From Flavobacteriales bacterium (GTDB taxonomy: Bacteria; Bacteroidota; Bacteroidia; Flavobacteriales; Flavobacteriaceae), in NCBI GenBank assembly GCA_027024205.1, contig JALVST010000033.1, positions 1 through 48,096 of the forward strand: a DNA stretch of 48,096 nucleotides, written 5' to 3'. Positions 1 to 48,096 of the stretch are shown here, in pieces. Position numbers and translations under genes: made by a program. Numbering within the stretch: the first letter of the stretch is position 1; every line of letters starts with the position of its first letter. The notes under the pieces are model-generated. The model worked only from the letters and a program-made list of their open reading frames with translations, made no database searches and was not told where the DNA came from.

Positions 1-11
1 GTAATACGCAA

Positions 12-65
12 GGTCGCGTAGCTCAGCTGGATAGCGCATCCCGACTAATGTCGGGACGGTCACAG
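12..65 (+). pseudogene. tRNA-Arg-like remnant, copy A
   Basis: Bases 12-39 match the acceptor and D-arm part of the intact tRNA at 178-251. The anticodon arm is replaced by a palindrome with a 7-bp stem (TCCCGAC/GTCGGGA) and a TAAT loop. The variable region GGTCACAG is retained, but the T arm and 3' acceptor strand are missing. It cannot fold into a complete tRNA. Confidence 0.8.
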
Positions 66-94
66 CGATGAGATTGAGAAAAAGTAATACGCAA

Positions 95-148
95 GGTCGC
101 GTAGCTCAGCTGGATAGAGCATCCCGACTAATGTCGGGACGGTCACAG
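95..148 (+). pseudogene. tRNA-Arg-like remnant, copy B
   Basis: This is the second copy of the same truncated structure as at 12-65. The tRNA-Arg 5' half runs into the TCCCGAC-TAAT-GTCGGGA palindrome and then GGTCACAG, after which tRNA similarity stops. The T loop and 3' acceptor strand are absent. Confidence 0.8.
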
Positions 149-177
149 CGATGAGATTGAGAAAAAGTAATACGCAA

Positions 178-251
178 GGTCGCGTAGCTCAGCTGGATAG
201 AGCATCTGCCTTCTAAGCAGACGGTCACAGGTTCGAATCCTGTCGCGATCA
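178..251 (+). tRNA. tRNA-Arg (anticodon TCT)
   Basis: The 74-nt cloverleaf is complete. Acceptor strands GGTCGCG (178-184) and CGCGATC (244-250) pair with one G-U. The anticodon stem TCTGC/GCAGA encloses the loop CTTCTAA with anticodon TCT, which reads AGA. The T loop GTTCGAATC is canonical. The discriminator is A251 and CCA is not encoded. Confidence 0.95.
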
Positions 252-267
252 CAACATAAAATAAAAT

Positions 268-341
268 GGCTCCGTGGCGCAACTGAATAGCGCATCTGAT
301 TACGGCTCAGAAGGTTGCAGGTTTGAATCCTGCCGGAGTCA
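268..341 (+). tRNA. tRNA-Arg (anticodon ACG)
   Basis: The acceptor strands GGCTCCG and CGGAGTC pair with one G-U. The anticodon stem TCTGA/TCAGA encloses TTACGGC, anticodon ACG, expected to be edited to ICG and to read CGN codons. The T arm GCAGGTTTGAATCCTGC is intact. The gene lies 16 bp after the first tRNA-Arg and is followed by a terminator, so the two are probably cotranscribed. Confidence 0.94.
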
Positions 342-353
342 CATTAAACGAAG

Positions 354-382
354 GCAACTCTTTTGAAGGGTTGCTTTTTTTT
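354..382 (+). terminator. Rho-independent terminator after the tRNA pair
   Basis: The stem GCAACTC/GGGTTGC (354-360 and 368-374, one G-T pair) with loop TTTTGAA is followed by eight T residues. A decayed copy of the same hairpin follows the tRNA remnant at 401-480. Confidence 0.85.
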
Positions 383-400
383 GTGATAAATATAAATATT

Positions 401-515
401 GTATAGCTCAACTGCGTATCCCGACTAATGTCGGGACGGTAACCTGTTCCTCAAAGCATGTCGGGACTGACGGAGTTACATTAAAAGAAGCAACTTTTAT
501 GGCGGGTTGTTTTAT
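401..515 (+). pseudogene. Decayed tRNA-Arg plus terminator copy
   Basis: GTATAGCTCAACTGCGTA resembles a tRNA D-arm half. It is followed by the same TCCCGAC-TAAT-GTCGGGA palindrome that replaces the anticodon arm in the copies at 12 and 95. The 3' end TGACGGAGTTACA resembles TGCCGGAGTCACA of the tRNA at 268-341. The following ATTAAAAGAAGCAAC...GGGTTGT matches the terminator region at 344-374. The block therefore looks like a diverged duplicate of tRNA-Arg(ACG) with its terminator. Confidence 0.6.
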
Positions 516-556
516 TAATTTATTGGTATTAATTTTGGATAAAATTGATATTAATT

Positions 557-964
557 ATGTCCAATAATTTAATACCCGGTTTTATAATACTTATTATTTT
601 AATCATTTTCATATTTATTAACAAAGCAAAATCAAGTCTAAAAAACGATATTGAACAAGACGCAAAAAAGTTCTTTGGAGCTAAAGAAGATTTAAGTGGC
701 AATTTGATTTTGGAAATGCAAGGTTATACAATTTTTTTGGACTACGATTTGGCTTACGACACTCGTGGTATGGCTGAGTATGTCATAGCCAATGTTGTTT
801 TGCCTAAACTTAATGCTGCACAGCTAAGAGCTTGCAAAAAAATTATTGACATCAGAGAATCTGACGGTAAATTTTATGCCATTATTTATGCGTCATGGGG
901 TTATCAGGGCGAAAAATTCCGAAGCCGGTTAGAACAAAAGTTACATCAGATTTCCAGTTGTTAA
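557..964 (+). CDS. Unknown small membrane-anchored protein
   Basis: This is a 135-residue protein that I do not recognise. From the ATG at 557 it has one N-terminal hydrophobic helix (about residues 5-22), a Lys-rich stretch, then a soluble alpha/beta-like domain ending in Cys. A TTG at 545 could extend it by four residues, but the ATG is preferred. It is the only rightward gene before the envelope operon and is convergent with the membrane protein ending at 968. No motif allows a functional assignment. Confidence 0.65.
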   Translation: MSNNLIPGFIILIILIIFIFINKAKSSLKNDIEQDAKKFFGAKEDLSGNLILEMQGYTIFLDYDLAYDTRGMAEYVIANVVLPKLNAAQLRACKKIIDIRESDGKFYAIIYASWGYQGEKFRSRLEQKLHQISSC

Positions 965-967
965 GTC

Positions 968-1312
968 CTAGACATTTAGCCTTACCCAACTTATAATTTT
1001 ACTATCGTTTTTCATATCTGATTGCAAAAAAGTACTTTCATAATCATCAATATAACGGTGGTGTTGCGCTGATCTAATTGCCGGCAAACTTATTAATGCC
1101 ACAAAAAACAAAATTATTACCACTAATTGCAGATACATTTTGGTTTTAGATTCAACCGGTAGCATTTCAACACCGGCATAAATCAATGCGATAGGCCATA
1201 ACCTGAAAATATCCCAAATTTCGAAATCCAAGAGATTAAAATTCCGTAGTAAAAGTAAAATGCCTAAAACGACTAGAAAAAATCCTGTGATAATGTTACT
1301 GTTGTTTTTCAT
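968..1312 (-). CDS. LiaF/LiaI-like transmembrane protein
   Basis: The 114-residue protein has a tightly packed hydrophobic region. The pattern is a TM helix with VVLGILLLLRNFNLLDF, then a polar IWDIFRLWP turn and a second TM helix, which is the layout of the LiaI/LiaF-like TM region (DUF5668). A third TM helix lies around residues 60-78, followed by a short polar tail. It is downstream of the PspC gene and a shorter paralogue at 1469-1696, separated from the latter by about 155 bp containing dispersed repeats. Such proteins accompany PspC and cell-envelope stress regulators; the biochemical role is unknown. Confidence 0.75.
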   Translation of the reverse strand: MKNNSNIITGFFLVVLGILLLLRNFNLLDFEIWDIFRLWPIALIYAGVEMLPVESKTKMYLQLVVIILFFVALISLPAIRSAQHHRYIDDYESTFLQSDMKNDSKIISWVRLNV

Positions 1313-1424
1313 ATTAAATTTATATTTTAGAAATTAGTTTTTAGATTTACAAAGAAGTTGCACCTACTACACTTACAACCACCTATCAAAATAGGTTACT
1401 GAACTTGTCAAATTGCGGTGTGCT

Positions 1425-1464
1425 GAGCCTGTCGAAGTGTGGTCTCTGAGCTGTCGAAGTGTCA
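1425..1464. repeat. Dispersed repeat (GAGCCTGTCGAAGTG type)
   Basis: Two adjacent copies, GAGCCTGTCGAAGTGT at 1425-1440 and a shortened GAGCTGTCGAAGTGTCAAT ending at 1464. The same motif occurs in reverse orientation at 27898-27916 and 31271-31300, always between genes. Confidence 0.75.
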
Positions 1465-1468
1465 ATTT

Positions 1469-1696
1469 TCAATTAATTTTTAACTTCTTCTGCTTTAACT
1501 TCAATTTTTTTTTTGTTATTTTTTTATTTTCTGATTTTAAGTCATTGAATATCATTATTATACCTGTAATAATCAATAATACCGGCCAAAAATCTTCAAA
1601 GTTTAATTCCGGGAAGAAATTTTCTATCAAAAAAATCAAGCCGAGAGTGATAAACATTATAGCTGACCATAATTTTGTTGTATTGTTGCTATTCAT
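1469..1696 (-). CDS. Small LiaF-like transmembrane protein
   Basis: The 75-residue protein has two TM helices separated by ENFFPELNFEDFWPVLL, the characteristic spacing of the LiaI/LiaF-like TM domain (DUF5668). It ends in a Lys-rich cytoplasmic tail. It is a shorter paralogue of the protein at 968-1312 and lies 11 bp downstream of the PspC gene, so it is probably the fourth gene of the DUF4870-PadR-PspC operon. A role in envelope stress sensing is inferred from context only. Confidence 0.75.
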   Translation of the reverse strand: MNSNNTTKLWSAIMFITLGLIFLIENFFPELNFEDFWPVLLIITGIIMIFNDLKSENKKITKKKLKLKQKKLKIN

Positions 1697-1707
1697 AACT
1701 TTAAAAA

Positions 1708-3348
1708 TTACCGGTTATTTTCTATTTTAACACCGTTATCGTCTATGTGAACGGATGACTTTTTATTACCTTCTTCAGCATTGATATCAATTCCATTATC
1801 ATCAATTTTTATTTTAGCCGCTTCGCTTTCATCTTGGCTGTTTATTTCGAGTCCGTTATCTCCTATTTTAATTTTTACTTTGTCACCATTGATGTTCAAA
1901 TTAAATGGTTCATCTGTCATGTTTTCATACTGTTTCAAGCAAATAATCTCCGTGTTTTTATTGGTCAATAATGCCGGAAATTCACAGTCCGAAAGATTGG
2001 TCAAGTGGCTGACCGGTTCAGATAATTTTACTAATTTACCTTCGGGAACTTCCACATAAATCCACACTTTGCGGCTGCTAACCAAATTTCCAGTCGGGAA
2101 GCGTATTACCGAATTGAATACTAACTTGTTTTGCAATGTATCCCGGGTCATGTCAAATTCAATTTCCTTTGCATTTTTCAGGGCTTTTTTATAGGTAATA
2201 CCTTCGGCTATTTTTATTATTTTTAGATGAAATAAAGAATCTTCTGATGGTTTAAATTTATATTTGATGTTATTGCTTGTAGTGTAATTATTAAGGTTTT
2301 TAACGGTTTTGACATCGATTAAAAGTGTGTCTTTCTCCGATAGCCATTGCCGGTTTAAGCTGACAATACGGGCTTTGGTATTTTTGTGACTTAAAAAGGA
2401 TATACTTTTGACGGACATATATGTTAAGGTAACAAACCATAACGTACCGATAATTATCAAAAGATTTTTGTTGAAAGGTTTGGTATGAGGAAATAGCATT
2501 TTAAATCCTAATATAAACAAGAGTGTTATTGGAAATCCAATTACAAAAAATGTTAGGAAACCGATAAATCCGACCGGAATATGCAAGTGGTGAAATATCG
2601 GATTGTCGTGTAATACCAAGTTTAAATCCGAAAAAGGAGAAAAACTCACAGCAGAGACAATTAATCCGAACAATAAAATACCTGTAAACAATACCAATAC
2701 AAATCCTATGATTTTTACCAAAACATTGCCAATTTCCGACCCGGTTGTTTCGATAGTTTCGCCTATGTTAACTTTTTTTTTACCGGTTTCGTCTGTTGTG
2801 ACTTGATCAACAATATTGTCCAAATTTGCCGATTCGCCTTTCATCCGGAGTTTGTCGGAAGCTGTTTTAGCTTTGGGCACAATAATCCACAACAACAAGT
2901 AAAATAAAATAAAACTACCGTGGGTTATAAAAAAAAGTGCTACAAAAATCAATCGCATCAAGGTTACATCCATTCCTACGTAATGGGCAAAACCGGCAGC
3001 TATTCCTGCAATCATAGAGTGATCCATATCTCTGAACAATGCCTTTTTTGTTTTTTGTGAGGCTTGGATATCATCAGGTTGAATGTCTTCTTCAAAATCT
3101 TCGGGTTGTCCTAATACTGTTATAACTTCTTCGATATGTTTTTCGTTGATAACATATTGCAGATTCGGTTGTTTTTGCATGAGTAGTTCGGCAATACGAG
3201 CTTCGATTTCGTGCATCACTTCCTCTACATCTTCCGTTTGACCGATGGATTGCCGCACTGCTTTTAAATATTTTTTTAATTTGTAATAAGCATTTTCTTC
3301 CAAATGAAATAGGATGCCTGCTAAACTGATATCTATTGTTTTATTCAT
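1708..3348 (-). CDS. PspC domain membrane protein
   Basis: The protein has 546 residues, much longer than the PspC domain itself. Residues 1-90 form a soluble N-terminal region rich in helices. The PspC domain is at about 101-161 (FRDMDHSMIAGIAAGFAHY, then a TM helix ending WIIVPKA). Two further TM segments lie around 210-235 and 255-285, and another near 298-312. The C-terminal half is a predicted beta-rich, non-membrane region. It ends in three copies of a motif like KIKI(G/D)DNG(I/L)(E/D)IN between residues 480 and 546. The start overlaps the PadR stop by 4 nt, showing translational coupling. PspC proteins take part in envelope stress responses; here control by PadR is likely. Confidence 0.88.
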   Translation of the reverse strand: MNKTIDISLAGILFHLEENAYYKLKKYLKAVRQSIGQTEDVEEVMHEIEARIAELLMQKQPNLQYVINEKHIEEVITVLGQPEDFEEDIQPDDIQASQKTKKALFRDMDHSMIAGIAAGFAHYVGMDVTLMRLIFVALFFITHGSFILFYLLLWIIVPKAKTASDKLRMKGESANLDNIVDQVTTDETGKKKVNIGETIETTGSEIGNVLVKIIGFVLVLFTGILLFGLIVSAVSFSPFSDLNLVLHDNPIFHHLHIPVGFIGFLTFFVIGFPITLLFILGFKMLFPHTKPFNKNLLIIIGTLWFVTLTYMSVKSISFLSHKNTKARIVSLNRQWLSEKDTLLIDVKTVKNLNNYTTSNNIKYKFKPSEDSLFHLKIIKIAEGITYKKALKNAKEIEFDMTRDTLQNKLVFNSVIRFPTGNLVSSRKVWIYVEVPEGKLVKLSEPVSHLTNLSDCEFPALLTNKNTEIICLKQYENMTDEPFNLNINGDKVKIKIGDNGLEINSQDESEAAKIKIDDNGIDINAEEGNKKSSVHIDDNGVKIENNR

Positions 3349-3695
3349 TTTTCCGTTTTTTTGAGGTTATTTAGGTTAATATGATTAACAGCATTGACCA
3401 GTTCTTCCCAAGATTGATGCATTAATTTGAGAAAATCGCGTCCTTTGTCTGTTAAGTAGTAGTATTTGCGAGGCGGTCCGGCGGTAGATTCTTCCCAACG
3501 GTAGGTTAAATAACCTGCATTTTTAAGCCGTGTCAGTAATGGATAAACCGTACCTTCCACTACAATCATTTTGGCGTCTTTTAATTCTTGCAAAATATCA
3601 GAAGTATAGGCGGCTTCTCGCTGGTTGAGAATATTGAGAATACAGTATTCCAAAACACCTTTACGCATTTGTGATTTGATATTTTCTATTTTCAT
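3345..3695 (-). CDS. PadR family transcriptional regulator
   Basis: The protein has 116 residues, the size of a minimal PadR regulator. It shows the winged helix start KGVLEYCILNIL, the wing region GTVYPLLTRLKNAGYL and the typical RWEES..GPPRKYYYLTDKG signature. A C-terminal helix with a conserved Trp (SWEELVNAV) would mediate dimerisation. It sits between the DUF4870 and PspC genes, 7 bp from the former and overlapping the latter by 4 nt. The arrangement PadR-PspC is common in Bacteroidota and suggests that it autoregulates the operon. Confidence 0.93.
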   Translation of the reverse strand: MKIENIKSQMRKGVLEYCILNILNQREAAYTSDILQELKDAKMIVVEGTVYPLLTRLKNAGYLTYRWEESTAGPPRKYYYLTDKGRDFLKLMHQSWEELVNAVNHINLNNLKKTEK

Positions 3696-3702
3696 ATGAG
3701 CT

Positions 3703-4149
3703 TTATTTGATAAACCTGATCGTCAACGGATAATGAAATGTTTTGCCTTTACCGGCTTTTACAGTAGCGACAATTATTAAAATAATCCATATAAGAAATA
3801 ATAATCCTATTCCGGAAATCAGAATCCACAAACCCGGTAAAGACCACAACATGGTTGCCGGGTCATCCTCTGTTGCCATGGATAATACCGGTGATAGGAA
3901 AAGAACTAAACCGGTTATCATGATAACTATTTGGTATAAAAAGATGCTGATATTAAAATTCAAAGCTTCTTTTCCGTTTTCATCGGTGAAAGAATTTTGA
4001 TCCCGCCAGATAATCCATGTGATTAAAGGTCCTAGAATACTACCAAACGGTATGCCTACTAATGAAGACAACGCACTGATATGAATGATTGCGGCATGAG
4101 ATGTCTCTTCCGGTTGCGGTTTTTGAGAAATTTTGGTTAAAGTTTCCAT
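3703..4149 (-). CDS. DUF4870 domain membrane protein
   Basis: The 148-residue protein has four hydrophobic segments. The signature SFTDENGKEALNFNISIFLY of DUF4870 lies in the first half, after IPFGSILGPLITWIIW. It is the first gene of the leftward operon with PadR, PspC and LiaF-like proteins. A palindromic promoter-like element lies 29-54 bp upstream of its start. The function of DUF4870 is unknown; its context suggests the membrane arm of an envelope stress response. Confidence 0.88.
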   Translation of the reverse strand: METLTKISQKPQPEETSHAAIIHISALSSLVGIPFGSILGPLITWIIWRDQNSFTDENGKEALNFNISIFLYQIVIMITGLVLFLSPVLSMATEDDPATMLWSLPGLWILISGIGLLFLIWIILIIVATVKAGKGKTFHYPLTIRFIK

Positions 4150-4177
4150 AATTATTTTTTTAATGTTACAATATTAT

Positions 4178-4203
4178 GACGAAAAAAATGTAACTTTGTT
4201 ACA
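4178..4203 (-). promoter_or_regulatory. ECF-sigma-like promoter or PadR operator of the DUF4870 operon
   Basis: The perfect palindrome TGTAACTTTGTTACA lies at 4189-4203. Read on the minus strand, TGTAACA is followed after exactly 15 nt by CGTC (4181-4178), 28 nt before the start codon. This fits -35/-10 elements of an ECF sigma factor promoter. The palindrome could instead be a PadR operator. A matching element precedes the gene at 5705. Confidence 0.55.
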
Positions 4204-4613
4204 CAAGCAAATATACAATAAATAGTAATATGTATAACAAGGTATCTAATTTTTTTTGTAAAAAAAAGCAGTTCTATGTTAAATCAGTAGCGGATATTCT
4301 ATTAAATGTACAATTATGACGTTGTAGGGATATCATTAAATGGCTTTGTTTATCACTTTTTCAGTTAGATTGGTGATAAATAATATAATTTAATGTATCA
4401 AACATGTATCTAAAACCTCATTGATTGATAAACCAAAACAAATCCTTTTTCTTTTATGCCATATTTCGTAACTTAAATGATCGAACTATTTTATATAACG
4501 ATGTCGCAACATATCCCGTTTTTTACGGCTTATGTCAGGTTACGGACGGGTTAACCGGTAATCTTTCTGTAATTCCTCAAAAAAAGAATTAAATTTGCAG
4601 TAGAACGAATAAT
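4204..4613. other. Intergenic region without a visible gene
   Basis: This 410-bp AT-rich stretch separates the divergent DUF4870 operon and the gene at 4614. I see no convincing ORF, RNA fold or repeat in it. It presumably holds the promoter of the 4614 gene. Confidence 0.5.
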
Positions 4614-5084
4614 ATGCATTTAAATATGAAATTCACGCCTAAACATATCAACCGTTTTTTATTATTTCATTTACCGAGTGCCTGGATTAGCGGTGTCCGG
4701 CTAAAGAGCATTGATGATAACGAAGCTGTTGTAACGGCTAAGCACCGTTGGATTAATCAAAATCCTTTTAATTCCATGTATTTTGCAGTTTTGGCAATGG
4801 GAGCGGAATTATCAACCGGTATTTTGGTTATGAAAAAAATACAGGAATCCGGAAAAAATATTTCAATGTTGGTAACCGGCACACATGCTGTTTTTACCAA
4901 GAAAGCCAAGGGGCGTATTAGTTTTGTCTGCACACAAGGGCAATCGATAGACGCTTATATTACACAAGCTATTCAAACCGGTCAAGGCGTTGAATTTGAA
5001 TTGACTTCTCATGCTTATAATGAAGCAGGTGAAAAGGTATGTACCTTTGTGTTTCAATGGAGTATAAAATTAAAGTCGTCGTAA
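4614..5084 (+). CDS. DUF4442 hotdog-fold (thioesterase-like) protein
   Basis: The 156-residue protein has the hotdog-fold pattern of DUF4442/PaaI-like proteins. FHLPSAWISGVRLKSIDDNEAVV leads into the short strand segment HRWINQNPFNSMYFAVLAMGAELSTGIL, where hotdog enzymes have their central helix. The length is usual for a single hotdog domain. Thioesterase activity on an acyl-CoA or acyl-ACP substrate is plausible from the fold, but no catalytic residue can be assigned. It stands alone, with long intergenic spaces on both sides. The ATG at 4614 is used; another in-frame ATG follows five codons later. Confidence 0.8.
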   Translation: MHLNMKFTPKHINRFLLFHLPSAWISGVRLKSIDDNEAVVTAKHRWINQNPFNSMYFAVLAMGAELSTGILVMKKIQESGKNISMLVTGTHAVFTKKAKGRISFVCTQGQSIDAYITQAIQTGQGVEFELTSHAYNEAGEKVCTFVFQWSIKLKSS

Positions 5085-5308
5085 AAAGATTAGCAAAGTA
5101 CTTCTTGAAATTTAGCTTTTACTTTTCTATTTGTTGCTTGTAAACGAGTTAACATTTAAATTTTGAATATGATACAACATACGATACTGCGTTACAATAA
5201 GGAGATAATTAGGTAGAAGGAAAATCTTCTTTTTGGCTTTTTCATGTTAGATTTGAGGATTAATAATTCATTTCAACAACCAAATATGTTTTCCAACCTG
5301 TTTAATAT

Positions 5309-5474
5309 TAGTGTCATGTCAAGTGTATTATGACTCATAAGGCGAAGTTATTTTTGTGGAGAGCAAGGCATTAAATTTTCAGCATAGCCGTAGCTATGGT
5401 TAAAATTTTTAACGCAGCTATCTGCAAAAATAACGAGTGCTTGGTATGTTAATAATATGCTTGACATGACACTA
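5309..5474. mobile_element. MITE-like palindromic element, 166 bp
   Basis: The 15-bp perfect terminal inverted repeats are TAGTGTCATGTCAAG (5309-5323) and CTTGACATGACACTA (5460-5474). Similarity between the arms continues inward imperfectly, including GTTATTTTTG against CAAAAATAAC. At the centre is a small hairpin, CATAG-CCGTAG-CTATG (5383-5398). There is no ORF. The TA at each outer end could be a target duplication, as produced by IS630/Tc1-type transposases. The rest of 5085-5704 holds no gene. Confidence 0.7.
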
Positions 5475-5647
5475 GGCTCACAAGAATTTTTTTTATTTAG
5501 TATTAAGCCCTTTTTTGACTACTACGCAAGTATAATAAAATATACAACTACTTATAAAATAAATATCAGTCATACTTTCATTTATACTTAAAAGTCAAGC
5601 AATTATAAATAAAATTGATTTAAATCATAAAAAATATCAATTAAAAA

Positions 5648-5673
5648 TGTAAGGAATGTTACACAAATCCGAC
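5648..5673 (+). promoter_or_regulatory. ECF-sigma-like promoter of the HvfA-DoxX operon
   Basis: TGTAAGG (5648-5654) is followed after 15 nt by CGAC (5670-5673), 31 nt before the start codon at 5705. It also forms the near-palindrome TGTAA-N6-TTACA. Spacing and sequence match the element at 4178-4203. Confidence 0.5.
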
Positions 5674-5704
5674 TACATTAGCAGTAATTTAAAAACTTAT
5701 AAAA

Positions 5705-6019
5705 ATGAAAACCAAAAGATTATTATTGGCATTTAGTGTTTTAGTTGTAGGATTTATTTCACTAACGGCAATGAGTAATACTAAAAACAAGCGAATGTAT
5801 CCAACATCTAAACAAGTGGTATCACGGAGTTTTAATTTCCGGGCAGATAAATGTGGAGATGGAAAGTGCGGAGATGCCAAATCATCAACACAAAAGGCTA
5901 AAAAAAACGATACCTTAAATAAGTGTGGTGGTAGCAAATGCGGTGATGGTAAACAAAAGAAGGATAAAACAAAATCCGGTGATACAAAATGGGGCAATGG
6001 TAAGTGTGGAAAATCTTAA
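5705..6019 (+). CDS. HvfA-like KCG-repeat peptide, possible metal-binding RiPP precursor
   Basis: The 104-residue protein has an N-terminal signal or TM segment (about residues 5-23) and a hydrophilic Lys/Gly/Asp-rich remainder. It has exactly five Cys (50, 55, 74, 79, 101), all in KCG motifs; two read DGKCG and NGKCG. This resembles HvfA-type precursors, whose repeated EGKCG motifs are modified by a DUF692 (MNIO) enzyme to bind copper. The DoxX gene 26 bp downstream matches the usual HvfD neighbour. No DUF692 or HvfC-like gene is in the window, so modification is unproven. Alternatively it is an unmodified Cys-rich metal-binding protein. Confidence 0.7.
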   Translation: MKTKRLLLAFSVLVVGFISLTAMSNTKNKRMYPTSKQVVSRSFNFRADKCGDGKCGDAKSSTQKAKKNDTLNKCGGSKCGDGKQKKDKTKSGDTKWGNGKCGKS

Positions 6020-6045
6020 TTTTTAAAATATAAAACTTAAATGAT

Positions 6046-6480
6046 ATGGATAAATTGAAAAAAATTTACATGACACTCGTAAAAGCCGGACAAAAAACAC
6101 AAGATATTTCTCTGTTGTTGATGCGTTTGGTCCTGGCTTATGGATTTTATGGGCCTGCTATGATGAAATGGCAAAACATGCATGCCATAGGTGATTGGTT
6201 TAAGTCTTTGGGCTATCCGGCACCTTACTTCAATGCTTATATAGCCGGAATAACAGAACTAACCGGGGTTGTTTTGTTGGTTCTCGGTTTTGGAACCCGT
6301 ATTATTACTTTGCTATTAATTTTTGTTATGTTCATAGCCATAACTACCGTCCATCTAAGACACGGATTTGAAGCTGGTAATAACGGATTTGAAATTCCGT
6401 TATACTATGCCATTATGTTATTTGCATTGTTTTCCTTTGGCCCCGGAAAATTCAGTTTGGATAATTTTTTAAAAAAATGA
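6046..6480 (+). CDS. DoxX family membrane protein
   Basis: The 144-residue protein has four TM helices in the DoxX arrangement. LLLMRLVLAYGFYGPAMMKW is the conserved first helix, followed by WFKSLGYPAPYFNAYIAGITEL leading into helix 2. Helix 3 (TRIITLLLIFVMFIAITTVH) and helix 4 near the C-terminus complete the fold. Its length is usual for the family. The start lies 26 bp after the KCG-repeat peptide gene and a terminator follows at 6535, so the two form a bicistronic operon. In Hvf/bufferin-type loci the DoxX protein accompanies the modified peptide, probably at the membrane. Confidence 0.88.
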   Translation: MDKLKKIYMTLVKAGQKTQDISLLLMRLVLAYGFYGPAMMKWQNMHAIGDWFKSLGYPAPYFNAYIAGITELTGVVLLVLGFGTRIITLLLIFVMFIAITTVHLRHGFEAGNNGFEIPLYYAIMLFALFSFGPGKFSLDNFLKK

Positions 6481-6534
6481 TGTTTTCATATCCCAAAAAA
6501 TAAGTGTTTCATAATCACTTATGTGTTGTTTGAC

Positions 6535-6570
6535 AAACCACTGATTTCCTAAAAAATCAGTGGTTTTGTT
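6535..6570 (+). terminator. Hairpin terminator after the DoxX gene
   Basis: The perfect 13-bp stem AAACCACTGATTT (6535-6547) and AAATCAGTGGTTT (6554-6566) is followed by TGTT. The T run is short, but the stem is strong and sits between two rightward transcription units. Confidence 0.65.
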
Positions 6571-6599
6571 AGACATTATATTAACAAAAAAACAAGAAA

Positions 6600-7400
6600 A
6601 TGAAATCAAAAAATATTGAAAAATTTAAACAAAAATGCGGACCATGGGCAATAGTAACCGGCGCATCATCCGGTATAGGAACAGAATTTGCCAAAAAACT
6701 GGCAGCTATCGGATTGAATTTGGTTTTGGTAGCCCGTAGAAAAGATTGCTTGGAAGTTTTAAAACAAAATCTTGAACAAGCTTATAACATTCAGGTCAAA
6801 ATTACTGCGGTAGATTTAACAGAACCGGATTTTCTATCAAAAATACGTGATTTGACCGATAATATTGAAGTGGGTTTATTAGTTAGTAATGCCGGTATGA
6901 TGTATCTTGGTGATTATTTTGAAAACAATCTTGAAACCGAAATGAAAATGGTAGATTTGAACATCAAAGCACCATCAATATTGCCCCATCATTTTGGAAA
7001 AAAAATGGTTGAAAGGTCTAAAGGTGGTATTATTTATATGGCTTCGATGATTGGGTTTATGGGCACCCCTTTTGCAACGGCTTATGCAGCTTCAAAAGCA
7101 TATGAAATCTCCAAAGCCGAAGGTTTAGCATACGAACTTAAATCAAGAGGTATAGATGTTTTGGCTTTAAATCCCGGGTTAACCGAAACGGAAATGACCG
7201 CCAATTATGACTTTTCAAGTATGCCTATGAAACTTATGAAACCCGAAAAAGTAGTTCGCACTGCTTTGCATTGTTTGGGACGTCGTACATTAGCAACACC
7301 GGGAAAAATGAACAATATGATGGTCTTTTTTTCCAAACATCTGATGAATCGTCAAATGAATACTAATATGTTTGGCGGTTTTATGAAAAAAACATTTTAG
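6600..7400 (+). CDS. Short-chain dehydrogenase/reductase
   Basis: The 266-residue protein is a classical SDR. The cofactor motif GASSGIG is at 21-27, NAG at 97-99, catalytic Ser149 in MASMIG, and Tyr162-x3-Lys166 in AYAASK. ARRK after the second strand suggests NADP preference. The length is usual for classical SDRs, and no signal peptide is seen. It is flanked by terminators on both sides, so it is probably monocistronic. The substrate cannot be deduced. Confidence 0.92.
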   Translation: MKSKNIEKFKQKCGPWAIVTGASSGIGTEFAKKLAAIGLNLVLVARRKDCLEVLKQNLEQAYNIQVKITAVDLTEPDFLSKIRDLTDNIEVGLLVSNAGMMYLGDYFENNLETEMKMVDLNIKAPSILPHHFGKKMVERSKGGIIYMASMIGFMGTPFATAYAASKAYEISKAEGLAYELKSRGIDVLALNPGLTETEMTANYDFSSMPMKLMKPEKVVRTALHCLGRRTLATPGKMNNMMVFFSKHLMNRQMNTNMFGGFMKKTF

Positions 7401-7414
7401 TGCGTTATTTTTTT

Positions 7415-7455
7415 CTGTTTCAATACCTTTTTACATGGTATTGAAACAGTTTTTT
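7415..7455 (+). terminator. Rho-independent terminator after the SDR gene
   Basis: The 13-bp perfect stem CTGTTTCAATACC (7415-7427) and GGTATTGAAACAG (7437-7449) is followed by six T residues. Confidence 0.85.
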
Positions 7456-7538
7456 AAATATATGCTAAACCAATACAAATACAAACATACAAACAAGTTC
7501 TTTTTTTCAATACCTTTGTTCTTTAAGATATAATTGAA

Positions 7539-8039
7539 ATGAAAATTTTAGTTTTGTTTTTAATAACTTTTGAAGTTTTTCTTTATTCTTGTCAAAATCC
7601 GGTTAAAAAAGACCATTCTACGCATCAGACGACCAATACTATAAATTTTAATAAAGAAGGAGAATTAACGGTCATTGACGGTTCGGGACAAACCAAAGCC
7701 GGTTTTGATATTGAATTTGCCCGTGATGATTATGAGCGTGAAACCGGATTAATGTATCGTACAAGTATGCAAGACAATCAAGCCATGCTTTTCATTTTTG
7801 ATGAAGACAAGCCACGTTATTTTTGGATGAAAAACACTTATATTCCGTTAGATATCATATATATAGATGTTGGTAAACGTATTGTGAGCATTATTAAAAA
7901 TACTAAACCTCTTGATGAAACAGCTTTGCCTTCAAAATATCCTGTGAAATATGTTTTGGAAATAAAAGCGGGATTGTCAGATGCTTACAATTTGCAAGAA
8001 GGCGACAAAGTGTCATGGCAGTCTATACACCGGGATTAA
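7539..8039 (+). CDS. DUF192 lipoprotein
   Basis: The 166-residue protein has a lipoprotein signal peptide with predicted acylated Cys18 (FLYSCQN). DUF192 covers about residues 45-160: FARDDYERETGLMYRTSM, then AMLFIFDEDKPRYFWMKNT and PLDIIYID are hallmarks of the family. The domain is a small beta-barrel of unknown biochemical role. The 3' end overlaps the convergent response-regulator gene by 17 nt. It is preceded by a terminator, so it has its own promoter. Confidence 0.9.
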   Translation: MKILVLFLITFEVFLYSCQNPVKKDHSTHQTTNTINFNKEGELTVIDGSGQTKAGFDIEFARDDYERETGLMYRTSMQDNQAMLFIFDEDKPRYFWMKNTYIPLDIIYIDVGKRIVSIIKNTKPLDETALPSKYPVKYVLEIKAGLSDAYNLQEGDKVSWQSIHRD

Positions 8040-8676
8040 TACCGAAACCGATACCTTTTTTTGTTCTGATTTTATTTTTACCGATTTTTTTTCTGAGATT
8101 ATTCATGTGTACGTCCAAAGTTCTCTCTCCTACAATGACTTGATTACCCCAGATGTGTTCGTAAATTTCTTCGCGTGAAAAAATCTTTTCCGTATCTTTA
8201 GCTAACAGAGATAAAATATCAAACTCTATTTTTGTTAGCGGCAGTTCTTTGCCTTTACGGGTAACTTTCCTTTTTTTCGGATTTATAACGAGGTTACCGA
8301 TACGGATTTTTTTTCCGTTTTCTTTTTTAAATTTTTTACGACAATTGAAAAAGGCGGTGATTTTGGCCTTAATTAATTGTTCACTCCAGTTTTCATCAAT
8401 ATAATCATCGATTCCGTTTTGAAAACATTGCAATAGTAATGTCTCATTAAAAGGAGCATAAACAAAAACAGGTATTTTTTGTGATATTTTTTGTTGAAAC
8501 AAAATGGCATCGTCACAGAGATGTTTTGATTTCCAATGTATCAGTACCAAATGAATCTTATGTTCCGGCTGCCAATTGTCAGGCGTCCGTAATTCAAAAT
8601 CAAGACCTAACAAATTTTGAAATTTTCCAATTAATTTTTTAGGAAAATTGACCAAAAGAATGTTATATTTTTTCAT
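8023..8676 (-). CDS. OmpR/PhoB-type regulator with degenerate receiver
   Basis: The 217-residue protein has a receiver-like N-terminal domain (1-115) and an OmpR/PhoB winged helix (about 125-215, with FSREEIYEHIWG and TLDVHMNNLRKKIG). The receiver lacks the phosphorylation machinery. The acidic pair after strand 1 is replaced (LLVNFP), the phosphoacceptor Asp is His47 (LVLIHW) and the conserved Lys is absent (DDYIDENW). Phosphorylation-independent activity is inferred. No histidine kinase is adjacent. It is convergent with the DUF192 gene and lies immediately downstream of the sulfatase operon on the same strand. Confidence 0.88.
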   Translation of the reverse strand: MKKYNILLVNFPKKLIGKFQNLLGLDFELRTPDNWQPEHKIHLVLIHWKSKHLCDDAILFQQKISQKIPVFVYAPFNETLLLQCFQNGIDDYIDENWSEQLIKAKITAFFNCRKKFKKENGKKIRIGNLVINPKKRKVTRKGKELPLTKIEFDILSLLAKDTEKIFSREEIYEHIWGNQVIVGERTLDVHMNNLRKKIGKNKIRTKKGIGFGINPGV

Positions 8677-8729
8677 ACAATGGATATAAAATCGTTTATT
8701 GTTTGGTAAAATTTTTATAAACCGGAATT

Positions 8730-10379
8730 TCAGTTAATATTTTTATGGTTCAATCGTTGGTATTCCTTGTTGAGGAATGTTTTTAATTTAGCTTTTAACT
8801 TTTTAACCACTTTGGCATAAGCCGGATCATCAACCAGATTTCTGGTTTCGATCGGGTCTTTTTCATAGTCGTACAATTCACGGCCGACGATGTTTTCTTC
8901 TTTATACGGTTTGAATGATTTATAATAATTGCCATGCCATTCGGTATATCGGTATCTTTTGGTTCTGATAGAATACCCTTCCACTTTATTACCTCGTCTG
9001 TGATACTGGCTTATGGCAAAATCTTGTTTGATTTTCTTTTTGGTTAGGGGGTTTAACAGGGGAATTAGTGATTTACCTTCAGCTTGTTCCGGAATAGGGA
9101 CGCCTGCCAAGTCGAAAATGGTTGGGAATAGATCCAAAAGTTCTACCGGATCGTCGATTTTGATACCTTTGGGAATCCCGGGGCCTATAATAATCATAGG
9201 GATACGTGTAGCTTGTTGAAAATTGGAATGTTTACACCATTCGGTATGGTCGCCGAGATGATAGCCGTGATCTCCCCACAAAACAATGATGGTATTATCA
9301 AGGATGCCTTTTTCTTCAAGACGTTTTAACAGTTTCCCTATTTGAGTATCGATATATGATATACCGGCCATATAACCGTGTATCAATTCTTTTTGTTTTG
9401 CCAACGGCAAAGTGTCGCCGTAAGTTAGATTGTCATCAATATCACTAAATGCACGGAGTTCGCCAAAACTGTGATAAGCGATTTCAGGAGTGCCTTCGGC
9501 CAGTTTTTGAAATTTGGCTACTTGTATTTTATCCTTGTCGTACAGATCCCAGTATTTTTTAGGGGCAACAAATGGTAAATGCGGTTTGTGAAATCCGACT
9601 GCCAAAAAGAAAGGTTTACCTGTTTGCGTCAGGGTATCTAATTGTTTCAGAGCCGTTTTAGCAATAATACCGTCAAGATAAGCTTCGTCCGATACATCGG
9701 CGCATTCGGTGCTGGGGCGTAAATGTTTGAAAACGTATTTACGCACGTTGCCGCCTTTCAGACCTTTAGCTAGCGCTTCTTTTCTCAATTGTTTCAATTT
9801 CTTTTTCGTTTGAGGGTCTTGGTAAAAATTAAAAGCCGGGTTGCCGTATTTGGGGTCAAAATCTTTGGGAAAAGCATAAGGAATAGACCAACTTTTGGCA
9901 TCGTGTCCCGAAGATACGGATCCACTATTATGGCTCCCATGATAAATTTTGCCAACGCCGGTGGTTTCATAACCTTGTGTGATGAGATATTCGGGCATGG
10001 AGTACAAATCCGGTGCAGATTTTCTAAAATTGGTATGCAAATCCCATACTTTGGTTCGGTCGGGACGGGTACCGGTCATAACACTTGCTCTGGAAGGTCC
10101 GCAAACGGCTTGTTGTACATAAGCATTGGTAAAGGAAACCCCCATTTGTGATAATCTGTCAAAATTAGGGGTGCACATTTCGTCATGACCGTATGATGCC
10201 AATAAAGGTTTTAAGTCGTCAACAGCTATGAAAAGGATATTTTTCGGTTGTTGTTGGACCGGATTTTCAATTTTTCCGGTTTTTATTTGGTTATCAGTTG
10301 TGGATTTTTTGGTTGTGTTACAAGAAGCTAAAAATAAAAGAAATAGCAGGAACCAGTTACTCTTTTTCATAAATCTCAT
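8730..10379 (-). CDS. Lipoprotein sulfatase, iduronate-2-sulfatase-like
   Basis: The 549-residue type I formylglycine sulfatase has a lipobox Cys20 (FLASC). The modification motif C-G-P-S-R starts at Cys93, and Asp54/Asp55 are calcium ligands in NILFIAVDDLKP. GVGKIYH and GFHKPHLPF supply active-site Lys and His, and LWGDHGYHLGDHTEW is the C-terminal metal-binding motif. The sequence layout resembles iduronate-2-sulfatase (S1_7-like). It is the last gene of the leftward PUL operon, with an ATGA overlap with the preceding sulfatase stop. A second ATG three codons inside is an alternative start. The tail after Cys lacks an acidic surface-export signal, suggesting a periplasm-facing protein. Formylglycine maturation requires an enzyme not in this window. 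Confidence 0.93.
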   Translation of the reverse strand: MRFMKKSNWFLLFLLFLASCNTTKKSTTDNQIKTGKIENPVQQQPKNILFIAVDDLKPLLASYGHDEMCTPNFDRLSQMGVSFTNAYVQQAVCGPSRASVMTGTRPDRTKVWDLHTNFRKSAPDLYSMPEYLITQGYETTGVGKIYHGSHNSGSVSSGHDAKSWSIPYAFPKDFDPKYGNPAFNFYQDPQTKKKLKQLRKEALAKGLKGGNVRKYVFKHLRPSTECADVSDEAYLDGIIAKTALKQLDTLTQTGKPFFLAVGFHKPHLPFVAPKKYWDLYDKDKIQVAKFQKLAEGTPEIAYHSFGELRAFSDIDDNLTYGDTLPLAKQKELIHGYMAGISYIDTQIGKLLKRLEEKGILDNTIIVLWGDHGYHLGDHTEWCKHSNFQQATRIPMIIIGPGIPKGIKIDDPVELLDLFPTIFDLAGVPIPEQAEGKSLIPLLNPLTKKKIKQDFAISQYHRRGNKVEGYSIRTKRYRYTEWHGNYYKSFKPYKEENIVGRELYDYEKDPIETRNLVDDPAYAKVVKKLKAKLKTFLNKEYQRLNHKNIN

Positions 10380-12043
10380 TTGTTATTTTTTTTATACTTA
10401 TATTTTTTTCCACTAATCATTTCTTCTACGGATGTTTCGCCTTTCTGTGGTTTGACCAAACTGCCGAAATCGGTATCGGTAATTTTTCTAAATTCACTCA
10501 AAGGTTTGCCGTCTTTATATTGTTTCATCAATGATTTTAAGCGTTTTTTCAAATCTTTAATCACGTCGGCATAAGCGGGATTGTTGATTTCATTGTGCAT
10601 TTGCAACGGGTCTTTGGTTAAATCATACAATTCCCATACATCTATATTGTAGTAAAAATGTGCCAAAGTGTATTTATCCGTCCGGATACCGTAATGCGGT
10701 TGAACGTGATGCCAATATGGAAATTCGTAATAATGATAGTACATGGCATTGTTTGCAGGATCGGACTGCCCGAAAAGTTCGGTTTTAAAACTTTTGCCTT
10801 GCGTTTGGTGTTCTGATTTAATATTGGCCAAGTCGAGTAGGGTAGGAGCGATATCGATATTTTTTACTATGCTTTCGTTGACACTTTTGGCTTTAACCTT
10901 TTTCGGATACCGGATAATAAATGGCATGTGCAAAGGCTCTTCGTAGATAAAGCGTTTGTCAAAGAAACCGTGTTCTCCCAAGAAAAATCCTTGGTCGGAG
11001 GTTAAAACAATGATCGTATTATCGGTTAAACCGTTTTGGTCGAGGTAATTCAAGACTTTACCGATATTATCATCTACCGATTTAACGCAAGCCAGATAAT
11101 CCTTTATAAACCTTTGATACCGCCAGCGTCGTCCTTCTTCTTGGGTCATACCTTCGGGTTGCACAATTTCGCCTTTTTTGGCACCGTAAAAATCCCATTT
11201 TAAGCGTTCTTTACCTTTAAGACTATCCGGACGTTTTAGTTTCATATCCCGACGGCTCAAATAGTCCATGGTCATCTCCGTATCCCCGGCTGTTAATTCA
11301 CGCCCTTTGTAATCATCGTTGAAATTTTCGGGATAGGGCATTTCTATGCTGTCCCAAATATGTTCATATTTCCGGTCGGGTTCCCAAGGCCGGTGTGGGG
11401 CTTTAAATTGTAAAAGCAATAAGAATGGTTTGTCGCTTTGGCGTTTTTTTTCCAGCCAATCCAAAGCAAACCCGGTGGTTATATTGGTAGCGTAACCTTG
11501 TTCTTTAACATTTTTACCGTTTTCGTTATAAACGGGATCCCAATAACGACCTTGTTGGTTGGCAACACTGTGATATTTATATACATCGAAACCTTTGGGT
11601 TCGGAACCGAGATGCCATTTTCCGAATAATGTGGTTTGATAATCGTGTTTTTGAAATTCTTGTGGAAATGTCCATATTTTATTGTTGAATTTGCCACCGC
11701 TTTCGTTTTTATAATAACCGTGAATATTACTATAATCACCGGTTAAAATACTAGCTCTACTCGGACCGCATATCGCATTAGTACACGTCATGTTTTTAAA
11801 CAACATGCCTTCTTTGGCCAAACGGTCGATATTGGGTGTGGGAGCAATATCTTTGTATCTGCCGTTGTAGGCACTGATAGCTTCTATGGCCAAATCATCT
11901 GCCATAATGTAAATAATATTTGGGGGCAAATCCTTGGTAGCGGCAGTTTTATCAGCTTGTCCGTTTTTGTTGGTATTTGCGTTTTGACAAGAACTTGATA
12001 CCAATAAAATAAGCGATAAAATAAAAGTGTAAATATTTTTCAT
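10376..12043 (-). CDS. Lipoprotein sulfatase, GlcNAc-6-sulfatase-like
   Basis: The 555-residue sulfatase has lipobox Cys19 (VSSSC), Asp49/Asp50 and catalytic Cys92 in CGPSRAS. The region TLFGKWHLGSEPKGFD and the C-terminal LTSDQGFFLGEHGFFDKR are typical of sulfatases related to N-acetylglucosamine-6-sulfatase. They differ clearly from the iduronate-type motifs of its neighbours. The C-terminal about 40 residues are Lys-rich. Its stop overlaps the next gene's start (ATGA), so the two are translationally coupled. The specificity given is by resemblance only. Confidence 0.92.
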   Translation of the reverse strand: MKNIYTFILSLILLVSSSCQNANTNKNGQADKTAATKDLPPNIIYIMADDLAIEAISAYNGRYKDIAPTPNIDRLAKEGMLFKNMTCTNAICGPSRASILTGDYSNIHGYYKNESGGKFNNKIWTFPQEFQKHDYQTTLFGKWHLGSEPKGFDVYKYHSVANQQGRYWDPVYNENGKNVKEQGYATNITTGFALDWLEKKRQSDKPFLLLLQFKAPHRPWEPDRKYEHIWDSIEMPYPENFNDDYKGRELTAGDTEMTMDYLSRRDMKLKRPDSLKGKERLKWDFYGAKKGEIVQPEGMTQEEGRRWRYQRFIKDYLACVKSVDDNIGKVLNYLDQNGLTDNTIIVLTSDQGFFLGEHGFFDKRFIYEEPLHMPFIIRYPKKVKAKSVNESIVKNIDIAPTLLDLANIKSEHQTQGKSFKTELFGQSDPANNAMYYHYYEFPYWHHVQPHYGIRTDKYTLAHFYYNIDVWELYDLTKDPLQMHNEINNPAYADVIKDLKKRLKSLMKQYKDGKPLSEFRKITDTDFGSLVKPQKGETSVEEMISGKKYKYKKNNK

Positions 12044-12158
12044 CGATTAGTTTTTATGTTACCCGGTTAGGCCGGCTGACGTGTTAAGTATTTAATTGTA
12101 TGATCTTCAATAAAATACTTTTACATCCTGACGTGAACGGTTTTCAAAACCAGTATAT

Positions 12159-13775
12159 CTATTTATTTTTTTCATATTCATTTTTAAAGAAAGCAAATGC
12201 TTGTGCTTTCATTTTATTTTTAATCTTTTGATATTTCTCTTCACCGGCATGATTCACGGTTTCGAGCGGATCATTGATATAGTCATATAATTCTTCTGCA
12301 AAGATATCATTTTCATTAACAGGGTCGGTACTGACTTTACCTTTAATCCAAACGGTATAACGGTAATGATCGTTTCTGAAGCTGTATCCCATTTTATTGC
12401 CGCGTCTGATTTCAGATACAGCAAAATCTTTAACTTTTTTTGTAGTTCCGTAAATAACGGGTTTCAAACTTCTCCCGTCCAGGTTTCCCGGAATTTTTAG
12501 ACCGGCCAAGTCGCAAAGTGTCGGGAAAATATCTACAAATTCCGTTGGAGAATCAATATGTCCGGTTTTGATATTTTCTGGTGTATATATCATCAAAGTG
12601 GAACGGGTCGCTTGCTCAAAATTGGAGTGTTTGTTCCACAAACTGTGATCACCGAGATGCCAACCATGGTCACCCCAAATAACAACAATTGTGTTTTTGT
12701 CCAAACCTAGTTCTTTCAGTTTTTTCAGCACTTTTCCTACCTGTACATCAACAAAACTAGTGCAGGCATAGTAACCATGTATAAGTTTTTTTTGAGTGTT
12801 TTTATCCAGGCGTAAAAGTCTGTTTTCATCCAAGCGGTATTCGATACTGTCGTCTTTATAGGACCGTAATTCGTTAGAACTGTGATAAGCCAGCTTGGGC
12901 CCGTTAACCGACATTTCTTGATATTTTGCCAAGGGAATTTTATCCGGGTCGTAGAGATCCCAATATTTTTTATTGGCGACAAAAGGCAGGTGTGGCCGTT
13001 TAAAACCTATGGCTGCGAAGAAAGGTTTGTCTTGTTTGGCTGCAGTTTCGAGCATTCTTATACCTTGATTGGCAATAGCGCCGTCAACATAAGCATCATC
13101 GGGCGCATCGGAAATTTCGTAAGGTGGTTTGTAATGTTTACGTACGTATAGCTGTGGATTTTTAACGCCTTTGGCTTTAGCTTCGGCCAACATTTTTTTG
13201 ATACGGTTTTTGATTTTGGGATTTTGATAATAGCCGAAGACCGGTTGTCCGTATTTTTTATTGTAAGGAATTTCCCATTCTTTATAAAAAGGTACGGACC
13301 ACGAAGGTTTGTCCATATCTTTATCGACACATCGCGGGTCATATATTTTTCCGACCCCCATAGTGAGATATCCGTTTTGTTTAAAATACTGCGGTATAGT
13401 TAAAATATCGGGATTTTTGTCCCGCATGCGGGTTTTGAGGTCACGCACTTTGGTATAATCCGGTCTTTTACCGGTCATCAGACTGGCACGTGAAGGCCCG
13501 CAAACAGCCCATTGACACATATTATTGTTAAATACGACGGCTTTTTCGGCAAATTTGTCCATATTGGGTGTAATAGCGTAAGGGTCGCCGTAAGCCCCTA
13601 AATCCGGTTTAAGGTCGTCTATAGCAATAAACAAAATGTTAAGTGGCTTTCCTTTTGTTTCCGTATTTAGGTTGGTTTGGGCAGTTTTGTTATTTATTTT
13701 TTCTTTGGAGACTGAGGAACAGTTCCAAAGATTAAGCTCCAAAATAACAAGGGAGAGTAGTAATAATCGTTTCAT
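12159..13775 (-). CDS. Lipoprotein sulfatase, iduronate-2-sulfatase-like
   Basis: The 538-residue sulfatase has lipobox Cys19 (NLWNC), Asp53/Asp54 and catalytic Cys92 in CGPSRAS. It is colinear with the protein at 8730-10379: both have a TGxRPDxTKVxDL motif, GVGKIY, GFxxPHLPFVA and WGDHGxHLGDHxxWxKHSNFEQATR. The pair is therefore a within-locus duplication of one subfamily (S1_7-like) that has diverged. It is the first sulfatase after SusD and is separated from it by a strong palindrome, and from the next sulfatase by 115 bp. Complementary specificity on one glycan is inferred. Confidence 0.93.
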   Translation of the reverse strand: MKRLLLLSLVILELNLWNCSSVSKEKINNKTAQTNLNTETKGKPLNILFIAIDDLKPDLGAYGDPYAITPNMDKFAEKAVVFNNNMCQWAVCGPSRASLMTGKRPDYTKVRDLKTRMRDKNPDILTIPQYFKQNGYLTMGVGKIYDPRCVDKDMDKPSWSVPFYKEWEIPYNKKYGQPVFGYYQNPKIKNRIKKMLAEAKAKGVKNPQLYVRKHYKPPYEISDAPDDAYVDGAIANQGIRMLETAAKQDKPFFAAIGFKRPHLPFVANKKYWDLYDPDKIPLAKYQEMSVNGPKLAYHSSNELRSYKDDSIEYRLDENRLLRLDKNTQKKLIHGYYACTSFVDVQVGKVLKKLKELGLDKNTIVVIWGDHGWHLGDHSLWNKHSNFEQATRSTLMIYTPENIKTGHIDSPTEFVDIFPTLCDLAGLKIPGNLDGRSLKPVIYGTTKKVKDFAVSEIRRGNKMGYSFRNDHYRYTVWIKGKVSTDPVNENDIFAEELYDYINDPLETVNHAGEEKYQKIKNKMKAQAFAFFKNEYEKNK

Positions 13776-13793
13776 TGTTACAGTTTTAACAAG

Positions 13794-13827
13794 CCGGGAT
13801 TTGGCATAAATTTATGCCAAATCCCGG
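13794..13827 (-). promoter_or_regulatory. Perfect 34-nt palindrome between susD and sulfatase
   Basis: The halves CCGGGATTTGGCATAAA and TTTATGCCAAATCCCGG are perfectly complementary with no loop. It lies 34 bp after the SusD stop and 18 bp before the sulfatase start. No T run follows, so it looks like a partial terminator or an mRNA stabiliser that sets the susCD-to-sulfatase expression ratio. Confidence 0.6.
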
Positions 13828-13861
13828 TTGAAAATTGGTTGTTATAATTTAATTAAAGAAA

Positions 13862-15388
13862 TTAATATCCCGGATTTTGATCGTCATTACCCAGACTTTC
13901 GTTTGCTGAAATTTCTTTACTGGGGATAGGAAGCAGCATAACTTTAGGGTCATCGGGATAAGTTATATCAAATCCTCTCCATGGCGTAAAACTATTGTGA
14001 TTATCAATAACATGTGTTTTGAACCATTGGTATCCGCGTCTGTGGTTGTTAAACCAGTCATGCCCTTCACCCAGTAATTCGAATTGGTATTCTTTCATAA
14101 TGGCTTCTCTGAATTCATCTTGTGTCAAACCACTCCAGTCAGCCGGTTCCGTAGCGGGCGGATTAGCTGAGTTTCGGGCTCTGGTCAATACTTCGTTAAC
14201 ATATTGATAAGCATTTGCAGGTCCGTTTAATTCGTTTTCTATCTCAGCTAACATCAAGAGTAAATCTGCATAACGGTAAACGATGTAATTCAAGTTAGAA
14301 TCCGTAATTGTTTGGTTGGGATCTTTGACAAAATATTTGTATAAGAAAGGAAATCCTTTAAATAAATTTGGTCTATTGGGATTAGTCGGATATACTTTAA
14401 TATCGAAGTTACCACCATATTTATGATATTGACTTATAAAGGTCATATCAATACGCGGGTCATCCAGATATTTGGCTTTATGGTCATCGATTGTTTCCGG
14501 ATTGGGGCGGATACGTTGCCAAGCTTTTCCGGCAAAGGCATTATTCGGTGTGAATAATTTGAAAAGCTTGGAACTGTGTCCAACGTTATATTGAATTTCA
14601 AAAATAGATTCACTGGAATTGTCAGCTGTTGAAGGGTCCATAAACAGATCAGCATAGTTTGATACCAAAGTATAATGTCCGTAAACTTTGATGGCTTCAT
14701 CATAAGCATCTTGCCAATAGCTACTGGTGTTATCATTACCCGCCAATTGCATATAAACCTTGGCTAAAAGCATATTGGAGGCTAATTTACTGGGATAGCC
14801 CAATGGTTGAGAACCTTGGTCAAACATCAGATTTTCCGCTTTGTGAGCGTCATTGATAATTTGATTATAAACTTCACTGATGTCGGCACGCGGCAGGTTG
14901 ATATTATCCTTATTAGCAGGTTCTGTTCGTAATGGAACACCTCCGTAAAGTCTGACCAAATTGAAATACAAAAAACCACGTAAGAAATAAGCCGTTCCCA
15001 AAATATTTCTCATTTCGTCATCCGGGTTGTTTTCATCAATGCCATCGATGATGATATTAGCTCTTTCGATGCATGCATAAGATTGTTGCCAAAAATTGGT
15101 AACATAATTTTGGTCCGGTAACGGATTGAGTTTGGCTATATTTTGCCTATCACTTGGTTTACCGGAGATAAAAAAACCGGATGTAAAGTCGGTTAAGTGA
15201 TGAAAATCGGCTCCGAAATATTTAAATTCTCCCATACCCGCTAGCAGGCCGTTGAGGGCTGTTCTGGCATTGTAAGCAGATGAAAAAACATCTTCTTTTT
15301 GCAAATAAGGCGAATCTTCTTCCATTTTGCAAGAAACTACCGCCGTTAATATTGATACGATGAGTAAAAATTTATATATGGTTTTCAT
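13862..15388 (-). CDS. SusD/RagB-type glycan-binding lipoprotein
   Basis: The protein has 508 residues from the ATG at 15388. An upstream ATG at 15421 would add 11 residues before the signal peptide and overlap SusC, so it is rejected. The lipobox Cys is followed by KMEED, an acidic surface-export signal. TPR-like helices (TAYFLRGFLYFNLVRLYGGVP) and the C-terminal KEYQFELLGEGHDWFNNHRRG are typical of SusD. It lies 13 bp after susC. It caps the SusC transporter on the cell surface and captures the glycan; the substrate is unknown. Confidence 0.95.
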   Translation of the reverse strand: MKTIYKFLLIVSILTAVVSCKMEEDSPYLQKEDVFSSAYNARTALNGLLAGMGEFKYFGADFHHLTDFTSGFFISGKPSDRQNIAKLNPLPDQNYVTNFWQQSYACIERANIIIDGIDENNPDDEMRNILGTAYFLRGFLYFNLVRLYGGVPLRTEPANKDNINLPRADISEVYNQIINDAHKAENLMFDQGSQPLGYPSKLASNMLLAKVYMQLAGNDNTSSYWQDAYDEAIKVYGHYTLVSNYADLFMDPSTADNSSESIFEIQYNVGHSSKLFKLFTPNNAFAGKAWQRIRPNPETIDDHKAKYLDDPRIDMTFISQYHKYGGNFDIKVYPTNPNRPNLFKGFPFLYKYFVKDPNQTITDSNLNYIVYRYADLLLMLAEIENELNGPANAYQYVNEVLTRARNSANPPATEPADWSGLTQDEFREAIMKEYQFELLGEGHDWFNNHRRGYQWFKTHVIDNHNSFTPWRGFDITYPDDPKVMLLPIPSKEISANESLGNDDQNPGY

Positions 15389-15401
15389 AATTTGATTGTT
15401 T

Positions 15402-18400
15402 TTAAAGTTTGATATTAACACCGAGAGAATAAGTCATGATATTAGGTGTACTTAACCAGTCCACACCGAGGATGGTACCATCGTATAAGAAACTGGTTAT
15501 TTCGGGGTCATAACCACTATAATTGGTAATGGTAAATAAATTATTGGCCGAGATATAAACACCGGCAGATTTTATAATAGGATTTTTCTTGAATTTAAAA
15601 TCGTAATTGAGCGTAATGTTTTTTAATCGGAGATATGAACCGTCTTCGACCAATCTGTCAGTCGGCAATTCGGATGTCATAACGTATCCGACACGTGGAT
15701 GAGAAGCATCGGTATTATCCGGTCTCCAAGCATCGTTATAAGCATCAGGTCTGATATTTTGCCAGGTTCCGGCGGCATAATCTTCAACCATTAAATTTCC
15801 GTTCATAATGTCATTGCCGTAGGTTCCGTTAAACAACATGTTTAAAGTAAGGTTTTTAAAAGTTATATTGGCATTAAATCCGTAAGTAAAATCGGGGTTA
15901 GGGTCTCCAATATTTGTTTTATCGGCATCGGTTATAAGGCCATCTCCATTGATATCAACAAATTTTACATCTCCGGCTTGATTGGCGACACCGTTAAAAT
16001 GTGGTCCGGCATTGGCTTCGGCTTGTGTTTCATAGATACCGTCGGTTTTGTAACCCCAAAACAGCCCGGCAGGTTGTCCTTCTATAAAAGCGTTGGCCGG
16101 TGATTTAAAATTGTTTCCGGTTGAGACTTTATTACCGAGGTAATAAGAAACCATTTGTTTTTCGCCGTTTAACCAGATTTCTGAGGGCGGCAAGGCACTC
16201 AAATCGGTAATTTTGTTTCTGTTAATGGAAATATTGGCGCCGATATTAACAGAAAAGTCTTTCTTATCAATAGCTAAGGCATTAACAGAAAATTCAATAC
16301 CCTTGTTGACCAGACTACCTTGATTCATAATCATGTTTCCATAACCGGAAGATAAAGGTAATGGTTTGAAAATAAGTAGATTACTTGTTTTTTTATTGTA
16401 AACATCCAGTGTGGTTTGAATACGGTTTTGAAGGAAGCCGAGGTCGGCACCGATATTGGCTTGGGTGGTTGTTTCCCAGGTTAAATCATCGTTGGCAATA
16501 TTGAGAGGCACTACTCCGAGAACGGTTGAGTTACCGGCATCTGAATAATAAACGGAACCGAAATTACCGAATGTTTGATAAGGCTTAATGGCTTGATTAC
16601 CGACTTGTCCCCAACTGGCTCTCAATTTCAATTTTGAAATGGTCTCGGAATCTTCCAAGAAACTTTCTTTGGCGGCATTCCAGGCAAAAGAAAAGGCTGG
16701 GAAATAACCTGTTTTGTGTTTTCCTTTAAATTTGGAAGATTTGTCAGCCCTGAACGAAGCATTAAAAATATATTTATCTTTTAAGGTATAAGTGACACGA
16801 GTCAAATAAGAGAATACATTGTCTTGAATACCGACCACGGTTGTATATGGTGTAAGAATCAATTGTCCCAATTCCGGTTTGATATCTCTTAAAACATCGA
16901 TAGGAAAGTCACCAACTTCGTAAACACTGATATTTTTATTACTGCCGTCGTATGTAATACCGGCAACAGCATTGATGTGGTGATCATCACCTATTTGTTT
17001 GCGGAACATCAACAGGTTGTCTATCGTATAAGCGGTTTTGTCAAATCCGGACAGTGCTAAATAGCCGTTGGTAAAACTACCTTTTCCTACCGTATGATCA
17101 TACCAGCGTGATCTTCTTTTATTCCGGTAATTGATACCGGCATTTAATTTGTAACGGAGCCATGGTTTGATTTTATAAGTGGTTTGAATGGCAAAGTTCA
17201 AACGTTTTTCATTATTTTTATCTTCATATCCATCGAGCCATTGAAAAGGATTTCCAACGCCCAATTCGGGATTATCTTCGCTTAATTCGCCGTTTACAAG
17301 CGGATTATATGAAATTAACTGACGGGTAAAACTTCTTGAACCGCCTGATTTGGAACCGCCTTGTGCCATGGTTCCTTTTCCTGTATAGATGTTTAAGCGG
17401 GTTACAAATTTGATTTTTTTTGTTAAATCGTTAGCGTAATTTAACCGAAAATTATTAGTATTTAAGAATGTATTTGGGATGATACCATTGGTATTTTTTC
17501 GCGTAAAGGAAATATAATAAGTGGATTTTTTCAATCCGCCACTGACATTAAAACCATTGTTAAAACTAATGGGATTGTAATAAATTTCTTTTTGCCAATA
17601 TACTTGACGCAAAGGATTTCCCTTTGGTTGACCGGTATTTGAGTCTATTAAATAGACATCGTCGTTGTCTATATAGTAGTTTGCTTGATTTCCTTGAAGT
17701 GTAGTTACATCATTTCTGTATTGGGCATAAGTTGTACCGTTTAAAACAGGAATCAATTTAGTAGCACTGGAAATAAAGGCATAACTGTAAACATTGACGG
17801 TGGGTTGTCCTTTTTTTCCTTTTTTGGTCGTAATCAAAACAACTCCGTTGGCCCCGCGTGAACCGTAAATAGCCGTAGCGGAAGCATCTTTTAAAATAAC
17901 GATACTTTTGATGTCTTGCGGGTCGATACCTGTCAAACCGTTTTGAGGGGTTTGCATTTCATTGGCATCGGTAGAAGCATCCGGTACATCTTCGGCAGCT
18001 GAATTGATAATAACGCCATCTACTACATATAAAGGTTCGTTATTACCTCTCAAACTGTTTGCCCCTCTGATTCGCACACTGACAGCTCCCCCCGGCGTGC
18101 CGGTATTGGAATTAATCTGTATACCGGTACTACGACCTTGTAATAATGATGCGACATTGTTATACTGACGTGCTACAACTTGTTTGGTTTTAACTTCTGA
18201 AACGGTTCCTGAAATTTGATTTTTAGGAGAAGTTCCGTAACCGATGACCACTTCTTGAAGCTTTTCTTTGGATTCTTTCATGGTTATGTTGAGAACTTCT
18301 TGTTGGGTAACTTTAACTTTAACGGGTTCATAACCGATATAGCTGAAAATTAACGTTGCCGGTGTTTTTTCAAGTTCTATTTTAAAATTACCGTCAAAAT

Positions 18401-18551
18401 CCGTGACGGTCCCGTATTGGGTTCCTTCCACTTGAATGGAAACGCCTACCATAGGCTCATTTTTTTCATCTTTAACTGTTCCTCTAACGGTATGTTGAGC
18501 TAACATACTTAAAGGAAGCATCAATAAAAGAATTAATAGTAAATTTTTCAT
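15402..18551 (-). CDS. SusC/RagA-type TonB-dependent transporter
   Basis: The 1049-residue outer-membrane receptor has a signal peptide ending near LSMLAQ. A carboxypeptidase-regulatory-like beta-sandwich spans about 21-95 (VRGTVKDEKNEPMVGVSI). The TonB-box region EVVIGYG lies near 105, the plug with GSRGANGVVLITTK follows, and a 22-strand barrel ends in the SusC C-terminal strand (YSLGVNIKL). Length and order are normal. It is the first gene of the transport operon with SusD, 166 bp after the HTCS gene on the same strand, so it likely has its own regulated promoter. It imports oligosaccharides using TonB energy. Confidence 0.96.
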   Translation of the reverse strand: MKNLLLILLLMLPLSMLAQHTVRGTVKDEKNEPMVGVSIQVEGTQYGTVTDFDGNFKIELEKTPATLIFSYIGYEPVKVKVTQQEVLNITMKESKEKLQEVVIGYGTSPKNQISGTVSEVKTKQVVARQYNNVASLLQGRSTGIQINSNTGTPGGAVSVRIRGANSLRGNNEPLYVVDGVIINSAAEDVPDASTDANEMQTPQNGLTGIDPQDIKSIVILKDASATAIYGSRGANGVVLITTKKGKKGQPTVNVYSYAFISSATKLIPVLNGTTYAQYRNDVTTLQGNQANYYIDNDDVYLIDSNTGQPKGNPLRQVYWQKEIYYNPISFNNGFNVSGGLKKSTYYISFTRKNTNGIIPNTFLNTNNFRLNYANDLTKKIKFVTRLNIYTGKGTMAQGGSKSGGSRSFTRQLISYNPLVNGELSEDNPELGVGNPFQWLDGYEDKNNEKRLNFAIQTTYKIKPWLRYKLNAGINYRNKRRSRWYDHTVGKGSFTNGYLALSGFDKTAYTIDNLLMFRKQIGDDHHINAVAGITYDGSNKNISVYEVGDFPIDVLRDIKPELGQLILTPYTTVVGIQDNVFSYLTRVTYTLKDKYIFNASFRADKSSKFKGKHKTGYFPAFSFAWNAAKESFLEDSETISKLKLRASWGQVGNQAIKPYQTFGNFGSVYYSDAGNSTVLGVVPLNIANDDLTWETTTQANIGADLGFLQNRIQTTLDVYNKKTSNLLIFKPLPLSSGYGNMIMNQGSLVNKGIEFSVNALAIDKKDFSVNIGANISINRNKITDLSALPPSEIWLNGEKQMVSYYLGNKVSTGNNFKSPANAFIEGQPAGLFWGYKTDGIYETQAEANAGPHFNGVANQAGDVKFVDINGDGLITDADKTNIGDPNPDFTYGFNANITFKNLTLNMLFNGTYGNDIMNGNLMVEDYAAGTWQNIRPDAYNDAWRPDNTDASHPRVGYVMTSELPTDRLVEDGSYLRLKNITLNYDFKFKKNPIIKSAGVYISANNLFTITNYSGYDPEITSFLYDGTILGVDWLSTPNIMTYSLGVNIKL

Positions 18552-18717
18552 AGCTAAGTTTATTTTTTTGTTTTATAAATTTCCAGCTAATTTAAAAGAT
18601 TTGTTTTTAATTATCTCCATAAAATTATCCTAAAAGGTATGTTTTCTGTCATTTTAGTGTAAAAATTACGAGAATCTTAATATAATTTAATTAAAAATGA
18701 TAAATGTCATTAAAATT

Positions 18718-21700
18718 TTATTTTTTCGGACGGTCTTTTTTTAAGCTTTCCAGAAATTGGCGAGGCGACATATTGTTAAATTTTTTAAAGACCGTACTAA
18801 AGTATTTGGGATTGGAGAAACCGGAACTGTATGCCACTTCCTTAATACTCATTTCACCTTTAATCAACAGTTTTTTAGCCAAACGTAATTTAGATTGGAC
18901 TATGAAATCTTGGGGGGACAAATCGACCAGATTTTTTAGTTTCATATAAAGGGATGTCCGGCTCATTCCCATTTTTTCGGATAAATCGTGCACGGAGAAA
19001 TTGCTGTTTTCGATGTTGTCCAATATAATTTTTTCTAATTTGTTTAAAAATTCCTTGTCATTTTTATTGCGATATAGAGCAGCATTGTCTATATTGTTTT
19101 CGTGTATATATTTTTTACGCAGGTTTTCTTGAAATTTTAAGGTATTTAAAATTTTACTTATCAAATACTTCATATTAACGGGTTTTTCAAAATAATCCGT
19201 AATACCCGTTTCAACACTTTTCATTTTTTGGTCGGTGTCGTGGATGACACTGAGCATAAAAATAGGAATATGATTCAAATTGATATCATTTTTGATGATT
19301 TTTGCCATTTCCATACCGTCCATTTCGGGCATGATTAAATCCGTAATGATGATATCAGGGTTGATTTGATAAGCTTTTTCCAATCCTTCTTTACCGTTTT
19401 TAGCTTCAAAAACTTGGAAATAATAACTTAATGCTTTGACAAGTGTTTGACGCAGCTCGTCATTGTCTTCAATGATTAAGATTTTGGCATTACTGTAGTT
19501 GTCCAAGTTGGCCAAATCTTCAAAATTGTCTTTTAGTTTTTGAATATCTCCGGTTCCGGCTATGGCCTTTTCATGATATTTATGAGCAAAATTTTTCAAA
19601 AAAACCGTAAATTTTGAGCCATGGTTCTCCCGACTGTCAAATTTGATATGACCACCGGCTTTATCCAGAAGTTTTTTTACCATAATTAATCCCAAACCTG
19701 TTCCGGGTCTTTGACTGTTTATGGCATTGCGGGCACGGTAATAACGGTTAAGAATATATTTCTGTTGGTCTTTGGGAATGCCTAGACCTTCATCTATCAC
19801 TTCTATTTTCATATCTTCTTTACCGGATTTAAGAATGTTGATAAATATTTTTCCGTTGTCATACGAATACTTGATAGCATTGGAAATAAGATTTAGCAAA
19901 ATTTTTTCCAGATATTCTCTGTTATAATAGAACGATCGCTTGCCCCATTCATTGTTGATTTTTACTTGTAAATGTCGTTTTTTGATAATGGGTTTATAGT
20001 TGCTCAATAAGTTGTCAATCAACGATTTGATGTTAATTTTGTGTATTTCTTCGTTAAAATGTTTGCCAGAAGTATAGCGTTGAAAATTCAACATTTGTTC
20101 AAATAATGATTTTATTTGATTGACATTTTTTTTAATACGTTTTTTGTCTTGTTCTTCCAATTCATTTTCCGATGTGATACTGTTCAGCGATGAAATCAAT
20201 ACGGCCATAGGGGTTTTTATTTCGTGAGTGATGTTGTTAAAAAAGTCAATTTGATTATCGGCGTGTTTTTTGTTGATGATGAAACTAAAAATACGGTAGA
20301 TAATCCAAAATAAAATAACCGTAAAAATACTATAAATAATATATGCCCAAGTGCTTTGCCACCATGGGGTCATAATATGTATTTGAATTTTTCTTACCGG
20401 TCCGGCTTTACCGTATTTGTTAAAAGCTTTGACTTTAAAGGTATAATTTCCGGTATTTAAATTGGTATAAGTAGCTATATTATTATATGTTGGCAGCATC
20501 CAATCTTGATCAAACCCTTCAAGTTTCCAGGAATATTTTACTTGCGAGGGATTATCTTGTAAAATACCTGTAAATTTTATTTCAAAGGAATTTTGGCCGT
20601 GTTTCAGATTAATTTTACGGGTTGCATCAATATGTAATTTTAAAGGTTTTTCGCCGGGTTTTATAATTTTGTTTGAAAGTTTAAATTCGTCAAAAACGAT
20701 TTGGGGTAATGATGTTTTGGGTCTGATATCGTGGGGATTAAACAAGGTTGCCCCGTTAATGCCTCCAAAAACAAAGATTTTATCGGAAATTTTACAATAA
20801 CTACCCGGATTGTATTCTACCGATGCCAAGCCGTCCGTATGGTCGTAAATTTGAATAATGGTATCTTTGGGTGTGATTTGGATATGAGCCAGACCTTTGG
20901 TTGTACTGACCCACAGGTTTGTATCATTGGTAGCCAAGATACCTTGAACAATATCGGAAGGCAAGCCTTTTGTCATGTTAATGGCTTTTTTTGACTGTGT
21001 ATCGGGGTCATAAAAAATGAGACCGGCACCGTTAGTCCCTATAATCAGTTGTCCGTTTCCGGTTTCGTATATACTGTTGACTTTAGGAAAAGCCAATTCT
21101 TTTCCGGGTAGAATGTTTTTGATATGTCTGAATTGTTGCAGACTGTCATTAATAATGTATATACCGCCTCGGCAACCGGCAATAATGTCCCCGTCTTTAG
21201 TTTCAGTTAGTGTCCTGACATCTACTATCGGATAAGAATCAACTGTAAGGTCCGGTCTTATGACGCGTATATTTTTTTCAATACCTCCTACCCATAGATT
21301 TCCTTTTTTATCTTTGAGTAAGGCATATATTTTTTTAAAATTCAAATTGGGAATTTTCAAGTCGCCGGCGCGCCATTGACGGTAATTGTGAATATTTACT
21401 TTGTATAATCCATTACCGTATGTCCCCACCCACATATAATCTCCATCAGGTTGTAACGATAAAACGATACTATTGACCGGATTGTTTTTTTTGTTTTTTA
21501 ACAGGAGGTGTTTCCATGTGTTATTTGAAAGGTCCAAAATACTGATACCTTTTTTGGTTCCAAACCAAATTTTGCCTGTTTTGTCCTTTTGGATGGCTCG
21601 AATAAAATCGGTTTTAAGGCTATTGTCGTTGTTGATTTGGTGTTTTATGACATTAAACGGCGACGGATGTAAATAGAAATAATTGATACCGCCTCCGTAA

Positions 21701-22638
21701 GTGGCAATCCACATAATGTTTTCTTTGCCGATTTCCAAATCATAAACCCCATTGCTTAAAATGGTTTCCGGTATATCGGCATTTTCAACAATATGATTGA
21801 GTAGGTTGAAATTGGCATCAAATTTATAGAGACCTTTTCCGTCTGTTCCTATATAGTAATTTTTTTGGTCGTCATTTACGATATCGAATATAGGTTTATT
21901 GATTTGAGGGGTTATAGGTAATAATTCGGCACTGAAATTATTCGTGTTGACTTTAAATATTTCTCCCGATTTGGCCCCTGCCAGGATTTGATTGTTGATA
22001 TTGACAATGCTTCTTATAAATTTTTTCTTTTTAAGTTTTATTTTGCGCAATTCTTGTGTATTGATGTCAAAAGCATAAAATCCGTCGGTAGCTCCCAGCA
22101 AAATATAGTTTTTGAAGCTCAATAATGCATAAATGTTCTTTCCGGGTAAATAATGTTTTAGTTGCAATTTGTTATCAAGTTCCCATAATCCGTTAAATCC
22201 CCCGAACCAAATATGATGTTTTTCATCTTCAACGATGGTAGTAACATGTCCGGGATTTTTACTATCCCCGGTTTTTATCAAATCAAAGCGGTCAAAATAT
22301 TTGTTGTACTGGCAAATACCTTTTTCCAACCCTATCCAAATACGTTGTTTGGAATCGATAAGTAATGTCAAAACCCTGCTACTGACCATTTGGGGCAGGC
22401 CGTTATAAGGATTATATAGTTTGAATTTTTTTGAATCGAATTTTAAGACCCCTTCTTCGGAAGCTATCCATAAGTTACCGGTGCTGTCTTGTTTGACGGC
22501 GTATGTGATGCTTTGAGGGGCATTGCCTTTACCGCTTAATTTGTGAATTATTATTTCTCCGGTTTGTCCGGTTAAATTTTGTCGAAAGATTAATAGAAAG
22601 AGAAAAAGGGTAAACTTATTAATTTTGGGACCTGACAT
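18718..22638 (-). CDS. Hybrid two-component system regulator (HTCS)
   Basis: The 1306-residue one-protein signalling system has a signal peptide (about 8-24) and a periplasmic two-bladed propeller array (30-640, repeated LWIGT/LWVGG motifs). A Y_Y_Y immunoglobulin-like domain spans 690-755, with a TM helix at about 763-787. The kinase has the H box at His805 (NNITHEIKTP) and an ATPase with GTGLGL at 979-984. The receiver carries Asp1100 (IIITDLIMP), and an AraC helix-turn-helix lies at about 1200-1297. All key residues are present. HTCS proteins bind oligosaccharides in the periplasm and activate the adjacent susCD operon. It lies after a terminator that isolates it from the upstream sulfatase. 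Confidence 0.96.
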   Translation of the reverse strand: MSGPKINKFTLFLFLLIFRQNLTGQTGEIIIHKLSGKGNAPQSITYAVKQDSTGNLWIASEEGVLKFDSKKFKLYNPYNGLPQMVSSRVLTLLIDSKQRIWIGLEKGICQYNKYFDRFDLIKTGDSKNPGHVTTIVEDEKHHIWFGGFNGLWELDNKLQLKHYLPGKNIYALLSFKNYILLGATDGFYAFDINTQELRKIKLKKKKFIRSIVNINNQILAGAKSGEIFKVNTNNFSAELLPITPQINKPIFDIVNDDQKNYYIGTDGKGLYKFDANFNLLNHIVENADIPETILSNGVYDLEIGKENIMWIATYGGGINYFYLHPSPFNVIKHQINNDNSLKTDFIRAIQKDKTGKIWFGTKKGISILDLSNNTWKHLLLKNKKNNPVNSIVLSLQPDGDYMWVGTYGNGLYKVNIHNYRQWRAGDLKIPNLNFKKIYALLKDKKGNLWVGGIEKNIRVIRPDLTVDSYPIVDVRTLTETKDGDIIAGCRGGIYIINDSLQQFRHIKNILPGKELAFPKVNSIYETGNGQLIIGTNGAGLIFYDPDTQSKKAINMTKGLPSDIVQGILATNDTNLWVSTTKGLAHIQITPKDTIIQIYDHTDGLASVEYNPGSYCKISDKIFVFGGINGATLFNPHDIRPKTSLPQIVFDEFKLSNKIIKPGEKPLKLHIDATRKINLKHGQNSFEIKFTGILQDNPSQVKYSWKLEGFDQDWMLPTYNNIATYTNLNTGNYTFKVKAFNKYGKAGPVRKIQIHIMTPWWQSTWAYIIYSIFTVILFWIIYRIFSFIINKKHADNQIDFFNNITHEIKTPMAVLISSLNSITSENELEEQDKKRIKKNVNQIKSLFEQMLNFQRYTSGKHFNEEIHKINIKSLIDNLLSNYKPIIKKRHLQVKINNEWGKRSFYYNREYLEKILLNLISNAIKYSYDNGKIFINILKSGKEDMKIEVIDEGLGIPKDQQKYILNRYYRARNAINSQRPGTGLGLIMVKKLLDKAGGHIKFDSRENHGSKFTVFLKNFAHKYHEKAIAGTGDIQKLKDNFEDLANLDNYSNAKILIIEDNDELRQTLVKALSYYFQVFEAKNGKEGLEKAYQINPDIIITDLIMPEMDGMEMAKIIKNDINLNHIPIFMLSVIHDTDQKMKSVETGITDYFEKPVNMKYLISKILNTLKFQENLRKKYIHENNIDNAALYRNKNDKEFLNKLEKIILDNIENSNFSVHDLSEKMGMSRTSLYMKLKNLVDLSPQDFIVQSKLRLAKKLLIKGEMSIKEVAYSSGFSNPKYFSTVFKKFNNMSPRQFLESLKKDRPKK

Positions 22639-22685
22639 TTCGGATTAAATTTGTTTGTGGCATTAAAAATACTAATAAAAATGAT

Positions 22686-22721
22686 AAAAAAACAAAGTTG
22701 CTTAAATTTTAAGCAACTTTG
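22686..22721 (-). terminator. Rho-independent terminator after the upstream sulfatase
   Basis: The near-perfect palindrome CAAAGTTGCTTAAA/TTTAAGCAACTTTG (22693-22706 and 22708-22721) is followed on the minus strand by seven T residues (22692-22686). It lies 49 bp after the sulfatase stop and 48 bp before the HTCS start, so the two genes are separate transcription units. Confidence 0.85.
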
Positions 22722-22769
22722 CAGATAAATCAGATTAAATCTAATTTATTATGTTTGTTTGTGTTTATA

Positions 22770-24515
22770 TTATAAATCAAATTTTCCGGGCAGTTTATCC
22801 AAATATTTCGTTTTGAGTTCTGCTTTCATTTCTTTGATGATTTTGGCATATTTAGGGTCATTAATCAGGTTATGCTGTTCACCGGGGTCTTTTTCCAGGT
22901 CATAAAATTGATCCAAATCGTGATAATGAGGCATGGAAATATAAGCTGCATGTTCAGCTCCACCACCGCCGGGAATCATTTCCAGTTGTCCGAAAGGAGC
23001 TTTCGGGTCATGAGAAATAGCGTGTTCACCAAATGATTCTCTGAATTTATTGTATTTTTCCAAGGTATCTTTACGTTGTTCCAAAGTCATGTTCATTGCC
23101 CATTTAGGGTATCTGACGGCATAATATTTATAATGACCTTTGGTAATGGCGCGGGCATAACCCAGTTCGTGATACATGGAAGTGCGTTTGTTGTAAGGTT
23201 TACCTTCGAGAGCCGGTGCAAAACTGTATCCGTCAAAATTATGTTGAATAGTATCGCCGGCCAAAGCCAATAAAGTCGGTAGGAAATCAACATTTGAAAC
23301 AGGGTCTTTTAGAATATGGCCTACTTTGAAACCGCCTTTTTTCCAAATAAAGGCTTGCGAATTGATACCACCTTCATAAAGGGTTCCTTTTTGATTTTGT
23401 CCGTGATCGTTAAAGAATACGATAATAGTGTTGTCCAAAACGCCTTGTTTTTCCAATTCTTTAAATAATGCCCCGAGTGCGTCGTCTAACCACAGGACAT
23501 TTTCTTTGTTTTGGCCTTCAAATCCGGCTGCTTTTATACGTCTTTTGATAGATTCTATATTTCTGATAGTCGGTTCCAGTCCGGGATCTTTGGCAATTTG
23601 TTTTTTTTGTTCGGGCGTTAATTCGCCTTTATATTGCGGAAGGACTTCGGGAGCTTTTCCTAAAATACCACGTGCCGTAATTCGACGGTCGGACAGCCAG
23701 GAATGTTCAGGGTCAAGCGGCGCGTGTGTCAAAGTAGAGGCTATGTAAAGCATAAAAGGTTGGTCTTTGTATTTTCTGATAAAATTGACACCGCCTTCGG
23801 CAATCCAATCGTTGTTTTGGTAAGCCAGTGCTCTGTTTCCTAACCAATTAGGATTGTTGTGATAAAGTTTTTCGGCATAATCAAAACCTGATTTTTGGAT
23901 GTCCTTTTGTAATTCGTGATAGTGGTATTCCAATTGTTTTTTGACCTCGGGATCACGCGGGTCAGCGTATAAATCAAAGGTAACACCGGCTTCTCCTACT
24001 TGTTTTTTGCTTTCTATAACGTGATTTTTCCCTACAAAACCGGTTTTATATCCCAATGCTTGAAAATAATTTCCCATGGTTTTGTCTTTGCCGGGAACGA
24101 TAAATGAATTCCATTGAATAACCGTTTGTCCGTCATTTTTTTGAGTAAACCATTTAAAACTCTCGTTTTGAGCCCGGCTGGCATAATTGCCGGTTAAACA
24201 ATTGTATCGGCTAGGCGTGCAAACAGGGGAAACAACTTTGATGTTATCCAACCAAACGCCTTCTTTGGCCAATCTGTCAATATTCGGTGTTAAGTTAGCC
24301 GGTTTACCGTCCTTGGTTTGTCCTTCCGGAATATTGTTAAACATCCAGGGATACATATCATCCGCTATAAAGAAAATGATATTTGGTTTTTTTGTTTTTT
24401 GTTTTTCAGCAGTTTGTTTATCATCATTTTGAGGTATTGTTTTATGACCGTTTTGACATCCGGTTATCAAAACGCCTGTAAAAAAAATAATAAACAAAAG
24501 TTTTAAAGTTTTCAT
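22770..24515 (-). CDS. Lipoprotein sulfatase, subfamily uncertain
   Basis: The 581-residue sulfatase has lipobox Cys20 (LITGC), Asp52/Asp53 (FFIADDMYPW) and catalytic Cys99 in CTPSR, a variant of the CxPSR motif used by the other three. GFVGKNHV and THAPLDPEHSW supply active-site Lys and His, and FFNDHGQNQKGTLYEGGI is the C-terminal metal and substrate loop. A predicted insertion of about 60 residues (around 270-330) enlarges it. It belongs to a different subfamily from the three downstream sulfatases. It is transcribed from its own promoter in the region shared with the divergent GH5 gene. Confidence 0.92.
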   Translation of the reverse strand: MKTLKLLFIIFFTGVLITGCQNGHKTIPQNDDKQTAEKQKTKKPNIIFFIADDMYPWMFNNIPEGQTKDGKPANLTPNIDRLAKEGVWLDNIKVVSPVCTPSRYNCLTGNYASRAQNESFKWFTQKNDGQTVIQWNSFIVPGKDKTMGNYFQALGYKTGFVGKNHVIESKKQVGEAGVTFDLYADPRDPEVKKQLEYHYHELQKDIQKSGFDYAEKLYHNNPNWLGNRALAYQNNDWIAEGGVNFIRKYKDQPFMLYIASTLTHAPLDPEHSWLSDRRITARGILGKAPEVLPQYKGELTPEQKKQIAKDPGLEPTIRNIESIKRRIKAAGFEGQNKENVLWLDDALGALFKELEKQGVLDNTIIVFFNDHGQNQKGTLYEGGINSQAFIWKKGGFKVGHILKDPVSNVDFLPTLLALAGDTIQHNFDGYSFAPALEGKPYNKRTSMYHELGYARAITKGHYKYYAVRYPKWAMNMTLEQRKDTLEKYNKFRESFGEHAISHDPKAPFGQLEMIPGGGGAEHAAYISMPHYHDLDQFYDLEKDPGEQHNLINDPKYAKIIKEMKAELKTKYLDKLPGKFDL

Positions 24516-24716
24516 TTTTTTCTTTATTCTCTGTTAATACACAAAAATAAACAATTTCTGCTCAAATAATGTTACAAAAGTGCTTACTTTATTTCTATTT
24601 AAATTCTTTTTATTGTCAGAAGTGGTTTGTTTGTGATAAAAAATGTTCTAAAAATTGTTTGATATAGCGTTAATATTCTATAAAATGTTAAATTTCGTAA
24701 AAAAAATAATAAATAT
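24516..24716. promoter_or_regulatory. Divergent promoter region, sulfatase and GH5
   Basis: This 201-bp AT-rich region separates two divergent start codons, so it should contain the promoters of both genes. I do not see a convincing TAnnTTTG box in it. Coordinated control with the susCD operon by the HTCS is a reasonable inference. Confidence 0.4.
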
Positions 24717-25739
24717 ATGGCGAATAAGTTCTCATTTTTTATAATGTTTTATTTCTTTTTTTCTTGTTCCGTTAAACGTAGTCATAACGGTCTAGCCGGT
24801 AATACGGTTTTAAATCACGGCTTATTGCATGTGCAGGGTAGTCATATTGTTGATAAAGATAAAAAACTTGTAAGTTTGGCGGGTAATAGTTTTTTTTGGT
24901 CCAATCCTTATTGGAAGGGCGTGAAATTTTATACCAAAGACGTGGTTCGTTGGTTACATAAAGATTGGCATACACAAATTATCCGCGTGCCATTAGCGGC
25001 CGATCCAGATGTTAAGGACGGGTATTTGTATGAACCGGAAGTCAATTTGAAAGCTGTTGAAAGGTTGGTTGATGCGGCCATCGACGAAGGGATATATGTT
25101 ATTATCGATTGGCATTCGCATCATGCCGAGCAAAATGAAGCGCAAGCTATTGCTTTTTTTGAAAGGATGGCACGTCAATATGGTAAATATCCTAATGTAA
25201 TGTATGAAATTTATAACGAACCTTTAAAAGTGTCTTGGGATACCGTAGTCAAACCTTATGCAGAACGCGTTATAAGTGCTATTAGAAAGATAGACCCTGA
25301 TAATATGATAATTGTAGGCTCGCCACATTGGTCAAAAGATGTGGATATTGTATCTGAAAATCCCATTACCGGTTATAATAATATAGCTTATACATTTCAT
25401 TTTTATGCCGGTAGTAATTTTGACTGGTTAAGTAAAAAAATGACAAAGGCTATTCAAAACGGTTTACCTTTGTTTGTTACCGAATGGGGTACGGTTGATG
25501 CCAATGGAGACGGAAAAGTGCATTTGGAAGTAGTAAAAATGTGGATGGAATTGTTGAAAAAATATCAACTTAGTCATTGTAACTGGTCTGTCAACGATAA
25601 AACCGAAGGTGCTTCCATATTAAAACCCGGAGCTTCTACAAAAGGCGGTTGGACGGAAAAAGATTTAACACCTTCGGGAAAATTAGTTAGATATTATATT
25701 CGAAATTGGCAAAATATAGTTAATCAAAACAAAAAATAA
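24717..25739 (+). CDS. GH5 family glycoside hydrolase, cellulase-like lipoprotein
   Basis: The 340-residue protein has a lipoprotein signal (Cys17 in FFFSCS). The GH5 TIM barrel starts at about residue 30. It shows the Arg-Val-Pro strand IIRVPLA (89-95), DWHSHHAE (131-138), acid/base Glu168 in YEIYNEP, HFYAGS (228-233) and nucleophile Glu256 in FVTEWGT. The pattern is that of GH5_2 endo-beta-1,4-glucanases, with no binding module. It is the only glycoside hydrolase in the locus. Its presence beside four sulfatases suggests that the target contains a beta-linked backbone, but substrate prediction from GH5 alone is weak. Confidence 0.93.
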   Translation: MANKFSFFIMFYFFFSCSVKRSHNGLAGNTVLNHGLLHVQGSHIVDKDKKLVSLAGNSFFWSNPYWKGVKFYTKDVVRWLHKDWHTQIIRVPLAADPDVKDGYLYEPEVNLKAVERLVDAAIDEGIYVIIDWHSHHAEQNEAQAIAFFERMARQYGKYPNVMYEIYNEPLKVSWDTVVKPYAERVISAIRKIDPDNMIIVGSPHWSKDVDIVSENPITGYNNIAYTFHFYAGSNFDWLSKKMTKAIQNGLPLFVTEWGTVDANGDGKVHLEVVKMWMELLKKYQLSHCNWSVNDKTEGASILKPGASTKGGWTEKDLTPSGKLVRYYIRNWQNIVNQNKK

Positions 25740-25749
25740 ATATAAAAAT

Positions 25750-26385
25750 TTAAAACAGCAACTCAATCCGGTTGCGATACAGCTTGATTTTACCTTCGTG
25801 TTCCAATTGTTTTAACAAGCGTGATACTACTACACGTGACGTTGACAAATCATTGGCAATTTCCTGATGAGTTATTGTAATGAGCTTGGTATTAAGAGCT
25901 TTGGAAGCTTTTGTGAGATATTTTAATATACGTTGGTCCATTTTCATAAAAACAACGGAATCCATCGTGTCGAGAAATTCTTTCATTCGTTTATTGTAAT
26001 TTCTACAAACATAATATCGCCAACTAGGAAATTCTTTGGTTAAATTATCCATTAATTTTACGGGATAAAGTAACAATTCCCCATCGGTTTCCATGATAAA
26101 ATCTATTTCACTTGTTTTAGTGGAAGCACAAATTGAAAAAGTTGCCGTGCAAGCTTCTTTTTCATTCAGATAAAACAAGATATGTTCTTCGCCTTTGTTA
26201 TCTGTTCTGACAACTTTTGCCGTCCCGGATAAAACAATGGGAATTTCTTTGATTTCATCACCTCGCGAAATAACTTGTGTGTTTTCTTCTATTTGGACAA
26301 TTCTTCCGTGTTCTACCAGATTTTCCAAAAGTTTTTCGGAAAAAATATCGCCTAAAACTTTTTCCAGTTTGTGTTGTTTTTCCAT
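25750..26385 (-). CDS. Crp/Fnr family transcriptional regulator
   Basis: The 211-residue protein has a cyclic-nucleotide-binding-like beta-roll (about 15-120) and a C-terminal winged helix (about 145-211). The recognition region is HQEIANDLSTSRVVVSRLLK. The beta-roll has no complete cAMP phosphate-binding motif, and N-terminal Cys ligands typical of Fnr are absent. The effector is therefore unknown. It is the third gene of the leftward Mrp-NifU-Crp operon, with only 3 bp to the NifU stop. It is convergent with the GH5 gene. Confidence 0.92.
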   Translation of the reverse strand: MEKQHKLEKVLGDIFSEKLLENLVEHGRIVQIEENTQVISRGDEIKEIPIVLSGTAKVVRTDNKGEEHILFYLNEKEACTATFSICASTKTSEIDFIMETDGELLLYPVKLMDNLTKEFPSWRYYVCRNYNKRMKEFLDTMDSVVFMKMDQRILKYLTKASKALNTKLITITHQEIANDLSTSRVVVSRLLKQLEHEGKIKLYRNRIELLF

Positions 26386-26388
26386 AAC

Positions 26389-26625
26389 TTATATGCTTTT
26401 TACCTTTTCTATCTCAGGTAAATATTTTTTTATAATTTGTTTAACCCCGATATTCAAGGTTAAATTATTAATTTTACAGCTAAGACAATTTCCTTCAAAT
26501 TGAACCAAAACTTCTTTATCGGAGAAATCAATCAAAGAAATATCACCGCCGTCTTTTTGTAAAAATGGTCTGATTTCATTTAACGCCATATTGAGTTTGG
26601 TCAATTTTTCTTGATTTTTTTTCAT
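26389..26625 (-). CDS. NifU-like Fe-S scaffold domain protein
   Basis: The 78-residue protein is a stand-alone NifU C-terminal domain. The iron-binding C-x2-C motif is Cys47/Cys50 in GNCLSCKI, and IRPFLQKDGGDISLIDF is the conserved N-terminal helix-strand signature. It would carry or transfer a [4Fe-4S] cluster between apoproteins. It is directly downstream of the Mrp gene (33 bp) in an operon, consistent with joint Fe-S carrier roles. Confidence 0.93.
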   Translation of the reverse strand: MKKNQEKLTKLNMALNEIRPFLQKDGGDISLIDFSDKEVLVQFEGNCLSCKINNLTLNIGVKQIIKKYLPEIEKVKSI

Positions 26626-26658
26626 AAAGAAAATTTATCAGCTACTAAAATAATAATT

Positions 26659-27789
26659 TTATTTGACACTGCAACCGGCTTGATTGGTAATTTTTATTTT
26701 TTCAGTCGGTGGCAAAGTTTTATTACGTTTTACGGTTTCTTCAACGACATTTTTGGTAATTTGTTCAAAAGCTTTTTGTATGGTTGTATTTTCTTGCAAA
26801 GCCACAGGCCGTCCATAGTCACCGGATTCCCTGATACTTTGAACTAGTGGAATTTCACCTAAAAATGCCACACCTAAATCTTCGGCCAAATATTTTCCGC
26901 CGTCTCTACCGAAAATGTAATATTTATTTTCCGGGCACTCTTCGGGGGTAAAATAAGACATGTTTTCAACTATACCCAATACAGGCACGTTAATAGTCGG
27001 GTTTTTAAACATGTCAATTGATTTTTTAACATCGGCAATGGCGACATTTTGTGGGGTGGTAACCACAACGGCACCGGTTACCGGTAAGGTTTGCATGACC
27101 GATAGTTGAATATCGCCCGTTCCGGGAGGTAAATCGATTAATAAAAAGTCCAAATCGCCCCAATTGGTATCAAAAACCATCTGATTGATAGCGGAATTAG
27201 CCATACTACCCCGCCAAATCACCGCTTGACCGGGCTGGGCAAAATATCCGATAGACATATTTTTAACGCCGTGGGCTTCAATGGGAATGATCATGGTTTT
27301 GTCTCCTATTTTGGTAGCCCGCGGGCGTTCGCCTTGCGTGCCAAACATCAACGGAATGGAAGGACCGTAAACATCGGTATCTAAAATTCCGACTTTGAAA
27401 CCCATTTTTGCCAAAGTTGTTGCCAGATTGGTCGTAACAGTGGATTTCCCAACCCCGCCTTTACCGGAAGCTACGGCAATGATATTCTTGATTTTTTTCA
27501 ATGGTTTTTCTTTTTCGCTTTCGGGAATGACTACTTTGACATTGATTTTTGTTTCCACATCACTGAAATCTTTTGACAAAGCTTCCATAATATCATCTTC
27601 CAACTTCTTGCGAATATGAACTGCCGGCGAATCAATCATCGCATCAATTTCTATCTTTTTTCCGAATATATCGGATTTGGTTTTAACCTCTTTTATAACG
27701 CCGTTCTCAACAATATTCCCGGATTTCCCTTGAACACTGATATTTTTCAATAACGCTTCAACGGTTTCTTTATTTAATTTTTTACTCAT
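26659..27789 (-). CDS. mrp: Mrp/NBP35-type P-loop ATPase, Fe-S carrier
   Basis: The 376-residue protein has an N-terminal DUF59/MIP18-like domain (1-95) and a MinD/Mrp ATPase domain. The deviant Walker A motif SGKGGVGKST is at 108-117, LDTDVYGPSIP follows, and DFLLIDLPPGTGD is the Mrp signature. ENMSYFTPEECPEN occurs where other Mrp proteins have CxxC, so that metal site seems incomplete. The C-terminal tail ends AGCSVK. The protein loads Fe-S clusters onto targets. It is first in the operon; TATTTTTG on the minus strand (27823-27816) is a possible -7 box. Confidence 0.94.
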   Translation of the reverse strand: MSKKLNKETVEALLKNISVQGKSGNIVENGVIKEVKTKSDIFGKKIEIDAMIDSPAVHIRKKLEDDIMEALSKDFSDVETKINVKVVIPESEKEKPLKKIKNIIAVASGKGGVGKSTVTTNLATTLAKMGFKVGILDTDVYGPSIPLMFGTQGERPRATKIGDKTMIIPIEAHGVKNMSIGYFAQPGQAVIWRGSMANSAINQMVFDTNWGDLDFLLIDLPPGTGDIQLSVMQTLPVTGAVVVTTPQNVAIADVKKSIDMFKNPTINVPVLGIVENMSYFTPEECPENKYYIFGRDGGKYLAEDLGVAFLGEIPLVQSIRESGDYGRPVALQENTTIQKAFEQITKNVVEETVKRNKTLPPTEKIKITNQAGCSVK

Positions 27790-27897
27790 CTCAATTTTAA
27801 TTTTTTTTGGAAAAACAAAAATACAAAATTTTTCTTATTTAAAATCATTAAAAATTATGTTTGTTTAAGGGGCGGTTGCAAGCGGAATGAATTGGTA

Positions 27898-27916
27898 ATT
27901 GACACTTCGACAGGCT
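27898..27916. repeat. Dispersed repeat (CTTCGACAGGCTC)
   Basis: The copy ATTGACACTTCGACAGGCTC is shared with 31270-31290 and, in reverse, 1425-1464. It lies between the mrp and channel genes, and no ORF is present. Confidence 0.75.
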
Positions 27917-28028
27917 CTGTGACCTATCACAAATCTAAAATCTTTAAAAATTTTCATTTCCTCAAAAAATATTATCTTGCAAATCATAAAAAAAAATACG
28001 GTTTTCCGGTAAACCAACTTTTGATAAA

Positions 28029-29045
28029 ATGAAAATCTCATTGGCTTTAAAATCCAAATTATACAGGGCTACGGCATTATTGCTTTTATTGTTGGTTATA
28101 GGTGTTGTGGGTTTTTGCAGTCTCACAGGTATGAGTGTGATAGATGCTTTGTATATGACGGTTATCACTATAACTACAGTTGGTTTCGGGGAGGTGGTGC
28201 CATTGAGCCAGGAAGCACGGTTGTTTACGGTCTTTCTGATTTTAATCAGCGTAGTGGTTTTGGGTTATGTTATTACCGTACTGACCGAATATATTATAGA
28301 AGGCGAATTTTTTAAAAATCTAAAATATAAAAGCGTGCAAAAGAGGATACAACAACTTAATAATCATACAATTGTTTGCGGCTACGGACGAAACGGTAAG
28401 CAAGCCGTTTCCAAACTGCTCAAATACGGTAAAGATGTGGTCGTTATTGAGAATGATGAAAAAATAATTGAAGAATTGCAAGAATCCGGTTTACCCTTTA
28501 TAGAAGGTGATGCCACAAAAGATGAGGTTTTATGTAAAGCCGGATTGAAAAATGCCGCCCATTTGATTACGACTTTGCCCTCGGATGCTGACAATCTGTT
28601 TGTTGTTTTATCGACACGGCAACAGAACAAAAAAATAAAAATTGTCAGCCGGGCTTCCGATGATGCTACCGACAAAAAATTGCGTATTGCCGGTGCCGAT
28701 AACGTTATTATGCCCGATAAAATAGGTGGTGACCACATGGCATCGCTTATTGTAACGCCGGATATTATTGAGTTTGTTGATAAACTGTCGACTGATACCG
28801 GTCACAATACTTATATCAAAGAGATAGCTATAGATGATTTACCGGCGGAATTTTCTTCAAAATCCATCAGGGATTTGGATTTACGTCGCAAAACCGGCTG
28901 TTTGATTATCGGTTACAAGACACATGACAACGAATATATTGTCAATCCCGACCCTGATATAAAAATGATGCCCCATGCCAAACTCATCGTTTTGGGTAAT
29001 GAATCACAGATTAGGAAGTTGAATGAGATGTTGAAGAATTTGTAA
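28029..29045 (+). CDS. Potassium channel with RCK/TrkA domains
   Basis: The 338-residue protein has two TM helices (about 14-32 and 66-88) around a pore loop with the selectivity filter TVGFG at 50-54. An RCK (TrkA-N) Rossmann domain starts at GYGRNG (118-123) with a strand ending in VVIEND. A TrkA-C domain lies at about 255-338. Length and order match MthK-like two-TM channels. The cytosolic ring gates K+ flux in response to a ligand such as nucleotide or Ca2+. It is monocistronic, divergent from mrp and followed by the rpsA promoter region. Confidence 0.93.
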   Translation: MKISLALKSKLYRATALLLLLLVIGVVGFCSLTGMSVIDALYMTVITITTVGFGEVVPLSQEARLFTVFLILISVVVLGYVITVLTEYIIEGEFFKNLKYKSVQKRIQQLNNHTIVCGYGRNGKQAVSKLLKYGKDVVVIENDEKIIEELQESGLPFIEGDATKDEVLCKAGLKNAAHLITTLPSDADNLFVVLSTRQQNKKIKIVSRASDDATDKKLRIAGADNVIMPDKIGGDHMASLIVTPDIIEFVDKLSTDTGHNTYIKEIAIDDLPAEFSSKSIRDLDLRRKTGCLIIGYKTHDNEYIVNPDPDIKMMPHAKLIVLGNESQIRKLNEMLKNL

Positions 29046-29103
29046 AAAACTTATGTGTGTAAAAAAAATCAAAGACATAGGCGGAAAAATCTAAAAAAAA
29101 ACA

Positions 29104-29203
29104 TATCTTTGCACACTGCTACCGGTATGGCGGAATAGGGTAGTGAAGTGTTTGAAAATCAAAGTCTAACGTCTTTCATTTCAATTTACCTCAAACTATT
29201 CCG
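29104..29203 (+). promoter_or_regulatory. rpsA promoter and structured 5' leader
   Basis: TATCTTTG (29104-29111) is a good Bacteroidota -7 box, although no TTTG is seen 20 bp upstream. The leader of about 110 nt can pair CGGAATAG (29131-29138) with CTATTCCG (29196-29203), enclosing 57 nt with an additional imperfect stem. S1 autoregulation through such a leader is an inference. Confidence 0.5.
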
Positions 29204-29233
29204 GTTGAGATGAAATACAAAAAATTTATCAGC

Positions 29234-31165
29234 ATGGCTGAAAATAACGAAAACAAAGAAGTGCAAGAGCAAGAAGCTGCTGCACAAAATGAGGTGCAAA
29301 ACGATGCACAAGAAGTAACAGAAACGGTAGAAGCACAAGCAATGCCCGAAGAACAAAGTTCTGAAAATGTTCCGGCACAGGTTGAAGAGGAACAAGAACC
29401 GCAAGTGGAAGAAGTTGAACAACGAGACTCGCAAAAGTTTTTAGAAGAATTTAACTGGGATGCTTACGAACAAGGTATTGAGCCCATTAAAGATGAAAAA
29501 CTTTTGGAGTTTGAAAAAATGGTTGAAGAAAAAATCAAAGTCCTCGATGAAAATGAAGTGATTGAAGGGACCGTAATAGGTTTGACTGACCGTGATGTAA
29601 TTGTGGATATCAACTCCAAATCTGAAGGTGTTTTGTCCCGTAACGAATTTCGTTACAATCCCGATTTGAAAATCGGTGATAAAGTGGAAGTAATGGTTGT
29701 CCGTAAAGAGGATAAAAACGGTCAATTGGTATTGTCTCACAAACGGGCTCGTCAGCTCAAAGCTTGGGAGCGTGTTAACGAAGCGCTCGAAAAAGACGAA
29801 ATCGTTAAAGGTTATATCAAAGCCCGAACCAAAGGTGGTATGATTGTCGATGTGTTCGGTATCGAAGCGTTCTTGCCCGGCTCACAAATTGATGTCAAAC
29901 CTATCCGTGATTACGACCAATATGTGGGAAAAACCATGGAATTTAAGATTGTCAAAATCAATCCCGAATTTAAAAACGTGGTTGTGTCACATAAAGCACT
30001 TATCGAAGCCGATCTTGAAGAACAAAAACGTGAAATCATTTCCAAACTTGAAAAAGGTCAAGTTATAGAAGGAACCGTTAAAAATATCACTTCTTACGGT
30101 GTCTTTGTAGACTTGGGTGGTGTGGACGGATTGATTCACATTACCGATTTGGCTTGGAAACGTATCAATCATCCCAGTGAAGTGGTTAGTTTGGATGACA
30201 AATTAAAAGTGGTTATTTTGGATTTTGATGAGAAAAAATCCCGTATCCAACTCGGTTTGAAACAATTGGAACCGCATCCTTGGGATAATTTGGACGAAAA
30301 CTTGAAAGTAGGTGATAAGGTCAAAGGAAAAGTTTCCGTTATTGCCGATTACGGTGCTTTTGTAGAAGTTAAACCCGGTGTGGAAGGTTTGATTCACGTT
30401 TCCGAAATGTCTTGGAGTACCCACTTGCGTTCTGCACAAGATTTTGTTAAAGAAGGTGAAGAAATTGAAGCGGTTGTTTTGTCATTGGACAGAGACGAAC
30501 GCAAAATGTCTTTGGGTATGAAACAATTAACCCCCGATCCCTGGGAAGATATCGAGAAAAAATATCCAGTGGGTTCCAAGCACAAAGGTATTGTTCGCAA
30601 CTTTACCAATTTCGGTGCTTTTGTCGAATTGGAAGAAGGTGTGGACGGTTTGATTTACATTTCCGATTTAACCTGGAACAAGCGGGTTAAACATCCTTCC
30701 GATGTGTTGAGTATTGGTGATGAAGTGGAAGTTATTGTTCTCGATGTGGATAAAGAAGGTCGTAAACTGAGCTTAGGCTTGAAACAATTGCAAGAAAATG
30801 TCTGGGATAAATATGCCGATAAATATACTGTCGGTAGTGAACATGAAGGCGAAGTAAAAGAAGCCGCCGGTAAAGGAGCGACTATTCTTTTGGACGGCGA
30901 AGTGGAAGCCTTTGCTCCGGGACGTTATATGATTAAAGAAGACGGTACAAAACTGAAAAAAGGCGAAAAAGCCAAATTCAAAGTTATTGAGTTTGATAAA
31001 GATGCCCAAAAGATTGTAGTATCTCATACGGCTACTTATAAAGAAGAGGAAGCGCGTATCGTCAATGAAAACAAAGCTAAAATGGAAAGTCAAGAAAAAG
31101 CAACCTTAGGCGATTTGGATGCTTTGGCACAATTGAAAAAAGATATGGAAAAAGGCAACAAATAA
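29234..31165 (+). CDS. rpsA: 30S ribosomal protein S1
   Basis: The protein has 643 residues from the ATG at 29234 (MAENNENKE). An in-frame ATG at 29210 would add eight basic residues and is less likely. A Glu-rich acidic tail of about 65 residues precedes six S1 OB-fold repeats. They are recognisable by recurring VKGKVSVIADYGAFVEV, GLIHVSEMSW and ILDFDEKKSRIQLGLKQL patterns. The length exceeds the proteobacterial S1 because of the acidic N-terminus, which is common in Bacteroidota. S1 recruits mRNA to the 30S subunit, important where Shine-Dalgarno sequences are rare. A strong terminator follows. Confidence 0.97.
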   Translation: MAENNENKEVQEQEAAAQNEVQNDAQEVTETVEAQAMPEEQSSENVPAQVEEEQEPQVEEVEQRDSQKFLEEFNWDAYEQGIEPIKDEKLLEFEKMVEEKIKVLDENEVIEGTVIGLTDRDVIVDINSKSEGVLSRNEFRYNPDLKIGDKVEVMVVRKEDKNGQLVLSHKRARQLKAWERVNEALEKDEIVKGYIKARTKGGMIVDVFGIEAFLPGSQIDVKPIRDYDQYVGKTMEFKIVKINPEFKNVVVSHKALIEADLEEQKREIISKLEKGQVIEGTVKNITSYGVFVDLGGVDGLIHITDLAWKRINHPSEVVSLDDKLKVVILDFDEKKSRIQLGLKQLEPHPWDNLDENLKVGDKVKGKVSVIADYGAFVEVKPGVEGLIHVSEMSWSTHLRSAQDFVKEGEEIEAVVLSLDRDERKMSLGMKQLTPDPWEDIEKKYPVGSKHKGIVRNFTNFGAFVELEEGVDGLIYISDLTWNKRVKHPSDVLSIGDEVEVIVLDVDKEGRKLSLGLKQLQENVWDKYADKYTVGSEHEGEVKEAAGKGATILLDGEVEAFAPGRYMIKEDGTKLKKGEKAKFKVIEFDKDAQKIVVSHTATYKEEEARIVNENKAKMESQEKATLGDLDALAQLKKDMEKGNK

Positions 31166-31187
31166 TTTTCCATATAATATAATGTAT

Positions 31188-31217
31188 AAAAAGCCGGCTG
31201 TTTAAGCTGGCTTTTTT
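31188..31217 (+). terminator. Rho-independent terminator after rpsA
   Basis: The 12-bp stem AAAAAGCCGGCT/AGCTGGCTTTTT (31188-31199 and 31205-31216, one G-T pair) with loop GTTTA and a T run is a classical terminator and could work in both directions. Confidence 0.9.
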
Positions 31218-31270
31218 AATGGGATAATTGGGATAATGTAGAACTGAAAATTGAAAATTAAGAATGAATC

Positions 31271-31375
31271 ATTGACACTTCGACAGGCTCAGTGCACCGC
31301 ACTTCGGTAAACTCGCAAATCTTGATTTGTTCCATTTCTCACATACCTTCCAATCCCGGCGTATGTCGGGAGGGT
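31271..31375. repeat. Dispersed repeats between rpsA and dtd
   Basis: A 30-bp copy of the CTTCGACAGGCTC repeat (31271-31300) is followed by CACTTCGG and, near 31353-31372, by CCCGGCGTATGTCGGG. The latter is a variant of the palindrome seen in the tRNA remnants at the left end. No ORF lies in 31166-31495 and the rest of the region is AT-rich. Confidence 0.6.
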
Positions 31376-31477
31376 AGCAAGAAATGACCGGTTAATTCCG
31401 CAACGAAAGAATGTAGAGGTATGCAGTTAATTTGCACAAAAAAAATATATTTTTAATTTTTAATTACAACTTAATTA

Positions 31478-31485
31478 TATCTTTG
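31478..31485 (+). promoter_or_regulatory. Candidate -7 box of dtd
   Basis: TATCTTTG matches the Bacteroidota -7 consensus TAnnTTTG and lies only 10 bp before the ATG at 31496, giving a very short leader. A TTG -33 element is not evident. Confidence 0.45.
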
Positions 31486-31495
31486 TAAAAAAAAT

Positions 31496-31948
31496 ATGCG
31501 CGTAGTTATACAAAGAGTCAGTCAGGCCAAAGTGGAAGTGTCCGGTAAAGTCATTGGGCAAACGGAGAAGGGCTTATTGATTTTTTTGGGGATTGAAAAT
31601 GCGGATACCCAAGAAGATATCGATTGGTTGGTGCACAAAATCAAAAACTTACGCATTTTTAATGACGAACAAGGAATGATGAACAAATCGTTGTTGGATA
31701 TCGGAGGAGAAGTCTTGATTGTCAGTCAATTTACATTACATGCCAAGACCAAAAAGGGGCATCGTCCGTCATATATCCATGCGGCCAAACCAGATGTTGC
31801 TATTCCTTTATATGAAGCTTTTATCAAAAAATTTAAAGAAAATTTCAATCAAAAAGTGGCCACCGGTCAATTCGGAGCGATGATGAAAGTCAGTTTGGTA
31901 AACGAAGGACCGGTTACCATTTTTATCGATACAAAAAATAAAGAGTAA
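31496..31948 (+). CDS. dtd: D-aminoacyl-tRNA deacylase
   Basis: The 150-residue protein is full length for DTD. MRVVIQRVSQAKVEV is the family start, SQFTLHA holds the catalytic-loop Thr and EGPVTIFI is the Gly-cisPro motif that selects D-amino acids. It hydrolyses D-aminoacyl-tRNAs such as D-Tyr-tRNA, protecting translation from D-amino acids. It is monocistronic between rpsA and the KasIII-like gene, with its own candidate promoter. Confidence 0.96.
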   Translation: MRVVIQRVSQAKVEVSGKVIGQTEKGLLIFLGIENADTQEDIDWLVHKIKNLRIFNDEQGMMNKSLLDIGGEVLIVSQFTLHAKTKKGHRPSYIHAAKPDVAIPLYEAFIKKFKENFNQKVATGQFGAMMKVSLVNEGPVTIFIDTKNKE

Positions 31949-32096
31949 AATCTTTGAAGTTTTCTAAAAATCTTTTAATAAATTTTGATTATTGACGATT
32001 TGCTAGTGGGCTGTGTCCCTTTCGCATAATTTTAGGTGTTAAAATTTGGTTTTGTTTCTTTTTTATGTAATTTCGCCGCTACAAATCTTATCAATC

Positions 32097-33170
32097 ATGG
32101 CAAAAATAAAAGCAGAAATCATAGGTATCGGAAGTTACATTCCAACAAAAGTTGTCCCCAATTCGTATTTTTTAGATTGGGAATTTTATGATGCTAACGG
32201 AAACAAGTTTGACACGCCTAACGAGATTATCATCAAAAAATTTAAAGCCATTACGGGTATTGAAGAACGGCGTTGGCTTGAAGACGACCAGGTTGCTTCC
32301 GATATGGCGGTTGTTGCTTCACGACGGGCAGTGGAAGATGCCGGTATTGACCCTGACGAATTGGACTATGTAATTGCTGCAACCAATTTTGGCGATGTGG
32401 AAAAAGACGATTATTTTTCTGATTTTATGCCGGCAGTAGCTTCACGTATAAAACACCGTTTAAAGATGGCCAACCCTAAGACCGTTGCTTTTGATGTTAT
32501 TTTCGGTTGTCCGGGCTGGTTACAGGCTTTGATAATGGCCAATCAGTTTATGAAAGCCGGAGATGCCAAATATGCTCTGGTTGTAGGTGTTGAAGCATTG
32601 TCGCGTGTGGTTGATCCGCATGACCGGGATGCCATGATTTTTGCCGATGGCGCTGGTGCTGTGGTGGTCAAACTCAATGCCGAAGAAAACGGTAGCGGTA
32701 TTTATTCGTACAAAGCCGTTTCACATGCCCATCCACAGGCCGAATTGCTTTTTAATGACCGTTCTTTTAATCCCAATCATCAAAGTAAAGCCAAATATAT
32801 CAGAATGCAAGGGCATAAAATTTACGAATATGCTTTAACGGAAGTGCCGGCTGCTATGAAAGCCGCTCTGGATGATAGTGAATTTGAGATTGATGATATT
32901 AAAAAAATCTTCATCCATCAGGCCAATGAAAAAATGGACGAACAAATTGTAAGACGTTTTTACGCCTTGTTCGATAAACGCATGCCTGAACATATTATGC
33001 CTATGAATATTCAAAAATTGGGTAACAGTTCTGTTGCCACAATTCCAACTTTAATGGACATGGTCCGTAAAGGTGAATTGGAACATCAGGAACTGCATAA
33101 AGGCGATGTGATTATGTTGGCATCCGTGGGTGCCGGTATGAATATCAATGCCGTTGTGATGAAGTATTAG
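32097..33170 (+). CDS. 3-oxoacyl-ACP synthase III family protein
   Basis: The protein has 357 residues from the ATG at 32097 (MAKIKAEIIGIGSYIP). An in-frame start at 32046 would add a hydrophobic stretch and is rejected. The thiolase-fold catalytic triad is Cys138 (FGCPGWL), His274 (FIHQANEKM) and Asn310 (KLGNSSVATIP). The family condenses an acyl-CoA with malonyl-ACP or a related extender. The C-terminal GDVIMLASVGAGMNINA motif is conserved. It is longer than FabH (about 320) and resembles the Bacteroidota paralogue rather than canonical FabH, so the exact substrate is open. It is convergent with the downstream dehydrogenase. Confidence 0.92.
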   Translation: MAKIKAEIIGIGSYIPTKVVPNSYFLDWEFYDANGNKFDTPNEIIIKKFKAITGIEERRWLEDDQVASDMAVVASRRAVEDAGIDPDELDYVIAATNFGDVEKDDYFSDFMPAVASRIKHRLKMANPKTVAFDVIFGCPGWLQALIMANQFMKAGDAKYALVVGVEALSRVVDPHDRDAMIFADGAGAVVVKLNAEENGSGIYSYKAVSHAHPQAELLFNDRSFNPNHQSKAKYIRMQGHKIYEYALTEVPAAMKAALDDSEFEIDDIKKIFIHQANEKMDEQIVRRFYALFDKRMPEHIMPMNIQKLGNSSVATIPTLMDMVRKGELEHQELHKGDVIMLASVGAGMNINAVVMKY

Positions 33171-33195
33171 TATCGAGTATCAAGTAAGTTGTTCC

Positions 33196-34086
33196 TTATT
33201 TTCTAAACTGCTTCGCCACTATTTCGGCTTTTTTGGTCTCAGAATAATCGTAGAAACCTTCTCCGGATTTTACACCGTATTTACCGGCTTCAACCATTTT
33301 GATTAACAAAGGGTTAGGAGCATATTTCGGGTTTTTAAAGCCGTCATACATCACTTTCAATATAGCCAAGCAGACATCCAAACCTATGAAGTCAGCTAAT
33401 TGCAGTGGCCCCATCGGGTGTCCCATGCCCAGTTTCATCACGGTATCTATTTCTTCAACGCCGGCTACGCCGTTGTATAAGGTTTCTATAGCTTCGTTGA
33501 TCATTGGCATTAATATTCTATTGGCTACAAAGCCGGGATAATCATTGACTTCAACCGGCACTTTTCCAAGTTTTTTTGAGATATTTTTTATTGTTTGATA
33601 GGTTTCATCGGAAGTGGAATAACCACGAATAATTTCGACCAATTTCATTATCGGAACCGGATTCATGAAGTGCATACCTATCACTTTACCGGGCCGATTG
33701 GTAACGGCTGCAATGGTTGTTATGGAAATGGAAGAAGTGTTAGAAGCTAAAATGACGTGTTCCGGAGTTAATTCACTTAAATCTTTAAAAATTTTAAGTT
33801 TTAAATCAATATTTTCCGTAGCTGCTTCCACTACCAAATCAACGCCATTTACGCCTTCTTCCAGATTGTCAAAAGTAGTGATATTTTTAAGCGTTTGTTC
33901 TTTGGTTGCTTCATCTATTTTTTCTTTTTTGAGTAAACGCATCAGGTTTTTAGTTATGGTATCCAAAGCTCTTTCCAAAGCACTTTTTGAAACATCGATA
34001 AGATTAACTTCGTAACCGGTTTGAGCAAAAACGTGGGCGATTCCGTTTCCCATGGTTCCGGCGCCTATAACAGCTATTTTTTTCAT
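33196..34086 (-). CDS. 3-hydroxyacyl-CoA (3-hydroxybutyryl-CoA) dehydrogenase
   Basis: The 296-residue protein has an N-terminal Rossmann fold with GAGTMGNGIA and Asp in NLIDVS, indicating NAD use. ASNTSSISIT holds the substrate-binding region, and HFMNPVPIMKLVEII carries the catalytic His. The C-terminal domain (DYPGFVANRILMPMINEA) dimerises. The length matches single-domain 3-hydroxybutyryl-CoA dehydrogenases rather than multifunctional FadB. It oxidises (S)-3-hydroxyacyl-CoA in fatty acid or butyrate metabolism. Confidence 0.95.
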   Translation of the reverse strand: MKKIAVIGAGTMGNGIAHVFAQTGYEVNLIDVSKSALERALDTITKNLMRLLKKEKIDEATKEQTLKNITTFDNLEEGVNGVDLVVEAATENIDLKLKIFKDLSELTPEHVILASNTSSISITTIAAVTNRPGKVIGMHFMNPVPIMKLVEIIRGYSTSDETYQTIKNISKKLGKVPVEVNDYPGFVANRILMPMINEAIETLYNGVAGVEEIDTVMKLGMGHPMGPLQLADFIGLDVCLAILKVMYDGFKNPKYAPNPLLIKMVEAGKYGVKSGEGFYDYSETKKAEIVAKQFRK

Positions 34087-34201
34087 AGTTTATTAATTTT
34101 TTTTATTTATAACAATTTATTTTTGACTGATAACAAATTTACGTTTTTTTATGGATTTTTCCTATGAAAATATTATTTTAGAGCCAAAATTTGAATAAAA
34201 T

Positions 34202-34843
34202 ATGAGAGATACGCTCAAACATCAGGGCTTACGTAATAAATTGGTGCAAAACCTTATAAAAAAGAGTATTACGGACAAAAATGTTTTGAAAGCCATAGCA
34301 AAAATTCCCAGGCATTTATTGTTGGATTCGGCTTTTGAATATCACGCTTATCAAGACAAAGCATTTCCGATTGCCGCCGGACAAACCATTTCACAACCTT
34401 ATACGGTAGCTTTTCAAACACAACTTTTACAAATTAAACCCGGTGATAAGGTATTGGAAATAGGAACCGGCTCGGGTTATCAAGCAGCTATTTTAAACGT
34501 TATGGGGGCAGAGGTTTATACCATTGAGCGGATAAAAGAACTATATCTCACAGCCAAACAAAATCTTGAAAAAATAGGAATCCGCCTCAAACATATGGCT
34601 TACGGGGATGGCTATAAAGGATTGCCTTTGTATGCCCCTTATGATAAAATTATTGTAACGGCAGCGGCGCCTTATGTGCCTGAAGCTTTGGTTACACAAC
34701 TCAAATCGGGCGGACGTTTGGTTATTCCCGTAGGAGATGATTTACAAGAAATGAAACTGCTAATAAAAGATGAAAACGAGCAAATAATCGAATCGTCACA
34801 CGGGACATTTGTCTTTGTCCCGATGCTTCAAAATAAAGATTAA
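34202..34843 (+). CDS. pcm: Protein-L-isoaspartate O-methyltransferase
   Basis: The 213-residue protein is full length for PCMT. IPRHLLLDSAFEYHAYQDKAFPIAAGQTISQPYTVAFQT is the family signature region with the Ser-Gln-Pro substrate motif. VLEIGTGSGYQAAIL is the S-adenosylmethionine motif I, and KIIVTAAAPYVPEAL follows as motif II. The enzyme methylates isoaspartyl residues to start their repair. It is the last clearly host gene before the prophage. Confidence 0.96.
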   Translation: MRDTLKHQGLRNKLVQNLIKKSITDKNVLKAIAKIPRHLLLDSAFEYHAYQDKAFPIAAGQTISQPYTVAFQTQLLQIKPGDKVLEIGTGSGYQAAILNVMGAEVYTIERIKELYLTAKQNLEKIGIRLKHMAYGDGYKGLPLYAPYDKIIVTAAAPYVPEALVTQLKSGGRLVIPVGDDLQEMKLLIKDENEQIIESSHGTFVFVPMLQNKD

Positions 34844-34847
34844 AAAA

Positions 34848-34880
34848 AGCTACCCGGTTTTGAGTAGCTCCTGTTTTCGC
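34848..34880 (+). terminator. Possible terminator after pcm
   Basis: The short stem AGCTAC/GTAGCT (34848-34853 and 34864-34869) is followed by CCTGTTTT. The stem is only six pairs, so the call is tentative. Confidence 0.4.
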
Positions 34881-35053
34881 TATTTTTATTTCGTAAAATA
34901 TTAAATGATTGATAATAAGCATGTTATAGATTTATTTTGTAACTTTTGGGTGTCCTGCATATTTATATTAGAGAAAATTAGAAAAATTTATTGCCAATCT
35001 TATATCACAGACATTTTTAAAAAGATGGAAAATGCGGTCATTACCCCCCCCCT

Positions 35054-35353
35054 GCCATACGAAGGTTTTCCGTAAATTTCAAGTTTTTCGTACGTTATAT
35101 CAATTTTAAAATAAATATGGTCCAAAAATAATTTGGTATAATACCGCTACTACATGAAAATAGGACAATTTATTGGACTATATTGAATGTGTAAGCGGTA
35201 TTAAAAACAATCTGCTGTTTGAGCAAAATGAAAGTTTCTTATGAAAGTTAAAATATTCTATCAAATAAAAATAAAGATTAAAAACAATAGGCTTTTGCGA
35301 GTTCAGATTGTTTAGGGAGAAAAGCGTAGAAATTAGGAAAAGTTTCGTATGGC
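35054..35353. repeat. Inverted repeat with flanking C tracts
   Basis: GCCATACGAA (35054-35063) is repeated inverted as TTCGTATGGC (35344-35353). A run of nine C lies immediately left of the first copy (35044-35052) and a run of six C lies 18 bp right of the second (35372-35377). The 290 bp between the arms have no ORF. Confidence 0.6.
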
Positions 35354-35505
35354 TAGCGTTGTTTCAAGTATCCCCCCTAAAACCAAATACCAATTGTTTT
35401 TTGCTGATTTTTAGGGTGTTTGTGTAAGCGGTGATGTCCGAAATTATCATTTTTGTATCATTGAAGTATCATTTTACGGGACTGTAAATGCCTGTTTTTA
35501 CCGCT
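35139..35505. repeat. Four AGCGGT sites near the prophage left end
   Basis: The exact 12-mer TGTGTAAGCGGT occurs at 35188-35199 and 35421-35432. TAATACCGCT (35139-35148) and AGCGGTATTA (35194-35203) form a perfect 10-bp inverted repeat. A fourth site, ACCGCT, is at 35500-35505. Clusters like this at the end of a transposable phage are candidate transposase or repressor binding sites. Confidence 0.55.
35445..35477. repeat. Three TATCAT repeats at 11-bp spacing
   Basis: TATCAT occurs at 35445, 35456 and 35467, each exactly 11 bp apart, about one DNA helical turn. A protein binding one face of the helix is a plausible reader. Confidence 0.6.
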
Positions 35506-35696
35506 TTTATACCATTTGTATTCTAAATATATAAAATTTTTTCCTTTGGTTGGTTTTTTTATGAAAGTATAACATTTTATTGGTATTTGGTTTTTTTAGA
35601 CTTTGCCCGTTTTTAAAAGATTGTTAATAAACCTGCGTTTTTATTAAAAAGTATATAAAATACAGAAAAACAAGATATATAAATATAATGTATAAC

Positions 35697-36371
35697 TCAT
35701 TCCACACGTATCACCCCAACCACCAAGGCAATACCGGTTATTTCGTCAAGTGGCACATCAAAAGGCGGATATTCGGGGTTATCCGATTTGCATTTATAAT
35801 GTCCTTCTTGATCCGACGGATATAAACGCTTGACCATAATACCTTGGTTACGTGTGCCTATCAGATGCGGACGCCCCCATTGTATAAATTCTGAACTTTC
35901 CAGTTTGTGCACAGCTACCAAATCGCCCGAGTAGTATTTAGGAGCCATACTGTTACCTGATATCTCTATCATAAAATCAGGCTTTAAACGACTAAATTTC
36001 GGCACCACATAGTGGCTCGAAATATCCCCTTCTGTTATCAAGCTATCAAAATTACCATAACCGGCATTAGCCCGCACATCTACCAGTGGTATAGCATCCT
36101 TTTGTCCCGGGTTTGCCGGATGAAGCACAGGTTCTTTTTTTAATTGTTTAGCATCAGACTTTATCATAGACCCTTTACCGGTTAAAAGCCATTCTGGATT
36201 TATGTCATCAAATGTTGAGATAAATTTCTCAATACCAAATTCGCTTAAACCTGATGATTTATCAAGCGTTCCATTAGCGATATTTGTTAGTTGATAAAAT
36301 TTTCTCTTATTAATACCCTTATAATCAATGTATTTAAGTATTCTTTTTTTAATTTTTGAGACATTTTTCAT
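35697..36371 (-). CDS. LexA/CI-type S24 phage repressor
   Basis: The protein has 224 residues from the ATG at 36371 (MKNVSKIKK). Upstream in-frame ATGs would run into the early gene and its promoter, so they are rejected. An N-terminal helix-turn-helix region (1-65) is followed by an S24 peptidase domain. Ser141 (ISGNSMAP) and Lys181 (MVKRLYP) are the catalytic dyad. Ala103-Gly104 (NAGYG) is a candidate autocleavage site 37 residues before Ser141, close to the LexA spacing. RecA-stimulated cleavage would then induce the prophage. It is divergent from the small early gene across a 57-bp promoter region. Confidence 0.9.
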   Translation of the reverse strand: MKNVSKIKKRILKYIDYKGINKRKFYQLTNIANGTLDKSSGLSEFGIEKFISTFDDINPEWLLTGKGSMIKSDAKQLKKEPVLHPANPGQKDAIPLVDVRANAGYGNFDSLITEGDISSHYVVPKFSRLKPDFMIEISGNSMAPKYYSGDLVAVHKLESSEFIQWGRPHLIGTRNQGIMVKRLYPSDQEGHYKCKSDNPEYPPFDVPLDEITGIALVVGVIRVE

Positions 36372-36377
36372 TTTTTC

Positions 36378-36408
36378 TTGCTTGGATTGAGAAATATATC
36401 TATATTTG
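36378..36408 (+). promoter_or_regulatory. Early promoter and operator region
   Basis: TTG (36378-36380) and TATATTTG (36401-36408) are spaced by 20 bp, matching the Bacteroidota promoter pattern, 20 bp before the start at 36429. It lies between the divergent repressor and early regulator, where a lysis-lysogeny switch is expected. Confidence 0.65.
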
Positions 36409-36428
36409 CATAATAAATTCATATAAGT

Positions 36429-36641
36429 ATGAACAAAGATATACAAAAAAAACTATTTACTAACAAAGAGTTAAAATTGATCCGGGGTAATATTCGCCGT
36501 GTAGCGGTCAAAAACAAAGTGACACGTGAATATGTAAGTAAAATAGTCAACGGCAGGGCGCCTATCAGAACCCGCAAGGCGCAATGTATTTATAACGACA
36601 TCAAAAAGTTGTTAAATATCTTAAAAGAAGTAGCAGGATGA
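36429..36641 (+). CDS. Small HTH-like early regulator
   Basis: The 70-residue basic protein has a helix-turn-helix-like pattern: KNKVTREYVSKIVNGRAPI in the middle suggests turn and recognition helix. It is the first rightward gene opposite the repressor, the position of Ner in Mu or Cro in lambda. The stop overlaps the next start by 4 nt. A role as an early repressor is inferred from position and size only. Confidence 0.65.
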   Translation: MNKDIQKKLFTNKELKLIRGNIRRVAVKNKVTREYVSKIVNGRAPIRTRKAQCIYNDIKKLLNILKEVAG

Positions 36642-37084
36642 ACTTTCAACAGGAAGTTATATTAACCCCCAAATCATCGGGCTACCAATATTGGATTGCC
36701 CAAAACTTGTTGCAAGACAGGTTGGGATTGAGTGATAATTATTTAAGATTTGTAAGGAATACATACAAAAACTCCGTCCCCCCGGCCCTACGCTCACGTT
36801 CCATCCTGCCGGCCACCGGAAAGTCCTGGCGTTGGACACGTATCAACGGACAATTCTATTATGATTACGACTATATACCAAACAGGGCGCCCAAGTATTA
36901 TAAAGCGTCCATAAATATTGACCAACTTACACGGCAATGTCAATACCAACCCGTCCGCAATCAAATTATACATTATATTAATGAATATTACACCGAAACC
37001 GCAAGACAATATCCACCGCGAAATGCGTTGGCACGGCAAGCGGTTCAGAACCATATCGGCACACCAAATTGTCAGCCGGTTTGA
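36638..37084 (+). pseudogene. Mu-A-like transposase N-terminal fragment
   Basis: The 148-residue reading frame starts in overlap with the upstream stop. Residues 1-110 (LGLSDNYLRFVRNTYKNSVPP, WRWTRINGQFYYDYDYIPNRAPKYY) resemble the N-terminal DNA-binding part of transposable-phage transposases of Bacteroidota. After about codon 110 the frame lies over the ATPase coding sequence, which is read in another frame, so the last about 35 residues are probably not original. The DDE catalytic core expected after this domain, several hundred residues, is missing. The assignment rests on resemblance and position. Confidence 0.55.
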
Positions 37085-37421
37085 TGCCGAAGGCGAAAAA
37101 GGGATAGCCCCTTATCTGTATTCCGGCAGCCTGTTTATAGACGATTTGGGCGCCGAAGCCGTTGGCGTTCATTACGGCAAGCGTGAGGAAGTTTTAAAAA
37201 GAGTATTGGAGATGCGCTACATACTCTTTACCAATGAAGGCAACCGCACTTATGCCACCACCAATTTAAGCTTACAAGAACTTGCCGAACGCTACGGCGG
37301 ACGTGTAGAAAGCCGGTTGTATGAAATGTTTAATATCGTGTATTTGGGCGATAAGGCGGATAGCAGGGATTTTAGGAAAGTTCGAAGTGGAAAGATAAAA
37401 GTGGAAAGTGGAAAGCGGTAA
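36981..37421 (+). pseudogene. DnaC/MuB-like ATPase, C-terminal half only
   Basis: The reading frame retains the second half of an AAA+ DnaC/IstB-like ATPase. Walker B is FIDDLGAE, TTNLSLQELAERYGGRVESRL carries sensor 1 and the arginine-finger region, and EMFNIVYLG follows. The Walker A P-loop and N-terminal part are absent. The ATG at 36981 gives 146 residues; an upstream ATG at 36918 lies within the transposase-like frame. The last residues encode a GTGGAAA tandem repeat. In Mu-like phages this gene follows the transposase, so a deletion joining the two genes is the simplest explanation. ATP hydrolysis is not expected. Confidence 0.65.
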
Positions 37422-37501
37422 AGTGGAAAGTGCGTCCGCATTTTTTTTGAACCACAAAAGACATAAAAGGACATAAAAGATTAAACTAAAACCGAATTGA
37501 T

Positions 37502-37804
37502 ATGAAACAAACCATTTACACCGGACACGTAAGAAGTCATTACGTCCCGAAAAACAAGTTACAAGAAGCCGTATCAGACTATCTCGATACGTTAGACGGC
37601 AAAGCGTTCACAAAGGAACAATACCTGCGTAAACGCGTGGAAATAGGCGTTACCATAAACGAGCTGAACAAACGGCACCCAAGAGCCACACCTGTAAAAA
37701 TAGATTGGTATGTATCAAAACAGCCAACCGGCAAAGCCATACACTTTATACACGGCATACAGGCGATTGATTTTTGTTTTATAACCGGAGAATTAGATAA
37801 ATAA
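37502..37804 (+). CDS. Unknown early phage protein
   Basis: The 100-residue protein is not recognised. It begins MKQTIYTGHVRSHYVP and has a helical, charged middle and a beta-rich end (IHFIHGIQAIDFCFITGELD). It lies among the small early genes after the transposition region, 4 bp before the next gene. No catalytic or DNA-binding motif is evident. The upstream 80 bp contain a duplicated GACATAAAAG. Confidence 0.6.
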   Translation: MKQTIYTGHVRSHYVPKNKLQEAVSDYLDTLDGKAFTKEQYLRKRVEIGVTINELNKRHPRATPVKIDWYVSKQPTGKAIHFIHGIQAIDFCFITGELDK

Positions 37805-37808
37805 TAGT

Positions 37809-38024
37809 ATGACATCAGATTCTATAAAGCAAACCGTTAAAGACCTTCAAGCCGAAAAACAAAAACTACAAAACCGCTTAAAAATCATTGAAGGTATTAT
37901 TGAAACCTACCAAAACAAGCTCTGTCCGCACCAATACGAAGACGGACGCAGCGCTATTGAGGAGGATGCCCCCTTACACCCGGCATCACAGCTACAATGC
38001 CAAATATGCGGGAAGGAATTTTAA
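37809..38024 (+). CDS. Small coiled-coil/zinc-ribbon-like protein
   Basis: The 71-residue protein has an N-terminal heptad-like helix (about 5-38, KDLQAEKQKLQNRLKIIEGI) and a Cys/His-rich C-terminal half. CPHQ, then CQICGKEF, place three Cys and a His as in a zinc ribbon. It probably dimerises and binds Zn. The next gene in another frame is separated by a promoter-like region. Function unknown. Confidence 0.65.
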   Translation: MTSDSIKQTVKDLQAEKQKLQNRLKIIEGIIETYQNKLCPHQYEDGRSAIEEDAPLHPASQLQCQICGKEF

Positions 38025-38090
38025 GATATTTGAAAAATTTAAAATATGCCAAATTACAGAGAGTTATTTGGTATATTTTTTGCACAAAAC

Positions 38091-38130
38091 ACTTGCATAA
38101 ACGCAAGTATTCATTTTTTTAATATCTTTG
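38091..38130 (+). promoter_or_regulatory. Promoter with inverted-repeat operator
   Basis: TATCTTTG (38123-38130) is a good -7 box, 20 bp before the ATG at 38151. No TTTG lies 20 bp upstream. Instead the inverted repeat ACTTGC-ATAAAC-GCAAGT (38091-38108) covers the -33 position, fitting an activator or repressor site. Confidence 0.55.
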
Positions 38131-38150
38131 TATTATTAATTTTAATTATC

Positions 38151-38375
38151 ATGGCTCAAATATTTAGATTTTTATCCAAACTTATCGATATTTATTCCGG
38201 GACATACAAGTCCGATAATCCGGAAATAAATCAAATGAAAAAAGAGTTAATGGATATATCCCGCATTCCAACAATGGCGGATGATAGCCGGTATCTAAAA
38301 GCTGATATGAATAACATTTTAAGAGACACAAAAAAAGCCTACAAATCAATTAAAACGGAAATAGCAAATGGCTAA
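38151..38375 (+). CDS. Unknown small protein paired with DUF2335 gene
   Basis: The 74-residue protein starts at the ATG at 38151 (MAQIFRFLSK); upstream in-frame codons lie within the promoter. It is hydrophilic with two predicted helices and no TM segment. Its last 8 nt overlap the next gene, so the two are translationally coupled. Not recognised; the coupling suggests that it works with the DUF2335-like membrane protein. Confidence 0.6.
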   Translation: MAQIFRFLSKLIDIYSGTYKSDNPEINQMKKELMDISRIPTMADDSRYLKADMNNILRDTKKAYKSIKTEIANG

Positions 38376-38781
38376 ACAGCGAAGAAAAGCTCAAATAACT
38401 AAAAAGCAAGGGCAATTAGGACATATTTATGAGGAAATAGTAGATGATAATTTATTGCCTGATGCTGATGAAATATCAAAGCTATCAAAGATAGATCCGG
38501 ACATAATGCAGTGGTTAAAAGAACGTGCTGAAAAAGAACAGGAGTTCAGGCAAAAGGCATTTATGGAGCGACTAGAATTAGTTAAGAAAAACGAACGTGG
38601 CTCACGTTGGATTAACTATGCCGGATTATTATTTTCTTTTTTGTTATTAGGAGGTGGAATGTATTCGTCTTATTTGCTTATAATGGCAGGGCATACGCTT
38701 GTAGGCACTTTATTTTCCGGTGTCGTTTTAATCACTGTTGCTTCAATGTTTTTGAGTAAGGTAAGAGGAAACGGTAAATAA
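38368..38781 (+). CDS. DUF2335-like membrane protein
   Basis: The 137-residue protein has a cytoplasmic N-terminal half with a charged coiled-coil helix (about 45-78: IMQWLKERAEKEQEFRQKAF) and two C-terminal TM helices (about 85-104 and 108-128). ITKKQGQLGHIYEEIVDDNLLPDAD at the start and the two close TM helices fit DUF2335 proteins. The family has no firm function. In a prophage it could be a lysogenic-conversion or exclusion gene, which is inference. A terminator follows. Confidence 0.65.
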   Translation: MAKQRRKAQITKKQGQLGHIYEEIVDDNLLPDADEISKLSKIDPDIMQWLKERAEKEQEFRQKAFMERLELVKKNERGSRWINYAGLLFSFLLLGGGMYSSYLLIMAGHTLVGTLFSGVVLITVASMFLSKVRGNGK

Positions 38782-38809
38782 ACAAATTAAAATTTTGTTA
38801 AACTATTAA

Positions 38810-38846
38810 AAATCCCCCTGACGAAAGTCGGGGGGATTTGCTTTTA
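38810..38846 (+). terminator. Terminator with GAAA tetraloop
   Basis: A 13-bp stem (38810-38822 with 38827-38839, one T-G pair) closed by a GAAA loop is followed by TTG-CTTTTA. It ends the DUF2335 unit and its 3' arm also carries the -33 box of the next promoter. Confidence 0.75.
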
Positions 38847-39012
38847 TAAATATTCAAACATATCTTTGTGCTATGAAAACATACAGAGACTTTGATTGGT
38901 AATTTAATATTATGAAAAGAGACGTTATCGGCGGATAAAACTTTCAACCTTCAACTTTCAACTTTCAACTCACGTAGGGATTTGCTTTTATAAAAAAACG
39001 CTTGTATATTTG
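38833..39012 (+). promoter_or_regulatory. Two tandem promoters built on an 18-bp direct repeat
   Basis: GGGATTTGCTTTTATAAA occurs at 38833-38850 and 38977-38994. In each copy TTTG is followed after 20 bp by a -7 box, TATCTTTG (38861-38868) and TATATTTG (39005-39012). The first leads into two mini-ORFs, 38873-38902 (MKTYRDFDW) and 38912-38938 (MKRDVIGG). The second serves the gene at 39050. Confidence 0.7.
38943..38970 (+). repeat. 7-bp tandem repeat, four units
   Basis: One TTCAACC unit is followed by three TTCAACT units. It lies between the two tandem promoters and may change length by slippage. Confidence 0.7.
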
Positions 39013-39049
39013 TAACGGCTATATAGTCTTTACAAATTCTTTTAAATTG

Positions 39050-39274
39050 ATGAAAAAACAGACACGTCAAGAACGCATTATCAATCGCAATAAACGTATT
39101 ATCAGGGATTTTGTCCGTTTGTCAGACAAAAAGACTGCTACCGGCGTTAAAATTTACACGCACGAATATATTCTTGAAAAACTTGCCGACCGGTATGCTT
39201 TGTCTCCTATTACCATAGAAGCTATTGTATTTGACCGGATTAACTATTCTTGGAAAAACGTTAAGAATAACTGA
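39050..39274 (+). CDS. Small HTH-like basic protein
   Basis: The 74-residue protein starts at the ATG at 39050 (MKKQTRQERI). It is very basic in the first 20 residues. A helix-turn-helix-like pattern follows (YILEKLADRYALSPITIEAI). A strong promoter lies 38-69 bp upstream. It ends in a 14-nt convergent overlap with the head operon, exactly where a middle or late activator (Mor or C) would sit in Mu. That role is inferred. Confidence 0.6.
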   Translation: MKKQTRQERIINRNKRIIRDFVRLSDKKTATGVKIYTHEYILEKLADRYALSPITIEAIVFDRINYSWKNVKNN

Positions 39275-39740
39275 TGTCCGGTTGTATTTGTACTGCTGTT
39301 GTTCCGGGCAATGTGCCTGTATCGTATAGAGCCGTTTTATAGGACATTATAAGTATTTTGACTTGATTGTATTGTTGCACTTCTGTATGACTGCGCATCC
39401 AAGCGGTTGAGAGTTTTATTCCGTCCGTGTCATAAATTTCAAATCCTTGCATTATTTGATGCAATTGTTTTCCCAATTCAAATAGTTTTCCGGGATTGTC
39501 GTTCAAATCGAAAATGACCAAGTGCAAACGTATAAACGTCTCCGGTGCTATTTGCAAGCCGTTACCGGCGGTTTGCCATTGCATCGGATTGTCAAACTCG
39601 ATATACACAGCCGGCAGTTTAGGCGGACGGCTGTCGTCATAATTGTCGTATTGCTCGTTGTAATAATCCACTTGTTTAACGTCTGTTAAACCGCTTGTAA
39701 TATGTTGTTTAACGGCGTTTAAATAGGTTTGATACATCAT
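39261..39740 (-). CDS. Tail-terminator/neck-like phage protein
   Basis: The 159-residue protein is the last gene of the leftward head operon. PPKLPAVYIEFDNPMQWQ, then IRLHLVIFDL and a C-terminal strand region, resemble tail-terminator or neck proteins such as Mu gp37-type. It lies 19 bp after the gpG-like gene, matching the usual head-to-tail connector order. The assignment is by size, fold pattern and position. Confidence 0.55.
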   Translation of the reverse strand: MMYQTYLNAVKQHITSGLTDVKQVDYYNEQYDNYDDSRPPKLPAVYIEFDNPMQWQTAGNGLQIAPETFIRLHLVIFDLNDNPGKLFELGKQLHQIMQGFEIYDTDGIKLSTAWMRSHTEVQQYNQVKILIMSYKTALYDTGTLPGTTAVQIQPDISYS

Positions 39741-39759
39741 AATTTTACTTTTTTTACGC

Positions 39760-40329
39760 TTATTTGTTATTTAGAATACGGTTAATGTCCCGTTGTATCA
39801 TTTTTTTGAGTTTGTTTTCCAGGGCTTGGCTTTTGCCCAAGAATTTGCGTTGAGGCACTTTTGCCGTTTTTTTACCAAAGATTTTGATGTTTCCACCTTC
39901 GTTATGCACTTTGGCATAGGGCACATCGGATTCAATCACCACCAGGTTTTTGTTGATGATGCGGTATTCCAAGCTTTCTTTCAAATCACCGGTTAGGCCG
40001 ATAAGCGTTTTACGTTTAGTAGCCGCGGGGCTGTAATTGGTGATAGCGCCCGGTTTGCGGGCTTTATAGGGCTTTTTGGCACCTTTACGTCGCGGATGAT
40101 TATCGGGTGGAGGTGTTTTGGCGCCGTATTGAAAGCCATACCAAACGCTGGAACTATCGGTGCGTTTGGCTGGTTGCCATTTTTCCAAATATCTGTCCAC
40201 AAAACCTTGTTTGTAAAAGTTTTGCGTGAAAAATTTACGGCTTTCTATACCTATTTTGCGATGCATATCACGTTCCATATAGCGTTGCAACCGCTTGAAT
40301 TTGGCTGTTATTTTGTCAAAATCGTTCAT
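39760..40329 (-). CDS. Phage virion morphogenesis protein, Mu gpG-like
   Basis: The protein has 189 residues from the ATG at 40329 (MNDFDKITAKFKR). A longer frame from 40473 would overlap MuF and the hairpin, so it is rejected. The C-terminal signature VPYAKVHNEGG followed by VPQRKFLGKS is typical of virion morphogenesis/tail-completion proteins (Mu gpG, P2 gpS). The middle is rich in Lys, Arg and Pro. It follows MuF, as in Mu. Confidence 0.82.
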   Translation of the reverse strand: MNDFDKITAKFKRLQRYMERDMHRKIGIESRKFFTQNFYKQGFVDRYLEKWQPAKRTDSSSVWYGFQYGAKTPPPDNHPRRKGAKKPYKARKPGAITNYSPAATKRKTLIGLTGDLKESLEYRIINKNLVVIESDVPYAKVHNEGGNIKIFGKKTAKVPQRKFLGKSQALENKLKKMIQRDINRILNNK

Positions 40330-40370
40330 TTGCTTGACTTGGTATGAAATTTGTTGTATATTTGCTATGC

Positions 40371-40424
40371 AGTCGAAAGTAAGCAAGCGTGGCCTATTCT
40401 GCCACGGACTCCTTACTGACGACT
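40371..40424 (-). ncRNA. Three-helix hairpin at the 3' end of MuF
   Basis: On either strand 54 nt fold into three stacked helices: AGTCG/CGACT (40371-40375 and 40420-40424), AGTAAG/CTTACT (40378-40383 and 40412-40417) and CGTGGC/GCCACG (40388-40393 and 40401-40406). Small internal loops separate them. The MuF stop codon (40413-40415) is inside the middle helix. No T run follows. It may be an mRNA processing element or a DNA recombination site. Confidence 0.5.
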
Positions 40425-41495
40425 GTTTTTTTGTCTTATAGAGTGAAATATATAATGTTCTTTTGTCTTCCAAATGATGATGTAAAATTTATCATATTCA
40501 AAAATTAGTGTTTTTTGAATATTCACTCTTTCTCCTGCTTTTTTCGGACTTTCTATTTTTAGAAATTTAGCTTTGTTTAAAACATCATCCAAATGAGCAA
40601 CAATAAAGTTTTTTATTTCCCATAAGAGATTATCTTTTATGGTCTGGCTTAATGCTTTTTTTATACCTCTGTTACTTATTAAGATTTTCTTTTTTCCAAC
40701 TTCTATTGTTTTGCCCGCCAACTTTTTAGCTTTTTGATATGCTATTGCCCTCACATATTTTGTATATAATTTAGAAAACTCCCTTTCAATATCCTTTTTG
40801 GCCGTTTTACTCACCCGTTTTATCATAGGATGTCCGTCGGTGAATACCTTGCCGGTGATACCGGGATTGTTACGCATTACTGCCGGAGGCGGTTTAATGT
40901 CGGCGGGTGGTTCGGTATAATTTCCCGGACGGTCTGTTTGTTCCACCGAGCATTTACATCCCCAGTCGTTTGGTGGTAGCCACGTATTCCAAAACGGGTC
41001 GTCCACGGGTTTGACAAGGTTGTATAGTTTTTTGTGATCGTTGCGTGGTTCGGCAGCCGTGCTGGGCATATATTTCAAATAAGGATAAATATCTTTATCA
41101 CGTTGAAATTGTTGCCAACGTTTGGCCATACGTGCCGAGCGGACGGTATGAACGTATTCGGTAGTTAGCCAGCGTTGGTTATATTTATCGTTGATAGCCG
41201 GCGGATTATCGCTGTGGCGGATGTCGTGAACCTGATGGGCTGTTTTGTAAGCGGCAAAGCGTGCAGTATTGTGTTTCATTTTAACGGCGGTTTCAAAATC
41301 CTGTGTTCCGGGTTTGGTTTTGCCGTAAACTTTGTCAATACCGCGGTGCAAGTGTCCGGTAGTATATTGCCAAAGCTTTTCATTGAGTCGTTTGCCCGAT
41401 GATTTAACTTCCCGGATGATTTCGTCATATTGATCCGCAGGGATATTCATTTTAGGTATTCCCTGTGATTTGGAAGACAATATAAAGCCATGCAC
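40413..41495 (-). CDS. MuF-type minor head protein with C-terminal effector-like domain
   Basis: The protein has 360 residues. The Mu F/SPP1 gp7-like head morphogenesis domain spans about 75-205, with R151-x2-H154 and the signature WLPPNDWGCKC (172-182). Residues about 260-360 form a separate domain, ISNRGIKKALSQTIKDNLLW then YDKFYIIIWKTKEHYIFHSI. This pattern resembles the Barnase/EndoU/ColicinE5-RelE-like nuclease domains that Bacteroidota phages fuse to MuF proteins. Such a domain could be injected with phage DNA. An alternative start at 41450 (MNIPADQ) would remove 15 residues. The 65 bp before the gene hold a CCCCGAAG/CTTCGGGG hairpin. Confidence 0.85.
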   Translation of the reverse strand: MHGFILSSKSQGIPKMNIPADQYDEIIREVKSSGKRLNEKLWQYTTGHLHRGIDKVYGKTKPGTQDFETAVKMKHNTARFAAYKTAHQVHDIRHSDNPPAINDKYNQRWLTTEYVHTVRSARMAKRWQQFQRDKDIYPYLKYMPSTAAEPRNDHKKLYNLVKPVDDPFWNTWLPPNDWGCKCSVEQTDRPGNYTEPPADIKPPPAVMRNNPGITGKVFTDGHPMIKRVSKTAKKDIEREFSKLYTKYVRAIAYQKAKKLAGKTIEVGKKKILISNRGIKKALSQTIKDNLLWEIKNFIVAHLDDVLNKAKFLKIESPKKAGERVNIQKTLIFEYDKFYIIIWKTKEHYIFHSIRQKNSRQ

Positions 41496-41560
41496 CGGAC
41501 AGCCCGTCCGACTTTTATAATACAGTTCTACCGCTGCCCCGAAGTCTAATCCTTCGGGGC

Positions 41561-42718
41561 TTAATCGAAAAAATCGTCTGTCCGGAGTGTCGAAGATGTT
41601 TGTTTTTTGCCAGTTACCGGTATACCGAAAGTATTTTTGATAAATTCGGGATCTACATCATAGTGATTGAGAATACCTTCGGTGATTTTCCACAGATTTT
41701 GTGTATCGGGTTCTTTGTCAAAACCAAATGTTAATCCTTGGAACGGATAACCGGTATCGATAAGTTTGGGTAAAATGTATTGGTTCATCAGTTTTTCTAT
41801 CCAAGCACGGTCGGAGTCGTGGATTTGGTCGGTGATGTCTTTGCCTACCTGTTCTTTTGCCCGGGAACCTTCGTGGCTGTCTTGTCCGATGACACTACCA
41901 TTGATGAGTTTGGACACTTCGGCATTGGCCAGTTTGATGAGATTACCATATACTTCGCCGTTTGATTTGGCTGATTCTACAAATTCAATCATTTCGTCAT
42001 TATCGATAATGGCATAAAAGGCGGTGCTCATCTCCAGCATCATTTGTTCCATACGGTTGAGACTTTCGCGGTCTTTTGTATTTGTTTTTGCTATACGTAT
42101 AGGCATACCGAATATTTCGGTAAACTCACTCCAAGCACTTTGAGCAAATCGTTTAAACAAGACGTGTGGAACGGCTTTATTGAGCAATCCGAGGTCTTTT
42201 TTTTCGCCTATTTCTATCAACCAAGCTTTATATTCCGGGGCATTATAGTTGATGCCTTTGTCGTCATTGGGTTGTTTGAGAAACAAACTTTGTTCGGGGA
42301 CGATATGCCCGCGCGGGATTAATTCCAATTGCGTAATCTCGCCGTTGTCAATTTCACTGATTTGGATAAGCGAATGACCGTAAAAACGGGTTTCTATGAT
42401 CCATTTGAGGAGTTTGTCAAACCAATTTTTTCGGAGTAATTGTGTTTTGTCACTGATATTGCCTTTTTGGTCTGTCAATTTGAACGAAGCACCCGTAACG
42501 GCCAGTGTTCTTTTTTGAATTTCGGCCGTCAGGTGGGCATCCAACATAATATCGTCATAAATTTCGTATAATCTGAACCGTCTCTGTTTGAAAGGATTTT
42601 CGGCCAGAGAGAGAGCCGCTTGCCATTTTTGTATATCGTTTCGTGCGCGTCTTTTTATTTGCCACACGATATTGTCAAGGACTTTGTTTGGTCTTTTTTT
42701 GATACTTTTTTTAGTCAT
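41561..42718 (-). CDS. Mu gp29-like portal protein (DUF935)
   Basis: The 385-residue protein carries the DUF935 signature: IYDDIMLDAHLTAEIQKRTLAV near the start, then LPKLIDTGYPFQG and EVSKLINGSVIGQDSHEGSRA in the middle and C-terminal part. DUF935 is the portal of Mu-type phages, the dodecamer through which DNA enters the head. It is shorter than Mu gp29 (about 510) but complete in its core. It lies 21 bp after the gp36-like gene in the head operon. Confidence 0.9.
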   Translation of the reverse strand: MTKKSIKKRPNKVLDNIVWQIKRRARNDIQKWQAALSLAENPFKQRRFRLYEIYDDIMLDAHLTAEIQKRTLAVTGASFKLTDQKGNISDKTQLLRKNWFDKLLKWIIETRFYGHSLIQISEIDNGEITQLELIPRGHIVPEQSLFLKQPNDDKGINYNAPEYKAWLIEIGEKKDLGLLNKAVPHVLFKRFAQSAWSEFTEIFGMPIRIAKTNTKDRESLNRMEQMMLEMSTAFYAIIDNDEMIEFVESAKSNGEVYGNLIKLANAEVSKLINGSVIGQDSHEGSRAKEQVGKDITDQIHDSDRAWIEKLMNQYILPKLIDTGYPFQGLTFGFDKEPDTQNLWKITEGILNHYDVDPEFIKNTFGIPVTGKKQTSSTLRTDDFFD

Positions 42719-42739
42719 ATTTCCTATACATTTAATATT

Positions 42740-43141
42740 TTAATAATAATGATTGAATTTTTTACCGGTTCCGTATCGCAACGGTGTGCCTTCTTTGTCG
42801 TTTTTGACCGGTAATCCTGGATTTATTTCTCCCAGTGCCAATTTGTTAAGCCATTGCATAGCGGCGTCATACCGTTCTTTACGCAGTTCCGGGATATGGT
42901 CGGGGCTGATATTGGCGTGCAGATGCCAAAGCATCAGATCGATAAGAATACTTTTTAGAGGTTCTTGCAAAGGCGGTGAAAAGATACCGTCTGCATCGTA
43001 TCGCACGGCTATAAAACTTTTCATAGTGGCAACCGAAAGGTTTTCGGCTTTGTCGAGCATATTATTGTTACCGCCCGTAAGTGTTTGCAGGTCGGTATCG
43101 TTTATCAATAGTTTTAAATCGTCTTGTGTTATAAAGTTCAT
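42740..43141 (-). CDS. Mu gp36-like head-tail connector (DUF1320)
   Basis: The 133-residue protein resembles DUF1320/gp36: MNFITQDDLKLLI start, SFIAVRYDADGIF and LMLWHLHANISPDHIPELRKERYDAAMQWLNKLALGEI are characteristic. It acts at the head-tail interface. In Mu the gp36 gene follows the capsid gene; here it is moved between the large terminase and portal genes on the opposite strand, 4 bp from the terminase stop. Confidence 0.82.
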   Translation of the reverse strand: MNFITQDDLKLLINDTDLQTLTGGNNNMLDKAENLSVATMKSFIAVRYDADGIFSPPLQEPLKSILIDLMLWHLHANISPDHIPELRKERYDAAMQWLNKLALGEINPGLPVKNDKEGTPLRYGTGKKFNHYY

Positions 43142-43145
43142 AATA

Positions 43146-44654
43146 TTAAAATTTGCGGTTTTCTCTTTTTTTGATGATATAATTGTGTTTTGATATTCTC
43201 ATATCTTTTGACAGTAACCAAATAGCGCCTTCGAGGGCGTCGGGGCCGTCATCGTGAGCTTTGGAGCCTTTTTCAAAGCTCAACAGTTGGTCGATGAGTG
43301 TTATCATATCGGGGTTGTTTTTTTCTTTTTTATTAAAACGTATCAGTCCTTTTTCAAAGATTGGCGATAAGGCTTCGATACGGGCGAATTTGTCCGGTTT
43401 TTTACGGGCATCTTTTCGAAGCGGAAATATAATATTGTGTTTTTGGGCTTCGCGGTCAAATTCATCGATAATCAGGTCTTGGGCAAAATTGGCTTCCATA
43501 TAGTATTCGCAGACCACGCTGTCGGGCAATGACCGGTAATGATGAAACAACCAACGGATAAGCTCACCGATGCCTGTTTTGCGGACAAAAGCTTGCAATA
43601 CGTCAAAATGTTTACCGTCGGTACCTAACACGACCACGGCTTTGTAGTCGGCGGTTCTGCCCGACTTAAAAGAGGGGTCTATGTAAGCCAAAAGACGTTT
43701 ATACCGGCTGTAAGGCAGGCGTGGTTCCCAGCGGATCCATTCGGGTTTGAATATACTGCCTTCTGTAATGGGATTGTTAAAGAGTTCTTTTTGTGCCCGC
43801 CGGTAGCCCATTTGTTCTATCAGGGCGTTGATTTCTATTATTGAATAATTTTCGGGCCAAGCGGGTTTTCCGTTTTTGTCCAGCGCATCAACGCGTATGG
43901 TTTTGAATGCCGGATTATCGGACAGGCGTGCAATGATGCTGTTTTTGGCGATTTTGTTGCCCACGGCTATGAATCGTCCGCGTCCCATTGCCATGGCGCC
44001 CAGTAGTGCCGTAAGTGTCCAGTCGTAAAGTTTGTTTACCCGGTCGGGATTACGGACAATTTCGTCATCGTCTATATCGTCCATTACGATATAATCCGGT
44101 CTGTATTGACGATAACGCAATCCGCGGGGGCTTTGTCCGCGTCCGAGTGCAAAAAAGGCACGGTCATCGCGGGTTACAAATTTACCTTCTTCCCAAGCAC
44201 CTGTTTTTATTTGCTGTCCAAAATCATTTATATAACGTTGATTGTATTGTAGTTCGGCTTGAATATCACCGAGCAATGTAGCGGCGGCATCATAAGATTT
44301 GCCTACCAATACCATGACGTTAAATTCCCGATTATCTTGTATTTTGAGCCAAAGCGGCATAAATATATCGGCGTGTGTGCTTTTGGCGTGTCCGCGTGCC
44401 CACATCAGCACCAGGCGCACTTTGGGGTTGGATTTGACCAGTTTGGCGGTTTGTAATTGAAATTTGGCCGTTTTTGCCTTGGCATAATGCGGAAAATAAT
44501 ATTCTACAAAGTAAGCATAGTCTTTTTTGACCTTTTCGATGCGTTTTTGTTTGTCGGTATCGCTCTCAAAAGGGTCTATTTGTGTTTGTTCGAATATGAG
44601 TTTGGTTTGCAACCTGAATCTTTTCAGGGCTTCTTTGTCTTTAATTTTTGCCAT
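43146..44654 (-). CDS. Phage terminase large subunit, Mu gp28-like
   Basis: The 502-residue protein has an ATPase domain and a nuclease domain. Walker A is ARGHAKST (86-93), Walker B YIVMDDIDD with Asp192/Asp193, and the RNase H-like nuclease starts at Asp326 in LAYIDPSFKSG. A later acidic patch includes HDDGPDALEGAI near residue 470. These catalytic residues are all present. It packages DNA into the prohead by headful cutting in Mu-like phages. It is downstream of the small subunit by 93 bp. Confidence 0.92.
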   Translation of the reverse strand: MAKIKDKEALKRFRLQTKLIFEQTQIDPFESDTDKQKRIEKVKKDYAYFVEYYFPHYAKAKTAKFQLQTAKLVKSNPKVRLVLMWARGHAKSTHADIFMPLWLKIQDNREFNVMVLVGKSYDAAATLLGDIQAELQYNQRYINDFGQQIKTGAWEEGKFVTRDDRAFFALGRGQSPRGLRYRQYRPDYIVMDDIDDDEIVRNPDRVNKLYDWTLTALLGAMAMGRGRFIAVGNKIAKNSIIARLSDNPAFKTIRVDALDKNGKPAWPENYSIIEINALIEQMGYRRAQKELFNNPITEGSIFKPEWIRWEPRLPYSRYKRLLAYIDPSFKSGRTADYKAVVVLGTDGKHFDVLQAFVRKTGIGELIRWLFHHYRSLPDSVVCEYYMEANFAQDLIIDEFDREAQKHNIIFPLRKDARKKPDKFARIEALSPIFEKGLIRFNKKEKNNPDMITLIDQLLSFEKGSKAHDDGPDALEGAIWLLSKDMRISKHNYIIKKRENRKF

Positions 44655-44747
44655 TTAAAGGGTTTTTACAGGTTAAAACATATCATAATATTACTTTTAT
44701 GAGAAAATGTCTCATTTTTGAGGTTTAACGCCGATTAAACAATGTTT

Positions 44748-45194
44748 TTATCTCACTCCTTTTTCGCCGGCTTTCATTTCTATAAATTCACTCAATAAGC
44801 CGGTTATCTTTTTGACTTCTCCCGGGTGTTTTGATTGCAACCAATATATTAGTTCTTCGCTTACTTCTATATATATGTGTAAAGGTGATTCGGATAGACT
44901 TTCTATTTCTTTACGAATGACTGCTTTGGCATCGCTCATTTCTTTGTTTGGGATGCCGTCCAGTTCCTTGTCTATATACTCATTGATACGTTTGAGTTGT
45001 CTGTAAGCATCTTGCAAGAGTTGTTTGCGGGTGATGCTTTCTATGGCTTTGAGCTGGTCCCAGTTTTCATCGTTTATCCACTTACGCAAAGTTTTTTCGG
45101 TAATACCGGCAATTTTTGCAATGTCTTTGCGGCTCATATCCGATTTAAGATAGAGACTTTTTGCCGTCAGTTTTTTTTCTTTATAAGATGCCAT
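44748..45194 (-). CDS. Terminase small subunit, Mu gp27-like
   Basis: The protein has 148 residues from the ATG at 45194 (MASYKEKKLTAKSLYLKS). The longer frame from 45254 starts with an unrelated hydrophobic segment and is less likely. A helix-turn-helix (MSRKDIAKIAGITEKTLRKW) recognises DNA, and coiled helices follow for oligomerisation. It is the first gene of the leftward packaging/head operon and precedes the large subunit, the expected place for a terminase small subunit. Confidence 0.75.
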   Translation of the reverse strand: MASYKEKKLTAKSLYLKSDMSRKDIAKIAGITEKTLRKWINDENWDQLKAIESITRKQLLQDAYRQLKRINEYIDKELDGIPNKEMSDAKAVIRKEIESLSESPLHIYIEVSEELIYWLQSKHPGEVKKITGLLSEFIEMKAGEKGVR

Positions 45195-45415
45195 AACTTT
45201 TTTATCACAAAATTCGGTTTTATTAAGAAGTGATAAAATTTTTTGTTTGACCATTAAACCGGATTATGACAAATGGTTACAGAATTTGATACAACTGTTA
45301 AATTCCGATTTGGAAAGCGAGCGAAAGCCCTGCAATTTTGTAGTTGATGAATTGATGAATTGAGGAATTGAGGAAATGAGGAATTGAGGAGTTTTATATT
45401 AAAATAAAGTTATTT
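45195..45415. promoter_or_regulatory. Divergent late promoter region with tandem repeat
   Basis: This 221-bp region separates the divergent head and capsid operons, so it must hold both late promoters. Six 8-bp units, TTGATGAA twice, TTGAGGAA twice, ATGAGGAA and TTGAGGAG, lie at 45344-45391, 25 bp before the protease start. No TAnnTTTG box is convincing, as expected for activator-dependent late promoters. Confidence 0.5.
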
Positions 45416-46321
45416 ATGGAAAAGCGATTTGTATTGAGCGACGGTTCTGTTAATTCACATGGTTTCAGGTTGGATATGGAAAAGATTCAATTGGAGCGTT
45501 TTCGTTCCAATCCCGTTATGTTATACAATCATTATGATTTGATAGGCAAGTGGACTGATATATCGCTGGAAGACGGTGTTTTGACGGCTATTCCCGATTT
45601 TATGGACGATAAGGATGAGCCGGTTGCATTGAAAGTAAAGAAACGGGTATCAAACGGTTATTTAAAAGGAGCGAGCTTGGGTATTCGCATTTTAGAGGTA
45701 AGAGAGCAAAGCGGCGAGCCTCCTGTTGTAACGGCTGAGGTTTTGGAAGCAAGTATTGTCGATATACCGGCTAATGCCAATGCTTTGGCTTTGTATGACG
45801 AATCCGGTAAACGTTTGGAAGGAGAAGCATACCGGTTGGCACTAAAAACAATCAGTAAACCAAAGACCACTATTAAACATTATAATAATAATATGGAATT
45901 AAACAAAGACACATTGTCAAAACTCGGCTTGGGAGCTAATCCGGGTATTGAAGCTATCGATGCGGCTATAAAAGAATTAGTTGCTGAGAAAGAGTTACTG
46001 CAAAAAGAATTGCAGGATTTGAAACAAAAGCAAATAAACGATTTGCTTGATACGGCTATACGTGAAGGGCGTTTACAAGCCGGATTGAAAGAGAAATATG
46101 CCAAGTTGGCCGAAAAGGATTTTGAATTGTTTGCCGAGACTTTAAAATCCTTGCCAAAGGCATCAAAGTTGCCGGAAGTTGAACCGGTTGAAAAAGGTGA
46201 TGCCCGTTTGTCGGGACGAGAGGATTGGACTTTTAATGATTGGCGCAAAAAAGATCCTTCGGGTCTGTTGCACATCAAGAAGACTGATACGGAATTGTAT
46301 CAAAAAATTTTAAACAAGTAA
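45416..46321 (+). CDS. Prohead protease fused to scaffold, Mu I-like
   Basis: The 301-residue protein has an HK97-type (U35) protease domain at 1-140. His39 is in NHYDLIGKW, Ser87 in LKGASLGIRIL, and VDIPANANALAL is the conserved C-terminal strand. A scaffold part follows (160-301), helical and charged with a coiled coil at about 178-205. An internal ATG at 45893 (MELNKDTLSKLGL) in a favourable AT-rich context could make the scaffold alone, like gpZ of Mu. It is first in the capsid operon, 13 bp before the capsid gene. Confidence 0.87.
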   Translation: MEKRFVLSDGSVNSHGFRLDMEKIQLERFRSNPVMLYNHYDLIGKWTDISLEDGVLTAIPDFMDDKDEPVALKVKKRVSNGYLKGASLGIRILEVREQSGEPPVVTAEVLEASIVDIPANANALALYDESGKRLEGEAYRLALKTISKPKTTIKHYNNNMELNKDTLSKLGLGANPGIEAIDAAIKELVAEKELLQKELQDLKQKQINDLLDTAIREGRLQAGLKEKYAKLAEKDFELFAETLKSLPKASKLPEVEPVEKGDARLSGREDWTFNDWRKKDPSGLLHIKKTDTELYQKILNK

Positions 46322-46334
46322 AAATAGAAAGCGT

Positions 46335-47339
46335 ATGAAAACACTTATTAAAGTTGTAACGGGATTGTTTGCGGTTATGCTGTTAGCGGTAGCCGTTGGT
46401 ATGGTAACGGGATTTTCGCCATTGGCGGTTTTCGGTGGTATTTTATTCTTATCACTGTTTAACAAGCGTCAAAGCGGTGTTTTATTGGCCGGTGTCAATA
46501 AAGAGATTTGGCTTCCGGAGATATTGGAGAACTTTTTTCCGGATTCGGCCTTTTTGTCTAATGCTCGGAATTTTGATGCCTTTGTTGAGAATGATAAAAT
46601 TAACTTGGCCGAAGCAGGTGTATCGCCTGATGTATTGATTAATAACACGACTTATCCTGTTCCGGTAGAGGAACGTGCTGATACACCGATAGCCATTGAA
46701 TTGGATTATTATGATACCAAAAACACGGTTATCCGTAATGCCGCTAAGGTAGAATTATCTTATGACAAACTTCAATCGGTGATTTACGGTCATAAACAAT
46801 CATTGCAAACAAAATTTGCCGAGAAAGCCATTCACGCTTATGCGCCTGACAGTGACGGGATTTTTACGCCCGTATTACCGACAACGGGAGATGCTAATCC
46901 CGATACGACCAAGAAAATCAGTTTTGAAGACATTTTGAAATTGTTCAAACGTTTTAATGAGGTTGATTTGCCGGGTAACCGGGTGTTGGTTTTACATCCG
47001 CAACACGAAGCGGAGTTGATGTCCGAGGATTTGAAGCTTTACAAAGAGGTTATGAATACTCAAAACCTGTTTGGGTTTAAGGTATTCCGTTTTAGCAAGA
47101 TGCCTGTTTTTGACAAGACGACCGGTCATAAGAAGCCTTTTGGTTCGGCATCCGGTTCGAACGATACGATTGCATCGGTTGCTTATGTTGAAACGGAAGT
47201 TATGCGTGCATTGGGCAGTATGGATATGTTCTTTAAAGAGAAAGATCCGGAAGCCCGTGGCGATATCATCGGTTTCCAAATGCGCGGTATTGCTTTGCCT
47301 ATCCGCGGTAAAGGTATTGCGGCTATTTATACGGCTTGA
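46335..47339 (+). CDS. Major capsid protein, Mu gpT-like
   Basis: The 334-residue protein shows the HK97-fold arrangement after residue 50. WLPEILENFFPDSAFLSNARN, YPVPVEERADTPIAIELDYYDTKNT and a long C-terminal P-loop region with GFQMRGIALPIRG match Bacteroidota Mu-like capsids. The N-terminal about 45 residues are strongly hydrophobic with two helix-like stretches (residues 5-26 and 28-45), which a capsid protein does not need. This segment may be a delta domain removed by the protease, or a signal for membrane association. The stop TGA overlaps the next start by 1 nt. Confidence 0.85.
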   Translation: MKTLIKVVTGLFAVMLLAVAVGMVTGFSPLAVFGGILFLSLFNKRQSGVLLAGVNKEIWLPEILENFFPDSAFLSNARNFDAFVENDKINLAEAGVSPDVLINNTTYPVPVEERADTPIAIELDYYDTKNTVIRNAAKVELSYDKLQSVIYGHKQSLQTKFAEKAIHAYAPDSDGIFTPVLPTTGDANPDTTKKISFEDILKLFKRFNEVDLPGNRVLVLHPQHEAELMSEDLKLYKEVMNTQNLFGFKVFRFSKMPVFDKTTGHKKPFGSASGSNDTIASVAYVETEVMRALGSMDMFFKEKDPEARGDIIGFQMRGIALPIRGKGIAAIYTA

Positions 47340-47752
47340 TGCGTGATATTGATTACATAGTGATACATTGTTCAGCGACGCCTTCTCATCTTGACATCGG
47401 TGCCGCCGATATAGACCGGTGGCACCGTGAGAGGGGGTTTCGTAAGATAGGTTATCACTTTGTTATCAGGCTTAACGGTGTATTGGAGACCGGCAGGGAT
47501 TTGAAAGAACCCGGGGCTCATGCCCGTGGATATAATCGTAACAGTATCGGGATTTGCTATGTTGGTGGTTTGAATGAAGCCGGTTATCCGTCCGATACCA
47601 GAACAGAAGCACAAAAAACGACATTGACGAGTTTGGTCAAAGCTTTTCACAATATTTGGCCTTCGGCAAAGATTGTTGGACACAGGGAATTACCGGGTGT
47701 TCATAAAGATTGCCCTTGTTTTGATGTTGAAGAATTAAGAAATCTGATTTAA
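47339..47752 (+). CDS. N-acetylmuramoyl-L-alanine amidase (endolysin)
   Basis: The protein has 137 residues from the ATG at 47339, which overlaps the capsid TGA. It is a minimal amidase_2/PGRP fold like T7 lysozyme. The Zn ligands are His10 (VIHCSATP), His115 (GHRELPG) and Cys125 (KDCPCFD), with Tyr39 (IGYHF) as catalytic residue. It cleaves the amide between MurNAc and L-Ala for host lysis. No signal peptide or holin is visible in the window. Confidence 0.93.
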   Translation: MRDIDYIVIHCSATPSHLDIGAADIDRWHRERGFRKIGYHFVIRLNGVLETGRDLKEPGAHARGYNRNSIGICYVGGLNEAGYPSDTRTEAQKTTLTSLVKAFHNIWPSAKIVGHRELPGVHKDCPCFDVEELRNLI

Positions 47753-47765
47753 AAAAAAAATTGTT

Positions 47766-48017
47766 ATGGAAAAACATTTGAATGTATTAAAAGAAGCTTT
47801 TGAATATAACCAAGTTGATGCGGTTATATTGATAGACGACGGGACTGTTTTTTTGACAAAAGCCAAAAATTTGGCGGTTGACTATGCCCGTAAAAAAGGA
47901 TTGAAGTGGCAAATTGTCAAACGAGAGGATTTGAATCAATCTGACAAAGAGCCTGACAAAGAGCCTGACAAAGGTTCGGGTAAAGGTAAGAAATCCGGTC
48001 AAAGTGGTAAGAAATAA
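47766..48017 (+). CDS. Unknown phage protein with charged C-terminal repeats
   Basis: The 83-residue protein is not recognised. Residues 1-52 form a small alpha/beta region (DAVILIDDGTVFLTKAKNLAVDYARKKGL). The tail is a low-complexity repeat of DKEP units and a Gly/Ser/Lys-rich end. It lies between amidase and sheath, so it may assist lysis or tail assembly. Function unknown. Confidence 0.6.
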   Translation: MEKHLNVLKEAFEYNQVDAVILIDDGTVFLTKAKNLAVDYARKKGLKWQIVKREDLNQSDKEPDKEPDKGSGKGKKSGQSGKK

Positions 48018-48028
48018 AAACGTGTATT

Positions 48029-48096
48029 ATGAATGAATTAATTATACAAAAGACAAATGGCGGTTTGGGACGTCGTATGCCTACTGAGGACGGTGT
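48029..48096 (+). CDS. Tail sheath protein, DUF2586-like, 5' partial
   Basis: The 22 visible residues begin MNELIIQKTNGGLGRRMPTE. The short pattern KxxGGLGRR followed by DG is typical of the start of DUF2586 sheath proteins from Mu-like phages. The frame is open to the window edge. It indicates a contractile tail. Confidence 0.55.
   Translation, partial: MNELIIQKTNGGLGRRMPTEDG

Follow-up and report, generated by a model that had tools for sequence, protein, structure and literature searches.

A Mu-like prophage with two short early genes

In contig C33 (48,096 nucleotides, referred to as a whole as the window) of a Flavobacteriales genome, a short transposase-like gene and a short ATPase-like gene lie side by side at positions 36638-37421, and the question that they raise is whether they are complete genes or the remains of longer ones. 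A preliminary description of this DNA had read them as a transposase N-terminus that runs out of frame into an AAA+ ATPase without its P-loop, and had attributed the absence of the DDE core to a deletion. Searches with the two pieces bear this out: each matches one part of full-length homologs, the first the N-terminus of a transposase and the second a DnaC-like AAA+ helicase loader. We estimate the probability at about 0.8 that a Mu-like prophage was hit by one internal deletion of approximately 6.3 kb, which left it cryptic ('grounded').

Extent and insertion site of the prophage

The element is a Mu-like (transposable) prophage in a bacterial genome of the Flavobacteriia type. It is 22.7 kb long and delimited at both ends, running from window position 35369 past the end of the window into contig C13, where its right end lies at C13:10112. 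The left end (35369..35393, plus strand) has a 25-bp terminal inverted repeat, TATCCCCCCTAAAACCAAATACCAA, that matches the right end (C13 10088-10112) at 22 of 25 bases. A sequence match to the end motif, TTGGTATTTGG, occurs internally at 35580..35590 (plus strand) and, by analogy with the end sites of Mu, is a putative transposase-binding site. The tetranucleotide CAAG is present on both flanks of the prophage, and the uninterrupted target is seen in another copy, on contig C76, of the repeat in which the prophage sits. The target duplication is thus most simply read as 4 bp (CAAG), with 5 bp and one mismatch as a less favored reading; a length of 4 bp agrees with a study of related transposable phages in Porphyromonas gingivalis, which describes repeats of 4 bp at their boundaries (PMC10367356). 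The host genes flanking the prophage, pcm and secDF, adjoin each other in sister genomes, which therefore represent empty sites. The element thus has the defined termini and short target duplication of Mu-like transposable phages of Bacteroidota (Winoviridae, Hankyphage-type).

A start of the prophage directly behind pcm was considered and dropped, because the stretch at 34868-35368 belongs to a multi-copy host repeat, and it is within a longer copy of this repeat that the prophage is nested. This host repeat (window 34868-35368 plus C13:10113-10351) is approximately 490-770 bp long with ends CCTGTTTTCGC and GCGAAAACAGG, and its copies, mostly 88-97% identical, are on contigs C10, C11, C18, C30, C76, C102 and C118, and partly on C141. 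The copies are flanked by direct repeats of variable length–at pcm-secDF, for example, 26 bp of a terminator hairpin–and this variation is odd for a standard insertion sequence.

The final 127 bases of C33 (47970..48096, plus strand) are identical to the first 127 bases of C13, and C13:60-10112 contains the sheath and tail genes and the right end of the same prophage. The exact 127-bp match points to a k=127 graph assembler whose graph branched here. The overlap is probably the trace of such a branch, and a second phage variant in the sample may have been its cause. Next to the overlap is a short repeat that codes for DKEP units.

A transposase fragment

The open reading frame at 36638-37084 (148 amino acids) opens as a Mu A-type transposase. 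Approximately 124 N-terminal codons of the transposase gene remain (36638..37015, plus strand), and the reading frame then runs on out of frame as far as the stop codon at 37084. We found five homologs with a full-length transposase, whose open frames are ~670-750 amino acids long. The first ~120 residues of the 148-residue product are 59% identical to the N-terminus of a 672-residue transposase from a prophage in another genome of the same genus (G007), and there is 52% identity over 79 residues to a 689-residue protein of the virus genome IMGVR_UViG_3300028030_000435 (L014, also listed as L003). Identity is 47% to a 748-residue protein of L001, and the homolog in L002 also has 748 residues (both are Bacteroidota-type virus contigs); it is 27-38% to the 746-residue protein of Flavobacterium phage fF4. 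The G007 and L014 transposases are assigned to the PHROG transposase family phrog_310. E-values for the transposase and ATPase fragments range from 1e-42 to 1e-79, which excludes chance matches. The alignment to the full-length transposases ends at ~37018 in the window, and in these relatives the rve/DDE domain is located downstream of the N-terminus (residues 289-390 in the G007 protein), consistent with the proposal that the DDE core was lost by deletion. The idea that the short genes are complete as they stand was rejected: transposase homologs have ~670-750 residues, the intact helicase loaders of close relatives have 265-292, and no homolog has short complete genes.

The conserved N-terminal domain of the transposase (residues 4-90) is kept in the 148-residue product. 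A structure model of the N-terminus built from five sequences has pLDDT values of 74-85 over residues 11-40 and a low overall confidence of 62.8; its layout is winged-helix-like, and according to this model the domain could still fold. Searches with the model using Foldseek and VIA-align gave no match below E 0.9, the only rows being weak winged-helix or excisionase-like ones (Z 3.4), and solved structures yielded no meaningful match when searched with the helicase loader or with alignments of the N-terminus and of the full transposase. A second transposase copy was found neither in the rest of the element nor in the binned genome, in keeping with the preliminary expectation that the prophage should not transpose alone.

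The ATPase fragment is a helicase loader

Another reading frame aligns, from position 37008 on, with residues 165-288 of a 292-residue AAA+ ATPase of L014 (86% identity). The remnant (37009..37394, plus strand) is the C-terminal half of a DnaC-like AAA+ helicase loader (phrog_50/phrog_3277); it retains the Walker B motif (LFIDDLGAE), and the Walker A motif (GNFGSGKT) is gone. We considered an assignment to the Mu B type and rejected it, since the DnaC-like loader matches the fragment and the Mu B-type genes of L014 and G007 do not. The preliminary description had taken the two pieces for neighboring transposase (A) and ATPase (B) genes, and this part of it has to be replaced, because in intact relatives the loader gene is several genes further on. 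An intact helicase loader of 265 residues with Walker A is present on a 3.6-kb contig of another genome of the same genus (G012), and in the binned genome itself we found no second Mu B-type ATPase or helicase loader.

Compared with L014, the ATPase fragment has dN = 0.08 and dS = 0.76 (dN/dS about 0.11), and it contains no stop codons or frameshifts of its own. These values point to strong past purifying selection, under which most of the divergence accumulated, and for this reason the deletion is probably young relative to the divergence from L014.

Short dispersed repeats with many near-copies elsewhere in the genome are present at window positions 37383-37430 (of the AAGTGGAAAGTGGAAAG kind), 38936-38998 and 45341-45390. 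One of them lengthens the reading frame of the truncated ATPase.

Position and size of the deletion

The gene order in L014 places the two pieces far apart. After the repressor, L014 has the transposase (2277-4346), a Mu B-type ATPase (phrog_296; 4365-5300), a DUF3164 gene, small genes, a replication O-like gene and the DnaC-like loader (8497-9375), followed by homologs of the window genes that begin at 37502 and 37809. It therefore carries both ATPases, the Mu B-type gene directly after the transposase and the loader 3.2 kb beyond it. L014 resembles the window element in its repressor, transposase N-terminus (52% identity), loader (86%), two early genes (80% and 59%) and Mu-type head genes, all in the same order, and differs from it in that its early region is intact, with a 689-residue transposase, a 311-residue Mu B-type ATPase and all the genes up to the loader.

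The junction is at 37008..37019 (AATATCCACCGC), where the transposase match ends (~37018) and the loader match begins (37008). The preliminary description was right that there is a junction, but its estimate of 36950-36990 was off by about 20-60 bases. Its estimate of the loss, ~2 kb, was too small by about threefold: alignment to L014 places the homologous breakpoints at about 2670 and 8991, so that ~6.3 kb is missing. The lost DNA begins at codon ~125 of the transposase and includes its DDE domain; beyond this, the Mu B-type ATPase gene is missing in full, as are the DUF3164 gene, several small early genes and the replication O-like gene, and the helicase loader has lost its first half. At the breakpoints L014 reads TATCCGCA on the transposase side and TATTCACA on the loader side, and it is plausible that the parent had a shared sequence of ~5-8 bases (TATCCAC-like) at both places, although no undeleted parent came to light, so that breakpoints and microhomology are estimated here from relatives that are 52-86% identical.

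The deletion has been seen in one genome only. A search of IMG/VR with an exact 32-base junction pattern gave no match, and among the 397 genomes of the family that we sampled there was no relative with the same deletion.

Other relatives of the prophage

The prophage in the same-genus genome G007 (contig C210, locus L011) has a repressor 79% identical to that of the window element, a transposase N-terminus 59% identical, and the same left-end sequence, TATCCCCCC, with which it opens. It differs in having a complete transposase (672 residues) that is followed by a Mu B-type ATPase gene, within which the contig ends. The G007 prophage is inserted in the intergenic terminator behind rpsA. This prophage (L011 876-4263), in a sister species, is located ~4 kb from the chromosomal position that corresponds to the window prophage, which is probably a coincidence.

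Flavobacterium phage fF4 (MN850656.1, 31,958 bp, Winoviridae), an inducible transposable phage (PMC7761591), shares a minus-strand repressor, a DDE transposase, an ATPase and a DUF3164-type gene with these elements, and its left-hand gene order, like that of G007, is similar to the order in L014. Unlike the window prophage it is intact and ~9 kb longer, and its late-early gene at the corresponding place is not a DnaC-like loader. Since the transposase body and the Mu B-type gene are both present in L014, G007 and fF4, and the window element has only ~124 transposase codons and no Mu B-type gene in place of a DDE transposase followed by a Mu B-type ATPase, we file it as a defective derivative. 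A further relative, a prophage in a Flavobacteriales metagenome-assembled genome (JAMONV010000050.1, L018), has the same order of head genes, a terminase with 75% identity and a tail sheath 58% identical to the one on C13; it differs in that its early region is off its contig. By best-match searches only, the closest named phages have 27-38% identity on the transposase N-terminus and about 34% on the terminase. No named plasmid relatives were found.

Genes that remain

The prophage still has its repressor, its end sites and its genes for head, tail and lysis, which are intact in length by comparison with L018 and by family search. The repressor gene (35697..36446, minus strand; 79% identical to the G007 prophage repressor) codes for an S24 peptidase-like domain. 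Between it and the transposase remnant is a 70-residue reading frame (36429..36641, plus strand) that has no family match and, by position only, is possibly a Ner-like regulator. Beyond the deletion are two small early genes on the plus strand: one of 100 residues (37502..37804; 80% identity), which is the gene after the helicase loader in intact L014, and one of 71 residues (37809..38024), 59% identical to the L014 gene at the same place. Two small genes (38046..38781, plus strand) lie between the early and late regions; the second codes for a predicted membrane protein of phrog_3996 ('moron, host takeover'), which possibly acts in superinfection exclusion.

The head and neck genes (39261..44654, minus strand) comprise a phrog_6911 protein, a tail completion protein, a Mu F-like protein, a Mu portal (DUF935), a Mu gp36 homolog (DUF1320) and the large terminase; they are near full length compared to L018, in line with the earlier impression that the head genes are intact. 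At 44748..45254 (minus strand) is a terminase small subunit-like gene of the gpP/DUF1804 type. A prohead protease/Mu I-like gene and a probable major capsid protein gene (45416..47339, plus strand) come next, the latter identified by position and by its L018 homolog and having no Pfam match, followed by a lysis gene for an N-acetylmuramoyl-L-alanine amidase (47336..47752, plus strand; family search). The tail-type genes of the same prophage, sheath and tape measure among them, are on C13. The set of Mu-type head genes (DUF935 portal, gp36/DUF1320, Mu F, terminase and prohead protease) is that of Bacteroidota Mu-like phages.

Alternative explanations

The contig could in principle have joined the two ends of an early region that is intact in the cell, through a chimeric read or a mixture of phage variants. 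The genome is a fragmented assembly of 151 contigs, probably metagenome-derived, and the 127-bp overlap between C33 and C13 inside the prophage is typical of a branching k=127 graph and may mean that more than one phage variant was in the sample. For a false join, however, graph assemblers normally require a shared k-mer longer than what is available here: homology at the junction is shorter than ~10 bases, a comparison with C33 and with 40 kb of C13 showed no recurrence of any k-mer of at least 14 bases spanning it, and the window contains no Ns, which makes a repeat-driven false join unlikely. The flanks and ends of the prophage also fit a single insertion, and overall we regard an assembly artefact as rather improbable.

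The preliminary description suggested that the prophage may be domesticated, or a satellite that needs a helper phage. A satellite would have given up its own transposition genes, drawing transposase in trans from a helper and being packaged in particles. In favor of this, terminal repeats and an internal end-like site do remain, the genes for head, tail and lysis have kept their length, and a further related phage may have been in the sample, to judge from the contig overlap. Known satellites, however, usually lack most structural genes and have dedicated hijacking genes, and the pattern here is the opposite, with the structural genes kept. Nor is the element recurrent and conserved, or devoid of its own particle genes, as a phage satellite is: it is a single instance, both among the sampled family genomes and in the IMG/VR junction search, a helper transposase is absent from the binned genome, and the broken genes are recognizable remnants rather than a streamlined design. 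We consider a satellite very improbable. Domestication, in which head or tail genes would be retained for a host function, or the transposase N-terminus as a DNA-binding immunity factor, has the same low standing. Late genes are still full length, and the 148-residue product keeps the N-terminal domain, with its low-to-moderate-confidence winged-helix-like model and weak excisionase-like matches, but selective retention looks the same as too little time for decay, and the defective form was not found conserved across species. Neither reading has positive support, and simple grounding fits better. There is likewise only a slight chance that the deleted form itself, with its ends and the full set of particle genes, is maintained and spread, mobilized by intact relatives in the same population and with its truncated N-terminus serving as an extra regulator.

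How the deletion would ground the prophage

In the sequence, the left part of the transposase gene is joined, out of frame, to the right part of the helicase-loader gene (~6.3 kb downstream in L014). In the favored reading the join would have occurred at the short shared sequence of ~5-8 bases, with neither a transposon nor a site-specific recombinase involved. Given what Mu A and Mu B are known to do, an element that lacks them is unable to integrate or replicate by transposition. With the DDE transposase and its ATPase partner gone, the prophage would therefore neither replicate by transposition nor insert after infection, and Mu biology implies that it is locked in place. A complete relative that might be sought in the same genome is not among the binned contigs. 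The repressor may still give the cell protection from related phages, and if a related phage supplied a transposase, that enzyme could act on the intact ends.

The element has the hallmarks of a cryptic or defective prophage, in which mobility or replication genes are gone and other phage genes are left. Loss of recombination genes is known to strand otherwise recognizable ('grounded') prophages (PMC6379469); the examples there are cryptic prophages of E. coli (DLP12, e14, Rac, CPZ-55 and Qin), whereas the element described here is a transposable phage. The deletion is of an ordinary kind, and represents routine prophage decay. It is nevertheless a clean example of how a transposable phage can be stranded, in that one short-homology deletion appears to have taken the transposase, its ATPase partner and the replication helpers together while sparing the repressor, the ends and the particle genes. 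It also calls for caution in annotation, because the two leftover reading frames resemble real short genes and yet are fragments.

Elsewhere in the window, ORF translations at 8730-24515 include four apparent sulfatase genes, a SusC/SusD pair and a hybrid two-component regulator, a group that looks like a polysaccharide utilization locus for a sulfated glycan.
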